From NCBI RefSeq assembly GCF_019649055.1, contig NW_026570319.1, positions 1 through 64,000 of the forward strand: DNA of 64,000 bases, in the 5' to 3' direction. The translations under genes were made by a program, and so were the position numbers. Each line of letters opens with the position of its first letter. Position 1 is the first letter of the stretch. Shown here piece after piece: positions 1 to 64,000 of this stretch. The notes under the pieces are model-generated. The model had not been told where the DNA came from. It did no database searches and saw only the letters and a program-made list of their open reading frames with translations. The stretch is from Paramacrobiotus metropolitanus (lineage: Eukaryota > Tardigrada > Eutardigrada > Parachela > Macrobiotidae).

Positions 1-1
1 C

Positions 2-796
2 CATATCCTCCACACGGATCGCGGAAAGACATTTCACCGCAGAAGTACTGAAAAGGTCACCAACGTGTTTAAAATCAAACACACGTTTGGAACAGCGTAC
101 CATCCTGAGGGCCAAGGACAGGTTGAAAGACAGATGCAGACCATCAGCGATGGACTGTCGCAATACCTGAAAGCGGGAAACGAAAGGAAGTTTAACAAAT
201 ATCTTCCATACGTCATATCGGCAATGAACCGTGCAGTACACGCAACGAGGGTACTCAGCATACTATATGCTCCACGGAAGAGAGATGACCATGCCAGAAG
301 ACGTCGTAACAAAGACGAACGTTCCTGACGATTATGGTGCACCAGATGAATGGGTGGAAACCATGAAAAGAAATTTGACCTTTTCAGAAGAAGTGGCGAA
401 GTGCAATATCAAAGATGCATATGAAAAGCATGCAGAAATCTACAACAAGAAGAAGTCAGAACCTGAATTTAAAGTCGGAGATAGAGTCTTAATCAGACTG
501 CCTAAAGATACAAAGCAAGGAAAGAAGGAAAATCAAACTGACTTCAAAAAAACAAATACGACAAAGTGTGGAAGATTCTCAGCTTTCCGAGACCGAACGA
601 AGTCGAGGTCATCGAGCAAGATGCGGTAAAAGAGCCGGACTTACGGGTCGTTTCGGTAGATCGTCTAAAATCGTGGCACCCGCCGTTACCGGTTCAGAAA
701 ATCAAGCTGGAAGGGCAGCTTCGGAATCACCTGAGAAAGGTCATGAAATTGCAGAGCATGGCTCTACTTTCGAACCACGCTCGCGTAACGACATAG
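2..796 (+). pseudogene. Ty3/gypsy-type integrase, C-terminal part, frameshifted
   Basis: This is the end of a retroelement pol gene; integrase joins element cDNA to host DNA. The window starts inside the catalytic core. Frame 2 reads the second catalytic Asp (TDRGKTF, from nt 17) and, exactly 35 residues later, the Glu in GQGQVERQ, so two of the DDE triad are present and the first Asp lies off the left edge. The reading moves to frame 0 near nt 250 (GYSAYYMLHGRE, then KVGDRVLIRL, typical of the integrase tail) and back to frame 2 near nt 550, at a run of seven A, giving WKILSFPRPNEVEV and VVSVDRLKSWHPP, an SH3/chromodomain-like end. The two frame changes mean either a dead copy or assembly indels at homopolymers. 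Family assignment is firm; activity is not. Confidence 0.85.
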
Positions 797-1149
797 CAGA
801 GCGTAGTTGTCAGCATACTTCCGAACCACGCTCTGTACCAGCTATGGCAGAAGAGCCGAAAGAGGCAGAAGAGCCGAAAGAGGCAGAAGAGCCAAAAGAG
901 GCGGAAGAGCCAGGAACGAAAAAGAGAGGAAGAAAGAAGAAAGAGAATAAAGATTTCGAAACACCAGTGACAATGAAGCTGAATCAAGAGGCAGGAGACC
1001 TCGAAGCAGAGCATGGATCTCAAGTGGCGCCTAAGTCAAAGCTTACTCTCGAACCACGTTCTCAAGTAGCAGAGCATGATTCCAAAGATGCCTTCGAACC
1101 ACGCTCTGCCACCAACGGCAAGAATGACCTTCAAGAGCGGAACAGATAA
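568..1149 (+). CDS. unknown acidic/Ser-rich accessory ORF of the retroelement
   Basis: About 190 codons in frame 1 that take over where the integrase tail ends. I do not recognise it. The protein is low complexity: three EEPKEA repeats (18-bp units, 847-912), a basic patch KKRGRKKK, and alternating EHGS and EPRS motifs produced by DNA hairpin cassettes described separately. It probably continues in frame 0 from about nt 1130 (AEQIKAVKEQADQLGQR) to the TAA at 1395, so the stop at 1149 may be another frame break. It belongs to the same + strand unit as the integrase, because spacing is negligible and base composition is the same. Whether it is a separate protein or part of a polyprotein cannot be told. 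Confidence 0.45.
   Translation: MEDSQLSETERSRGHRARCGKRAGLTGRFGRSSKIVAPAVTGSENQAGRAASESPEKGHEIAEHGSTFEPRSRNDIAERSCQHTSEPRSVPAMAEEPKEAEEPKEAEEPKEAEEPGTKKRGRKKKENKDFETPVTMKLNQEAGDLEAEHGSQVAPKSKLTLEPRSQVAEHDSKDAFEPRSATNGKNDLQERNR
751..1109 (+). repeat. hairpin cassettes GCAGAGCATGG ... CCACGCTCTGC
   Basis: Stem-loops whose arms are versions of GCAGAGCRTGG and CCACGCTCTGC, with TTCGAA or TCCGAA just before the right arm. Pairs are seen at 751-785, 796-836, 1008-1061 (long loop) and 1069-1109. A fifth, degenerate copy lies at 6630-6670 in non-coding DNA. In the coding region they give the EHGS/EPRS peptide pattern. Conservation of pairing outside the ORF points to an RNA structure. Confidence 0.65.
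847..912 (+). repeat. 18-bp tandem repeat (EEPKEA)
   Basis: Three and a half units of GCAGAAGAGCCGAAAGAG with small variations, inside the ORF at 568. Confidence 0.85.
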
Positions 1150-1472
1150 AAGCCGTCAAAGAACAAGCCGACCAACTTGGCCAACGGATCGCGAACGAAA
1201 TTGAGAAGCGAAAGGTCAAGAAAATGAAGAAAACTCCGAAGCCGACTCCAGAACAGATTCTGAGAGGAGAAGTCCAAGACGAAGATGAAGCCGACAAAGC
1301 ATTACTTGATCGGATAACTAAAGGACGAAAACAAATAAACCCGAAAATCAGGCTTATAGAGTTTATGATATTAAGACTGGAAGTTGGGACGGCGTAAAGG
1401 TCATCAGAAATAAACCTGCTAATCGGAGTCATTTTCGTTGTCGTAGTAGGTTTGTTTAACGATAAGCTGAGG
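1131..1472 (+). pseudogene. broken coding stretch with one possible membrane segment
   Basis: Frame 0 is open from about 1131 to a TAA at 1395. It encodes a Lys/Glu-rich helix (ANEIEKRKVKKMKK) and DEADKALLDRITKGRK. Past the stop the same frame continues open and encodes a strongly hydrophobic 17-residue run, NLLIGVIFVVVVGLFND, at about 1416-1466, which could be a transmembrane helix. The next long ORF (1474) is in another frame, so the helix may also be an accident of a non-coding linker. No family recognised. Confidence 0.3.
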
Positions 1473-1473
1473 A

Positions 1474-2157
1474 ATGGAAGAGTCAAGGCAGAAGTTATTG
1501 AATCCGGGAACGCCGTCATCGACGAGCGGAACGATTCAGGACCCGGACTTATATGACGATTCAATGAATACGGAGGAACATACGAAGGGGATACGACCCG
1601 TCTACTACGTATCAACAACCCGACGTGGGAATGAGCTCGAACACATGGGGACTTACGGCACGCAGGTCGGGCCCCAAGGACAAATGATGCCGAATCAGAT
1701 GATGCCAAACCAGATGATGCCAAATCAAATGATGCCAAATCAGATGATGCCGAACCAAGGAATGATGGGACAGAATTTCCCATTCCAGCAATTCCCACAG
1801 ATGTACGGCCAAAATATGCCCATGATGAACCAGGGTCAACTGATGCAAGGTCAGTTCGGATATGGAGGAATGGCCCCATTTCCGAACCAGATGCAGGGAT
1901 TCCCAAATCAGATGCAGGGATTCAACCTCAGCAAAGTCAAGGGCAATTTCGAACACCGAAACCGTCAAGAGGTCAACGTTACCCGGGAGACAGACAAAAC
2001 ACACCGCGAAGGGGCGGTCAGTCGTCTGACCCGAGAGCGTCGACGAGTGGCCAGGAACGAGAATGGAGATCCCATCACTCACACCAGTCCGAATCCATTC
2101 GCCAAGATCGACTGGAAGTATTCCGTGGGCAGTATTGAATGCACCCAGATTCAATGA
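1474..2157 (+). CDS. Met/Asn/Gln-rich low-complexity accessory protein
   Basis: A 227-codon ORF in frame 1 starting at ATG 1474. The N-terminal 70 residues are acidic and hydrophilic. Residues about 70-95 are five tandem MMPNQ units (15-bp DNA repeats, 1684-1758), followed by a Met/Gln/Phe/Gly-rich stretch with two FPNQMQG copies, so the middle is prion-like and likely disordered. The C-terminal part is basic. No catalytic motif is visible and I do not recognise a family. It lies between the possible membrane segment and the triplicated-domain ORF, on the same strand. Low-complexity regions of this type can drive condensation of RNA-binding proteins, but a role here is inference only. Confidence 0.5.
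   Translation: MEESRQKLLNPGTPSSTSGTIQDPDLYDDSMNTEEHTKGIRPVYYVSTTRRGNELEHMGTYGTQVGPQGQMMPNQMMPNQMMPNQMMPNQMMPNQGMMGQNFPFQQFPQMYGQNMPMMNQGQLMQGQFGYGGMAPFPNQMQGFPNQMQGFNLSKVKGNFEHRNRQEVNVTRETDKTHREGAVSRLTRERRRVARNENGDPITHTSPNPFAKIDWKYSVGSIECTQIQ
1684..1758 (+). repeat. 15-bp tandem repeat (MMPNQ x5)
   Basis: Five consecutive 15-nt units of the form ATGATGCCAAAYCAR, in frame with the ORF at 1474, with only third-position or single-base differences between units. Confidence 0.9.
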
Positions 2158-2195
2158 CCCGATCACAGAAACAGATCCACAGTACAACATTATAA

Positions 2196-4943
2196 TGGAT
2201 CCAAAGGTCACTCACAGAGGAAGAAAAGAAGGCTGTAGCGGAGTTTAATGAAAATGCCGCGAGTTCGTCCAGCTGCATAACGATATCAACGATAAATCAA
2301 GACCAGTACAGGACGGCCCGAAGAACTCACAAGATAACCAGGGGAACCCACCTCCACATGAAACTGGATAAACACGAGGCGGAAGAGTTGCGAAAAGAAA
2401 GAGGTGTTGAAATCAGAACACTGAAGAACAGTAATCCAGTGTTGCGCAACAGGGAATGGCCGAGCGCAGTAAAGACGATACTGATCTTCATGAACCTCAT
2501 TCCCCGGAACCAAAAGAAGAAGAACAGGAGAGAGGAGTCAAAACTCCAGCTGAGGAAAGCCCTACTAAGGAAGAGCATACGGCCAAGAACGAGGAATGAC
2601 CCGTTTCAGCCTCCGAGTGATCCGTTAGTAACTCGAGAACGAGAACTGTTGAGAGAAAGGGATAAACTCGACAGAGAAATCATGGAATTGAGGTCTCGTA
2701 CGGCATCGGTAGTTCAATCAGGATCATCGCGTACCAGCCCGGCGAGAGAAACTAAACCGAAACTGAAATATGAGAAAGATTTTCTCCCGGTGGAGGAAGG
2801 TCACACCGGTCAAGAAGAAAAACCGAAAGGTCATCCTGGCGTGAGCACGCGAAGGGGCGCAGCTCGAGAAACGAAATGTAGATCGCACACCAGAGTTTTC
2901 CGGCTTAAAGATAAAACGGAAGGAGTAGTCAGCGCATTCCTAGTCCATAGAGACACTGATCAACCAATTCCATCAATGGGGGAAGGAGCTGACCGAGCCG
3001 CATATCAGCTGATGTGCAAAGAAGCCAGCGATGCCGCGGAAGCAGCGATTGGTGAACTCATTAAGTCAGAACGGAATAACCCGACCATGATAGGAAGAAT
3101 CCTGAGAGACCTGTTGAGAGAAACAGCATTCAAAGAGAAGGCGAATATCATGGTCACAATTGATGCGAAGGGTAGAATGGAGAAACAACTCTATAACCCG
3201 CAAGGCGAAAAGATTGATATGCTCTCGCATGGAGCATATCCGGCGTCAGGTGCGAAGGGGCACGAGGCGGAAGAAGAAGGAGAATGGGAAGATGTAGAAG
3301 ATGAAGAAAAACCGCCATACAGAGAGACGGTGTGCAGATGTCTAAAGGTCAACTATCACATGGCAGACGGAGACGAAGGTTATGTCCACGGCTTTATTAT
3401 CGATCCGACAACATACATGCCGATCCCCACAGCAGGAACGAATGCGACTCCTGAAGAAGTGGAATGGCAAACACAGAAGTCGTATAGTGACCTTAATAAG
3501 ATACTCAATCTCCTGCCAGAGGACCAGCGGAATGACACTGCTGCGAATATACAAGCAGTGATGAGTATCCTCAGGCACAGGGCCGAAGAAGACCGAGCCT
3601 ATTTGGTAGTCTTTTGGAAAGATGACGAAGGAAAGTGGAAATCACTCTTCGACTCCAAGGGCAAAGGGCTCTATTTTCCGGAAAACTTCCAATTTAATCC
3701 GACGGCGGAAGAACACAATAAATATTACTCTGGCGACCCGCCGGCCCAAGCCGAAGCCATGGAGACTCAAGAAGAAGTCGATAGAGGATCACCGTGTCGA
3801 CGCATCGATTATAAGTTTATGAACCAAGAAGGAAGAGAAGGAATCCTCAGAATCGAAGTGGTCGATCCTCAGACGGGACAGATAGTGTCAAACGCAGGCT
3901 TCACTCCAGAAGAGGAAGAAGAGGAAACATCAAAACTTATGCAAGAGGTGGAGCAAGTACTGCAGGTCCTGCCACAAGAGGAAGAGCGCGAAGAATTCGA
4001 AGCCATAACCGAAGTATTGGTTAACGTCATGATGCCAAGAGCACGCCAGGACGGAGCATACATGCGCTTGACCCATATTGACCCTTTCCATGGAGAAGTG
4101 TACAAGCAGCTTTACACTTCGAGAGGCGAGACGCTGACTAAATTGTCGGGTGCGAAAAAGGTCAAGAAACCGGCTGAGAAGGGTCAGCCTGAACCAGTTA
4201 AAGCAGAAGAGAAGGGTCACAAAGAAAAAGAAGAAACGAAAAGTCAAGAGACTAAGGAAAGACCGCAAGAACAGGAGGTCAAGAAAGAAGAGCATCTGAC
4301 TCCTGGGAAGAAAGGTGAAGAACGAAAGAAAGAAGATCAGAAGAAGAAAAGGAAACCAGTAAGGGTCACGGCACGAGAAGGTAGCGCCGGTGAAACTTTC
4401 GTTAAACAACCGAAATTACTGGGAGTAATGGAAAAGAAAAGAGAGAAACCCGAATCGGACTCTGAGCCAGAACAATTGGCTATCAACGCAAAAGCAGGGT
4501 CGTCACAAGCCGAGACCGACGAAGAGAAGGACAAAGGTCAATCACGCAAGGTGATGGAGGAAGCGATGACGATGCAGCCGATCTATGCGTCGACGATGAA
4601 AGAACGCAAGGACAAGGCTGATAAAGAGAAGAAGAAAAGGGATACTTCTGTCGAATCGGCGAAATCGGAAGTCAGCGTCACATCGTCGAAGTCGTCAATA
4701 AAAGAGAAAGATACAAGAAAGAAAGGTCAGAGAGACACAAGAAAATCTGACCCCAGCTTGGCAGATTATATGGATGCACAGAAGAAACCAAAGGTCACTG
4801 TCAAGAACAGTCTTATCGGAAGAGTTGACGCGGCTGACATCGTAAATTGGAGACCTGTCGAAGGGACAGTGAATTGGATTATACGGATGACGAATACGAT
4901 GACCGATTCTTCGTCTGTGAGTCAAACGAACAAACAACTATAG
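2196..4943 (+). CDS. large accessory protein with a triplicated unknown domain
   Basis: Frame 0 is open from about 2196 and has an ATG at 2358 (861 codons from there). I do not recognise it. From the ATG, residues about 172-295, 323-440 and 477-600 look like three diverged copies of one 110-120 residue domain. Each begins with a Cys-Arg pair, then a Gly-containing strand, a VD/IDP turn with PIP or equivalent, an acidic helix, a Leu-rich helix pair, and ends with an LY or LF strand followed by G-x-x-L. The C-terminal 260 residues are Lys/Glu-rich, low-complexity and probably disordered. Eight AAAGGTCA octamers fall inside the ORF in different frames. The next frame takes over at about 4850, so the printed C-terminus may be a frameshift artefact. 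Confidence 0.55.
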   Translation, partial: WIQRSLTEEEKKAVAEFNENAASSSSCITISTINQDQYRTARRTHKITRGTHLHMKLDKHEAEELRKERGVEIRTLKNSNPVLRNREWPSAVKTILIFMNLIPRNQKKKNRREESKLQLRKALLRKSIRPRTRNDPFQPPSDPLVTRERELLRERDKLDREIMELRSRTASVVQSGSSRTSPARETKPKLKYEKDFLPVEEGHTGQEEKPKGHPGVSTRRGAARETKCRSHTRVFRLKDKTEGVVSAFLVHRDTDQPIPSMGEGADRAAYQLMCKEASDAAEAAIGELIKSERNNPTMIGRILRDLLRETAFKEKANIMVTIDAKGRMEKQLYNPQGEKIDMLSHGAYPASGAKGHEAEEEGEWEDVEDEEKPPYRETVCRCLKVNYHMADGDEGYVHGFIIDPTTYMPIPTAGTNATPEEVEWQTQKSYSDLNKILNLLPEDQRNDTAANIQAVMSILRHRAEEDRAYLVVFWKDDEGKWKSLFDSKGKGLYFPENFQFNPTAEEHNKYYSGDPPAQAEAMETQEEVDRGSPCRRIDYKFMNQEGREGILRIEVVDPQTGQIVSNAGFTPEEEEEETSKLMQEVEQVLQVLPQEEEREEFEAITEVLVNVMMPRARQDGAYMRLTHIDPFHGEVYKQLYTSRGETLTKLSGAKKVKKPAEKGQPEPVKAEEKGHKEKEETKSQETKERPQEQEVKKEEHLTPGKKGEERKKEDQKKKRKPVRVTAREGSAGETFVKQPKLLGVMEKKREKPESDSEPEQLAINAKAGSSQAETDEEKDKGQSRKVMEEAMTMQPIYASTMKERKDKADKEKKKRDTSVESAKSEVSVTSSKSSIKEKDTRKKGQRDTRKSDPSLADYMDAQKKPKVTVKNSLIGRVDAADIVNWRPVEGTVNWIIRMTNTMTDSSSVSQTNKQL

Positions 4944-5353
4944 AAGAAATTGACGAAATCCTCATTGGAGCGACAGCCAATTGGGGAAAAGCGACGAGGT
5001 CAGTCACGTCAAAATTCAGAAAGGATGTCAAGGCGTATTGCGAGGAGACAAATAAAAGACTGCCGCAGAGCAAGTACAACGCCGTTCTGGAATACGCAAG
5101 GAGCACAGGAAAAGTCCTTCAGAAACATCCGAAATATGGCTCCAAAGCGAAGCTTACATCACTGGGAACAATAATGAACGGAAGTTGGCTACAGCAAACG
5201 CAGATATCCGAGAACGGATTGAACGTGCCATCATCGGGATGTGTAGCCCGATGGGTACGACGAAACACCGTATGGCACAGTTCATCAACGGAGTTTGGAG
5301 CAAAGAGAAGGGAAATGCTTCAATCATCGAAAGGTCACTCGGAAAAGCGTTAA
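4847..5353 (+). CDS. winged-helix-like segment 1 (frame 2)
   Basis: The acidic stretch DSELDYTDDEYDDRFF in this frame is more protein-like than the overlapping end of the previous ORF, so the true reading probably shifts from frame 0 to frame 2 near 4850. Residues encoded at about 4935-5165 (IEEIDEILIGATANWG ... YARSTGKVLQKHP ... KAKLTSLG) fit a three-helix plus wing pattern like a winged-helix DNA-binding domain. After about 5180 the plausible reading moves to frame 1. This is a fold guess from hydrophobic spacing and the G-K-V-L turn before the wing; no specific family is claimed. Confidence 0.35.
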   Translation: METCRRDSELDYTDDEYDDRFFVCESNEQTTIEEIDEILIGATANWGKATRSVTSKFRKDVKAYCEETNKRLPQSKYNAVLEYARSTGKVLQKHPKYGSKAKLTSLGTIMNGSWLQQTQISENGLNVPSSGCVARWVRRNTVWHSSSTEFGAKRREMLQSSKGHSEKR

Positions 5354-6339
5354 CACAGATGGTAGCGGAAAACAAGCTGCACACCACAAACCCTCACAAA
5401 GGCGTGACCATCAGATACAGTTCATTGAACGCTGTACCAGAAGAGTTGAGACAATACAAGAAGGAAGAGATGAGCGAAGATACGACCATTATATTGGATC
5501 CCAGACTCGATGCGGAATGTCCCATCTTGAGTCAAATTAAATTAGACAGTGAAAAGGCAGCAAATTCATCGAAGAAAGAGAAAGAAGAGCAAATAGAGGA
5601 ATCAATGGTCGTTGAAGAAAATGTCGTTGAAGAAAAAGAGGCAGAAACGGTAGAGAAGGGTGAACTGAAACTGCATGCGCCGAAATCGGCTGAAGAGGCT
5701 ATTGCGTTGGTGGGACCACCGAAACCGATGTCGGTACAGGAAGCACTTGCCGCCGTACGAAGTCAAAGGGCAAGTGGATCCAGTTCAGCAGTGGATACCC
5801 AAAAGATCCACCGATCGACAACAGCACTGACATCGTTAAAGGCAGCACACGAACAAGCGACGCAAGGAAAAAACGACGTTAAAGGTCATGCTGCGGAAGA
5901 AACAGCTAAAGGTCATCAGACTTCAGCGCAAAGTGGAGTCGAGGAGAAAGGTCATCCGAGCTCAAGTCATGGAAAGATGGGGCAGCCTACTGGATCGCAA
6001 CCGCCGGTAGAAGCTACACAGCAAGTGCAGTCCCCATCGCAGAAAGAGGAGACGGACGACGAGCTAAACGAGAGTAACGTCCCGTGGATGACAATTTACG
6101 CTGCGATCGGTGCAGCCCCGTCGAGAGAAATGGATAAGACGGATATTTCAAAAAGCAGTCGGCGACGCCGGAGTCAGCAGGACACAAGTCAACAAGCTCA
6201 TAAAAAAGAGCGTATAAAGAAGGAAAGATCGGTGTACGATACACGAACACGAATCAACCGAACTACTACATTCCTCCGGCGGAAGAACAACGAAAGCAGA
6301 GACCGAAACCAGGTCCCCAGGCTTGGAAGGACGCTTTGA
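5185..6339 (+). CDS. winged-helix-like segment 2 plus charged linker (frame 1)
   Basis: 384 codons. The N-terminal 80 residues (RERIERAIIGMCSPMG ... AQFINGVW ... LGKALTQMVAENKLHTT ... GVTIRYSSL) resemble a winged helix of the linker-histone H15 type: helix, loop, helix, third helix ending in a G/N-K-L turn, then a hairpin. A long Lys/Glu/Ser-rich linker follows, containing three closely spaced AAAGGTCA octamers (5881, 5908, 5947), each read as KGH here. The last 100 residues start a third similar domain (VPWMTIYAAIGAAPSREM), but the frame slips at the A-run 6150-6154. Assignment as DNA- or RNA-binding is inference. Confidence 0.45.
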   Translation: MATANADIRERIERAIIGMCSPMGTTKHRMAQFINGVWSKEKGNASIIERSLGKALTQMVAENKLHTTNPHKGVTIRYSSLNAVPEELRQYKKEEMSEDTTIILDPRLDAECPILSQIKLDSEKAANSSKKEKEEQIEESMVVEENVVEEKEAETVEKGELKLHAPKSAEEAIALVGPPKPMSVQEALAAVRSQRASGSSSAVDTQKIHRSTTALTSLKAAHEQATQGKNDVKGHAAEETAKGHQTSAQSGVEEKGHPSSSHGKMGQPTGSQPPVEATQQVQSPSQKEETDDELNESNVPWMTIYAAIGAAPSREMDKTDISKSSRRRRSQQDTSQQAHKKERIKKERSVYDTRTRINRTTTFLRRKNNESRDRNQVPRLGRTL

Positions 6340-6554
6340 CTCAAGATGCCATGCAGAACATAGGCGGGACTAACGGGTTCACCGCAGAAGACCTCTCCAA
6401 TTACATGGCAGTTCAGTATGATTCCGGCCAAGAAAATATGAACGGGGATCGATTCAAGATCCAGAACGCGTTGGACAGTTTGGTCAAAGACGGAACCATC
6501 AGAACATGGAAGAAGGATGGAGTCGACCAATACGACTGGATCGCGAAAGCGTAA
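6075..6554 (+). pseudogene. winged-helix-like segments 3 and 4, split over three frames
   Basis: Following frame 1 to about 6148, frame 2 to about 6203 and frame 0 to the stop at 6552-6554 gives one coherent product. Domain 3 has DKTDI, then KAVGDAGVSRTQVNKLIKK, then GKIGVRY and a QPNYYIPP end. The N-x-x-x-I helix plus a Pro-x-aromatic wing recalls Z-alpha-type winged helices. Domain 4 reads AWKDALTQDAMQNIGG, then DRFKIQNALDSLVKDG, then TIRTWKK and QYDWIAK, another helix-turn-wing pattern. Both frame changes fall at A-runs (6150-6154 and 6202-6207). The domain reading is mine from pattern alone and needs a profile search. Confidence 0.4.
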
Positions 6555-6913
6555 AACGGAAGAACATGTGTGGGAGGAAGGTCCACCACACAAAAAGAAG
6601 AATCAGAATCAGAAAAGAGAAAGAAATGAGCAGACCGTAGTTCTCAAATTACTTTCGAACCACACTCTGCAAAAAGAGTTGAATTAGCGAAGGGGCTATT
6701 TTACTTAGCGAATGGGCTAAGATGAGAAAGGTCACCATACAGTTGAGAATGGTTCAGTTAAAGAAGGATGACAAAGGTCACCATGAAACAGCGAGAAAGT
6801 CTCAGCTCAGCACTGCATAGCCTAGTTACCATAGGCGTAAAAATAGGCGTTGAGAAGGGTAACGTAAAGGTCATAGCATTATAATGTTTGAGATTGCAGG
6901 CTGAGACATCAAA
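6555..6913 (+). other. non-coding gap with motifs inside the retroelement
   Basis: About 360 bases with no credible ORF. They contain a degenerate stem-loop (6630-6670) matching the hairpin cassettes at 751-1109, a near-direct repeat AGCGAAGGGGCTA / AGCGAATGGGCTA (about 6687-6720), and three AAAGGTCA octamers (6727, 6773, 6866). Octamers in a non-coding gap show the motif is not just a peptide repeat. Confidence 0.6.
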
Positions 6914-7210
6914 ATGACTGAACGGAGCCAATCCAACCAGAACGCGGCGAAAAAGGGACAGCGACCAGCTGTAAAAAAGGTCACGGGAGACCCTTTGACG
7001 AATTACAACGAGGACTGCCCGGACTGTAAACGAAACAACATCCTATCGAACGAACGTTTCCCATGCTGGACTTGCGTGGTGGCAGTACCGAACCAAGCAG
7101 TGGTGGTACCAGAAGAGGCGAGAAGGGTAACTCGATGTGTTCCGGCATTTGGTTACGGGAGACACATGGATGAAACTGTCACCAGAAGACCGGATGATTT
7201 TGGAAGATAA
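6914..7210 (+). CDS. small zinc-ribbon-like N-terminus of the next accessory ORF
   Basis: ATG at 6914, frame 2. A basic start (AAKKGQRPAVKKVTG) is followed by CPDCKRNN ... FPCWTC, two CxxC pairs 15 residues apart, which could bind one zinc. Reading then probably slips to frame 0 near 7137, joining the Arg/Glu-rich protein downstream. No family recognised beyond a zinc-ribbon-like motif. Confidence 0.4.
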   Translation: MTERSQSNQNAAKKGQRPAVKKVTGDPLTNYNEDCPDCKRNNILSNERFPCWTCVVAVPNQAVVVPEEARRVTRCVPAFGYGRHMDETVTRRPDDFGR

Positions 7211-8459
7211 GTACAGAATGTGGGTCGGACGTAGACCGGGTTGGGATATCACCCTTGAACCTCCGAAAACACCAGAAGCGGATGCGTTCAGAAAGAAGTT
7301 TGAAGAAGACACGATGAGAATGGTACAGGAAAAGCGCGAGGCAGAGCGAAAGCGGCTAGAAGAAAAGGAAAAAGCTGCGGCAGAGAAGGGTTTAGCCGAA
7401 GCAGCTAAAGGTCACGCACCTACCCCATTTGCAATATTGAAGAAACAAGATGAAGGAGAAGCAGCTGTAATCAGACAGTCGCTGATACAGCAGATTGACA
7501 TCATCTTGCAAGATCCACTCGCGGTATCGAAAGAGGAATACAAGATATTCCTGGACGAAAAGGTCAACCTAACGAAAGGAAACAGACCATCCCAGGTTAT
7601 CAAAATCGCGATCGAAGAACGAATCGACAGGATGAGAAATTTCCGAAAACGGGAGAAAGATGTGGTTGAGGCCCTTCGGAACTTCAAGAAAGAGGAGTTC
7701 AAACGCCCAAAATCACCTCAAAGAGATGATCGCAACCGCGGCTATGAAAGGTCGTCAGACCGCTCCCGAGAAAGGTCATGGGACAGACATCATAACGACC
7801 GATACAGTGGATACGCGAGAGATACGCGTACGTCGGAGCAAAAGAGAAGGGATGAAGAACGTATCCGACGTGAAAAAGAACAAAGAGAAAAGCGCCGCCA
7901 AGAAGAAGCGGAAGAAAAGCGCTTGGCGGAGGAATACAGGAAAATCAACGAAACCTGTAATAGGCAGCAGGAGAAGGAACGGGCTGCTAAGGAAACGCAA
8001 AATCGCGATTTACAGAATCGAGAAGGAAGAAGTGAAGGCTCGAGTAAATCAACATCCTCAAAGGGGCCATATGATCAAGAGTGGGTCCAGGATAACCTGA
8101 ACATGGCTGATTATGAGTTTGGAGACAAATCCTACAACAGCAAAAGGTCATCCAGCTCAGAAAGCCACCGCACGCCTAAGAGCCCGCGCAGAATGCAGTC
8201 AGTAGTCCATTCTGTTTGTTCAACGTTCAAGTCAGCCGAGAAACAACCGGAAAAGCAATTGGACGAGGTCATGGAATGCAGCCCGTCATCCTCGAATGTC
8301 ATTGAAGTTCACGGAGACGAGGATATGCGACCGTCAAGACGAAACATCATCTTCGATCTTGAGCATCAGCTTACAAGCGCGGAGATGGCGAGTAATGCAC
8401 CGCCAGAATCAGATTCAGAGAAGGGCGACCAGAAAGGTCAATCAAAGGTCACCGCCTGA
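7137..8459 (+). CDS. Arg/Glu-rich coiled-coil and RD/RS-repeat protein
   Basis: 440 codons in frame 0. The first 70 residues are mixed (LSPEDRMILEDKYRMWVG) and could be folded. Residues about 60-85 form a Lys/Glu helix; about 95-180 are amphipathic helices. The middle (about 200-300) is dense in Arg, Asp and Glu with RS/RD pairs such as SSDRSRERSWDR, typical of RNA-binding, phosphorylated low-complexity segments. The C-terminal part is Ser-rich. It ends KGQSKVTA, where two AAAGGTCA octamers lie only 3 nt apart (8433 and 8444). The next ORF begins 37 nt after the stop at its first good ATG. A nucleic-acid-binding role is inference from composition. Confidence 0.5.
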   Translation: MFRHLVTGDTWMKLSPEDRMILEDKYRMWVGRRPGWDITLEPPKTPEADAFRKKFEEDTMRMVQEKREAERKRLEEKEKAAAEKGLAEAAKGHAPTPFAILKKQDEGEAAVIRQSLIQQIDIILQDPLAVSKEEYKIFLDEKVNLTKGNRPSQVIKIAIEERIDRMRNFRKREKDVVEALRNFKKEEFKRPKSPQRDDRNRGYERSSDRSRERSWDRHHNDRYSGYARDTRTSEQKRRDEERIRREKEQREKRRQEEAEEKRLAEEYRKINETCNRQQEKERAAKETQNRDLQNREGRSEGSSKSTSSKGPYDQEWVQDNLNMADYEFGDKSYNSKRSSSSESHRTPKSPRRMQSVVHSVCSTFKSAEKQPEKQLDEVMECSPSSSNVIEVHGDEDMRPSRRNIIFDLEHQLTSAEMASNAPPESDSEKGDQKGQSKVTA

Positions 8460-9609
8460 GGAGACATTCCTCCAAACCATCGAGCTGGTATATGAAATGA
8501 ACGACATCATGGAGCAAACGAACGAGATCTGCCGTTCGGTGGGCATCGCGCCAGATAATAAGGATGAATTCGACAAAGTTTATTGGCTTCTCATGAACTT
8601 GCGCCAGGTCATCAACGACTCGGGATACGCGAAAGAGTACGAGTATGGCCAATGGGAAGACCTGATCATTACGCAAGAATCGGCGAATCTTCATTACTTC
8701 CCGACGAGAGAATGCGGCCTTGTCAGTTTGATCGACCTGAGTCTCTTGGAAACACCGTTGGACACACCGGATCCAACAGGAATGACACAGTTCCAGTATA
8801 GAGACATCAAGGAAAGACGTCTGCACGTGGCACAATTTGTGTTACGCCATGTAAATCCGGCGTTGAGACTCCTCGCAGGAAGGGCTGCGTTAGGATTGTT
8901 GGTCAAACCAGATTCTCCGCCTGATCACCGCGCCACGATTCAGAAGATTTTTGCAGCAAGGCTCGGCCATTATGAATCGCATCACCAGCTGCGAAAGAGC
9001 GCTCAAAGAGGTATAGAGATACCGCCAGCACTGACCGCGCAAGTTATAAAGCTGGGAATGCCTGTTAAGAACTTTAACTCCTCGGAAACGGCCAAGAGGC
9101 AGCTGAAGGACGTCCAGAGAGCAATGAATTTCGACGAAAGTCTGAGACGTCAAGCGAAAATGCATGCCCACCGATGTGCGGAAAGAATCAGAATCACGAT
9201 GGGTACGAGATTCATCCAGCCATCCGACTTCGTCTATGATTTCATCCAAGAAATCAGTGTAAATAGAAGCAGCTACCGTCCAGAGCTTGCGAGACAGCCG
9301 CAGGAAAATGAAATGAAACGAAGAGGACGAAGAAACCAACAGCTGCATTTGGACTATGTCGAATTGTGCAAAAGGTCACGGGATAATCCATACGATGAAG
9401 GATTAAAAGCGCGAATGGTCGACGCTCGAGATCATCTGATCCGTATTCAGCGCAGACGTGACCGAAATCGGCACAGTGGTGCTAGCAGCCGGAGCGAAGG
9501 AGACGAGCTGCCTGAGAGGGAAAAGGAACCTCGAGATCGAACGTCTGATCAGAATGAAAAACAAAGACGTTTCGATCGGAACCGCGACAATGGTTCCAAT
9601 GATCAGTGA
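8296..9609 (+). CDS. unknown helical C-terminal accessory protein
   Basis: Frame 1 is open from 8296, but the convincing start is ATG 8497 (MNDIMEQ), 37 nt after the stop of the previous ORF, or the frame is reached by slippage near 8450. The product from 8497 is about 370 residues, well folded in appearance and mostly helical: WLLMNLRQVI, LISLIDLSLLETPLDTPD and RLLAGRAALGLLVKP are regular amphipathic helices. A basic Arg-rich tail follows (about the last 100 residues). No zinc knuckle, protease or polymerase motif is seen, and I do not recognise it. It is the last ORF of the element; its stop at 9607-9609 is followed at once by the first TGACCTTT octamer (9610). Confidence 0.55.
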   Translation: MSLKFTETRICDRQDETSSSILSISLQARRWRVMHRQNQIQRRATRKVNQRSPPEETFLQTIELVYEMNDIMEQTNEICRSVGIAPDNKDEFDKVYWLLMNLRQVINDSGYAKEYEYGQWEDLIITQESANLHYFPTRECGLVSLIDLSLLETPLDTPDPTGMTQFQYRDIKERRLHVAQFVLRHVNPALRLLAGRAALGLLVKPDSPPDHRATIQKIFAARLGHYESHHQLRKSAQRGIEIPPALTAQVIKLGMPVKNFNSSETAKRQLKDVQRAMNFDESLRRQAKMHAHRCAERIRITMGTRFIQPSDFVYDFIQEISVNRSSYRPELARQPQENEMKRRGRRNQQLHLDYVELCKRSRDNPYDEGLKARMVDARDHLIRIQRRRDRNRHSGASSRSEGDELPEREKEPRDRTSDQNEKQRRFDRNRDNGSNDQ

Positions 9610-10577
9610 TGACCTTTAGGGCATCGCTGATGTGCTAGTTACGGCCATCAGTCGGCAGCACGAGAATGGTATTGAAGGTACAGTATTAGGGCGAAGGAGA
9701 CGTAACTTTTTGAACTGTCATACCGTTCGTGTTTTGTTGTTTTCAGAATTTTGTTGCAGGGGATCAAGGTGATCTGCAGTATGGGGAGTTACGGAGGTCA
9801 TCCGGCCCTCGAAGCAGGAAGAGTAACGGCGTTAACCGGCCTTCCTCATTACATTTAAACGTCACTTCTAGAGTGTAGTTGCGGCCTACTTAGTCGGCAC
9901 ACTCTTAAGGAATGTCAGAAGCCACAAGGGTGAAAAAGAGAAAGAGTTCAAGAAAATAGGGTAAAACTTTCAGATGTTGAGGTTACGGCGATAACCGGCC
10001 TCAGAAGAAGAGGAGTTACGGCGTTAACCGGCCCTCGAACCTGGTGGAGGAAAAGAAGGAAAGTGCGCGTCAATTAGCACTAAAAGAAAGGAAAGGATGT
10101 GCGACAGAAGAAAATGGTTGAAAAGATGGATGACCTTTATCAGGGAGGCAAGCAGAATTGCTTGAAAGCCAAAATCGGCTAAGTCCTCCATGACCTTTAA
10201 TATGGAACTTATGACAGAAATGGATGACCTTTTGGGTTCGTCACCTCCCAATTGAGTCGCACATCAGACGAGAAAGGATGACCTTTGAGAACTTCACTGC
10301 TCAAGAGAGTCATCAAGAAAAAGAGAATGACCTTACCAGGGAGGAAGCATTAAGCTTGTCTTTCAAGACGTCCCTCCATGTCCAAGAGGAAGAATCTCAT
10401 TTTGACAGAAGTCGTACTTTGATACGCAATTATTCCAAAGATGAAGAAGCAGTATTCAGAAGTCGTACTTGATACGCACCTATTCCTACAAGCGGATCTC
10501 ATTTGTGATTAAAAAGATTGCTCAAAAGAGCGGAATGGATCAAAGCGGATTACGGTTGACAGGACCCAGTGACCTTT
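9610..10577 (+). repeat. six TGACCTTT octamers (motif inverted)
   Basis: Exact TGACCTTT starts at 9610, 10131, 10191, 10225, 10279 and 10570, with no AAAGGTCA in this stretch. A near match TGACCTTA lies at 10328. This is the reverse complement of the octamer spread through the upstream ORFs. The switch happens at the stop codon of the last ORF. Confidence 0.9.
10406..10487 (+). repeat. imperfect 30-bp direct repeat
   Basis: Two copies of AGAAGTCGTACTT(T)GATACGC followed by a TATTCC end, separated by about 20 bases, in the 3' region of the large retroelement. Confidence 0.75.
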
Positions 10578-10616
10578 ACGAGTCGGAGGATCCTAGTCGT
10601 TTTGATAATGAATTCT

Positions 10617-11150
10617 GTTGATATTTTTTACTGTTTTTACTTTTGTTCCGAGATCTCTTTATTCACACATGTAATTGGAATTTGTGATGTTAAAGGAGAT
10701 TAAATCTCGATGTTTTATTAATCGCACAGACGAGCCGTCAAGGATCCCAAGGAATTGACGTGGATTCTGCTTCGACGGAGCTCAGCCTCCCTCCCAGAGG
10801 CATGTGAGCGCAGGCGTACATGCGTACACCCTCGCTTTGGCAGTCTGTTGTGTTTTGCTGCACGCCCGCCTTACGCGAGGCGGAAGATGTTGTTCTGCAC
10901 GCACCCGCACTGTGTGGCGGCTACGTGCACATTTTCCACGCTTGCTGCAGTCAGCAATGCGGAGTTGTCCACGAGGAAATTCTTACGAATTTAGTCTGGT
11001 TATAAATTCCTAGCAGTCACGCCATTTCTCGCTTTCTGTAGCGTAGGCGCTTTTATAGCACTGCCAGGCTTTTTGGTAGGCAGAATTCCGTCAATTCTGA
11101 TCCTACGCGTGAACCTTCATCAGGTCCACGCTCATATAGTGAAATACAGT
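10617..11150 (+). other. possible 3' LTR of the large retroelement (uncertain)
   Basis: A G+C-richer block follows the 3' untranslated region and contains a TATA-like box (TATAAA at 11001) with a TTTTATAG shortly after. This is what an LTR promoter would look like, but the matching 5' LTR lies left of the window, so ends, length and target duplication cannot be shown. Confidence 0.25.
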
Positions 11151-13276
11151 ACGGCAGCAGAAATTCCTGAAGTACAAATTGCACAAATTATTTGAAAACG
11201 TTCCCACTACAATTAAGTTTAAGAAGAATGCTTACTTAAAATGAGTCGTGTGCAAGTCCATCGTACGTAATGGCCTATAGCAACTGCTCAAGATTTCTTT
11301 GCACCGTACGATTTCGATAAAGAGTGAACCAATATTGTAAATCCAAAGTAGCACGCCATATATTAAACATACGAAATGAATGCATATTGCTTTCGAAAAT
11401 CTCTTCGTCTAGTACGTGTCCAATAAAAGTCGAATATGCTCAAAACAAAAAGTTTTGCTGGGAGAAACACTTTTTGCCCATATCAGCAAAAACTATTAAA
11501 TATTAAAGCGGTTGGGAATAGCGATAATATCGTATAACGTGTACTTCAGTATAATTATACCGCAGTACATTCATAGTTGTACAATGATGACCTTTGTACT
11601 GGGTTAACCAACGGCATGTATTCCGGGTTCACATCTTGTGCAGCGTTATGCAATCAGTTGTGCGTTTCGGGCTACGGTGATGCGATAAAATCATAAATCA
11701 ATGGCTCGTCCTTACCATTCGCACGATAATCAAAGTAACTGGCAGGCGGTGGCATAATGCAATTGCTGCTCCGTCAGTACATTGCTGGTACATATTAATT
11801 TTGCAATAATTTAATCATTACTAATCAAAATATTGCGCAAACAGGTGCTTGACAACTGGAACCATTAATGCATTATCGAAATTGGTGACAACTTGGCGTC
11901 GCCCGAACTGTAGAAACTTCGAAAGCTGGCAAAATGGCGTCAAAATCAAGAGCACATGCTCGTGCAGCGTTGAAGTATCGTAACATTATTGGTTACCGTA
12001 GCGGTCATTCCCAGGTAACTATCTCGATATGCCATTTGTTTTAACTGATTCCTTTAAAGACGCAAGTATACCAGCAGTACACGTACGGCTGCAATCATAT
12101 TATGCGCCGCCCGACAAATAGCGGCGAAGCTCAACCACAGGAAAACTGCACCAACTGTAGCATGCATCACATGGTACCTTCATGATGTACAATACGTACA
12201 CCACTGAAATTACTATACTGCTGTGATATTACGTCTATGAACAGCATCAAAATTATTTGAGTACAACAATTTTAAAACGATAGTATTCATTCAGTTCGCA
12301 CATGGTTTTTTTTATTTTTATGGTTAGACGGAACATATATAAACCAACTGCCGGTATCTTGGGAGCAAAGTGCGTGCAAGTATGATGTAACAGAAAGTAG
12401 TCCATGACGGGTCATCAGTCCATGACTGGTCATCACTTTACATATATTGTAACCGCACGACTAGGTAGTCGAAGACGACAGCAGTGGTCAAACTCAAATA
12501 CACGCTGACTTTCCGGATAGCCACTCCAGTGAAGGAACAAAGAATGTAATTTTTACTGGGTGATTTGCCCGAATCACTCGTCATTGTTGCCATTACTGTA
12601 TTACAGTATCGCAAAATCGATTCCTAAATGGAATACTTTCGGCATAGCGCATTTGTCCAATCGTTTTCCAATCGGAAATATTTGTTGTGCACGTGCGAAC
12701 AAAAGCCAGCAATTAAGCTCTAACCAACAATGAAATGCAGGGAAATTTATGTGGTTGATACTAATTTAATTTAATTTAACTCGAGTCAGAGCAGTAGCCC
12801 ATTTCCGGCTCGGATGACAGTCTAGCTTGGGCTTTTAAACCTGGCTGGTAAATGCTGAAAAAGAAGGTCAAACAACATCGATTCAAAGGTTTACCTTAAG
12901 CTTGTCAAGTATGACAATCGGCGTTTCACGAAGTACTAACCGAACAGTTTCCTTGATATGAAAATGAAAATTGAACGGATCCAAACACCAAGGTAGCTAG
13001 TTTGGCCGCGAGTGATACTGGAATCGCTCGCTAACGTACTGGTGTCACCTTCTGAATAATGCTAACAAAGACAAGTCTCACAAGACAAAGACAAGTCTCA
13101 CAAGGCTCTTTATGGGGTATTCCTCTACTACGCACATATGTCCGTGGTGGTAACTGGTCGATGACTTTCACTTAACCAATTATCAAAAAAATTATTCGTT
13201 GCAAAATCATACCGGGCATGGCAAACCTCATCTGTAGACGCGATGAGTACTGTATCACAACGGAGCACAAGATACC
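11151..13276. other. A+T-rich gene-free interval
   Basis: Nothing coding is supported here. One isolated TGACCTTT lies at 11588. At about 13064-13102 a short direct duplication of AAGACAAGTCTCACAAG is present. Confidence 0.6.
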
Positions 13277-13731
13277 GTAATTATCGAATTTGCACCTCCC
13301 CCATAATAAGGCCCCCCTCCGTAATAAGCCCCCCTCCCATAACCCGTTTGAAAAATAGCGCCTCCCCCCGAATTTACCGCCCAGGGGGGCGTAATTAAAT
13401 GTTAAGCGCAACAAAATGATAGATACACCGCCAGTTGCTTCATAATAATTGTTATGATTTAATGAACAAATACTAAACGGTCACAAAAATATTTTGATGC
13501 TATGCTTCAGAATGCTGGTCGCAAGGTTCTGAAATTGCAAACACCGGTATCTACTGCGTTCAGTTTCATGAGAACAGATGAGCAGTTGTTTGAAAAATAA
13601 CGGCCCCCTCCGAAAAATACTGTTTGAAAAATAGTACCACCCCCCGAAATAACGCCCCCTCCCCGAAATAAGCCCCCCTCCTCGAGGGCGTTTGAACTTT
13701 TGCACCCCAGGGGTGCAAATTCGATAATTAC
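13277..13731. mobile_element. TIR element (MITE-like), copy 1
   Basis: The ends are inverted repeats: GTAATTATCGAATTTGCACC at the left and its complement at the right (GGTGCAAATTCGATAATTAC). The interior is rich in C-runs interrupted by AATAA and GAAAAATA near both ends. No transposase ORF is present, so it is non-autonomous. A diverged second copy lies at 18221-18705. Confidence 0.85.
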
Positions 13732-14031
13732 TGTACATACCTCCGAGATGTTTGCGGTACACTGAAAAAAAATTGGCTCTGTTGAAAAATTAGCTAAAGT
13801 ACGGAAACCGCTTGCATGCAATTTGATTGAAGCAATCATAATTAGGAACATGATATTTTAGCAATCTGAAGATGTACCCGTAGTTTTGTTTGATTTTTAA
13901 CTGAATGGATGCATGTAATGAACACCGAAGAAACCGTTAGGAATGATGCGGCAAACATGGATGCACATATACAGGTAATGGAGAGTTATCGTATTCGATA
14001 CTTTGGAATTTTACCAGTAATTATTTAGTGT

Positions 14032-14259
14032 TTAATTGACGTAAAATTTCGACGATGCATTTATATTGTAAGGGCGGGACGCCCCGCCCTCCTGAGTAGC
14101 TATTTGCTGTTTCTGGGGATTTCCACCCCGCACATTGCTGCGCTGTTTTGACGGACCTGCAGCACAGTTGCACTGGCTGCAGGATCCTTCCTCATTAGTC
14201 TGGTGTTGCTGCGCCACGGTGCGCATTAGATTCGGCAATAAAGCCTCATCCGGGTTCAC
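14032..14259 (-). other. unassigned 75-codon ORF next to the RT fragment
   Basis: An ATG-initiated reading with a Cys/Gln/Asn-rich composition (CSQCNCAAGPSKQRS). It lies just downstream of the reverse-transcriptase fragment on the same strand but cannot be joined to it with confidence. No family recognised; it may be chance. Confidence 0.15.
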
Positions 14260-14544
14260 CGCTGTTCGCTGTCGAGGATACGCGTGGCGCCCATACGGCC
14301 CCGCGTTATAATATAAAAGTCCCTCTCCATGCTGACTTTAAACGTAAAAGTTTGCAGAGATAATAGTATGTCCGCCACGATATGCAGAGATATTCTGACC
14401 ACCCCATCAGAATACGAGTCCGCGGCATGGAGCAGTAATCAGCCGCTGTGCAGGAAACATCACCGTCCAACAGCGGAATCCCCCAGAACCTTTAATACGT
14501 ATCAGGTACGAGTACAAACTATGCACCAGAAAACAAAACAGCGT

Positions 14545-14970
14545 TTACAAAAAAAACACTTCCTCTATGCTATCCTGATCGGGGATCGTACCCATTACAC
14601 AAATCGCGTTTCCCCGTTGTATTTGCATAGATATTCGCTGTTTAAAAAACTCTTTCGCCCGCTTTTGGCCAGTTGAAGTCGCTATACCGTTCGTTTCCAA
14701 CCGTTTCTACTAGCTTTTTAGTACCGTCTCCAAAAGGTCCGTAAATTTCGAATGCTGCAGCAACGAAATCGTATCTTGTTTGCATCCAAGCGTGTTTCGC
14801 TAGTTTCTTTCTTTCAGCAAGTTCGGCTGCTGCGCCGGCGTTCACGGAAGTGCGGTCGATGTACGAGGCCGCCAGCGTGTCCACGCAGGTCACAGCGGAA
14901 TAGGGAATGCACTCCAGCGCGATCAAGGTGACCCCATGAGCGGTCTTTCTAAAATGGCCGGCGTCGGAGT
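14545..14970 (-). pseudogene. C-terminal fragment of a reverse-transcriptase element
   Basis: Read on the minus strand it gives HGVTLIALE, then VTCVDTLAASYIDRTS, AGAAAELAERKKLAKH and FEIYGPFGDGTKKLVETVG. After a +1 slip at a TTTTTTAAA run near 14645 it gives FKQRISMQIQRGNAICVMGT. This order resembles the C-terminal region found after the polymerase domain in a group of animal non-LTR-like elements. No polymerase domain remains. A second copy of the very 3' end is at about 40510-40600 on the + strand, so the family is repeated here. The exact element class is not certain. Confidence 0.55.
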
Positions 14971-14989
14971 CAGCAGCGATTGGCGCGTC

Positions 14990-15060
14990 GCTACGGCGGT
15001 GCTGAAGCTGAACCCGATAATCTCAACTGCGCAGATTATCAGCGCCAGCCACCAGATAGG
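14990..15060 (-). other. possible membrane-segment exon remnant
   Basis: A minus-strand frame reads WWLALIICAVEIIGFSFS. The core LALIIC and its DNA are shared with 36960-37000 (minus), where YLALIICIAD is read. This suggests two remnants of one membrane-protein family. Each is short and flanked by stops, so this is weak. Confidence 0.2.
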
Positions 15061-15084
15061 CGTGGATCTGAGCTAAGGAACGAA

Positions 15085-15240
15085 GATCCAAGGAAAATGG
15101 AATTCCACGGTGGAATTCCATTTTCCAAATCCGCGCTCCAGGCGACGTTCTTGGATTTAGGAAAACGGAATTTAGGAAATCCGCGGAATTCCACTTTTCA
15201 AATGGAAATCCAAATTACTGTATTTGGATTTCCAAACGAA
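15085..15240. repeat. cluster of palindromic GGAATTCC / GGAAATCC units
   Basis: Many overlapping short palindromes (GGAATTCC-type and TTGGATTT/AAATCCAA pairs). A similar cluster lies at 17235-17345. The core AAGGAACGAA occurs at about 15076 on + and inverted at about 17348. Confidence 0.6.
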
Positions 15241-15535
15241 CGAAAACTTTCACAATTATCGAAACTCACCCGGCAGTTTCTCACTTTTTTGCCATAAAAC
15301 GCATATCAGTTTCGGCAGTTTTAAATTTTTTTGCCGGCATGGAAACAAAACATTCACTGTTTATATTGCCACGACCCAAATGCCAGCGCTCTAGCATTCA
15401 GTGAGTTAAAGTGCGAATACTGTAGTACTACACTGTCGCCCACCCGGTACTGACTCTGAGGATTACATAGGGCACTAATCACCGGAGCGTAGCGAAGGTC
15501 CTCTATATTCAAGACCAATGCAATGGTTGATTTCT

Positions 15536-15625
15536 GTCCGTTACGAAAATCCGTTACGGAAGTTCGTTACGGAAGTTTGTTACGGAAGTGTGTTACGGAA
15601 GTGCGTTACGGAAGTTGGATATGGA
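15536..15625 (+). repeat. 16-bp minisatellite
   Basis: About six tandem units of GTTACGGAAGTKYGTT type (CGTTACGGAAGTT and variants), degrading at both ends. Confidence 0.85.
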
Positions 15626-17234
15626 AGTGAGACTACGGGATCATGCAGCTGACCGGTGTGATGCAGTCGCAGCCAGTGCTCTACGACATCGTGGTTCGCT
15701 GCCGTTGCCCATGGCGTCTCGGCTACAGAATACACAGCGGCACTGCAACCCTTGAATTGTTTCCGTTACAAAAGACTTTTACGGGATAACGCTATGACCT
15801 CAGGATATTTAACCTAATGCCACTTGTGGTGCCTGTTGCTGTGGGTCTGTACGAAATCTAGAAGCTCACCGCTTTGTCGTCATTTTTGACTGCCGTGACC
15901 CAGCGCAGCTTCACTACATAAATACTCGTAATATTCTTTGCTTCTCGACAATTCACATCGGTCTGATCAACTGTAATAAATAACTCCCGACAAAAATTTC
16001 CTTCTGAAAATTTTACTCCTGTTCCCTACGCTACCGTCGCTGAAATAGTAGGTCATAATGGTCATGATGGCGAAACCCAGGACTGGCATGGGTTTTCGTT
16101 TAGCTTATGGTATTAATAGTAACCTTGGGCCGCGTACTTGTACGCTCATCCTCGTCCGTGCGTCCCCTACCTCGTGCATCTTGTGGAAACCTACTTACTT
16201 AAAAAAAACTACGTAAGAAAATTATTTTCGTCGGCCATGGTTAAGAGGGCGTGGCTAAACTCGATTCCATTGCACAATACATGCAACAGTATGTATCGGG
16301 AACACCGTAATAGTGGCAACAGATACGTGTTGTCAGTAGTCCGATCCTTCTAAAAATTCTTCTGAAAATTACTGCTATTAATAATCGAGAACAACTTAAC
16401 AAAAGTTGTGAAGCTAGTAATTAGTGATAACGCGTTTTGTATTTGCGCCAACACTCATGACGTATGATACTACGTATATCGCGGGGCTTATTCTTATTTT
16501 CCAATACAAACTAGCACAGTACTACATAATTCTTCTCGATAATTTGCACAGTAATTTTTAGAAGGATCTGACTTTGATCACACGTATTGGTCACAAACCT
16601 CTGACATTGTACGGTACACTATTTCGGTATTCCCAGTAAATAGTGCTGTATGTATTAATGCACTGGAATTAAATGTTGCCACGCCCACTTAACCGTCGCC
16701 GATGAAAATACCTTTTATGAGTATACCCAAAAATTATTCTGTCTTCCTGCAAAAAACAAAATTTTTCGGGGCCGGTGACCGGGGCTTGGTAAGTCACGCT
16801 CCGGTCTGCCAATGCACGCTAACGTGCATTTTTCTAGTAAAATAATTTGAAAAACGGATAAAGCTACACGACTTTCGCTATTACTTACATGCGAGATTTC
16901 GAGCCGATAAATTGAATGAAACTTTTCTGTTATAATAGTGTTATTTAACTCACCGTTAACAAGTCCGCACAGTAAATTTGTATTTAAAATTTTTAGTACA
17001 GTAATTAGTCGTTAATATAGATTCACGTTTCAAGAAGCAGAGCCGGTTTAGTGGTCTGGCAAGGATGATGAACGAGGTAGTTAGAATCATGCTTGAAGTT
17101 GAAATTAAAACTATGAATCTACAGCGAACAATTAGATGGCATTAATCGAAGTGGTGTTTAATCGGTAGCCGCGTTACATTGGGCAACTATCTCTAGGAAA
17201 ACAAAGCTAAAAAACTATTTTCCAACGATAATCG
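15626..17234. other. gene-free interval
   Basis: No supported coding region or RNA gene. Short ORFs here lack codon structure and do not join across splice sites. Confidence 0.5.
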
Positions 17235-17345
17235 TAAAATCCTTGGATTTACGGAAATCCAAATGGATTTCCGTAAATCCACGGAATCCATGGAAATCCA
17301 TGGCAATTTCCTTTCCAAATCCTTTCCACGGGCCCGAACCCGTGG
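17235..17345. repeat. second GGATTTCC palindrome cluster
   Basis: Repeated near-palindromes such as TGGATTTCCGTAAATCCA and CCATGGAAATCCATGG, ending in the inverted copy of AAGGAACGAA. It matches in style, not base by base, the cluster at 15085-15240. Confidence 0.6.
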
Positions 17346-17504
17346 AAATTCGTTCCTTAATCTGAGCGTAGGTGCCGTGGAAGGTCCAGTAAAAATTCCG
17401 TCGAATGCTGTTTCGTATTGTTGGTACACATTGAATACCGCGTGGTAATCGGTATTTTTGTCGTTGTCCCTAAAACCAGAGGGACCTAAACCTAAAAACA
17501 TTGC

Positions 17505-17990
17505 ACCGGCGCCACGCTAACATGTCCGTTCCCTTTTATTCTACCATAATGTCCAACGCAACACTATTGTTATATCGAAAATGCTGCATGAATGATGTTG
17601 AATATGACCCGCTTTTTGGGAGGAGAACGCATTGTCTACGTGAATGCATATTTCAGCATTCCCCACCCCGCAAATATGCACTCGCTGAGGGTATATGTAG
17701 GAACTACGAAATGAATGAGTGTATACCTATGCTGAGTGTTTAATATGCTGAATGTTCAGTATTAGCGGAGTCTAAGCGGACGTATTAGCGGAGTGGGGTA
17801 GGAAGAAATAGCATTAATTGCGCTGGAGTGTTTTGTACACATCGATTATTTCTGTATAGCCGCTACTAGATAGTGTTAGGGTATTTAATCATGTTAATTG
17901 TCGGCGCCTGTACCAGCGCTTGCAGCTGCACATAAAATGCGTTGTGACAAAACAAAGTTGTACTGGTTGGCGTTGGGACGTCTGAACGGT
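17505..17990 (+). repeat. dispersed repeat family R1, copy 1
   Basis: Diverged copy of a roughly 500-bp sequence seen again at 61800-62320 in the same orientation. Shared blocks include CCACGCTAACATGTCC, GCATATTTCAGCATTCC, TGTTTTGTACACATCGAT and a GCTTGCAGCTGCA block. A short piece also occurs at 41733-41772. No ORF is conserved. Confidence 0.7.
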
Positions 17991-18220
17991 TTTATCTTCT
18001 TTCCACACCAGTCATGAAAATGGATGGTTTTCTTCATTATTATTCATACAAAATTTGACTTGAAAAATAATTTAAAATTGCTTAACTATGACTTTAACTA
18101 CTGCAATGGCTTTTAATAATTCTTTATGCTTACTTTGCCTGACGGTAGTAAACGGACCCTTCTTCGCCGCTGTATTGCTGGCTACTTAAAATTTGTTCGC
18201 AAACCGACTGGAGTATGCCG

Positions 18221-18705
18221 AAATTATCGAATTTGCACCTCCCCCCATAATAAGGCCCCCCTCCATAATAAGTCCCCCCCCCATAACCCGTTTATGAAAA
18301 ATAGCGTCTCCCCCGAAGTAACCGCCCATGGGGGCGTTATTAAATGTCAAGCGTCACAAAATGATATCATTTTGCATGCATGCGTCATGCATGATAAATA
18401 TACCGCAAACTGCTTCATAATAATTGTGTAATGATTTATTTAATAAACAGTAAAAGGTCATAAAAATAATTTGGTGCCGTGCTTCAAAATGCTGGTCGCA
18501 AGGCTGTGAAAAGGCAAAACCGGTGTCTATTGCGTTTAGTTTGAATAGAAAACGATGCGCTGTTGTGAAAAATAACGGCACCTCCGAAACATATTGTTTG
18601 AAAAATAGCACCACCCCCCGAAATATTGTCCCCTTCCCGAAATTAGCCCTTATCCCCCACGACATCTTCACTTTTGCACCCCACGGGTGCAAATTCGATA
18701 ATTAC
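18221..18705. mobile_element. TIR element (MITE-like), copy 2
   Basis: Same inverted ends (AAATTATCGAATTTGCACC and complement) and same C-rich subterminal pattern as 13277-13731, in the same orientation. It is diverged by substitutions and small indels, so the two copies are old or come from different sources. One AAAGGTCA (about 18454) occurs where copy 1 has ACGGTCAC. Confidence 0.85.
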
Positions 18706-18789
18706 AATATGTACACTCTGTCTTTAAAATACCAACAAGTTGCGAGAAAATTAGGTGAAAATCTGATCGAGTTTTTTTTGTTCAGTTCC

Positions 18790-19140
18790 TCCAGTGAACC
18801 GGTCGATCTCATTTGGAAAGTCAAAAAAATGAGAAGCAACGCGACGTACAAGCAGTTGGAAAAATTACCTATTTTTCGTTTTTGTAACTGGACTGCGTTA
18901 TGCTTTTGTAAAACAAATTCATTTGTTTTTTTATGAAATTTAGACTGGTGATTATAATGGAGAGCACGAAAACACATGTATCAATTGTTCAGTGTTTCAT
19001 AAATCTTGGAGAGTACAATTTTGATAAAGTAGTGTCTAGTTGCAGCCGTGTGGATTCTGAATCGAAATGAATTATGGTGAAAATGAAGGAAAATGTGGAT
19101 GTACACAGTTTAGGTATGTTGAAGAACGGGTAAGCAAACC
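18790..19140 (+). repeat. dispersed repeat family R2, copy 1
   Basis: A diverged sequence also found at 63640-63990 (+) and, in part, at 38865-38985 (minus). Shared blocks are TTTTTATGAAATTT, CTTGGAGAGTA, TAGCCGTGTG/GCAGCCGTGTG and GTGGATGTACACAG. No ORF is conserved. Confidence 0.65.
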
Positions 19141-20705
19141 AAGCCGACAATACCTTGTAACCGGTGTTAAACCCGGTAAAAATCGCACTTTTTTCTCTGT
19201 TGATTAGACACAAATTACAAATATAATGTAAGTACAACTGCCAAATCGATAATTGCCACACCTAACTGATTTTCAGTTGCGTCCGCCTGCACTGAAAACA
19301 ACTGTACAAGTGCAGACTGGCAGTACACTGAGTACAGTAACTACTTGTTATTTCACGCTAAGAATATGACAGAAGGCAAGAGCTCTGCAGACAGCTAGGT
19401 TCTTAATTTCGGTTTACCTTTAGTGCAAAAGAAAAGAAGAAATCGAGAACGCATATCGTTTCGGAGGAGTAGCCGAATTCGCACGGATATACAAATCATT
19501 AGATGCACAACCTAATCAACTTGTTTTTGCCAAATGTACAGGTTTTACGTCGTCTATCAAGGTGCATTTACAGCCTGGCCACGCCAAGTTCGGACAGTTG
19601 CATAAAATAAATTTAAAAATAAATTTGTTCGTCATTATGTTTTTCTGTTAACTCTTTCCTAGTGTAACTTTTTATTGCGGATCTAGTGATACCAAAACTG
19701 GAATCTTCTGACATGCCACTAAGCAGGTAGGCGGTGATTAAGTGGGCGGGGCAGAGATCGTTTTTATGGTGCTTATTACTGCCCCTCTAGAAACTTTACG
19801 AACCTGAATTTTCCAGTGACGTTTTTTGGAAACTGTATGACTACCGAAAGGGTATCCGTTACGGTTCAATAACTCGGCCCTGCGCTATCGATTTTCGTGG
19901 TAGCCTCAAAACGAAGTTCGTCTCCCATAGACTTGTATGTTATAACGCACACGCCCAAGAATGCGGTTGCCTAGCGCACAAATGTGGAAGATTTCAAGTT
20001 GACAGTTTCCATGGATGAAACACTGGTCAAGTGACACGAATTTAATGAATCGACAGCTGTCTACCATACAGGCTGGAAAATGCGCGGGCTGGACAACTGG
20101 AAGAGAAATCTGGCAAAGCGGTGACTCAAAAATGTTATGACCGACTTCCTAATTCGTTAGAACGAAACGGATCGGGTTTTTTGTGGAAATGGAAGACCTT
20201 AAGGCAGACGCATAGTAACCTATAAAAAAGATTTCATCAAGATTAGACACCGACGACCGCTCACGGCCGAACGGCGAGCGCCCGAAAAAGGTCATCCAAC
20301 ATTTTGGAGGTGTCCGCTGGAAGGCTGCAAAGGTCACGTAGTCTTGGTAGAAATCGGGCTGTGTTAGGCATCTTCCGCAAGAGAAAAGATTGCCAAACAT
20401 TATGAAATTAACTAGTCTAGATTAGGAAAGAGTTAGGATTTTTAAATCAATTGTGAAATGGAAGCTGCATCCCAGAACAGATGGGTCGAGTCGCATTTCG
20501 AAGCTCGTCCGTTCTAGTTTCGATCTCAGTGCAACCGGAGGGATGTTTTTAGCGTAAAAACTTTAAGTGCAAAAGTTGCTGGACACATACGCTGATCATA
20601 CAAAAACGAAACACGATTTAAATTCTTGACGGGTGACTTGTGGGAATTTTTGGGAAAAAGTGTCCGAACTTGGCGTGGCCAGGCTGTATATAAGCAAGTC
20701 AGCAG
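19141..20705. other. gene-free interval downstream of the serpin
   Basis: No supported gene. Two AAAGGTCA octamers on the + strand (20287 and 20329) lie 42 bases apart. Confidence 0.5.
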
Positions 20706-22902
20706 TTATTCTACAGTGTCTGTCGGGCTGGGATTAGCGATTCTTCCAATGAACATAGGAAAGTCACCAGCGTTGTCCCAGATGAGCAGCAGAAAGGGTC
20801 GATTGGCTTCGAATGATGGAAAATAGTTGCACGTGTAGAATGGTCGCATCATTGTGACAGTTGCTGCCGTAATTCCATGTTCGTCGACATCTAAAAATTT
20901 AAGTTTCGTTGAAGCACCAGCATGCTCAACATGACGATGCATTGGTCCAGTAATTTAAATGTAATAGGTATCTGCTGCTGCGGTGTCTGCATCCAGAAAC
21001 TACAGCAACGGTAGCGGTACCGTGTTACGTATGCACAGAAACTGGCAACACATAGAGAGCACACGCACGTAAATCACACTCCCTGTGGTGCAGTCTCCGC
21101 TGTTCACCGGATGGAGAAAAGCTCCTGCGCTTAAGCATCTGTGAGGTGTTTCGAACTATTGTAAAAAAGTGTAGCGCTTTTTTAATAATGGCGGTCAGGG
21201 TGGTATTTACAGACATACCTAGTTTTGCATACAAATTGTCTGCAGACGTCTAAAACTGTCTACAGTGGAGTTGACAGTCGGAAATAAAAAAAATAAAATC
21301 TCAGACAATATCTACAGAGGGTGCCATTGTGGTGGAAATTTATCGTTACCACACGAAGAATGTAATCGTTTCAATTGATTACCAGGGGCTATTTTGGTAC
21401 AAAAAGAGCCGTATATTATATCTTTGGCGTAAAAGTATCTGTGACTTCGCCACACGGATTGGTGTACTCTGTATGTACCGCAAATAACGCTATCCGGCAC
21501 TGAGCGTGACTGCCAATCCACAGTGCCACACAGCTTTGTTTTGCTGTGCAGATTAGTTGTATTCGACATTTTGCGAAAGAAACAAACAAATAAGAAACAA
21601 ACAAACAGGGGAAATCAAGTAAAAAAATATGATAATCAAAAGTCTAAAATAAACACGATACTGCAAAATAACCTTGGAATTACTTAAAAATAAACTTAAA
21701 AATAACTAAGGGAAAAGGAAATAATAACCTGAAGCAAACTACGGTTATGATGCATCTCTGCTGACCGCTTACAATGCCGAGTTATTTTTGATGTCGACAG
21801 ATTACAGTATATGTTTACATTATTGTCACCAAAAGCCGTAAATAACCTGAGCATGGTTACGTGTTAGGATGCATATTATGCTATACAATAGATGCTTGTT
21901 ATCGGGAATGCACTTACCAAACATAGTATTTTGCGCAAAGTCACCAACTTTTGTCAGTGCCTTATTTCCGAACATTTTCGACATGTTGGTCGTGGGTAGG
22001 TACATTTCCGTTAGACCCAATGCTTTGGTACAAGGTATCAAATCGGTATTGGTGGAAATGCGAAATTTCGGCAAGGCAACTTTAATTCTAGAAATGCTGC
22101 TTTTCTTCCGCCATTCCTCCAGCACACTAGCAGTTTCCGCTATACGGCTTTCCAGTCGCGCAAGGCTGTCGGGACTGTCTTCCGGCAATAAGAACATGAC
22201 ACTATAGTTTTTTCCGCTGATGTCGAGTATCAACACTTTGGGATCGCGTGGCGATAACTCGTGTTTCTCCTCGTCAACATTGTACGAGCGGAAGTTCTCC
22301 TTCTCCGAGTTGAGAAAAGGGATGAACAATCTCCTGCCGTCCGCACAATAAAAATCTCTGTTGAACGTGGACAGCGGTTCAAACGGAATGTCCCAAATTC
22401 CGGAAAAGTTGATCGTCGATAGCAAAATTAAAGCGCTTTTCTTAACTTGGTCTAACTGCAACTGCGGCAAAATATCGCTAACAGTCCACGGCGAATGAAG
22501 ATGCAGAAAGTTATTAACAGCATCGATAGCTTGTTGCGGCTCCGTTGCGAAAGGGACGCCGACGAAGTGAATGTCCTGGCAGCTCTTCAATGCATCGCGG
22601 TAGGCTTCCGTCAAGGTAACGCGCGCGTCGTAAAACATTGCGTTCGCCTGGACAAAACCGGTGGGTTTTTTCGCGAACAACGTCTCACATAATTTTTGTA
22701 CTGATCGGCCATCCGGGCATAATAGCCGCAGAAGGTTCGCGTGAATTTCACCCTCCGTGCCAGGTAAGAAGCAGGCCAAAACGCTTTCGATGGAATACGG
22801 GCAAATGATGAGATTGGAAGTTGATGGGACCGTATCAGCAGCGGCTTTGTACAGCGCAGCAGCAAACGCCAGTTCACAGTTCAGTTTACTTTTCCTATTC
22901 AT
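20706..22902 (-). CDS. serpin, two exons
   Basis: Serine/cysteine-protease-inhibitor-fold protein. Exon 1 is 22902-21918 and exon 2 is 20890-20706, with a 1,027-bp intron: donor G|GTAAGT and acceptor TTTTTAG|AT. Exon lengths 985 and 185 give 389 residues, a normal serpin length. Exon 1 carries the core (NLIICPYSIESVLACF, ALILLSTINFSGIWD, VALPKFRIS). Exon 2 carries the hinge DEHGITAATVT, the variable loop and the C-terminal signature FEANRPFLLLIWD ... PMFIGRIANP. No signal peptide is visible, so it is probably intracellular, and the stop just upstream of the ATG supports this start. Counting from hinge Glu as P17 puts P1 at or near Thr-Cys. P14 is Ile where inhibitory serpins usually have a small residue, so inhibitory activity is uncertain. 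Splicing across the loop is inferred but fits phase and homology exactly. Confidence 0.92.
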
Positions 22903-23585
22903 TTTCTACAGCAGTCAGCAGTGTAACTCGATTTTGGAAATCTGCTACTAAAAAAATAACGTAGATAAATACTGTAAAATGTGTCTGTCGAGGACGCTGT
23001 TATACGGATAGCTTATTATTTTATTATAGCGAACAGCGCAGACCCGTCTCGTATAGTGTGCTGTCCTCCTTACGTGCGTATCAAGTGCAGTGGAATCGAT
23101 CGATAGTATTTCATGACTTGTTAAAGTTGTTCGCGGTCGTGAAGCTTCGTGAGACGAGCATGCAGTGCCGCCGCAGCATGCTGGTGCAGTTTGTATCACA
23201 CCGCGTATGCTTGTACTAATAATAGGCCGTTTGGGTTGCAACTTTTATGTATACAAGTAACGCACACGGCACAGATAATATGACAGACACATATTAAACG
23301 CTCGCTCTAACTGCCCGGACTTGTGGGTATGACTTATAGCATAGTGCACGCACTCATACAACTTTATATTATAATAATATAGCATAGTACACGTACACGT
23401 ACAAGCAAGTTGAAGCAACTAATAATTATTGGATTTACCCGTTGATCTCAAATTCAGAACACGAATCTGACGTTTCTTTCTTAAGTGCATTGTCCACCTA
23501 TTTGCACCCCTCTCGCAAGAGAAAACGGCACAGCGGGGGCTCGGAAACTAACTTATACTGTAAATTTACTACTTTCTGTGCTTAA
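22903..23585. other. interval between serpin and transposon
   Basis: Presumed serpin upstream region. No clear TATA box; short direct GTACACGTACACGTACA around 23386-23402. No gene seen. Confidence 0.5.
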
Positions 23586-23770
23586 GGGAAGTGGCCCGGT
23601 ACATGGCACCAAAGTCGTGTATATGCACGAAATCTTTCACTTTCGCGCACTCCCAAACCCTTTTTCCTTTTGTTTTATGACATTAAGCAGGTTGCGGTAT
23701 CAACGAAGGGGTACGATTGACGATAGAATTAACGACGGGGTAAAATTAACGAACGTTTAAACGGCAGCAC

Positions 23771-23820
23771 CCGTCGTTATTAACGAAACGAAGGGGGTAT
23801 CGTTTCGTTAATAACGACGG
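23771..23820. repeat. perfect 21-bp subterminal hairpin in Harbinger
   Basis: 23771-23791 and 23800-23820 are exact reverse complements (CCGTCGTTATTAACG...) around an 8-base loop AGGGGGTA. The arms contain AACGACGG, the word also present in the terminal repeats of both ends, so this is likely a transposase or Myb-protein binding array. Confidence 0.85.
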
Positions 23821-24059
23821 CTAGGGCCAGTAATACACACCTGGCACACTCTGCACGATGTTACATACATAGGCCCAGAGCAGAGCGCTAGCATTCACCC
23901 GGACCTAGAACCCGAAGTTGCCCACTCGCTTCAAATTTTTGAAAGAAAGAAACATTTGTGGCGGGTTTTAAGATGTCTTTTGATTTCTAGCGATATTTTT
24001 GGTCTGCAAATTTCTTAAAACGTTTTTGAAAAGTCAACAGTCATTTATACTTTGTAAAT

Positions 24060-25170
24060 ATGGGTGGCAAGAAAAGGTCAGAAGAGGAGATAGCCGCAGA
24101 AAGAGCCCAGAAAAGTGCAGCCAAGCAAGCAGCCCTGGATATGCAAGCCAGAATTGACATCGAATTGTTGCGTCTAACTAAGCAAATGAACCCTTTTCAA
24201 TATACCGTCAACAAACGTGTTCCTACGTGGATTGCAATTGCGAAGGAAATGAACAAGAAGATTGATGGGCAAACGTTTGAGGATCGCCGTTGTCGAGAAC
24301 GTGTGGCTAAGCTCATGAAAGATTTCAGAGCAAAGCCTCCGACAGGCACTGGAACCGAGCCACCATCAGAGACCCAGACGATACTGGAATTTTTGATTGA
24401 GGAGGAAGATCTTACCATCAACAATAAAGTGGAAAGCAAAGAAAAAGAAGAAGCTGCAAGAGTGTTGACGACTCAAGTTCAGCAAGCTGCCCTAAAAAGA
24501 CTGGGACCACGAAGTGATCCAGAAAAGACAAGTGAGTACGAAAAATAATTCAGTTATCCAAAATCCTTTCAACTTATTTTTTCTGTTGCTACAAATACTA
24601 CTCTAATTTTATTCTTGTTTAATTATTGATTTATTTATAATTAAAACAGTGCATTGTATAACTGGAGAAAATGCAGGTAGAAAATAATAATATTTTATCG
24701 TTTTTATTAAACACAACTTAATTTCAGTGACCCAGGAGGACTTGGAAGAACAGTTTCCGGAAGGAGTTCCGCAGAAACTGAAGCGTCGAATTTTGTCCGT
24801 GCCGGAAAGCCCGCCACCAGCGTATAAGAGACGCCATACAGCTGACCCCACAACGGATTATTTGGAAAAGAAAAGAGAGCACCAGCTGGAAGAATTAAGG
24901 CTGAAAAAGGAACTGCATGAACAAGAGATGAAAGATCGCGAGGCAGAAAGAGAACTGAAACGGGAAGAGCTTCAGCTGCAGCGGGAAAAGTTGGCCATGG
25001 AAAAGGAAGAACGCAAGCGGCGCTATGAATTAGATCGGGAACATAATGCGCGTATGTTTGACATGATGATAGCATGCATGCAAAAAAGGGGTGCGCATGA
25101 TGAGGACTTGGAAAAGGAAAAGGGTAACAAGGAAAAGGAGCCCCGCTTGCGGAAAAGTATAAGCCCCTAA
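24060..25170 (+). CDS. Harbinger Myb/SANT-like DNA-binding protein, two exons
   Basis: Second protein of PIF/Harbinger elements; in this superfamily it binds DNA and helps bring the transposase to the nucleus and the ends. Exon 1 is 24060-24531 and exon 2 is 24728-25170. The 196-bp intron has donor A|GTGAGT and acceptor TTTCAG|TG and splits a Met codon. The spliced product is 304 residues. Residues about 35-95 form the Myb/SANT-like trihelix region: MNPFQYTVNKRVPTWIAIAK, then DRRCRERVAKLMKDF. Residues about 190-265 are a long charged coiled coil (EELRLKKELHEQEMKDRE). There are no stops or frameshifts. It lies head-on to the transposase, 1.5 kb away. Confidence 0.88.
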
Positions 25171-26730
25171 AGTTTAGCGATTACAGTAGATTCAAGCGCG
25201 AACCCCACCCCATCCCCATTTCCTTTATTCTGTTTTTCACAAATATTTGATCGAATTATTACAAGTGATTTTCGTGATATGCAGATATCCATAGTTTTGC
25301 ATTTGACAGGAATTATAGTTTTGGACTAAACGGGTGAAACTGAAAATAGCCTCTTGACATCTCACATTCTAGATCAGTATATTATGGATATTGGATATAT
25401 TTTAGGAAATTTCTAATGAGAAAATCATTAAATCCTCTGGTGTTATGTGTGCTTCCGGTGGTTTCATTTCTTAGATTTCAGTCTTCCAGACAGCGGGCCA
25501 TTGATTTTTCGTCCACGTTGATGGCAGCAGGATTATAGCCTCGCCTCGGTATCACTACGAACGCCTTCAGCCTAAAAAGTTTTAAAAATACAAATTAAAT
25601 CCAGAAGCGTTCGCAAAATTAAGGAAAAACTGCGCTAAATTAAAAAAATCGACAGAAGTATACACACACTCTGTACACAAATTATCAGTTTCCAGTAGTT
25701 TGCTTAGTCACGAAAAATTAAGTCCTATTTTCTTTCCTTATGGTGTTACTAAAAAACTGAAAACAGTTGTAAGTGCTTTATGGTGGTGTTTAAGTAATTA
25801 CTGTACAACAAGATCAGCATAAATTCATATGCGGCAGCACTCTGAGTACACCATTACATTAACCAGACTAAACTTAATTTAATTACTATATCTTAAATAA
25901 TCGACTTAAATAAGTAATTGCCGTACCTTCCGGTATACTGCTCTCATAATGGTGGAGAGTCGGAACACTTGATGGATGCCTGCCGTTCCGGGCGAGACCA
26001 TAGTCTTCACGGGTTGCGGATTGTACTTTTAGGCACCGGTGGTGACTGTGATATTCCGTCCAGCACTGTCTCCCCTTTCACCGCGGATCGGAATGCAGGT
26101 TTGCCGCGAGGCGCTTGGTTCCGGTTGAGATGGTTAAGAAAGAACCTCACGCTCCGGTACACCGTAAGATCAGATCGGAAATAAAATAATTCCACGCAGA
26201 GAACAAGCATACTGCGGAGACTTTCCGTGCAATACATTTGACATAAAAAAGTATTACTTCGTGATTCCTCTCTACGTATTCCTAAATGTATAAATGAAAA
26301 TTTGTGTCTTTGTAACACTGATTTCGCATCCGGGTATAAAAAATCGAATCCGGGATGGCAGCGATAACACGCAATCAGCACTATTGTATTACCTTTAAAA
26401 AGTTCTGTACAACACTGTACGAGTATAGATAGGTTTTATTGATAAACGACTGCAGAATACAAATCAGTGCACATATTCAAGTTAACACAACATTTAAAAA
26501 AAATTAATCAAAAAATACATGTATATATATAACTTTGAGACCTGCGCTACCGCGTCTTTCATAAAATCTGTTGCCTTAGCTGCAGCTTGGCAACAGATTA
26601 GTACAGTAAATACATAATTAAGTACAGTGGGTACAATAAGAACACAAAGTAAAAATATTGTAAGTACTGTTAAATTTTGTACCGCTGCGTGTACCGCTGA
26701 TACAGCCTTTGATGTTGAAACTCATTAATT
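25171..26730. other. Harbinger interior, non-coding
   Basis: The gap between the two convergent Harbinger genes. A weak minus-strand exon pair can be imagined (open stretch about 26150-25932, donor AAG|GTACGG, acceptor TTTTTAG near 25575), but the joined frame stops at once, so no gene is called. The A+T-rich stretch 26400-26720 presumably contains both 3' ends. Confidence 0.45.
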
Positions 26731-27901
26731 TTATCCATTTAAATATACTGACAACGGTGGAGGGGCTACATTAAAGTATGACGACGTATTCGAACCATTT
26801 AAACAGGTGTGACAGTTGGTCAAAAATGCTGCCACACGATGATATTTGGCTACTGGCTGCAAAAATAGCTTCTGGTTCTCGGCAAATTCCGTGAACGCAA
26901 AATTTTGTGAAATCTTCCCAAAACCCCACTCTACACACACTCGCAGCTCTTCCATAATATCGTTGCACCGTGTCTGCTCTGGTGTTGGGTTGTAGCGAAA
27001 AGGCGCCTGAACTTGGGGTGTTGACTTGCATGCCTGGTCACCAAATAAGTGATACGGAAACTGCCCGGGTGGGTTCCAGATAGGATTTGCGGCCATTTTT
27101 TGTTGAACCTCACTATCCCAAAGCATTCTAGAGTCGTGGTGACTTCCGGGATAAGGCCCGTAATAAGATATCATGATTCCGCATGGGGCCATAATACTAT
27201 AGTATTTAAGGTCATGTTCGCGCGTGTAGCCGCTGTAAACAAGGTTTTGGGCTGCGTATGTATGGGGTCGGCAAATTTCCATATTTGTTCCATCAAGAAA
27301 CCCAACACACGTCTCAAAAGGGCAGCCTTTGTTACTGAAAGCAGCAGCCCATTTAGCTAGCTCGTCCGCAGTTATCCACGTATGTTCAAAGGTCAACAAC
27401 AAACGGCTGAAGTTGTCGTGGACATGATCCAAAACAACATTGAACAGTCGTGATAAGACGGTCAAATCTTTGCCAAACATATTCTAAAACGTGTACAGAC
27501 GCAAAAATGTAATTATATAAATTATATGTTACGTAACTTTAAGATAAATTAAAAATAATTATTAAAAATAATTTAGGTACCTCCAAGTCATGTAAACGGC
27601 ACGGATATGCAAGTCTGCGCAGCAATAAACACAATCCATCAACAGCAGGCATCAAGCACTGATTATCTGATGCGAAATGGTTTGGTAACTTAAGCGCTTC
27701 AGATAACAAATCAATCTCCGCAGCCGAAAAGCGAAAATTTTTTTTGCATTGTTCTTCGGTAAATTTGTGAACATCAAATTTCTCACGCTGTCTAATCGGC
27801 CTCTGCGTGGTAGTTGAAAGAAAATGCATTTCTTCCAGTTCGTCAACTGAAAGGTCGTCTTCTTCACACATGATGAAAAACAGATTTTTTGCTTTACTCA
27901 T
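26731..27901 (-). CDS. PIF/Harbinger DDE transposase (HARBI1-like), two exons
   Basis: Cut-and-paste transposase with RNase H-like fold. Exon 1 is 27901-27581 and exon 2 is 27483-26731. The 97-bp intron has donor GAG|GTACCT and acceptor GTTTTAG|AAT and keeps frame. The product is 357 residues, normal for the family. The N-terminal part ends in LRRLAYPCRLHDLENMFG across the splice, the conserved helix before the catalytic domain. Catalytic residues visible are Asp in GFLDGTN, Asp in GSHHDSRM and Glu in CVEWGFGKI. No disabling mutation is seen. The start at 27901 (MSKAKN) is the best context; an in-frame ATG lies 54 nt upstream. An AAAGGTCA (27387) occurs in the coding region on the opposite strand. 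Confidence 0.92.
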
Positions 27902-28783
27902 TGTTATTTGATGTGCAAGAAAAATTAAATCGCAGTGAAGCAACTGTTCGTTCACTCAATCGTGTACTCAGTAAAATAATTAAACCACTGAGATTTTCAA
28001 GCATGCCAACTGAAATAAACGAGACTTTCACTTTTTCACAGCTGAAAACGGGACAGGCGCCAGTCCCGTTAATCCTTGGTGCAGTTAATTGTTCAGTCTA
28101 TAACGCAACCTCTTTTTCGTATTAACGAGGGCATTAATTACCGACGTTCAAACCGTCGTTAATTAAGACGTCAATTGTATGGCCGTGCAAAACGCAACCT
28201 ACTTATTCTGTAGCCACATGATTTGTATACACTAGTGTGAAAACCGTTTCTGCGCGCAACATCCGGTTCGGGAGTTAAGGGTAGTAAGAAAATTCCAAAA
28301 AGTGCAAATGCATTCAGGTGTACCAAAAGTCTCATTATGGACCGATCTCTCTCAAATTTTGCACGTTAATGCACATGGCCATGGAGATCGTTTTTACACC
28401 GACCCACTGTCCTAGCATGTGTTTCAAATTTTAAAATGAATTTCGAAAATTTAAAAATTCATTTTAAAATTTCAAAAAAAACATCGGTGTAAAAACGATC
28501 TTCATGGCCATGTGCATTGTCGTGCAAAATTTGAAGGAGATCGGTTCATAATGAGACTTTTGGTACACCGGAATTTATTTAAACTTATTGGAATTAATTT
28601 CTAAGAGCCATAGCTCCCGAACCGGATGTTGTGCGCACAAACTGTTTTCACGTCAGGGTGTACACATCATGTGGCTACAGAATGTCATAAACCGACACAA
28701 AAATATATTTGGGAGTGCGCGAAAGTGGAACTTTTCGTGCAGGTGCACGAATTTGGTACCATGTACCGGGCCACTTCCCCTAA

Positions 28784-34106
<5,323 letters not shown>

Positions 34107-35109
34107 TTGTAGGAATGCACGCCCGTGACACGCAACTCTCCGTTAAAATGGCACATCACTGGGCCACCACTGTCGCCATGGGTTGGGCTGGCAGTGTCTT
34201 TGCTGCACATGTACGTTGTACAGAAGGAGGGCTCCAGGTTCCGGCAAAGTGAAATGTCTCGCGGTGTTACGTCCATCTCCTGTAATCTCGGTGTTACTCT
34301 CACGTAGCCATTGGTTCCCCATCCGGGGAGGATACACAAGCCTGCGAATTCCGATCCTGGTACCGCCAGCAGAGCTGGAGCTATGTGGTCCGTAAAGGAC
34401 ACATCCTGGAGCGATATAATTTTTTCTTCTTTTAATGTCTAATTAACAGAAATAAATATTTCTATTACTTACATCCACAAGGTCCATTATACAGATGTCA
34501 TGATTGTGTTGCTCGTAATGGACATTTGGAAAACAATGGACTGCTTTAATTAAAATGGCCACCTCTCCTTCCTCCACCTCCGTAACATCATGTTTGCCGA
34601 GTAGACTTTGCATTCTCCTGCCCTCCTTCTTAAGGAATACAAATTCGCGGCAAACGTGAGCCGCGGTAAGCACTTGCCGTGCGTTAATCTAGAGCAATGC
34701 TGAAGGTCAGGCTTTCTAGAGTTAGCAAAGAAAATACAGAAACAGCAAGTATACACGCTGTGACGGCAAATTACCAATTAAGTGCGTAGTTTTACGAATT
34801 CTAGGATAATGCAAACAGAAACTGTGCTAGGCTTACAGACTGCAGTATTACAGTAGATTATTATTGCACAAACTCGAGACAAATTGTTTTATATAATTAC
34901 TACTTGCTTACTAAGGTTCCGCCTCCTACGTGCTCAAAATGGTTAGGAATATACTCCTTCTGAACCGACACCATCCAGGGATAACTATGAGGAATCGCTT
35001 CACGACCGCCTCGAATCTGCAAAGAATTTTGATTGTCCGGAATCAAACTAAGCGGGTAAACCATCGCAACTAACGTTGCCATAAGAAAACTGCTGATGAC
35101 AACTGCCAT
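34107..35109 (-). CDS. divergent secreted trypsin-fold serine protease, last exon missing
   Basis: S1-family peptidase-like protein. Exons on the minus strand: 35109-34912, 34688-34473 and 34405-34107; introns have GTAAGC, GTAAGT and GTGAGT donors. A signal peptide (MAVVISSFLMATLVAMVYPL) starts it. Then come a short propeptide, IRGGREAI in place of IVGG, TAAHVC with the catalytic His, HDICIMDL with the Asp, GWGTNG and GDSGGPV with the catalytic Ser, so the triad is intact. Odd points: Gln rather than Arg/Lys precedes the new N-terminus; the Cys before GGTL is replaced (HVGGGTL); TAAHC has an inserted Val; the position six before the catalytic Ser is Ser (D189 equivalent), suggesting non-tryptic specificity. 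The exon for the C-terminal helix is not found. The start at 35109 is chosen for the signal peptide; an ATG 72 nt upstream is in frame. Confidence 0.82.
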
Positions 35110-35181
35110 GTTTAGGACACGCAAGAAGGAATAAATCACAATATAAAACTGGAAAGGTAGTAAGTATTGTAAGTAGTGCAA

Positions 35182-38100
35182 ATTAAAATTTAGTAAATAA
35201 TATGGTAATAGCTACTGCAGGTTATTTAGGTTTGGTGAAAGGCTTCCCCAACTTGAGCACAGGAAATCTGGTGGAACTGCATGATCGTAACACTTATTGT
35301 GTAACGCTCCTGGATTGTGGCACGAGATTCTTATGCAATTCCTTTCATAAGACCATTTTTTGTACTGCTATCAAGAGAATCACCTAACTGGTAATCGCCT
35401 TTTTTAAAAAGAATTTAGGCAAAAAATAAGTATAAACCGGCAGTAGCAAATACTCTGGTAAATCTAAGCGCCCTGCACATTATTACGAAGTCCCGTAAAA
35501 ATTTTACATACCATATTACTCATGAGTCATGAATCATGATCAATTGTGATGGCAATTGGCAAACTGTATAATTAAGGGTAATAAAACGTTTCTTCCATGT
35601 ATGATGATATAATGCGCTAAAAAGCAATTCTCGGTTGAGCGTGCTGCTATAAAAAGTAAAGCCAGATATGAACAAATTGCACAACGTGAACTCAAAGATG
35701 TGTTACTCGTATAATAAACGCTAAAATTTGTAAGAACAATACTTATTTCACTCTGCGCTGTGAGGCCGCTGTCGTCATTTAAAGTATGAGATGTGTACGA
35801 GTACTATCACGGTATCACCATGAGTATATTATCAATAAGTACCATCACCACAAAACATACAAATACTATATTTTCACATGCGTAAAACAAACACGGCGGT
35901 AGCGTGGACAGCGCATGAGATTTTGATTTCAAAGGGCCGACAACCCGTTCTCTACTTCGGTTGCGCAACCGGCTGTGGCCGCTAAATACCCGGACCGGTT
36001 TCACCGTTAGGAGATTACTCATGCTACAATGTATGTAGCTTACTAGATTAAAGTCTAAATTACTTGTACAAGTTCTTCCAATTGCTTATGTCGCAATCCG
36101 GTCTTGTTTTCAATTTTAACATCTTCCATTTAAATTTCGCGTTGTTTCGTCTACCCTAGTGGTTTGACGGTCGCAAACCAATACGGTCCAAAGTCGCAAG
36201 AGCGCAAAAGGAATTCTCATAAACAGTAGTTGCTACATTGCTTGTTTTGAACAATCTTGCACTTTTTCCAGGTTCTTCTCCACACTCTTTCGGATAAGTA
36301 CGAAAAAAGGAAGATTAAGAAATAAGCTGTTTACTGCTTTTTTTTCCGAAAGAATTTCGTATAATATCAAATGACGCTTCACACGGATACGCGTCGACCG
36401 CAAATAAATAGAAGGAAACAATGAGTTTTATTAGTTTCTTAATGCATACATTACATATGTTGCTCGTAATTGGCATTAGTTTATTAAGAAAAATTCTTAA
36501 TATTAATGGCCAATATTACGATTCATGACATCTGTTAGTTTCTCACAATATATTGTACAGATAGATACAAATCCGTGAGAAAACGTACTTCAAGTTCAAC
36601 GGCGTCCAGATAAAATCGCGGCACAACGCGATCGCCAATACAATCTTACGCGCCTGCGCTGTCTAGCAGGGTTGTGATTGGGAAGATAACCGTCCAGCAA
36701 CAAAGCATTGCCAGTGAGCGGCATTTTGGCGGCTGTGGAATGGATAACCGTGACCCAGTGCATAATGATTACGAGGAAAGTCATCCAAGAGTTACACCAC
36801 AGCCGGGCGGCGAACGAGACGGATTTCAGTATGTACTAATGATGGTGAAGGAACCACAATATCATGGTGGCATCATAAGCGTATGCGCCACGACCACTCC
36901 GTTCTACAGGATTGCGATCGGCTTCCATAGAGAGTATCTGTATAGTAATGTCTTCTACAGCAACTTGTCGGCAATGCAGATTATCAGTGCCAGGTAAGCC
37001 GAGAATACCGGCTTAGGCACTGGGTGAATTCAAAGGAATGCAATGAGGAAGGACCAAAAAAGTCCCCAGGAGATAACCAACGCCACCGAAATGCCGCGGG
37101 TGATGTCAAGACGCACTAAATTTTCCATGTTTTACACCGGCAAACGTAGCGTTGCTGTTTGATGCATAGGTCAAGCGTTGAACCGGTCTTAGCTCGCGAT
37201 GGTCCCAAGTACTGACAAAAAACAATTTAAAATAATCTGCATAGGCTTTTGCCTTTTGGAATGCCGAAATAACTGGTCTCATGCATTTACGCATTCGCCG
37301 GTGCAAGAACAAAAATTTTGCAGTATAGGGAAGACAAAGCGGGTATTAAGACACAGGTACGAATAAATCCGTACCCAATGGGGCCACACGATGTGCCTAC
37401 AGAGTACAGACTGTACTAGCGCCGCAGCACAATGTTCCGCGTATGGATTCTGTTATTTAGCCAAGCGAATTAAAACAGAACAATTCGAAAACGGTATTAA
37501 GCACGAATCATAATAATTATTTAAACTGAACACATCCAGTTCAACTAAGGTATGTACAGGGCGCTGATTACTAACATCGATGAGTTTAATGATGATTAAT
37601 TAGGCACTAATATGAATAACTGCTCCAAATTTGGCGGCAATTAAGTGGTAACCGCTTCAGAGCGAGTGTCTGGCAGTCCGCCATTATGCCATAATTACAA
37701 ATACAAGACACAGCACGCAGCTTTGCGATTACTTTACTCAATGAAGACATAGAGTGATCGCTGTTGACTAGTAAAAACGCTGTGACCTTTGTCCTTGTTT
37801 GCTACACCAGCGCCAGCGCTTGCCTGACCGGCCGGCGTATGATCATCACTGTGCAGACAGCGTTGATTCGAGTACATGGGCACCATTGGTATGATAGTGT
37901 TTGAGTGGAAAAACAGTCTGGTTTGACGTTATCGTACATCTTGCAGTTTTACTTTATTCAACAGCGGGAAAGTGCGATTTCTACCTGGTCCAGCTCGGAT
38001 TCCAAGGTATTGCCGGCTTAAGGCCTATTTTTACTCGGCTGTCGTCACATTTTTCTTTACGTCCGTCAAAATGGCAGAATACGCACATGAACCTTAATGT

Positions 38101-38864
38101 CCATAAAATGACGATCGTGATAAAAGCCGGCGCTAAGATACGGCTTACATCACGGACATGAGCAAAACGGCCTCCAGGTTATACTCAAAATCAGTTTCGC
38201 CAAACCTCGAAATTCTAAAAATGATTTCAACATAAAATTACGACTGCTCTACTTCGTGTTGGGTGGGATACATTCAGGATATTTCCAGCAGGCGATGTTT
38301 ATGTAACTTTGAACCTTTGGTTAATCATCCACGGCGCGTTCGGCTGACTGATAGTTTTACAACGATTTATTGTTTTCTTCGCTTGAATTCTAGCTAATTT
38401 CGAAGATGTATCCTGAAGATCGACGTTTCACTCGTGTATTGCGTCCCAAAATTAAAATTTAAAATGTTGTCAAAATCAAATGTGCAGCTGCGTTGGAAAT
38501 GGGAATTTATTGTTTATAAAGTGGTCTTTTAAGTGTTTGCGGGTAATAAAGTACAATTGTGCCTGTAGAAAGTGCGCTAATAACATACACAGTGTTCTGT
38601 ATGCTGGTATACGGTAAACATGCAGAACTTCACGATCGTGAAGTTTAAAAAATAGAACTAGTTCTATTTCCAAAATTTGACGAAAGAAGCCAGATTTTGA
38701 CGAACGTAACCTTGACGAAACTAACTTACGGTAAGGTAACGTGTGTGTGGTTATACTCCATACCTCAGTCACGGACACTGTGACGGAGATGTGAATGTAT
38801 CTATACTCGCCGAAATAGCTCAGTTTCGCGAGATGTGACGATTTTAAGCCCGAGCAAAAATAGG
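35182..38864. other. interval upstream of the protease, no complete gene
   Basis: No supported gene apart from a possible membrane-protein remnant at 36950-37130. One TGACCTTT at 37783. Short ORFs lack splice continuity. Confidence 0.45.
36950..37130 (-). pseudogene. possible membrane-protein remnant
   Basis: A minus-strand ATG at 37128 opens a hydrophobic reading, RGISVALVISWGLFWSFLIA, which stops. About 60 bases further a second hydrophobic run YLALIICIAD is read. The second shares protein and DNA with the minus-strand piece at 14990-15060. It could be a decayed gene for a small multi-pass membrane protein. Evidence is only hydrophobicity plus the shared block. Confidence 0.25.
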
Positions 38865-38985
38865 CCTTTAGTTTGTTTCTTGTACTTCAATATGCCTAAA
38901 CTGTGTACATCCACATTTTTTTATTCTCACGATAATTTATTTCGATTTAGAATTCATATGGTTACAACCTGACACTGACAAGCTA
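38865..38985 (-). repeat. dispersed repeat family R2, partial copy
   Basis: In reverse orientation it matches the GTGGATGTACACAGTTTAGG block and its neighbours in the copy at 18790-19140. Confidence 0.6.
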
Positions 38986-39711
38986 AATATTTCCATTGAC
39001 AATTGTTAGATCAAATGTTCTCTGTAATCCGCCCGCATGTTTCTGCTGTTTGTTAATATTCGGATGTGATGTTTCTTTGTGAATTGTAAAGTTGTCTTTG
39101 TATTCGATCAGTAGCAATGATAACTGAACAAAACGGCCGAGTACTTAAAAAACAGATACATAATACATCATATGTACATTTCTGATAAAATTGTTTTTGC
39201 ACTTTCCCTGATAATCACATGTTCACGTTTCATACAAAAACGAAAACAAAATCGGCCTAAATCACGTTCTATTTGCGTTGCCAGTTACTAGGCATCGTTG
39301 ACGCATATCTCTTATTTTCGCATCAGTGTTTTTCAAACAACGCATTCGGCAGTTGAAACATAAAATCGTTTTATTTTATTTATTTTTCATCTTACACCAG
39401 AAGAATGGAAGGTTTTGTAACGTAACAACGGTTTCAAAACAACAGAAGAACTGAAGGCCACATTTCGTAACGAAAATCGAAAAAGGAATTTTGAGAGGTT
39501 GGAAAGATAAAAACCGCATTGCGCTGCCACACCAAGCGGCTCCAAGAGTTTTGAGCGGCGGAAGTCTTTGAAATTTTCTTAGTTTAAATTTTCAGCTTAA
39601 GAACTTCGTGATCTAAATTACGTTCGATAGAAAAATGATTTCCAAAGGAGCACAAGACAACATCGGGGGCATCAACCGTGTATGTTACGAGCTATGCGTC
39701 TGCAACGGCCT

Positions 39712-40030
39712 TGTATACGAGGCGTGAAAACCGATTGTGCGCGCAACATTCGATTAGGATTTGGGGAGATATTATTAATGAAATGAAGTTGCAATAGTTT
39801 AAACGCACGGAAATGTACCAAAAGTCTTGTTGTTATGAACCGATTATCTTTAAATTTTGAATGATAACGCATCACTATGAAAATCCCCTTTACGCGGAAT
39901 CAGCTTTCCATAATTTCGTTCAAATTTTAAATTATTTCTAGTCCGTTTCAACCAACAAAATAGAAACACCACGCAAAAATAATTTAAGTATACCGATGTA
40001 AAAATTCTGTGCATGTGAACAACGAATTCA
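39712..40030. mobile_element. degenerate copy of the foldback element
   Basis: Shares TTGTATAC, GTGAAAACCG, GCGCGCAACAT and ATGTACCAAAAGTCT, in the same order, with the arm at 28215-28380. The ends are not recognisable. Confidence 0.6.
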
Positions 40031-40509
40031 TGCACCTGCCCAGAAAAGGCGATCTTTCGGAACAAAATTATCGTTTCATGTTCTCGGGGTTATTCTGCCT
40101 CGTGCATGCCTGAATTGTAACTAAGATAAACGACGTATCAGTTATCGGCCGGCGTTAAGAGTTATCGTATCGTCGGCCATTTCATCTTTTGACCAATGTA
40201 ATTTTTTTTGTCATAACGAATTTTGGTCGCAGGCACCTGTAGTTGTTGACTTATTGGTAAAGCGCCGAAAGTTAATAATTAAGAATTAATGCTGTCGAGC
40301 AGCGAATTGTAATACAGAAATGATTGAAGAGTGAAAATAATCCCAGCGCTTTAAGTGCTTTTTTCTCACACTCCATCCCCCAACTATGCACTCAACGCGT
40401 GCAAACTCGCGGGTTGGGAATGCCGAAATAAGCAGAGGAATGTGGCACAGGCAGGACTGAGGACATTCTCCTCCAAAAGCAGGATATACAGAGTACAGTA
40501 TTCAGGAAC

Positions 40510-40600
40510 TACGAGTGTCTATGCAAATACAACGGGGAAACGCGATTTCTGTAATGGGTACGATATCCCCGATCAGGATAAAACAGAGGAAGTTTTTCTG
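40510..40600 (+). pseudogene. 3' end of the reverse-transcriptase element, second copy
   Basis: Reads SMQIQRGNAISVMGT, nearly identical in DNA to the minus-strand end at 14545-14640. Only the 3' tail is present; the 5' side is unrelated sequence, typical of truncated insertions. Confidence 0.55.
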
Positions 40601-41449
40601 TTATAAATGCCGTTTTCTGTGGTACATACTGTTGTTTGTATTCGCATAGCGATACTTATTAAAGGTAGAATCACTTTCAGGAACGACTATGCAATATTTT
40701 CATTATAATATGTACTATTGCGGTGGACAGTAATTAGACAGTCAAAGAATGGACATAAATACGTACAATACAAGGAATAGGAATAATAATACAGAGAATT
40801 AAACGAATCGACATAGCATGGCGCAGGCGCAACATCTGCAGCCGTACCACTGATAAACACCAGCGGGGGTCGTGGCAATATTTATATGTATATAAGCAAT
40901 CTGAAGTGGAAGGCGTAATTGCAACTAACTGGTTTAACGCTGAGAGGCACTGCTGCACGATTGGACATCGCGATCGGGTTGCTAAACATTTGGTATAGAT
41001 ACTTATCGCACTACTATCTGAGAGAGTACATCATTTAATTCCGTTTAGCATTATGGTAATAAAACAGCGCGGCTTTTGCTGGATTCGTCGTTCACGGCGC
41101 TGTGCAGCTCACCACAAAACAGTAATACAACAATGAAAAACGTAAAAATACGGCTCGTCAACATAATATTAGCTATAAAATGCTCTGTATACTCTCAGGT
41201 GTTTTCGAATGACAGTTGACCCAGTCGTATATACAGCTACATTACACGGCTGAAACACCGACAAAACGCACGTACTGGCGATTAAGTTTTGTTAAAATTT
41301 AAAACTCGGTCACTTAAAAGTAATTGTAAACCCTGTCATTTATAAGATTATTATTTTGCAGCTTAGTTTACAGTACTTAGTATGCGTTCTACGATGCATT
41401 GAACAAGACATAAAAGCAAGGCTTATACTCGTGACAGCCCAAGTGGTCG

Positions 41450-41656
41450 CGGGACATTTCGTCGTGGGACATTTCGCCACACGTTTTTCGTCGCAGCGGC
41501 TAATTTGTTTTGGGACAACTCGTTTTGCAGCATTTTGCTTTGTGAAATTTGGTCGATCGACTTTTGGGGAGTCGAAAAATTACCGACTGGTTTATGGTAA
41601 CGAACAGTCGTATGACTATTTGCCACAAAAACGAGTTGTCCTTAGACGAAATGTCC
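41450..41656. mobile_element. small foldback element
   Basis: Inverted pairs GGGACATTTCGTC / GACGAAATGTCC at the ends and GGACAACTCGTTTTG / CAAAAACGAGTTGTCC inside. The left end has a tandem start (GGGACATTTCGTCGTGGGACATTTCG). No ORF. It lies beside a short R1 repeat piece (41733-41772). Confidence 0.65.
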
Positions 41657-41895
41657 GTAAAACCAGGGTGGGATAAAAAAAGGCCTCGTTGCGCTGGGGA
41701 ATCTTTCACTCGCCGATTATGTTTGAATTGCAATCCGCTGCTCGACGACATTAATTTTCTTAATTGTCGGAAGGTTGTGTCGTTGATGACAAAGGAAAGC
41801 TACTCGTACGCATTGGTTAGATGATAAACAGACCGACGATAACAGAACTATTACGTTCGCCTGATAACTTTATTTCCGGCCCATCAGAATTCTCT

Positions 41896-42056
41896 GCAGA
41901 TTCGAGGCGGTCGTGAAGCAATCTCTCATCGCCATCTGTGGATGATGCCCGTTCAGAAAAAACTATCCGGGGTATACTCTTTTTGCACTGACACCATCCA
42001 TATACGTAATCATAACCGTTTTCAGCACTTGTCAAGCGGAATCTTGGTGAGCAAGT
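41896..42056 (+). pseudogene. scrambled fragment of serine-protease exon 1
   Basis: 41896-41919 is 24 bases identical to exon 1 of the protease at 34.9-35.1 kb (the part encoding QIRGGREA), and similarity continues to a WM-x-VQK equivalent. At 41972 the sequence turns round and repeats the WMVSVQKEY part in reverse orientation. It then resumes + orientation at about 42022 (AGCACTTG ... GCGGAATCTTGGTGAGCAAGT) with the exon end and its splice donor. It is therefore a duplicated exon with an internal inverted duplication, not functional. Confidence 0.75.
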
Positions 42057-42425
42057 AATTTAAAGAACATCTTTTCTAGATTTTTTACGCACTACTAATA
42101 CGCTACTCTAATTTGTGAACGTCGCTCATTTTCTGTTTGCATAATCGTACAATTTGTAAAACTACGTACAGCCAAACATTATATATGTTACCGTCGCACT
42201 CGCGAAATGCATAATTATTGTTTCTGTGTTTTCTTTGCACTTTTGAAAGCCGATCGCGGTGTCTGATTATACATGCACAGATATGTCGCATGAGATATAT
42301 GTAGAACGAGACCGGTTTGCATGTTGTCCATATAATTATTTCGTTTGAAAGGTTTATATTTATATTAATCCGTTACAAGTACGTGCTTTTCATCGCTGTT
42401 TCCACTGTATAAATAGAACGTATAC

Positions 42426-42616
42426 GAGGGGATGTCAGTAGTGCACCTAGATAATCCCCTGTATTGCTGCCGTCACCCGCCTGGAGTGTGACGTTACGGC
42501 CATACATATGGCTAAATCTGGCGCGGTACAGAAGCACCATGTATAGCCACAACGTCATGCTCCAACTGACGGCAGCAAGTACAGGGATTATCTAAGTAAG
42601 CCACTGACATCCCCTC
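42426..42616. mobile_element. 191-bp TIR element (MITE)
   Basis: Nearly palindromic: GAGGGGATGTCAGT at the left and its complement at the right, with inner pairs AGATAATCCC / GGGATTATCT and TGCTGCCGTCA / TGACGGCAGCA. TATA is found one base outside the left end (42421) and one to two bases outside the right end (42618), a possible target duplication. It sits 38 bp from the outer LTR element. Confidence 0.75.
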
Positions 42617-42658
42617 TTATATGAACCTGATAAATAATCATTCAATGCCAGAGTTAAC

Positions 42659-43744
42659 TGTCGTGTAATAGATAAAAAGTAGACGTTGCACAATGCTTGT
42701 CTTTATCCTCACTGCCGACCACGACACAATCGGTAAAGAGCGACTCTTATCTCAAACTGTTGGGAAGAAGTAGTAGGATGGCAATTAGAAGTAGAAGATC
42801 AGGAACAAGTCAGGAACTGCTGGAACTCAGGAATCCCTGCTGCAAACACAATACACAAAGATACGAGTATACTTACCTGACCTCACGCTAGATGTTAGCA
42901 GAAGCGGTAAGAGAAACTATCCATCAACTCGGCACTACGAGGCATGAAGATCGAAGAGGAGAACAAGACCAAAGGTCACGGGATGCAAGTGGGAGCTAGT
43001 GGGTAACCTGTTACGTCACGAGACTATCCGAGAATTAGTTATATTTTATTGCATAATAACAAAATCACAGCGGAGCTGCTAAGAAATACAACATCGGGCT
43101 CCAATCATTCCCGATTAGCCAATCTAAACGCTAAAAAAACGTCTTCGTTGTCTCGCATCCGAGAATGATAATGCACGTCGACGAAGTAGAGGGAAAAACC
43201 CCTGACATAAGTGAAAGGTCACTAAGAGGTCAGTTAGCAAGATTCCTCACTGCGATACGAGAAAACCAGAGCAAGAAGTCTGAAGTTAATCAGGTCGAGA
43301 ACAAGTCTCTACCTTTGTTGGAATGATAACTCGTGACATTTGTGTGGGCGACGAGCGCCTTATATAGTCTTGGGCACGCGCAGGTGCGACTCTTCGTACG
43401 CGCAGGCACGGTTCTGAGAACAATAGGGATTTAGAAACTAGCCAATACTCTACGATCACTGACACGTGGACTAATCACAGATAGCATCAACACAGCATTA
43501 ACTAATCAGAGAAAAGGGTCAGCTCGTACTCGAGAACAATAGGTAAAGCTACGTCATGGACACGCGGTCACGTCGAAATGGCAAGTCGCGGTCAAAGTTC
43601 TCTGCTGGACATTTCTTAGAAGCATCTACTCGGACTCGGGGTCATGACTCAAGTAGTCGTTGTAGTAAAGCCTAAGCCTGTACTTCGGGGTCAAAGTAGT
43701 AGAGTAGTACCGATGTGGACGGGCTAGTACTCCCGTACACGTCA
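42659..43744 (-). repeat. 3' LTR of the outer element
   Basis: 1,086 bp. In element sense it has a TATA box (CTATATAAGG, around 43361-43371), a consensus 5' splice donor TCAGGTAAGTATA (42868-42880) and two TGACCTTT octamers (complement of 42971 and 43214). It is longer than its partner mainly by a 131-bp segment bounded by ATCCGAGAAT (43026 and 43157). Confidence 0.93.
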
Positions 43745-43757
43745 CCCCCGCAAACGT
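43745..43757 (-). other. polypurine tract of the outer element
   Basis: In sense, GTTTGCGGGGG directly precedes the 3' LTR, a G-rich plus-strand primer tract. The same word is repeated inside gag (see findings). Confidence 0.7.
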
Positions 43758-44079
43758 AATTTCGCTGCATCGTAGTGGAACAAAAGTGGAACATCGTGGA
43801 ACGACGTGAAACGAAGAGAAATGCGAACATTGGGACATAGGAAAAAGTAACATCTCCATCCGCAATCAGAGTGCGACGCTTCATCCAGCACATCCAGCAA
43901 CATCCCAAGTTGCAACATACAAAGTACAACCAGTTACCATTAAGCAACGCTCACATACGAAAATATACTCGTGTTATCACATTACTGTTAAACTGGATAT
44001 ATTGAGCCACTACACTACAATTTTCGATTTTCACGACGCTTCAATCTGAAACACTAAGCAACGTAATAAGAACAACAGC
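43758..44079. other. 3' non-coding remnant of the outer element
   Basis: Between the pol remnant stop and the polypurine tract. No integrase core or other gene is seen. Confidence 0.6.
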
Positions 44080-44692
44080 TCAACTTTTGTAACTTAAGAC
44101 ATACCGCATGTTATTCTTCTTCCTCAACCGCGTGCAATTTGACACTCCACACTCTTCCTCGAACTCGTTTACTTCGTTTTCCATATCTGGCCAATAGTAC
44201 ATCTTCACACCATACAAGTATTGGAACGTGGATATATACTCGTCAGTTTTCGTATGCACAAGGCGGTGATGCACTGATTCCATTAATCTTTTACGCCACT
44301 GATAGGGAATGACAATGCGTCCTTCTCTTTGGTTAGCGGGTTTATGATAGAAGTAGAACTGATCAGTAGTCATGCAATTAATTTCCGCACGCACAAAATC
44401 AGTAGAAGTACTCGCGTTTTTCGGATTCCTACATAATCTATACCACTTTTGCGTGTCCGAGCATTCACACTGCTGATTTTTCCAGAAATAAGGATCGTCA
44501 ACTTGTTCATCAGTTAAAGCAACCTTACGATCTTCTTTAGCTACACGTGGCCTAGTCCAACCGGGCTTACCAAAATTTTTCTCCGCTTCTATTTGACGAA
44601 CGATTTCCATATAGCCTCCAAGCTGCTGTTCTTCCCTGACATCTGAGTCACCTTTGCTTACAATATCGCTGCTATTTTCACTAATACGCTCA
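44080..44692 (-). pseudogene. outer element pol remnant (integrase zinc-binding region)
   Basis: Open from the nested-element insertion point to a stop at 44080. The end reads HHRLVHTKTDEY ... MYYWPDMENEV ... ECGVSNC, the His-His-Cys-Cys zinc-binding region that precedes the integrase core in Ty3/gypsy elements. It is in the same frame as gag-protease once the nested element is removed, separated only by the stop at 52951. Reverse transcriptase and RNase H before it and the catalytic core after it are both missing, so the element lost most of pol before the nested insertion. Confidence 0.75.
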
Positions 44693-44696
44693 ATAC

Positions 44697-45032
44697 TAAA
44701 ACGAGACTCTCAAGTCTCTCAACGAGGTTTGCTGGAAAGCGGCCCTCGAGACCAATACGACTGTTCTGTGCTGGTGGTAATGCACGGGATGAGGAAAGGT
44801 CATACACAAGCACAATCACACACTGCCACAAGGCTCACAACTTTAATTCATAAAATCACACGTTAGCAAATTAATTGCCGTCACGTAAGACGGAGAAACT
44901 CAATTGAATTTCATTAGAATTTCCATCTCAACACCGCATCATTAAACAGCCTGTTAATCAGTGATTACCGGTAATCACTACAAACTTCCACCCGACGGTG
45001 GCTTACACACTTCCGGTGCTTTACACGCTTTA
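44697..45032 (-). repeat. 3' LTR of the nested gypsy element
   Basis: 336 bp, ends TAAA...TTTA. Contains AAAGGTCA on + (44795), i.e. TGACCTTT in sense, and the palindrome GTGATTACCGGTAATCAC. Confidence 0.95.
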
Positions 45033-45044
45033 CCCCCCTCTTTA
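45033..45044 (-). other. polypurine tract of the nested element
   Basis: Sense TAAAGAGGGGGG immediately before the 3' LTR: the plus-strand primer. Confidence 0.88.
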
Positions 45045-45525
45045 AGAGGAGGAAATACCTGTCCTCCGTAAAACAACAACACAAACAATCCAAAACCACG
45101 GTTAAACAACACAAAGTTACGGTTAGAGATCCAAGTAAACTTTGGCAACAGGATGAAGGAAAATGGAACGGCACGTGTGCGATACAAATGGAACAAATCC
45201 ATTTGGTGTCGAAGGCAAAATTTCGGACGGTAGCGATCCATTTAAGCAAGGAACGTCCATCCAATTGAGAACACGATCCATCCAACGGGAACGGAGAATG
45301 ATGCGGGTAGCAGCATCCGGTGGTGATGCGCGACTTTCAAACAGTCTATCAACATATGTGAGCCATTTAATTTCAGGGAATTTATTAATCTGGGTATATT
45401 ACTGTATGTTGGTAATTTAAGTTTACATGGTAAATCACCATTATGGGAATTTAGGCATTAAAGGGAATTACGGAAATGGTAATCTATATTTTAACGGTCA
45501 TTTTGGAGACGACGACCACACGACT
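45045..45525. other. 3' non-coding part of the nested element
   Basis: No ORF of note and no envelope gene between the pol stop and the polypurine tract. Confidence 0.6.
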
Positions 45526-48500
45526 TTACGCGAAGTATTCGTATAAGTTATTTAGTACAGATTTCGCTTGTTTACGAATACGATCAGATCGTCTAAGGAC
45601 ATTCGTTTCGTCGTTTTCAGAGCTAACTGGCTCAACAGTTGGTACTTTAGGATTGCCCACGTCGGTAGTCACAGTATTGGGTAATTTCTGTACGGTAATA
45701 TTGTCAGAAATACTAGATTTCTGAGGGAATATACGGCGTAAATAGTCATTTTCACTGTCCTCTACATCCAAATCGATCGGTTTAAACCGTTTTAATTCGG
45801 AAATATGGACAATATTAATCAGGTTATTTTTTGGAACTTTCTGAAGGGACTTTAAGGTAACGTTTCCATCGGGACTTAATTCGGTAATTTCGTATGGACC
45901 TTTGAACTTCAATTCTAATTTCTGAGTTCGACCAACGGTACGCTGTTCATCTTTGACCCATACTTTATCACCGATAATAAAGGGATTTTCAACTTTATTT
46001 TTATCGTAATTTTGTGCATTTTTCTCGTGCACACGCTCACTTAATATTTCAGAGAAATCAAGAGCATTTTTCCACTTCTGCCGTAACTCATTCCAGTATT
46101 CGGCATTAGTCTGCTTACTGATTTCTTGCAAACTGGCATTTTTAAAGATGGTATCAACGGTCAATATAGGTTCGGTAGCAAACATAAGGTAATATGGAGA
46201 GGCGTTTGTGGTACTATGCTGAGTCGTATTATACGCATAAATGATAAATTTAGCGTATTCAACCCAGTTATCTTGTTTCTGGTTAATATACATGGTCAGT
46301 TTTTCACCGATAAATCGCATCATTCTCTCAGCACGGGTATTAGACTGAGGGTGATAAGCTGTGGTAAAACGGTGTTGTATACCGATCAGCTTATTGATCG
46401 CTGCGATAATATGACTGGTAAATCCAGTTCCACGGTCTGAAGTAAGGTATTTAGGGGGACCGAATTTAAGGATAATTTCTGTAAGAACAACCTGTGCTAT
46501 CTCAATCGCACTGGTAGTCCTAACGGGAACTGCAATCGCATAACGGGAAAAATTCTCAACAGCTACAAGCAGGTATTGGTATCCATCTTTTACATGGAAG
46601 GGCCCAAGGTGATCTAGAGACTACGACTCAAGTAGCTTATGAGTACGTAATTTCTGCATGTACCCGGTAGGAGCAATATTCATGGCATTGCGCTTTTTAC
46701 ACAAGTGACAGCTCTCACAGTAGGTTTCGATATATTTGGTCATCCTAGGGAAGAAGTAGCGGTTATGCATTTTCTCGAATGTACGATGATAACCAACATG
46801 TCCTGCCATCGGACAGTCATGACATGCATAAAGGATGTCTGCACGTAACGTCTTCGGTAACACAATTAACAAGGTATTTTTACCATGACGCGAACGTACT
46901 TTATAGAGAACTTTATCGACAATTCGGAATGTGTCGATACGTTTCTGGTACGCTTTCCGTAATTTAACGTATTTTTCTGGATCACTCAATATGGTAACAA
47001 TTTTCTGACAGAATGCGTCGGTCATTTGCTCACGTATGAGCAATTCGGTATTTTTAATCTCAAAGTGAATATAGGTATTAATGGCATATAAGGGAATTTC
47101 GCAGTCATCTTCGTTTTTTTCGGACTTTTCGAAGGGATTACGGCTTAATAAGTCTGCATCGGCATGCAAACGGCCCTTACGGTACTCAATCTCAAAGTCA
47201 TACTGCTGTAAGGATAAGGCCCATCGGTTCAGACGACCTTCAGGTTCTTTGAGACGCATTAGGTACCTTAAGGCATTATGATCGGTAATTATTTTAAATT
47301 TCTTTCCGGTAAGGTAGTGTTTATACTTTTTAACGAACCAAACGATAGCGTAACATTCTTTCTCAGTGGTACTATAGTTCTTCTGATGCTTGTCAAGCAT
47401 TTTCGAACCATATGCGACCACATGCCATCCATCGGGATGCATTTGTTCAGCAATTACGCCCACACCAACACCAGAGGTCTTAATCTGCGTCTCTAGCGTG
47501 GGATTGAATGGTTTTAATATCGGAGCGGTAATAAGGCATTCTTTCAGCTTCTGAAAAGCGGTATTACAGGCTTTCGTCCACTGAAAAGCAACATTTTGCT
47601 TGGTCAACTGAATTAGGGGAAATGCAATCGTGGAGAAATTATTAATGAATGCAAGGTAATAAGTTAAAGCGCCGATAAAGGATTTTATTTCTTTCGGTGT
47701 TGTAGGAATCGCAAAATTCTGAATTGCTTCAACCTTAGACGGATCTGGTTTGATTCCGTCGTTACTCAGGATAAATCCGAGGAATTTTATCTGGTTGAAA
47801 GCAATTTCACACTTCTTGGGACTAATCGTGAATCCAGCTTTTGACACGGCGGTCAAAACTTGATCGAGTAAATTTAAATGCTCTTCAAAGGTATGCCCAC
47901 CGATAAGAACATCATCAATATAACACACTACACCTTTCCACTTAAGGTGGTGTAGGATGGAATCGATTGCACGCTGGAAGGTAGCTGTAGCTCCATTCAG
48001 ACCAAATGGCATACGAACGAATTCGTACTGGCCATCCATGGTCACGAATGAGCACTTGGGAATATCAGTATCTTTAACACGGATTTGCCAAAATCCACTG
48101 TTAAAGTCGAGGGAAGTATAAAATTGGGACTTTCCAAAACTACTAATCGCATCTTCCACTCGTAGTAAAGGCCACATGGGACGATTAGTCAGTTTATTTA
48201 ACGCACGGAAATCTACACAAAATCGAGGTTTGTCAGTAGGATCTTTCTTATTGACCAGGACAACGGGGAACGACCAAGGTGACTTCGACTCACGAATTAT
48301 GCCATCACGCAACATTTCATCCACTTGTTCGTTAATGGTCATTCTCTGAGCGTAGGAAGTCCGCCAAGGTGTTTTCTTAACAGGTTTGTTGTCTGCGGTA
48401 TCAATTTCATGGACAACCTCGGAAAATTCACCAAGTTTACGAGATTTAGAAGGAAACACCTTCTTATGTTTCAGAAACATGTTAATTAGCTTCTGATGAT

Positions 48501-49842
48501 CAGAATTTGGTAATTTAGGATTAAACTTCATCTTGGTAATGTGTTCTTTGAATTCTTCGTCGGTTAGGTTGGAATCACTGGTCTTCGGGTCATTTTCAGT
48601 GGTAGTTACAGTAGAATTTAATTCTACTTCAACCACGTTGATGTCGGCAAGATCATCAACTTTCTCACAGGTACAAACGTTAACGTTCTTTTTAATACGG
48701 ACTTTACGCTGCGAGAAGTTGGTAATTAATATCTCTGCTTTGCCATTAACTGAGGTAGCAAGACAATTGCCGACTGATACCAGGTGATTCAACATTAGGT
48801 TCTTATTGGGAGTTAACAACACAGGACTACTGTAATTGTCTGGTAAATCAATCATGAGTTTAATTCCGGATTTCTTGGGAATTATGATGGTATTCTGAAT
48901 AAGAATATTCGTTTTCTCCCATCTCAGACCAATGTGATTGATTATAGCCTCAGGTTCATTGACAATTCCTTCAGTAGGTACTGTAGTATCAACTGGAGTG
49001 GAAGGAGACTGCACAGCATCTGTTTTAGAAACTTCAACTGACACAGTCTTGTCTTCACTTGGTACATTAACAACTGCGGTATTTACGGTAGTAGGAACTT
49101 GGTTTTCAGGAATGGGATTTAAGACAGCTTTATTACCGGTACTGTACACTTGCCTCAAGAGGTAATTAGGTACAAAACTCTTCTGAGAGTAATGCAAATC
49201 TTGCAGGTCAGAAATGATAGTACTATTAATCTGAATCTTCTTAGAAGTTTCAGGTTTCAGGTCTCCTTCAAAGCATAAGCGATCGGTTTTGGGATGTATC
49301 CAAACGCCAGATGCTTTGCAGAAATCATTTCCAAGGATCACAAATTCTCTCGGAGAGTTACAGATAATATAAGCTTTATGGGGAATTATTCTGCCATTCA
49401 GTTCAACGGTAATATCAGATTGGTACATTTCATCCTTTTGAAAGGTTTGGGAAATAGTAGTGAAGTTCAATTTGGGAGCTTTGGAATCACACCTTCGAAA
49501 TTGCAAACGCAATTTCGAAGCTGTGTGCTCGCTGATAATGGAACAGCTAGCACCGGTGTCAACTAACACGATGACCTTTTGGTTATTGATGATTGCTGGT
49601 GCATACACTGGTTTCACAATATCAGGCATCCCAAAAGAACGAAACGGGGTTTTATTAGGGTCACTTTTAACGGTATTCACGTAATTATCTGAAAATCTGA
49701 CTGAGAAATCATTCACATCGACATTCTGATTGGTACTTCTGTTAGGAAATTGACCACCATACTTAAAATGTCGGCACTTGTCATAACGGTAGGGAGGCTT
49801 TCGGTAATATCTGCCACATTGACCTCCTTTCTGATGTGGCAT
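45526..49842 (-). pseudogene. nested gypsy Pol, one premature stop
   Basis: Frame is open over 1,438 codons except one TAG at 46621-46623. Domains in order: aspartic protease (DTGASCSII; VILGNDF), reverse transcriptase (FCVDFRALNKLT, the YIDDV catalytic box), RNase H (ATTEKEC-type YSTTEKECYAIVW, TDHNALRYL), integrase zinc region (HVGYHRTFEKMH ... CHLCKK), and integrase core with Asp in SLDHLGPF, Asp in TSDRGTGF and Glu 36 residues on in NTRAERMM. The stop lies just before the first integrase Asp. In RNase H the usual TDAS at the first catalytic Asp is reduced to TS (LETQIKTSGVGVG), a two-residue loss of that Asp. The start ATG 49842 shares a base with the gag stop. Function as encoded is unlikely. 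Confidence 0.92.
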
Positions 49843-51689
49843 TAGGCTTTTCCCTCACGGGACTCCCAAAAATCAGGGGTATAATTGTCACGGATGAAGT
49901 CATCGTATTCTTTCTGAACACGGTACAGCACACCACGAGGACACTTCGGCTCAACGTGCTCAAGGTCCTGTGGTTTCGCTTTGGTACATTGCTTAAAGGT
50001 ATGACGGTAATCGAGACACACGGGACAGAACAGCTTACCAGACCGTAGTCGGTAGCTTTCGAAATCAAGTTCGTTTCGAGGGAATCTCCATTCAGTCACA
50101 GGTGCATCACGACGTTCACGGGAATTAGACTTTCGGCGGGTAGGATAACGATCCGAACTTCGCGATCGGTCCCGGTCACGGGACCTCTCACGAGAACGAT
50201 CACGGTTACGGTCATAGTCACGGGTATCTCTGCGATCACGGAACAGGTTATCACGGAACTGCCGGGCATAAGTTCGGTTACTCCGGTAATTACGATCGTA
50301 ACTGCGACTGCGGTCACGTCGGTAATCACGGTACTTCGAACTATCAGAACGTTCACAGTTCCGATCACGGTTATCACGAGAACGGCTTCTGCCACGGTAA
50401 TTCGACTGGGAATTATTCTTCATGAAATTCACTTCAGCATTATCACAGGTAACATTCTGAACCACGGGAGTATCGGTCTTATCAATGTTCGCAATTTTGG
50501 TCAGCACTGATCGCATCTTGTCAACTGACTTGGCATCAGTGACTGCCAGTAACTTGCGGTACTCGGGTATATTCATGAATGCTCGGGTAATTTCTGCGAT
50601 CTTGTCGTCTTCGGACATTAAGGGGTTTACTTCGTCGAACAGGACCTGTAATTCGTCAAAGAATGTATCAACATCTTGACCAGGTCTAAATGTCTTCTGG
50701 GACAACTCGATTTGCTTATTGAGCTTGTAATCAGCAGGTAAGTATCGTTTGACCAAGATGGACTTCCATCCATCGTAGTCGGTATTCTGATTCGCTTCCC
50801 ACATAGACTCAAAGAATTTACGAGGGGAATCTTCAAGGTATGCAGGTAACAATAGAATCTTCTTTGATGTTGACCAACCTAGACTGTTGGTAGCACGGTC
50901 ATATTGCCGGAAGAAATCGGTAATAATCAGTTCGGACTTGTTCGCGAATTTCTGAATACCGAAATCTTTCACGGAGACTTTGTGAGAATCAACGGTAGTT
51001 GATGATGACTGGGAATTAGTACTCATCTTCGATAAAGCTTCAACAAGCTGGGACATTGAGACGGAATTTCGGTCACGTTCGAGATGATCGATGCGATCAA
51101 GCATCTGCTTGCGTTCGCTTTCGATATCCCGACGGACAGTTTCTTCATGCAATAAAAGAATATTATCCAGGACTCGCTTTTCATTATCGTTTAGCGTGCC
51201 CAAAAAGGTACGGTACTCAGATTCTGTTCGGGACTTTTGGGTCTGTGAATCACTGATCGCTTCAATATCTTCATTTGCGGGATCGCGTTCGGTACTCGCA
51301 TTCGTATCGGTACTTGTATTGGTAACTGTACGAGAATCAGCAGCCTTACTGCCACCGGCCCGATTGTCCGGATCCGCAGTGGACCGAACATCGGTGTTAA
51401 CCGGTTGTTTCTGGGAAGCTTCGGCAGCTTTTGCTGCATCGGTCGACTTTGAGGTAGTATCCGCAATTCTACGGGAATTATCGGACAAAGGTTCGGGATC
51501 CTTCGGCAGGCGTTCAACGACGCTTGCGAGGGTAATTTTCTGAGCAATGAGGTGATCAGCGATATCGCTTTTCATAACGTCCTTGGTAGTACCGGGACGC
51601 ATACGCAAGACCTCACACAGCTTCTTGAGCTGCTTCACTGAATCTTGCGTAGCATTCAGCTGTTCAATCACTTCAGCTTTAGTAGCCAT
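49842..51689 (-). CDS. nested gypsy Gag
   Basis: 615 residues, start ATG 51689. Helical N-terminus (residues 1-60), Ser/Asp/Thr-rich linker, a coiled coil at about 165-215, and a retrotransposon capsid-type domain at about 250-400 (FFRQYDRATNSLGW, YDGWKSILVKRYLP, DTFFDELQVLFDEVNP). Then an Arg/Asp-rich RS-like stretch (about 430-540) and one CCHC zinc knuckle CPVCLDYRHTFKQC with the canonical C-x2-C-x4-H-x4-C spacing. The stop overlaps the pol start as TAATG. It packages the element RNA into particles. Confidence 0.92.
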   Translation of the reverse strand: MATKAEVIEQLNATQDSVKQLKKLCEVLRMRPGTTKDVMKSDIADHLIAQKITLASVVERLPKDPEPLSDNSRRIADTTSKSTDAAKAAEASQKQPVNTDVRSTADPDNRAGGSKAADSRTVTNTSTDTNASTERDPANEDIEAISDSQTQKSRTESEYRTFLGTLNDNEKRVLDNILLLHEETVRRDIESERKQMLDRIDHLERDRNSVSMSQLVEALSKMSTNSQSSSTTVDSHKVSVKDFGIQKFANKSELIITDFFRQYDRATNSLGWSTSKKILLLPAYLEDSPRKFFESMWEANQNTDYDGWKSILVKRYLPADYKLNKQIELSQKTFRPGQDVDTFFDELQVLFDEVNPLMSEDDKIAEITRAFMNIPEYRKLLAVTDAKSVDKMRSVLTKIANIDKTDTPVVQNVTCDNAEVNFMKNNSQSNYRGRSRSRDNRDRNCERSDSSKYRDYRRDRSRSYDRNYRSNRTYARQFRDNLFRDRRDTRDYDRNRDRSRERSRDRDRSRSSDRYPTRRKSNSRERRDAPVTEWRFPRNELDFESYRLRSGKLFCPVCLDYRHTFKQCTKAKPQDLEHVEPKCPRGVLYRVQKEYDDFIRDNYTPDFWESREGKA

Positions 51690-52066
51690 TATGCGGTAAT
51701 TAGCGGTAATTAGTGGTAATTAATAGCATACGCTGGTATGCGAGTGCGGTAATATCACTGTTGGTAATTGAAACGCAAACGGGAATTTTGCTGTATTGTT
51801 GTACAGCTCAATTGTGGCTTGCGCCAATCAATTTAACGCGAGACGGTAATTTCCTGTACGTGACAGGTTATTGTTCTGAGACTGCGACCCAGACAGAATC
51901 CAGGTACGCAGTCGGGAAATATCCGACAAACACGGAAATGACCTTTCAAATTTACGAAAGTGCTTATCTCAGCAAGGAACAAGCAGATTTTATAGAATCG
52001 TAATTTCAAGGTCACCAGAAAATTAACGATGAGAGTAATAAATAGGTAATTTTACACTGGTTAAAA
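51690..52066 (-). promoter_or_regulatory. gag leader spacer with GGTAAT repeats
   Basis: Non-coding stretch between the leader ORF and gag with seven GGTAAT words on + (51696-51770, 51845, 52050 and neighbours), three of them in close tandem (GCGGTAATTA units), plus one TGACCTTT (51939). Probably part of the RNA leader; role unknown. Confidence 0.5.
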
Positions 52067-52555
52067 TTATGCTGGAAACTGTCCGGTAGCAATACGTCCA
52101 CAATTATGCGAGTTTTTCCACGATAAACGGTAAATTAACAGTGATTTAATCACTGTACCTGTAGACTTGCGTGCTGTTGATGACGAGGAACTGGTTCCGG
52201 ACTCGTCAGTTTTCTTCTTCTTTTCCGTCTTCTCTACGGGCACGACTGAGGCAGAGCGCTTTTCGGACTCCTTGGCGGGAAGCTTATGAATCCTGTACGG
52301 CTTCTCCACAGGTTTCGGGACGATGACAGACTCGAGTGAAGGGGAAGGCTTGGACGAGCTAGGCTTGACAGCAGGTTTATCGACAGACGATTTCTGCAGC
52401 TCAGGTTTCCGTGTAGACTGAACTTTCACGGGACGACTGTCTTCTGCTGCTTTCTTCACAGGCGGACGGGATGGAGGACGTGAGTCCGATACTCCAGAGG
52501 AATCAGATTCAGATGAAGACAACGGCGAACGCTTGCGGGACTTCCGCGAACCCAT
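52067..52555 (-). CDS. leader ORF between primer site and gag
   Basis: ATG at 52555, only a few bases after the primer site, opens 162 codons: a basic Ser/Arg start (GSRKSRKRSPLSSSESD), a Pro/Ser/Lys-rich middle and a Ser-run. No family recognised. It ends 377 nt before gag and is in a different frame, so it would be translated first on the genomic RNA. It could be a separate leader protein or an upstream ORF that tunes gag translation. Low-complexity composition and a clean long frame argue for, but do not prove, expression. Confidence 0.45.
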   Translation of the reverse strand: MGSRKSRKRSPLSSSESDSSGVSDSRPPSRPPVKKAAEDSRPVKVQSTRKPELQKSSVDKPAVKPSSSKPSPSLESVIVPKPVEKPYRIHKLPAKESEKRSASVVPVEKTEKKKKTDESGTSSSSSTARKSTGTVIKSLLIYRLSWKNSHNCGRIATGQFPA

Positions 52556-52558
52556 GAA

Positions 52559-52573
52559 GACCCAGGAGCGCCA
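52559..52573 (-). other. primer binding site of the nested element
   Basis: Sense TGGCGCTCCTGGGTC directly adjoins the 5' LTR, complementary to a tRNA ending GACCCAGGAGCGCCA. The tRNA identity is not assigned. Confidence 0.8.
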
Positions 52574-52909
52574 TAAAACGAGACTCTCAAGTCTCTCAAC
52601 GAGGTTTGCTGGAAAGCGGCCCTCGAGACCAATACGACTGTTCTGTGCTGGTGGTAATGCACGGGATGAGGAAAGGTCATACACAAACACAATCACACAC
52701 TGCCACAAGGCTCACAACTTTAATTCATAAAATCACACGTTAGCAAATTAATTGCCGTCACGTAAGACGGGGAAACTCAATTGAATTTCATTAGAATTTC
52801 CATCTCAACACCGCATCATTAAACAGCCTGTTAATCAGTGATTACCGGTAATCACTACAAACTTCCACCCGACGGTGGCTTACACACTTCCGGTGCTTTA
52901 CACGCTTTA
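52574..52909 (-). repeat. 5' LTR of the nested gypsy element
   Basis: 336 bp, nearly identical to the other LTR; AAAGGTCA on + at 52672. Confidence 0.95.
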
Positions 52910-55900
52910 ATACACTGTTCCCGAGCACTTACTGTACTTTCCACATTATCTTAGTGGACTGGCTCACTCCCGGAAACCGTAACTACCTGTTCTTCATCAT
53001 TACCTTTCAACCTCTCAAGGCGTTCACGCATATCGACAGACTTAGGATCCACTGCACTACGATCTATCGGCATATCATTCGTAACTTCTCTCTGCTGGGC
53101 GGCTGACTGAGATACACCCCCGCAAACTTGCTGTGCTACTGCATCCGAAACATCGTCTTCCACCGAACACCCATTTCGCTGCCGTAAACTTGCAACATAC
53201 TGAATATCATTTAAAAACTGTTCCTCAATACTTTCCAGTTTTTTCAACTTTTCACGAATTTCAACCAATAGCTGCTCACACAGCGGTTGTATCGCTGTTA
53301 CAGCGTTAGATACATCTCCGTAAACTTGCTTACTTACATTTTCACTTACGCCATCGGTTTGTACTGACATGTGCATCACCGTCGCTGGTTGGGAATACCC
53401 CCGCAAACTTGACTGAGAACCGGGTTCGACTCCTGCCTGACTTACCGTAGAAGAATGTGGAACATTCTGCGTCTGCACTGGATACTGCTTGGCTGGCCAC
53501 TGTTTTACCGCGGAACGAAACTGCATAGCGAAAACTTGAGGCGCGTCCTGTGCTAAAGCACTATGTACCATTTTGTACGGCACCAATTCCGCTTCTTTAC
53601 AAATTCCAATACGTTCTGTGCGCATAAGCGCTGGCAAAGAAGGACCAATTCTCGCACGTGGATGAAGGAGAGGATCAAACTTGTGAGCGCGAATAACATC
53701 TGACATTTTATGTGTGGTACGATAAAACATATTGGTTCTTACCGTAGGATCTCTGCGCGAAGGACGCAAGGACATCGCATTAAAATCAAAAATCAATGGT
53801 TTGGTCGACAAAAAGTCCATACCGAGAACAATATGATCTCGATCAAGGGCGGGACTGACTAAGCAAGCATGTTCATAGCTATTACCGAATGACGAAACAC
53901 TAAGTAATGCACAAAGTGGCTCGACCACTCGTGAACCGTACGCTCCTTCCACTAACAACCCTTTCATGCGATCCGGGCATTGGAAAATGTATAAATCCAT
54001 TTCCTTAGCCAACTTGTTAGGAATGATAGAGATACTGGAACCAGTATCTATCATTACTTTTACCTTTTTACCCAAGAACGTCAACGTCGTGTATAATGCT
54101 TGTGCATCGAGAGTGGGCAACAGACAGACCTCATTCGTTACCGGATATTGACTAACGTCAACTACAGTACTCGTACTCAGAGCATAATGTTCAATGTACG
54201 CCTTAAACTCAAGCAAATTAACCTGTGCACCAAACTGCCTTAACATATCTGCCGTAGGTTCGTGCAATCTGGGACAGGCTAATGGCCGATCACAAGTCAG
54301 TGCCGGGTGCAAGTTATCGCACTTGTAACAAATTTCCCTGCCATTATCCAAACGCCATCTTCCTCTCTGAATCTGATCTTCATTAAACTGCTGAGCATTT
54401 TGCTGAACATTACCGTTAAATTGCTGCTGATTATTAAAGCCGCCATTATTTCCAAAATTGCCATTACGATTAAAATTGTTATTACCGCGATTAAAATTTT
54501 GACCATTATTATTAAAATTTCCATTATTACTGAAATTACCGTTAGGCTGACCATTACCATTTTGTGGCATGCCAACATTCACGTTCACTGGGACCGGCAC
54601 TGGCTGTCCACCAGCTAACATCTGAGGTTGTTGATCGTAGAACATGGGCACACCGTGCTGCACGGGTTGCACATTATTCCATTTCCCTGAGTTATTATAC
54701 TGCTTCTGATAGCTACCACGGTTATTATTATTGAAATTACCGCGATTATTCGAATTCCGAAATTCAAAACTTTTCTGAGGGATAAAATTACCACTGTTAC
54801 GTTTTTCACTTTCAAGGGACGCCTGCATCTTCTCCAATTTCTGTAACCGCTCTACCATATCATCGACTGTCTTAATGTTCTGCGGATACAACTGCATGAA
54901 CCAGCTCTCCCTGTTCGCTTTAAGACCGTCCAAGAGAGCAGTCACACGCTCATCCTCAGGTAATTTCAGTTCTTCAAACCAACGACAAAAACTATCTGTA
55001 TAAGTATCTACCGTATCGTCGTGTCGGAAAATACGAGCATTCATTTCACGACGCATATCTGCTGAAGTTACGGCTAAATTAAAATGTTTCAGTAATTTCG
55101 GACGGAAAAAGTCTTCCCAACTCTCATCTGGATTTTCATCAAAAAGCTTTTTAAACCACGCTGCAGCATTACTGCGCAAAGACGCTGCCACTGCTCTACA
55201 AGTTTTCTCGTCATCCCAGTTATTAGACAAAATGCACATGTCGACACTGGTGAGCCACTGATCTATCGGACCTGACTTCTTAGTGCCTTCATACGGCTGC
55301 AATCGCAAAAAAGTATCTGACCTACTTGGCCCACTACTTCTGTCACTTCTTACTGCAAAAGCTTTCGCCATTTCAACTAACGCCTTGTTCTGCGATTCCA
55401 TAATAAAACGAATGTTAGGGTCAATTGCTGGTGCTGCCGGTGCATCACCATGCAACGATCGCGCGGGACTGTGACGATCGACACTGCCATCATGCATGAC
55501 AATATCGTCTGGTGGGGGAGGTAAAAATTCTTCGTTCAAATTACCAAACGGCTGTTGCTGCTGCGCGTACATACCGGGTTGGTGGCACTGTACTACGTTT
55601 TGCGGCGGCACTGCCTGGTGTACATTTTGATTATACACTGACTGCCTAACTTCCTGAGGAACTGCTTGAACAACAGGTGCGTCGGGATGCAATACACCCC
55701 CGCAAACTTGCTGTGACCCAGTACTTACAATAAACGGAACCTGACCTGAATGTTTGCCAGCTGTAATGCCACTGTTAACTGATATGCTATTACCTTGCTG
55801 AATATCGTAGTGCGATGGCTCTGCATGCACTGCACTATGCATAGGCGGCTGCGCTGAGCGTGGCTCACGCACCACTGCTTCCCTAATACGGCCAACTGGT

Positions 55901-56242
55901 GCTGCTACACCCCCGCAAACTTGAGTGCTACCACTACTTCCATTAACTGCCGACGGAATACCTGAATTTACTGGCATAAAGCCTAGCGACTGACTCAACG
56001 ACAAATACGAAAAATTATCTTGGGCCGGCGGCCGACTAAAAAATGCGTTACCCGTACCTACTGGTATTTCCTTCTGGAACGCCCATTCCTTTTCGAACGT
56101 TGCTTCTTTGTTACCCGCTTTGGCTTCTTTAAGCTCCTGTCTCAGCCGTTCATTACGCTCCATTAAATCGCAAATTTCCGAGTCCTTTCCGTCAATTCTC
56201 AATCCAGTTGACTTGAACAGTTTGTCTTTCTCTTGACACGAC

Positions 56243-57465
56243 TCGTCACCACTTCGCACTTTTTGGAATATTTTGAATATTTTGGAAACATGACTGATTG
56301 CGACTTTTCTTTTGACTTTTCTGGCTCAAAAGTTAATTGGGAAAAATTTATACCCGAACTTAAGAAATTTGTTAACCATGTAAAGTGCCTGGAATCGAAA
56401 ATCGAAGAATTGACTGTCGAAAATGTGGCCATCAAGAACCAGCTGAAATTCACTCCCTTCACAACCTTGCCAAGTCTTGCCGTGGAGCCTCCTAAGGAGA
56501 ACCTTTTGTCGTCTAATGATATCGCTGAATTAAAGAACGGAGTGCAAGAGCTATGTGAACGAGTTTTCGTGATAGAATGTGGACTCGCCACTGGCGGTGA
56601 GACCCTGCGCGGGGATACGACAGCGATGATGTGATCTCGGACCCTCTTGTTGCGCGTGTTGTTGATGAAAACTGGATACGCTCCGGGAAATTGGGAACTT
56701 CTGGATGAGAAGAGGAAGACGATGGAGAAAAAGGGGCACTGTGGAAACCTCGAAAAGTTGAAGTGCCGCGGCTTGGTGCGATGAAATGTCCTGAGTTTAT
56801 GCCAGCTGGCATTGAAACCCGATCGAACCCTTCGCCTATGTCATCTCCGCCAACCCATGCTTCGTATGCACATGTCGTTGCTACTAAGCGGTTGCCAAAA
56901 TCTATTCGTGGATGTCAGATCTACAACGGTGCTGACGTGGAACCTCGCAATGAATTGAGCAAGACCCTGCAGTGTAAGCGAAAACCACATGCTGATTTTT
57001 GCGTGAAAGGTATTCCTCGCCTTGAAAATTCAAATTTCACCAGTGTGAAAGCATACAACAATTTCATCGCCAATCAGCTGAACAGCGAAGGAATTTCTAC
57101 CAGATTCGTAAGTGTTTTTGTTCCCCCACGTGGAGACAAGCGCACTGCGACGTTTGCGCGGATTGGAATATTCAAAGACGATGCTGATAAAATCCTACGA
57201 CCTGAACTTTGGCCCTCCAACGTTTTCGTGCGAGAATGGGTGTACTGATTGATCTTGTTGACTATTGTGATATCCTTCGTTTTATGTTACATACTGAAAT
57301 AACTTTGTTTACTGTGCATTGTGATTACGATAGCTGGAAGAATTTTTGAAAGGGGCTGTCATTTTTTGTGGCAGCTGATCTTGAACGTTTGTCTGCAACC
57401 TCGTGCAGGCGTTTACCTGATTGTTGTAGACGTTAAGCTGATTAAACAAACAAACAAACAAACAA
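56243..57465 (+). mobile_element. ORF1-only LINE-like element inserted in gag
   Basis: A 1.2-kb + strand insertion bounded by the 5-bp duplication ACGAC (56238-56242 and 57466-57470). It ends in a simple-repeat tail ATTAAACAAACAAAC..., the hallmark of target-primed non-LTR retrotransposition. It contains an ORF1-type gene and a short 3' region but no endonuclease or reverse transcriptase, so it must be mobilised by a partner LINE (like the HAL1 type in mammals). Confidence 0.85.
56290..57248 (+). pseudogene. LINE-type ORF1 protein, frameshifted
   Basis: ATG 56290 opens a coiled-coil-type N-terminus (FIPELKKFVNHVKCLESKIEELTVEN without a zinc finger). Near 56600 the plausible reading changes frame (DSDDVISDPLVARVVDENW) and an in-frame TGA occurs near 56705, then continues EEEDDGEKGALWKP to a stop at 57246. 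The C-terminal half (LENSNFTSVKAYNNFI, then GDKRTATFARIGIF and LWPSNVFVREW) resembles the RNA-binding C-terminal region of ORF1 proteins in CR1/L2-like LINEs. One frameshift and one stop make this copy defective. Family is by general resemblance. Confidence 0.6.
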
Positions 57466-59047
57466 ACGACGCATTTAGCTTACGCTCTCTGTCCAAGGCT
57501 GCTTTTAAATCCCTTTCTGCGACTATTTTAGCATTTTTCTCTGCCTGACAATTTACTTTTGACTGCTCAATTTCCAAGGAGAGCTTTTTCTCCGTATCTT
57601 TATGCGCTGCATACGAAGTTACCTGCTTGGACTGTACCAAATTTCCGTGAACCTGCTTCAAATTATCGAACTGTGAGCACACTTGATTTAGAGCGACTTC
57701 CAGTTCCTGATTTTTCTGAATCGTTTTCGCAAAATCAACGTTATCGTCTTCAAGTTCCTTAACCTGTTTCCTCAACTTACTACACTCATTCTGACACTGC
57801 CTCAACAAGGCCTGGTCATTGTCCCTATACTGCCTGACATTATTCAAGTCATTCTTTACATAATCGACTTCATTCTGCATGTTTTCCTTACTCACTTTCT
57901 CTCTTTCGATGATCTGATTTAATCTGTCAATTTCGTCCCTAGAATTAACCTGCTGTAAGCACAAGGCGATATAGCCTTTTGTGCACCGAATTAATGTACC
58001 TATCGACTCTCTCGTAACAGTTCTGACTTCCTGCTCTGACTGCGAGGCACGAAGCCTTTCCTCGACTGCCTTCACTTCTTCTACAAACTCACGCCGCATT
58101 GGCTCGAAATATTTTTCCTGAACAAACTGCCTCAACTCTGGCTGCATCGGGTGCCACAGACCCAAAATGTCACCGCCACCTTCAGGTAAATCATCATCCA
58201 ATAAAGACCGATTGCCGTGATTAAAGGCAGTATCATTTAAACTAGATTCTGACGACGGCGATTCATTACGACGAGTAATATTATTGAAATTAAAAAGAAT
58301 TTCAGAATTAGTGGACGCATTGCCACTGACAGTTATACTCGTATCATGTGCCACTGCACTACGATCGAGCGAATTTTGCGCTAACGCTGCATTATCATTG
58401 TCCAAAGCGATTTGGCCTGGACCCGCATTTACTGTTACTGCGACTGACTCAAACACTGCCTGAATACTAGGAGGGGGCAAGGTCGTATTTTCAACACCTT
58501 CAGTAGCACTGCTCACCAGGTCTACCAATGGCGCGTTATTTTTCCCGGAATTTTCAACAATTACCGAAGCATTTAAATGCTTATCTGACGCAACTGCTGT
58601 AATTCGAGTACGCAAATTCTTATTCTGACTCATCTCCTTTTTGACCCTGACTTCCTCTTTGTACGCGTCAATGTTCTGAACAGCCCAGTCTTTTGTTAAC
58701 TGAAATTCTTCCTCAGACATATCAACATATTGGGAGGGAACAGACCGTTCGTTATCCATCCAAGCCCCATAATAACTGGGTGCCCGTAATAACGAAGTAT
58801 TCTTGTCTTCCCAGTCAACCCATTGTTGACTGCAATATGCACTTTTAACATCCGGAGGTTCGATACCAACCGCTCTGTACATAAGACCCAAGGGAATGCG
58901 ACGCGAGAATTTATATTTCGTGTCGTATTCACCCTCACTAGCTGAGTACTGCAACCTATCTGCACTGATTTTCCTGACTGGCCAAAAGCCATCCCGTTTA
59001 ACCACGTAATCACCTGACTCCGACAGTTTGTTGAATTCGAAAACTGC

Positions 59048-60308
59048 TTAAAATACACCGTACGACAGGCTGAATAAGCGAGCCTACACGAAGAATGCTT
59101 TAGCCGACCTTTGAGGTTTCGACTAAAAATGCACAGCTAGTACTACGTATTGAGCACTGCTACACGGATATGCAAGACGTAATGCTTGCCGCTTCTGTCT
59201 AATTTTGAACCCAAAATCCCAGGAAATATACACTGGCTAATCCGGTATGCGGACGTCATCAATTGTATACTCGCACTAACCTGAACTGATGAATTCAAAA
59301 TGAATTCCTTTTGCTGAATGTTAATTTTCCGAACGTTCTCAGTATTAGAGAACACCGCGACTTCTGAGTGGATTTATGCCGAATGCATATCCGGGTATTT
59401 TCACACGCACAATTTTTATGAATTTTTGACTCTCAGCATTAGAGAGCGGAACTTCTGATTAACTGAATGCCACTACACTACGATTATCCAAGCATTATGG
59501 ATACACCTTCTGACTCATACAACATACAGCTGACCTTTAAGGTTTCAACCGTTTTATGACACACTGTACAGCTATCCCGTTTATATGAGGATACTGTAAT
59601 TTACACCGCACACTCATTAGCTGACCTTTAAGGTTTCAACTACCTTACCGATTACCGCTAAACTGACACGAGGGCTAATTTCTAGCTACCTGTGACGCTG
59701 CGTAATTACACAATAGACGGCTATATCCGCTCTATTGTTTATAGAGTTCAAGATTTTCACAGACAACGAAACGTAGAACAATGGCTGCTCCGTTGACTCG
59801 GGCACGCCTTTGTCTCGAAAGTTCAAAATTTTCTTACACAAAAGAATTTGGACAAAGAACGGCTATAAATTCTGCGAATTTTTTCGCGTTATTCACTCAC
59901 CAATTCCACTCAGCTTTTCCCTGCTGCCGCTGCCGTTCACTTTTCGTCGTCTATCTGGCTTGCCCGTAAAAATAAAAAAAAATTTGACTGATTACAGTCT
60001 TAAGGTGCTTTTTCAATTTCAGTCATTCAAGATGACGCATACACGAACAGTTTTCAAGTGCCTATACTGTTCTCAGTCCGTATTGTCACCCAAAATATAT
60101 ATCGTTAAGTGCGAATCAATCTAACATCAAATAAGCCTGGGGACTCGGCACCCTAGGTCAGAACTGGAACGCAGACCTCCTGCACCACACTAGTGGCTCC
60201 TAACGGACTTTCTTAAATGTGGGCTCTCTCGAGTTGACCACCAACCATCCTGCACCATTAATTTAATAAATTTACCATCCACTAATTTTCCGCAACATCG
60301 GGGAAAAT
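59048..60308 (-). other. long 5' leader of the outer element
   Basis: About 1.3 kb between primer site and gag without a long ORF. It carries three copies of a word reading (on +) AGCTGACCTTTAAGGTTTCAAC: 59529 and 59620 exact over the core, and about 59103 with substitutions. That means AAAGGTCA in element sense. The words TCAGYATTAGAGA are repeated nearby (59338 and 59433). Likely RNA packaging or promoter signals; function unknown. Confidence 0.6.
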
Positions 60309-60328
60309 CGAACCTGAGTTGGGCGCCA
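60309..60328 (-). other. primer binding site of the outer element
   Basis: Directly next to the 5' LTR, element sense reads TGGCGCCCAACTCAGG. This is the start of the classic tRNA-Lys(1,2)-type primer site, so reverse transcription is probably primed by a Lys tRNA ending TTGGGCGCCA. Confidence 0.85.
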
Positions 60329-61275
60329 TGTCGTGTAATAGATAAAAAGCAGACGTTGCACAGTGCTTGTCTTTATCCTCACTGCCGACCACGACACAAT
60401 CGGTAAAGAGCGACTCTTATCTCAAACTGTTGGGAAGAAGTAGTAGGATGGCAATTAGAAGTAGAAGATCAGGAACAAGTCAGGAACTGCTGGAACTCAG
60501 GAATCCCTGCTGCAAACACAATACACAAAGATACGAGTATACTTACCTGACCTCACGCTAGATGTTAGCAGAAGCGGTAAGAGAAACTATCCATCAACTC
60601 GGCACTACGAGGCATGAAGATCGAAGAGGAGAACAAGACCAAAGGTCACGGGATGCAAGTGGGAGCTAGTGGGTAACCTGTTACGTCACGAGACTATCCG
60701 AGAATGATAATGCACGTCGACGAGGTGAAGGGAAAACCACTGACATAAGTGAAAGGTCACTAAGAGGTCAGTTAGCAAGATTCCTCACTGCGATACGAGA
60801 AAACCAGAGCAAGAAGTTAATCAGGTCGAGAACAAGTCTCTACCCTTGTTGGAATGATAACTCGTGACATTTGTGTGGGCGACGAGCGCCTTATATAGTC
60901 TTGGGCACGCGCAGGTGCGACTCTTCGTACGCGCAGGCACGGTTCTGAGAACAATAGGGATTTAGAAACTAGCCAATACTCTACGATCACTGACACGTGG
61001 ACTAATCACAGATAGCATCAACACAGCATTAACTAATCAGAGAAAAGGGTCAGCTCGTACTCGAGAACAATAGGTAAAGCTACGTCATGGACACGCGGTC
61101 ACGTCGAAATGGCAAGTCGCGGTCAAAGTTCTCTGCTGGACATTTCTTAGAAGCATCTACTCAGACTCGGGGTCATGACTCAAGTAGTCGTTGTAGTAAA
61201 GCCTAAGCCTGTACTTCGGGGTCAAAGTAGTAGAGTAGTACCGATGTGGACGGGCTAGTACTCCCGTACACGTCA
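60329..61275 (-). repeat. 5' LTR of the outer element
   Basis: 947 bp, same signals: TATA box near 60893, splice donor 60538-60550, TGACCTTT complements at 60641 and 60752. It has one ATCCGAGAAT where the other LTR has two with 121 bp between. Confidence 0.93.
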
Positions 61276-61279
61276 TAAC

Positions 61280-61799
61280 AATCATTATTAAGTGACGGGG
61301 TTTTCAATTTTAACGAAAATTAATTGCTGATACGGGCTCTTCTTTGGTGTTTCAGTTCTGTATATGACAAGGTGCACGATCAGTCGAAAACACATGGCCA
61401 GCCTGTTTAGCAATTTGTGCGAAATTTGTGGGTTTCCAAACACGCGGTTGTGTTACGTCTTTTCTGGTCGAATTACTATACTGTGGTAAAGTGCACAGCG
61501 CCGTTGACAACGTACTAGGCTGTACCCAGCGGAAGTTGTAATGTTTTAGTTATTTATACCAAATTAACCGCAATTAAATTAATAATGTACTGTACTACCA
61601 GGTAGGTAGATGGTATCATGGTACAGAGATACATATCTGTAGCACAGGAATTCAGATATCTATATCACAAGTTTTGCAAACGCTAGCGGCGTCCGATCGT
61701 GTAGCGAAGTCATTCTTTCTTTAATCGCTTCGTTAAAATTTAGGATTATATTAAAGCTTGTACCTTCGCTGATGTTTTCCAATGGTAAGTCTAAAGACA
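61280..61799. other. non-coding flank of the outer element
   Basis: Nothing supported. Confidence 0.5.
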
Positions 61800-62320
61800 T
61801 TGCGCTTACACCACGCTAACATGTCCATTCTTTTAAGTCTTTTACCACCTTATTCTTCGTTTCTTTTAGTCCTGTCTATTCTTCTTTCATTCTATCATAA
61901 TGTCCATATCTTATAATGTCCATATATATGTCTGATCTTATATTTATTTCGACAACAGCCAGTATACATAACAAAATGCCTGCGCTGATTTACGCTAATA
62001 AAAACGATCGAATTTAACTGATTTATGGGAGATGAATTCATTGTTTAATCCGATGCATATTTCAGCATTCCCAAACCCGCCAGCCTACATTCGCTGAGTG
62101 TATATTAGCGGGCTGGGGTATGAAAAAATAGCATTGATTGCGCGGAAGTGTTTTGTACACATCGATCATTTCTGTACTGCAATCCGCTGCTCGACAGCAT
62201 TTAATTTTGTTAATTGTCTGCGCTTGTACCAACGCTTGCAGCTGCAACTTGCAAGTAAGATGCGTCGTGACAGAACAAAACTACGCTCTGGTGAGAAGAT
62301 GTACTGTCGGGCGATACGAT
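61800..62320 (+). repeat. dispersed repeat family R1, copy 2
   Basis: Matches 17505-17990 in order and orientation (CCACGCTAACATGTCC, GCATATTTCAGCATTCCC, TGTTTTGTACACATCGAT, AACGCTTGCAGCTGCA). No conserved ORF. Confidence 0.7.
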
Positions 62321-63639
62321 AACTAGGGCGTTTTTCATTTTTTCAATGAATTCACTCCAGGCATGTGTACTAGATGCTATTCTTCATATACAAAAATTAA
62401 TTTGAATTGAAAATGTTTTCTTATTGCTTTACTTTTTTTATTCAATATATTTTTCTACAAAACGATTTTGAAAATGAAGGCAACAGTATTTAAGAATACT
62501 GACGCAGATCCTGCCAGCGAATGCCATTTGGTTGATACTTTTGTAAGATTTCTATGACTTCAGTGAGCGGTTACCAGGCAATTTCCCGACCGCTTTGCGA
62601 TCTGATGAAACCGTGCTTGGAATCATTAGAATGCTCAAAAATTCTACAATTTTCTTTGAATATCAAATCGTCCTGAAGTAATAAAGTGGAATTAGACATC
62701 TCAGAGAAACCACTTTCCTACATCGAGGTAATTTGATTTTTAATGAAAATTATTGAATTTCTGAGTGTTCTACCGATACCAATCACAAACTGGCCAGAGT
62801 GAAGGGTACGGAACCATAATAAACCATACCCCATAAACCACGAAACGTAAACACGTTTCTTCTTTCCGATAACATTTAGAAGGGTGTGTGTTTGTATGTT
62901 GTTTTTTATTATACAGAGACCTGTTCGCAAGCAAATCAGAAAAATATAAATCTACCGGAAGTAGCATCTACTGTGCAAAGTAGGCATGCATGGTGTTGCA
63001 CGATGAAGAATAACCCGGACGACATGAAAACGATATAGTTTTGTCGAAAATTTTCTTAACAGGCGCACGAGTATGTTGTATACATGCACAGTAAATTTAC
63101 GTTGAAATAAATTATTTTTGTGTTGGTGTTTCTAGATTTTCTGTTTTTAGACAGGTTAGTGATTATTAATTTTTATCATTCACATAACTGGACGCCACGA
63201 TTACGTGCAACCCGGTTGCTTTTTTTGCTTCATTACAAAGCTAATCCGCAGAGATTCTATGCGCAAGCCACTGCACTGAATATTTTCAGTAAATTTCTAC
63301 AGTTACTATGTTTTACTCGTAATAAAAAACTCTTTTGTCGTGTACATTAGTATATCGCGATGCTGTCTTGCTAGCTACTGCAACTTCCTTCGCAAACCGA
63401 GTAGTCTTACGATGTTGCGAGTACTGCCGTACACATATATATTTACGGGTCGGCACATTAGAGAAATGGTATTTTTATTTATTCTTTACTTAACTTCTTA
63501 CTTCGTACATCCACGGTAGGTCAACAACACAACTTAAAGCTTGCAGTTTAAAGCATTAGCTTGCACATTACGTACCCATGTTTTAAAACACCATAAAGTT
63601 ACAGGAAGATCGAATTCAAATTCGATCGAGCTGTTCTTG
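62321..63639. other. gene-free interval
   Basis: Nothing supported; short ORFs only. Confidence 0.5.
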
Positions 63640-63990
63640 TTCCTCTATCTGACTAACTTCAATTTGAATGGAAACAGGAGAAAATAAGGCAAGGTAGATG
63701 GAAAAATTATCCGTTTTCGGTTTTTGCAGCTGAATTGCATCAGTGCTTTTGTAGAATAGATTAACTGGATTTTTTATGAAATTTGAACTGGTAACTATCT
63801 TTTAGCGTACACATGTCTTAAATGTAATATCAAGTATCTTGGAGAGTATTCGCTAATTTTTAAAGCATCAGTTTTTGATTGTAGCCGTGTGCATTCTGAA
63901 TGAAAATAAATCATCGTAATAACGATAACAAGAAACGTAGACGTACACAGGTTAGGAAAACTTCTATTAAAGCACGAGAAAAACAAATGA
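63640..63990 (+). repeat. dispersed repeat family R2, copy 2
   Basis: Matches 18790-19140 in the same orientation (TTTTTATGAAATTTGAACTGG, CTTGGAGAGTA, TAGCCGTGTGCATTCTGAAT). It runs to the right window edge and may continue. Confidence 0.65.
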
Positions 63991-64000
63991 ATCCGTCAAT

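Follow-up and report, generated by a model that had tools for sequence, protein, structure and literature searches.

Why should one exact octamer, AAAGGTCA, recur throughout a mobile element in a tardigrade genome and then turn round where the last open reading frame ends? The question arises from a 64,000-nucleotide stretch of the Paramacrobiotus metropolitanus genome (the window), in which a preliminary description had placed a giant retroelement carrying the word.

The element and its copies of the word

On sequence evidence, the DNA at the start of the window is the 3' 11.1 kb of an approximately 25-kb Ty3/gypsy-type LTR retroelement (Table 1). This copy lacks its 5' part because the window begins at the contig start, which cuts the element; it does not start inside the window, as had been supposed. 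A near-identical copy (C1) measures 24.9 kb from LTR to LTR, with direct LTRs of 341 bp that are 99.4% identical and 24.5 kb apart; in another copy (C103) the LTR match spans 159 columns only. Relatives show the Ty3/gypsy order of protease, reverse transcriptase, RNase H, and integrase, with Pfam matches to gag-asp_proteas (C103), RVT_1, RT_RNaseH, Integrase_H2C2, and rve. Of these pol domains the window retains the integrase end only, where the rve match (positions 2-229, E 0.00068) lies under the Pfam curated cut-off that intact relatives clear well; a Pfam scan gave no integrase match in 231-626. The integrase and accessory frames of the window copy are broken, their open frames being interrupted. 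No Pfam gag match was found in the ORFs scanned, which excluded 2.8 kb of C1, and gag may exceed Pfam's reach. The conserved domain of the last ORF has no Pfam family over cut-off; used as a query, it gave 109 matches in its own genome.

Table 1. Features of the retroelement copy in the window. Coordinates of the 26 body sites, which span 52..9378, are site starts.
Feature	Position	Strand	Remarks
3' part of giant Ty3/gypsy-type LTR retroelement	1..11134	+	damaged copy; 98-99% match to C1 copy pieces
Integrase end	2..626	+	frame change at 231; second frame assigned by eye only
AAAGGTCA body sites, first 13 of 26	52, 736, 1211, 1396, 2203, 2826, 3344, 4157, 4533, 4722, 4790, 5330, 5881	+	exact count
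AAAGGTCA body sites, last 13 of 26	5908, 5947, 6727, 6773, 6866, 6976, 7407, 7559, 7771, 8143, 8433, 8444, 9371	+	exact count
Lone inverted body copy, integrase region	376..383	-	
Conserved domain of last ORF	8452..9606	+	query used to find family copies
Non-coding trailer, last ORF to 3' LTR	9610..10802	+	
TGACCTTT adjoining stop codon on its 3' side	9610..9617	-	shared by families A2 and B; absent here from C
Array of six covarying hairpins	9630..10045	+	cores start 9641, 9791, 9826, 9881, 9985, 10018
Trailer site	10131..10138	-	family C: nearby site, opposite orientation
Trailer site	10191..10198	-	common to A, A2, B, C
Trailer site	10225..10232	-	
Trailer site	10279..10286	-	
Trailer site	10570..10577	-	common to A, A2, B, C
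3' LTR	10803..11134	+	from TGTGAGCG to CTCA, both boundaries placed by eye; zero copies of AAAGGTCA

The counts given in the preliminary description were exact: 26 copies on the + strand (52-9378), one on the - strand (376), and, in 9610-10577, six on the - strand and none on the +. The orientation switch at the end of the last ORF is equally real, with the stop codon at 9607-9609 and the first inverted copy beginning at 9610, and the word is indeed read in all three frames (7, 4, and 4 times in the long open frames of the window). Its chance expectation of 0.15 was too low, a trinucleotide model giving about 0.9 on this A-rich strand (26 seen versus 0.94). A giant element carrying the word stands; restriction of the word to that element does not, as 18 more copies occur in window positions 11138-64000, where 1.9 are expected.

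The planarian element Burro is similar in having a gypsy-type polymerase, an internal region of up to ~25 kb, and a large accessory coding capacity (PMC6431247, in the portion available). The tardigrade element differs in its short (~340 bp) LTRs; Pfam scans of it found none of the Burro accessory domains, and the Burro text cited makes no mention of a dispersed word.

Maintenance of the word across the family

The word is a family trait: lineages with just 38-42% identity in the last protein each have about 90 sites per element. No full-length relative without it came to light, since every relative retrieved complete or nearly so contains it. Nor do codon-preserving shuffles approach the observed counts. 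The long open frames of the window hold 15 sites, compared with 2.4 in shuffles (the largest of 500 had 7). Among six sets of sequences, the + orientation is enriched in all six and the - orientation in the four that have at least seven - sites; relative to this null, - is more enriched than + (in the C1 copy, 51 versus 6.1 on + and 12 versus 0.31 on -).

The enrichment is close to exact. Three family bodies contain the word 199 times on + (6.8 expected) and 35 times on - (0.44 expected), whereas the 24 one-mismatch words summed occur 108 times versus ~87 and 30 times versus ~11, a small enrichment of 1.2x and 2.8x, respectively, and of 1.0x outside the element. Exact and one-mismatch words stand in a ratio of 1.73; among the 400 commonest octamers, the median ratio is 0.12. 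Site density in element bodies is 3.5-4.1 per kb.

The word is also conserved beyond its surroundings. In a sample of 16 chosen loci, 50 of 70 sites are retained at 79-83% nucleotide identity (5 loci; ~13 expected) and 136 of 147 at 92.5-99% (11 loci; ~99 expected). Between the pol regions of families A and C, 8 of 15 ungapped sites are identical, two of them on -, where 8-mers of like local protein identity would give 1.0. The shuffle deficit, the persistence of sites at ~80% identity, and the few one-mismatch words indicate that nucleic acid, not peptide, is what matters to selection or maintenance, as the preliminary description had argued for selection or amplification. Peptide selection is rejected by the occurrence of sites in three frames and in non-coding DNA, and composition alone by shuffles and trinucleotide expectations that both fall far under the observed counts.

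A candidate duplex DNA site

With about 90 copies per element, kept while their surroundings change, and a surplus genome-wide as well, the word probably marks sites for a host protein. On balance we favor the reading of AAAGGTCA as a candidate double-stranded DNA site of one tardigrade nuclear protein, most likely an NR4A-type monomer-binding receptor. A nuclear-receptor half-site had earlier been set aside as not needing one strand; it is now the better reading, preferred over a strand-specific RNA role, because the body needs no strand preference. Body sites number 275 on + and 44 on -, local base composition predicts 24 on -, and there is no + excess; two-mismatch words show no different ratio (P 0.22), and runs tests for orientation domains in the body were not significant in any of three families. 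These figures, together with the stronger enrichment of - over the codon null, tell against the strand-specific RNA role first given to body sites. Equal genome-wide strand counts of the word are uninformative on strand preference, since elements lie in both directions.

The octamer is identical to the NBRE, the site bound by NR4A (NGFI-B/Nur77) monomers (PMC4777543, in the part accessible), and an NR4A-like gene encoding the A-box SLKGRRGRLP lies in the host genome at C45:296815-298439. Three exon-like matches at this locus reach 83, 76, and 67%, the last reading VVRTDSLKGRRGRLPTKPK. Other host receptor loci match at 31-67%, some scoring higher because their matches are not split, and, given 63 exon-level zf-C4 matches in the genome, the reader of the word need not be NR4A. 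As fits an NBRE, usable either way round, exact AAAGGTCA is enriched in both orientations, the leader and trailer being one-sided. NBREs are scattered regulatory sites; here, unlike them, there are ~90 per element, mostly in coding sequence, with a genome-wide surplus of the exact word. No factor is known to us that works through ~80 sites within coding sequence.

Regular or phased spacing was rejected: gaps look random (CV 1.06-1.18), and close pairs (distance under 24) are fewer than expected (8 versus 20). Dimer sites of the NurRE-like everted kind were rejected, with 63 pairs within 30 bp genome-wide against ~83 for random placement of this many sites; a reversed-pattern control has 23, and the commonest everted pair among the matches listed, with 7 bases between, matches a pair in this element family.

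Between the 5' LTR and the first ORF, four leaders hold 8, 10, 11, and 5 sites (5-11 sites per 0.3-0.46 kb) in a ~30/40-bp degenerate tandem array. Mobile elements carry host-factor sites in their ends. The Drosophila gypsy insulator, where a 340-bp stretch of 5' untranslated region holds 12 Su(Hw) sites, is likewise a tandem homotypic array in the leader of a Ty3/gypsy element (PMC2374998, in the section available). The tardigrade element differs in its site, in its presumed factor, and in having sites through body and trailer. Under the duplex-site reading, the lineage would have accumulated the site about 90 times per 25 kb. Leader array and trailer sites would probably be promoter, enhancer, or insulator modules, and body sites, which come and go in both orientations, would probably add binding along the provirus or cDNA; open chromatin, nuclear import of cDNA, or soaking up of the factor are purposes that may be proposed for them. 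A nuclear protein should then prefer a AAAGGTCA duplex over CAAGGTCA or TAAGGTCA, and duplex affinity for AAAGGTCA, its base-1 variants, and AAAGGTCAG should follow their in-genome rank order.

Other points weigh against this reading: a symmetric site does not call for ends that are so one-sided (- at 57 of the 58 leader and trailer sites), the exactness is sharper than expected of a transcription factor, and arbitrary host stretches hold few copies (0, 1, 1, and 2 in four 10-kb stretches; total 4 versus ~1.2 expected, P 0.03), what is left of the host surplus being contributed by nuclear-receptor loci and by the window, where other transposons lie.

Alternative readers of the word

The genome as a whole contains 42,562 exact copies, compared with 19,908 for the three words differing only in base 1, a surplus of roughly 36,000 over the average of those variants. 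In 107.5 kb outside the element, the exact word occurs 26 times versus 3.5 expected and one-mismatch words 90 times versus 90.1, with no surplus. A fairly unlikely but broader possibility is that AAAGGTCA is a genome-wide exact address word read by one near-intolerant factor, and that the retroelement wins by saturation, its provirus or cDNA being favored (opened, imported, or repaired) anywhere. Unlikely, too, is a word of the HIP1, Chi, or uptake-word sort, read by a host process such as repair, replication, recombination, or modification, with which the retroelement saturated itself. Like cyanobacterial HIP1, one exact octamer is far over chance genome-wide (PMC4390886, in the text available), near-misses are not over-represented, and coding sequence carries sites in all three frames. 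Unlike HIP1, which is palindromic and bacterial, the tardigrade word is not palindromic and is concentrated in a mobile element: element bodies exceed the genome mean (0.25 per kb) ~14-16 times, odd for a genome-keeping word, and in 54.7 kb of host DNA the word ranks only 39th among octamers.

A function in RNA, in which an RNA-binding protein recognizes the body's sense AAAGGUCA, or AAAGGUCA pairs with UGACCUUU of leader and trailer, so as to compact or package the 25-kb RNA, seems to us quite unlikely. The inversion on which it was first based is genuine: leader sites are inverted in 34 of 34 cases and trailer sites in 23 of 24, with ~10 of the 58 expected by composition to be -, which makes the body and end sets complementary. 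Much of this one-sidedness, however, goes back to tandem duplication and inheritance, and the shared leader orientation, arising in a tandem array, is not independent evidence; in the trailer, a + site in family C lies near a place with a - site in family A. The - body sites exceed composition, two - sites are conserved between families, and host DNA outside the element also has more copies of the word than expected. Flanking bases fit pairing on one side only. C follows 129 of 234 body sites (G follows 4) and could pair with the G before 30 of 34 leader sites, but A follows 26 of 34 leader sites, so pairing wants T before body sites, and T is there in only 28 of 234. Read along the word itself, the base following it is C in 30 of 34 sites of the four leaders and G in none, despite their opposite orientation and non-coding DNA, a point in favor of the duplex-site reading. 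The trailer does contain genuine RNA structure, and a piece of ~300 nt folds better than shuffles in family C (z -2.77) but not in family A (z -1.24). The covarying hairpin array (Table 1) is a matter separate from the word; the window contains no known RNA families and no tRNA genes. A U1/5'-splice-site mimic, considered only, is not fitted by the fixed C after GT.

That an element-encoded DNA-binding protein reads the word is improbable. Accessory proteins shared by families A and C are rich in charged residues and include three winged-helix-like stretches, recognized by eye; in six pieces scanned at E up to 10, no Pfam family of winged helices or of other DNA-binding domains was matched, one piece compared with solved structures gave weak Arc-repressor matches only (best E 0.0073), and the surplus of the word extends outside the element. 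A mutational or gene-conversion process that writes the word without selection, akin to the biased-repair ratchet proposed for HIP1 (PMC4390886, in the text available), is very improbable, as sites stay at fixed places across diverged families and the element lineage holds 3-4 per kb against the few copies in arbitrary host stretches.

In the literature collection covered, searches for AAAGGTCA together with tardigrade found no report, and together with retrotransposon nothing that appeared related. In this family one exact site is maintained about 90 times over, mostly in protein-coding sequence, in several diverged lineages and beyond codon constraint. The use of dispersed sites by a 25-kb element becomes testable, and the question is raised of why an animal genome holds a surplus of one exact octamer, a word that is itself a ready probe for the tardigrade DNA-binding repertoire.

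The retroelement and its octamers

A copy near-identical to the element that the window enters spans 24.9 kb on contig C1 and is flanked by 341-bp direct repeats (at 2478093 and 2502949) that are 99.4% identical to each other. Its long frame encodes RT and RNase H, with integrase in the frame after; a relative on contig C103 additionally has an aspartyl protease. The last ORF has 109 matches in the 169.8-Mb genome (whose contig C99 begins with the 64 kb of the window), 29 of them at 63–100% identity, including several pieces of single copies, and 80 at 38–47%; its 11 protein relatives are all annotated as Paramacrobiotus metropolitanus. We name the lineages A (window and C1), A2 (C97, minus strand), B (C221), and C (C103), with a further C-like element on the C97 plus strand. 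Features of the window are collected in the table. No winged-helix Pfam match was found, even at E 10, in the scanned accessory pieces (window 6219-6551 not among these).

Features of the window (coordinates in nucleotides unless given in kb)
Feature	Position	Remarks
Final 11.1 kb of element	start of window to 11134	3' LTR at 10803-11134
Short TTCGAACCAC(GC) repeats	769-1110	accessory region
Accessory protein	2358-4943	seemingly ~3 copies of a diverged module (by eye)
Winged-helix-like stretches (by eye)	5185-5520, 6219-6551	in accessory proteins; also family loci L041, L042:1-630
Hairpin array	9630-10045	outer stems covarying; also trailers of L019, L024, L042
Serpin gene	21826-22902	minus strand
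Two nested LTR elements	42659-61275	direct repeats taken as LTRs
LTR-like repeats, one element	~42.7-43.7/60.3-61.3 kb	direct repeats
LTR-like repeats, other element	~44.7-45.0/52.6-52.9 kb	direct repeats

The preliminary description had the octamer AAAGGTCA running plus-oriented through the coding body and inverted after the last ORF; its counts were exact on recount, and the pattern it reported is genuine and indeed stronger than claimed. The C1 copy has 90 sites over the stretches counted (2.8 kb of the copy lies outside these). The leader has 8, all inverted; the body has 62 in plus orientation and 14 inverted; the trailer has 6, again all inverted. The C103 region, with 91 sites, has the same layout, so that the 5' end mirrors the pattern described for the 3' end. 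The copy at window 11588 is outside the element.

Codon-preserving shuffles of open frames (500 for each of six sets) gave far lower counts (observed versus shuffled, +/-: window, 15/0 versus 2.4/0.0; C1, 51/12 versus 6.1/0.31; C103, 61/9 versus 5.6/0.31; C97 plus, 25/7 versus 2.4/0.23; C97 minus, 26/1 versus 2.7/0.02; C221, 55/11 versus 8.0/0.52). The shuffles rule out a chance origin and, together with the occurrence of the word in all three reading frames, a peptide-level one.

The word is nearly exact. Pooled over three bodies, it occurs 199 times on the plus strand and 35 times inverted (6.8 and 0.44 expected), and all 24 one-mismatch words together occur 108 and 30 times (~87 and ~11 expected); the exact/one-mismatch ratio of 1.73 is the highest among the 400 commonest octamers (median 0.12). 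The base 3' of the word is mostly C, both in the bodies (n=234: C 129, T 53, A 48, G 4) and in four leaders (n=34: C 30, T 2, A 2).

Orientation and conservation of the sites

The bodies are A-rich (A 34–35%, T 17–18%), and AAAGGTCA is therefore the orientation favoured by composition. Among 319 body sites, some counted twice where the window and C1 overlap, 44 are inverted versus 24 predicted from local composition. Plus/minus ratios in the three bodies are 4.4, 8.3, and 5.5 to 1 for the exact word and 2.4 to 5.0 to 1 for near-miss words, a pooled difference that is not significant (P 0.22 for two-mismatch and 0.12 for one-mismatch words), and a search of the bodies for orientation domains found none. 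Composition, near-miss ratios, and the domain test thus leave the body without a clear plus preference, and the strand-specific RNA role once proposed for its sites is unsupported.

Leader sites (34 of 34 inverted, 4.8 expected) and trailer sites (23 of 24, 5.1 expected) are oriented against composition. The former lie within a degenerate ~30- and ~40-bp tandem array, its octamer constant and its spacers drifting, and several of the latter are homologous across families, so this one-sidedness represents few independent events. Close to the family A site at 10131, family C carries one of opposite orientation.

A hairpin array with a conserved UUACGG...CCGG core and variable outer stem lies upstream of most trailer octamers; as a candidate RNA signal it is preferable to the octamer. 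In 28 modules from four families, the mean helix was 4.68 with own arms versus 3.46 with swapped arms (0 of 20,000 permutations, a P that is optimistic because the modules are related), an advantage also seen within A (P 0.025) and within C (P 0.049); helices of 4 bp or more formed in 26 of the 28, versus 48% of swapped pairs. An Rfam search of the window matched no family.

Sixteen family loci were aligned to window 6001-11137, with L023, L024, and the partial L037 excluded. Five loci at 79–83% nucleotide identity retain 50 of 70 sites (~13 expected from all 8-mers) and 11 at 92.5–99% retain 136 of 147 (~99 expected), figures to be read in light of the common ancestry of the copies. The pol regions of A and C have 68% nucleotide identity; of their 15 ungapped sites, 8 are identical, versus 1.0 for control 8-mers matched for local protein identity. 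In the last ORF, A shares 6 of 8 sites with A2 (0.7 expected), 4 of 6 with B (0.4), and 1 of 8 with C (0.06; P 0.06). The remaining sites turn over between families; in pol, 5 of 24 unshared sites stand opposite a one-mismatch word. Retention and turnover together indicate that single sites are maintained, and that density is also maintained despite site gain and loss.

The word in the host genome and its candidate reader

Genome-wide, AAAGGTCA has 42,562 copies, elements included, versus 15,522 for the reversed word; the three words differing in base 1 total 19,908, placing the exact word ~36,000 above their average. AAAGGTCAG is under-used here also (4,042 of 42,562, or 9.5%, versus 15.6% for the reversed control). 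A tandem repeat (G000:C1:2537724-2538368) has AAAGGTCAG every ~91 bp, with eight copies among those listed.

Outside the element, the window holds 18 copies versus 1.9 expected, and the word is the top octamer there, simple repeats and one C-rich word aside. Ten of the 18 fall, by position, within the two nested LTR elements, both of which have AAAGGTCA inside their repeats. Of two further copies, the one at 24073 falls inside a Myb/SANT-like ORF (weak Pfam match) and the one at 27388 inside a DDE_Tnp_4 transposase ORF; this is apparently a Harbinger-type DNA transposon. Four arbitrary 10-kb stretches contain 4 copies (P 0.03) and five nuclear-receptor loci 4 more; these nine host stretches (54.7 kb) thus have 8 versus 1.6 expected, an octamer rank of 39. 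One-mismatch words are not enriched in the host stretches and rest of the window pooled (90 versus 90.1).

AAAGGTCA is the NBRE, the site for NR4A receptor monomers (PMC4777543). At exon level, zf-C4 has 63 matches in the genome; one locus has three exon-like matches to the NR4A domain (83, 76, and 67%, to an approximate query sequence) and encodes the A-box SLKGRRGRLP. A mostly-C 3' base is as in nuclear-receptor monomer motifs, and everted site pairs are not favoured, as for a monomer site. As judged from sequence, the pattern is consistent with a candidate DNA-binding host receptor. We retain as an alternative to a receptor an exact word of the HIP1 kind, since it is unusual for transcription factors to be so exact. 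The best explanation is a DNA-level word, putatively read by a host factor.
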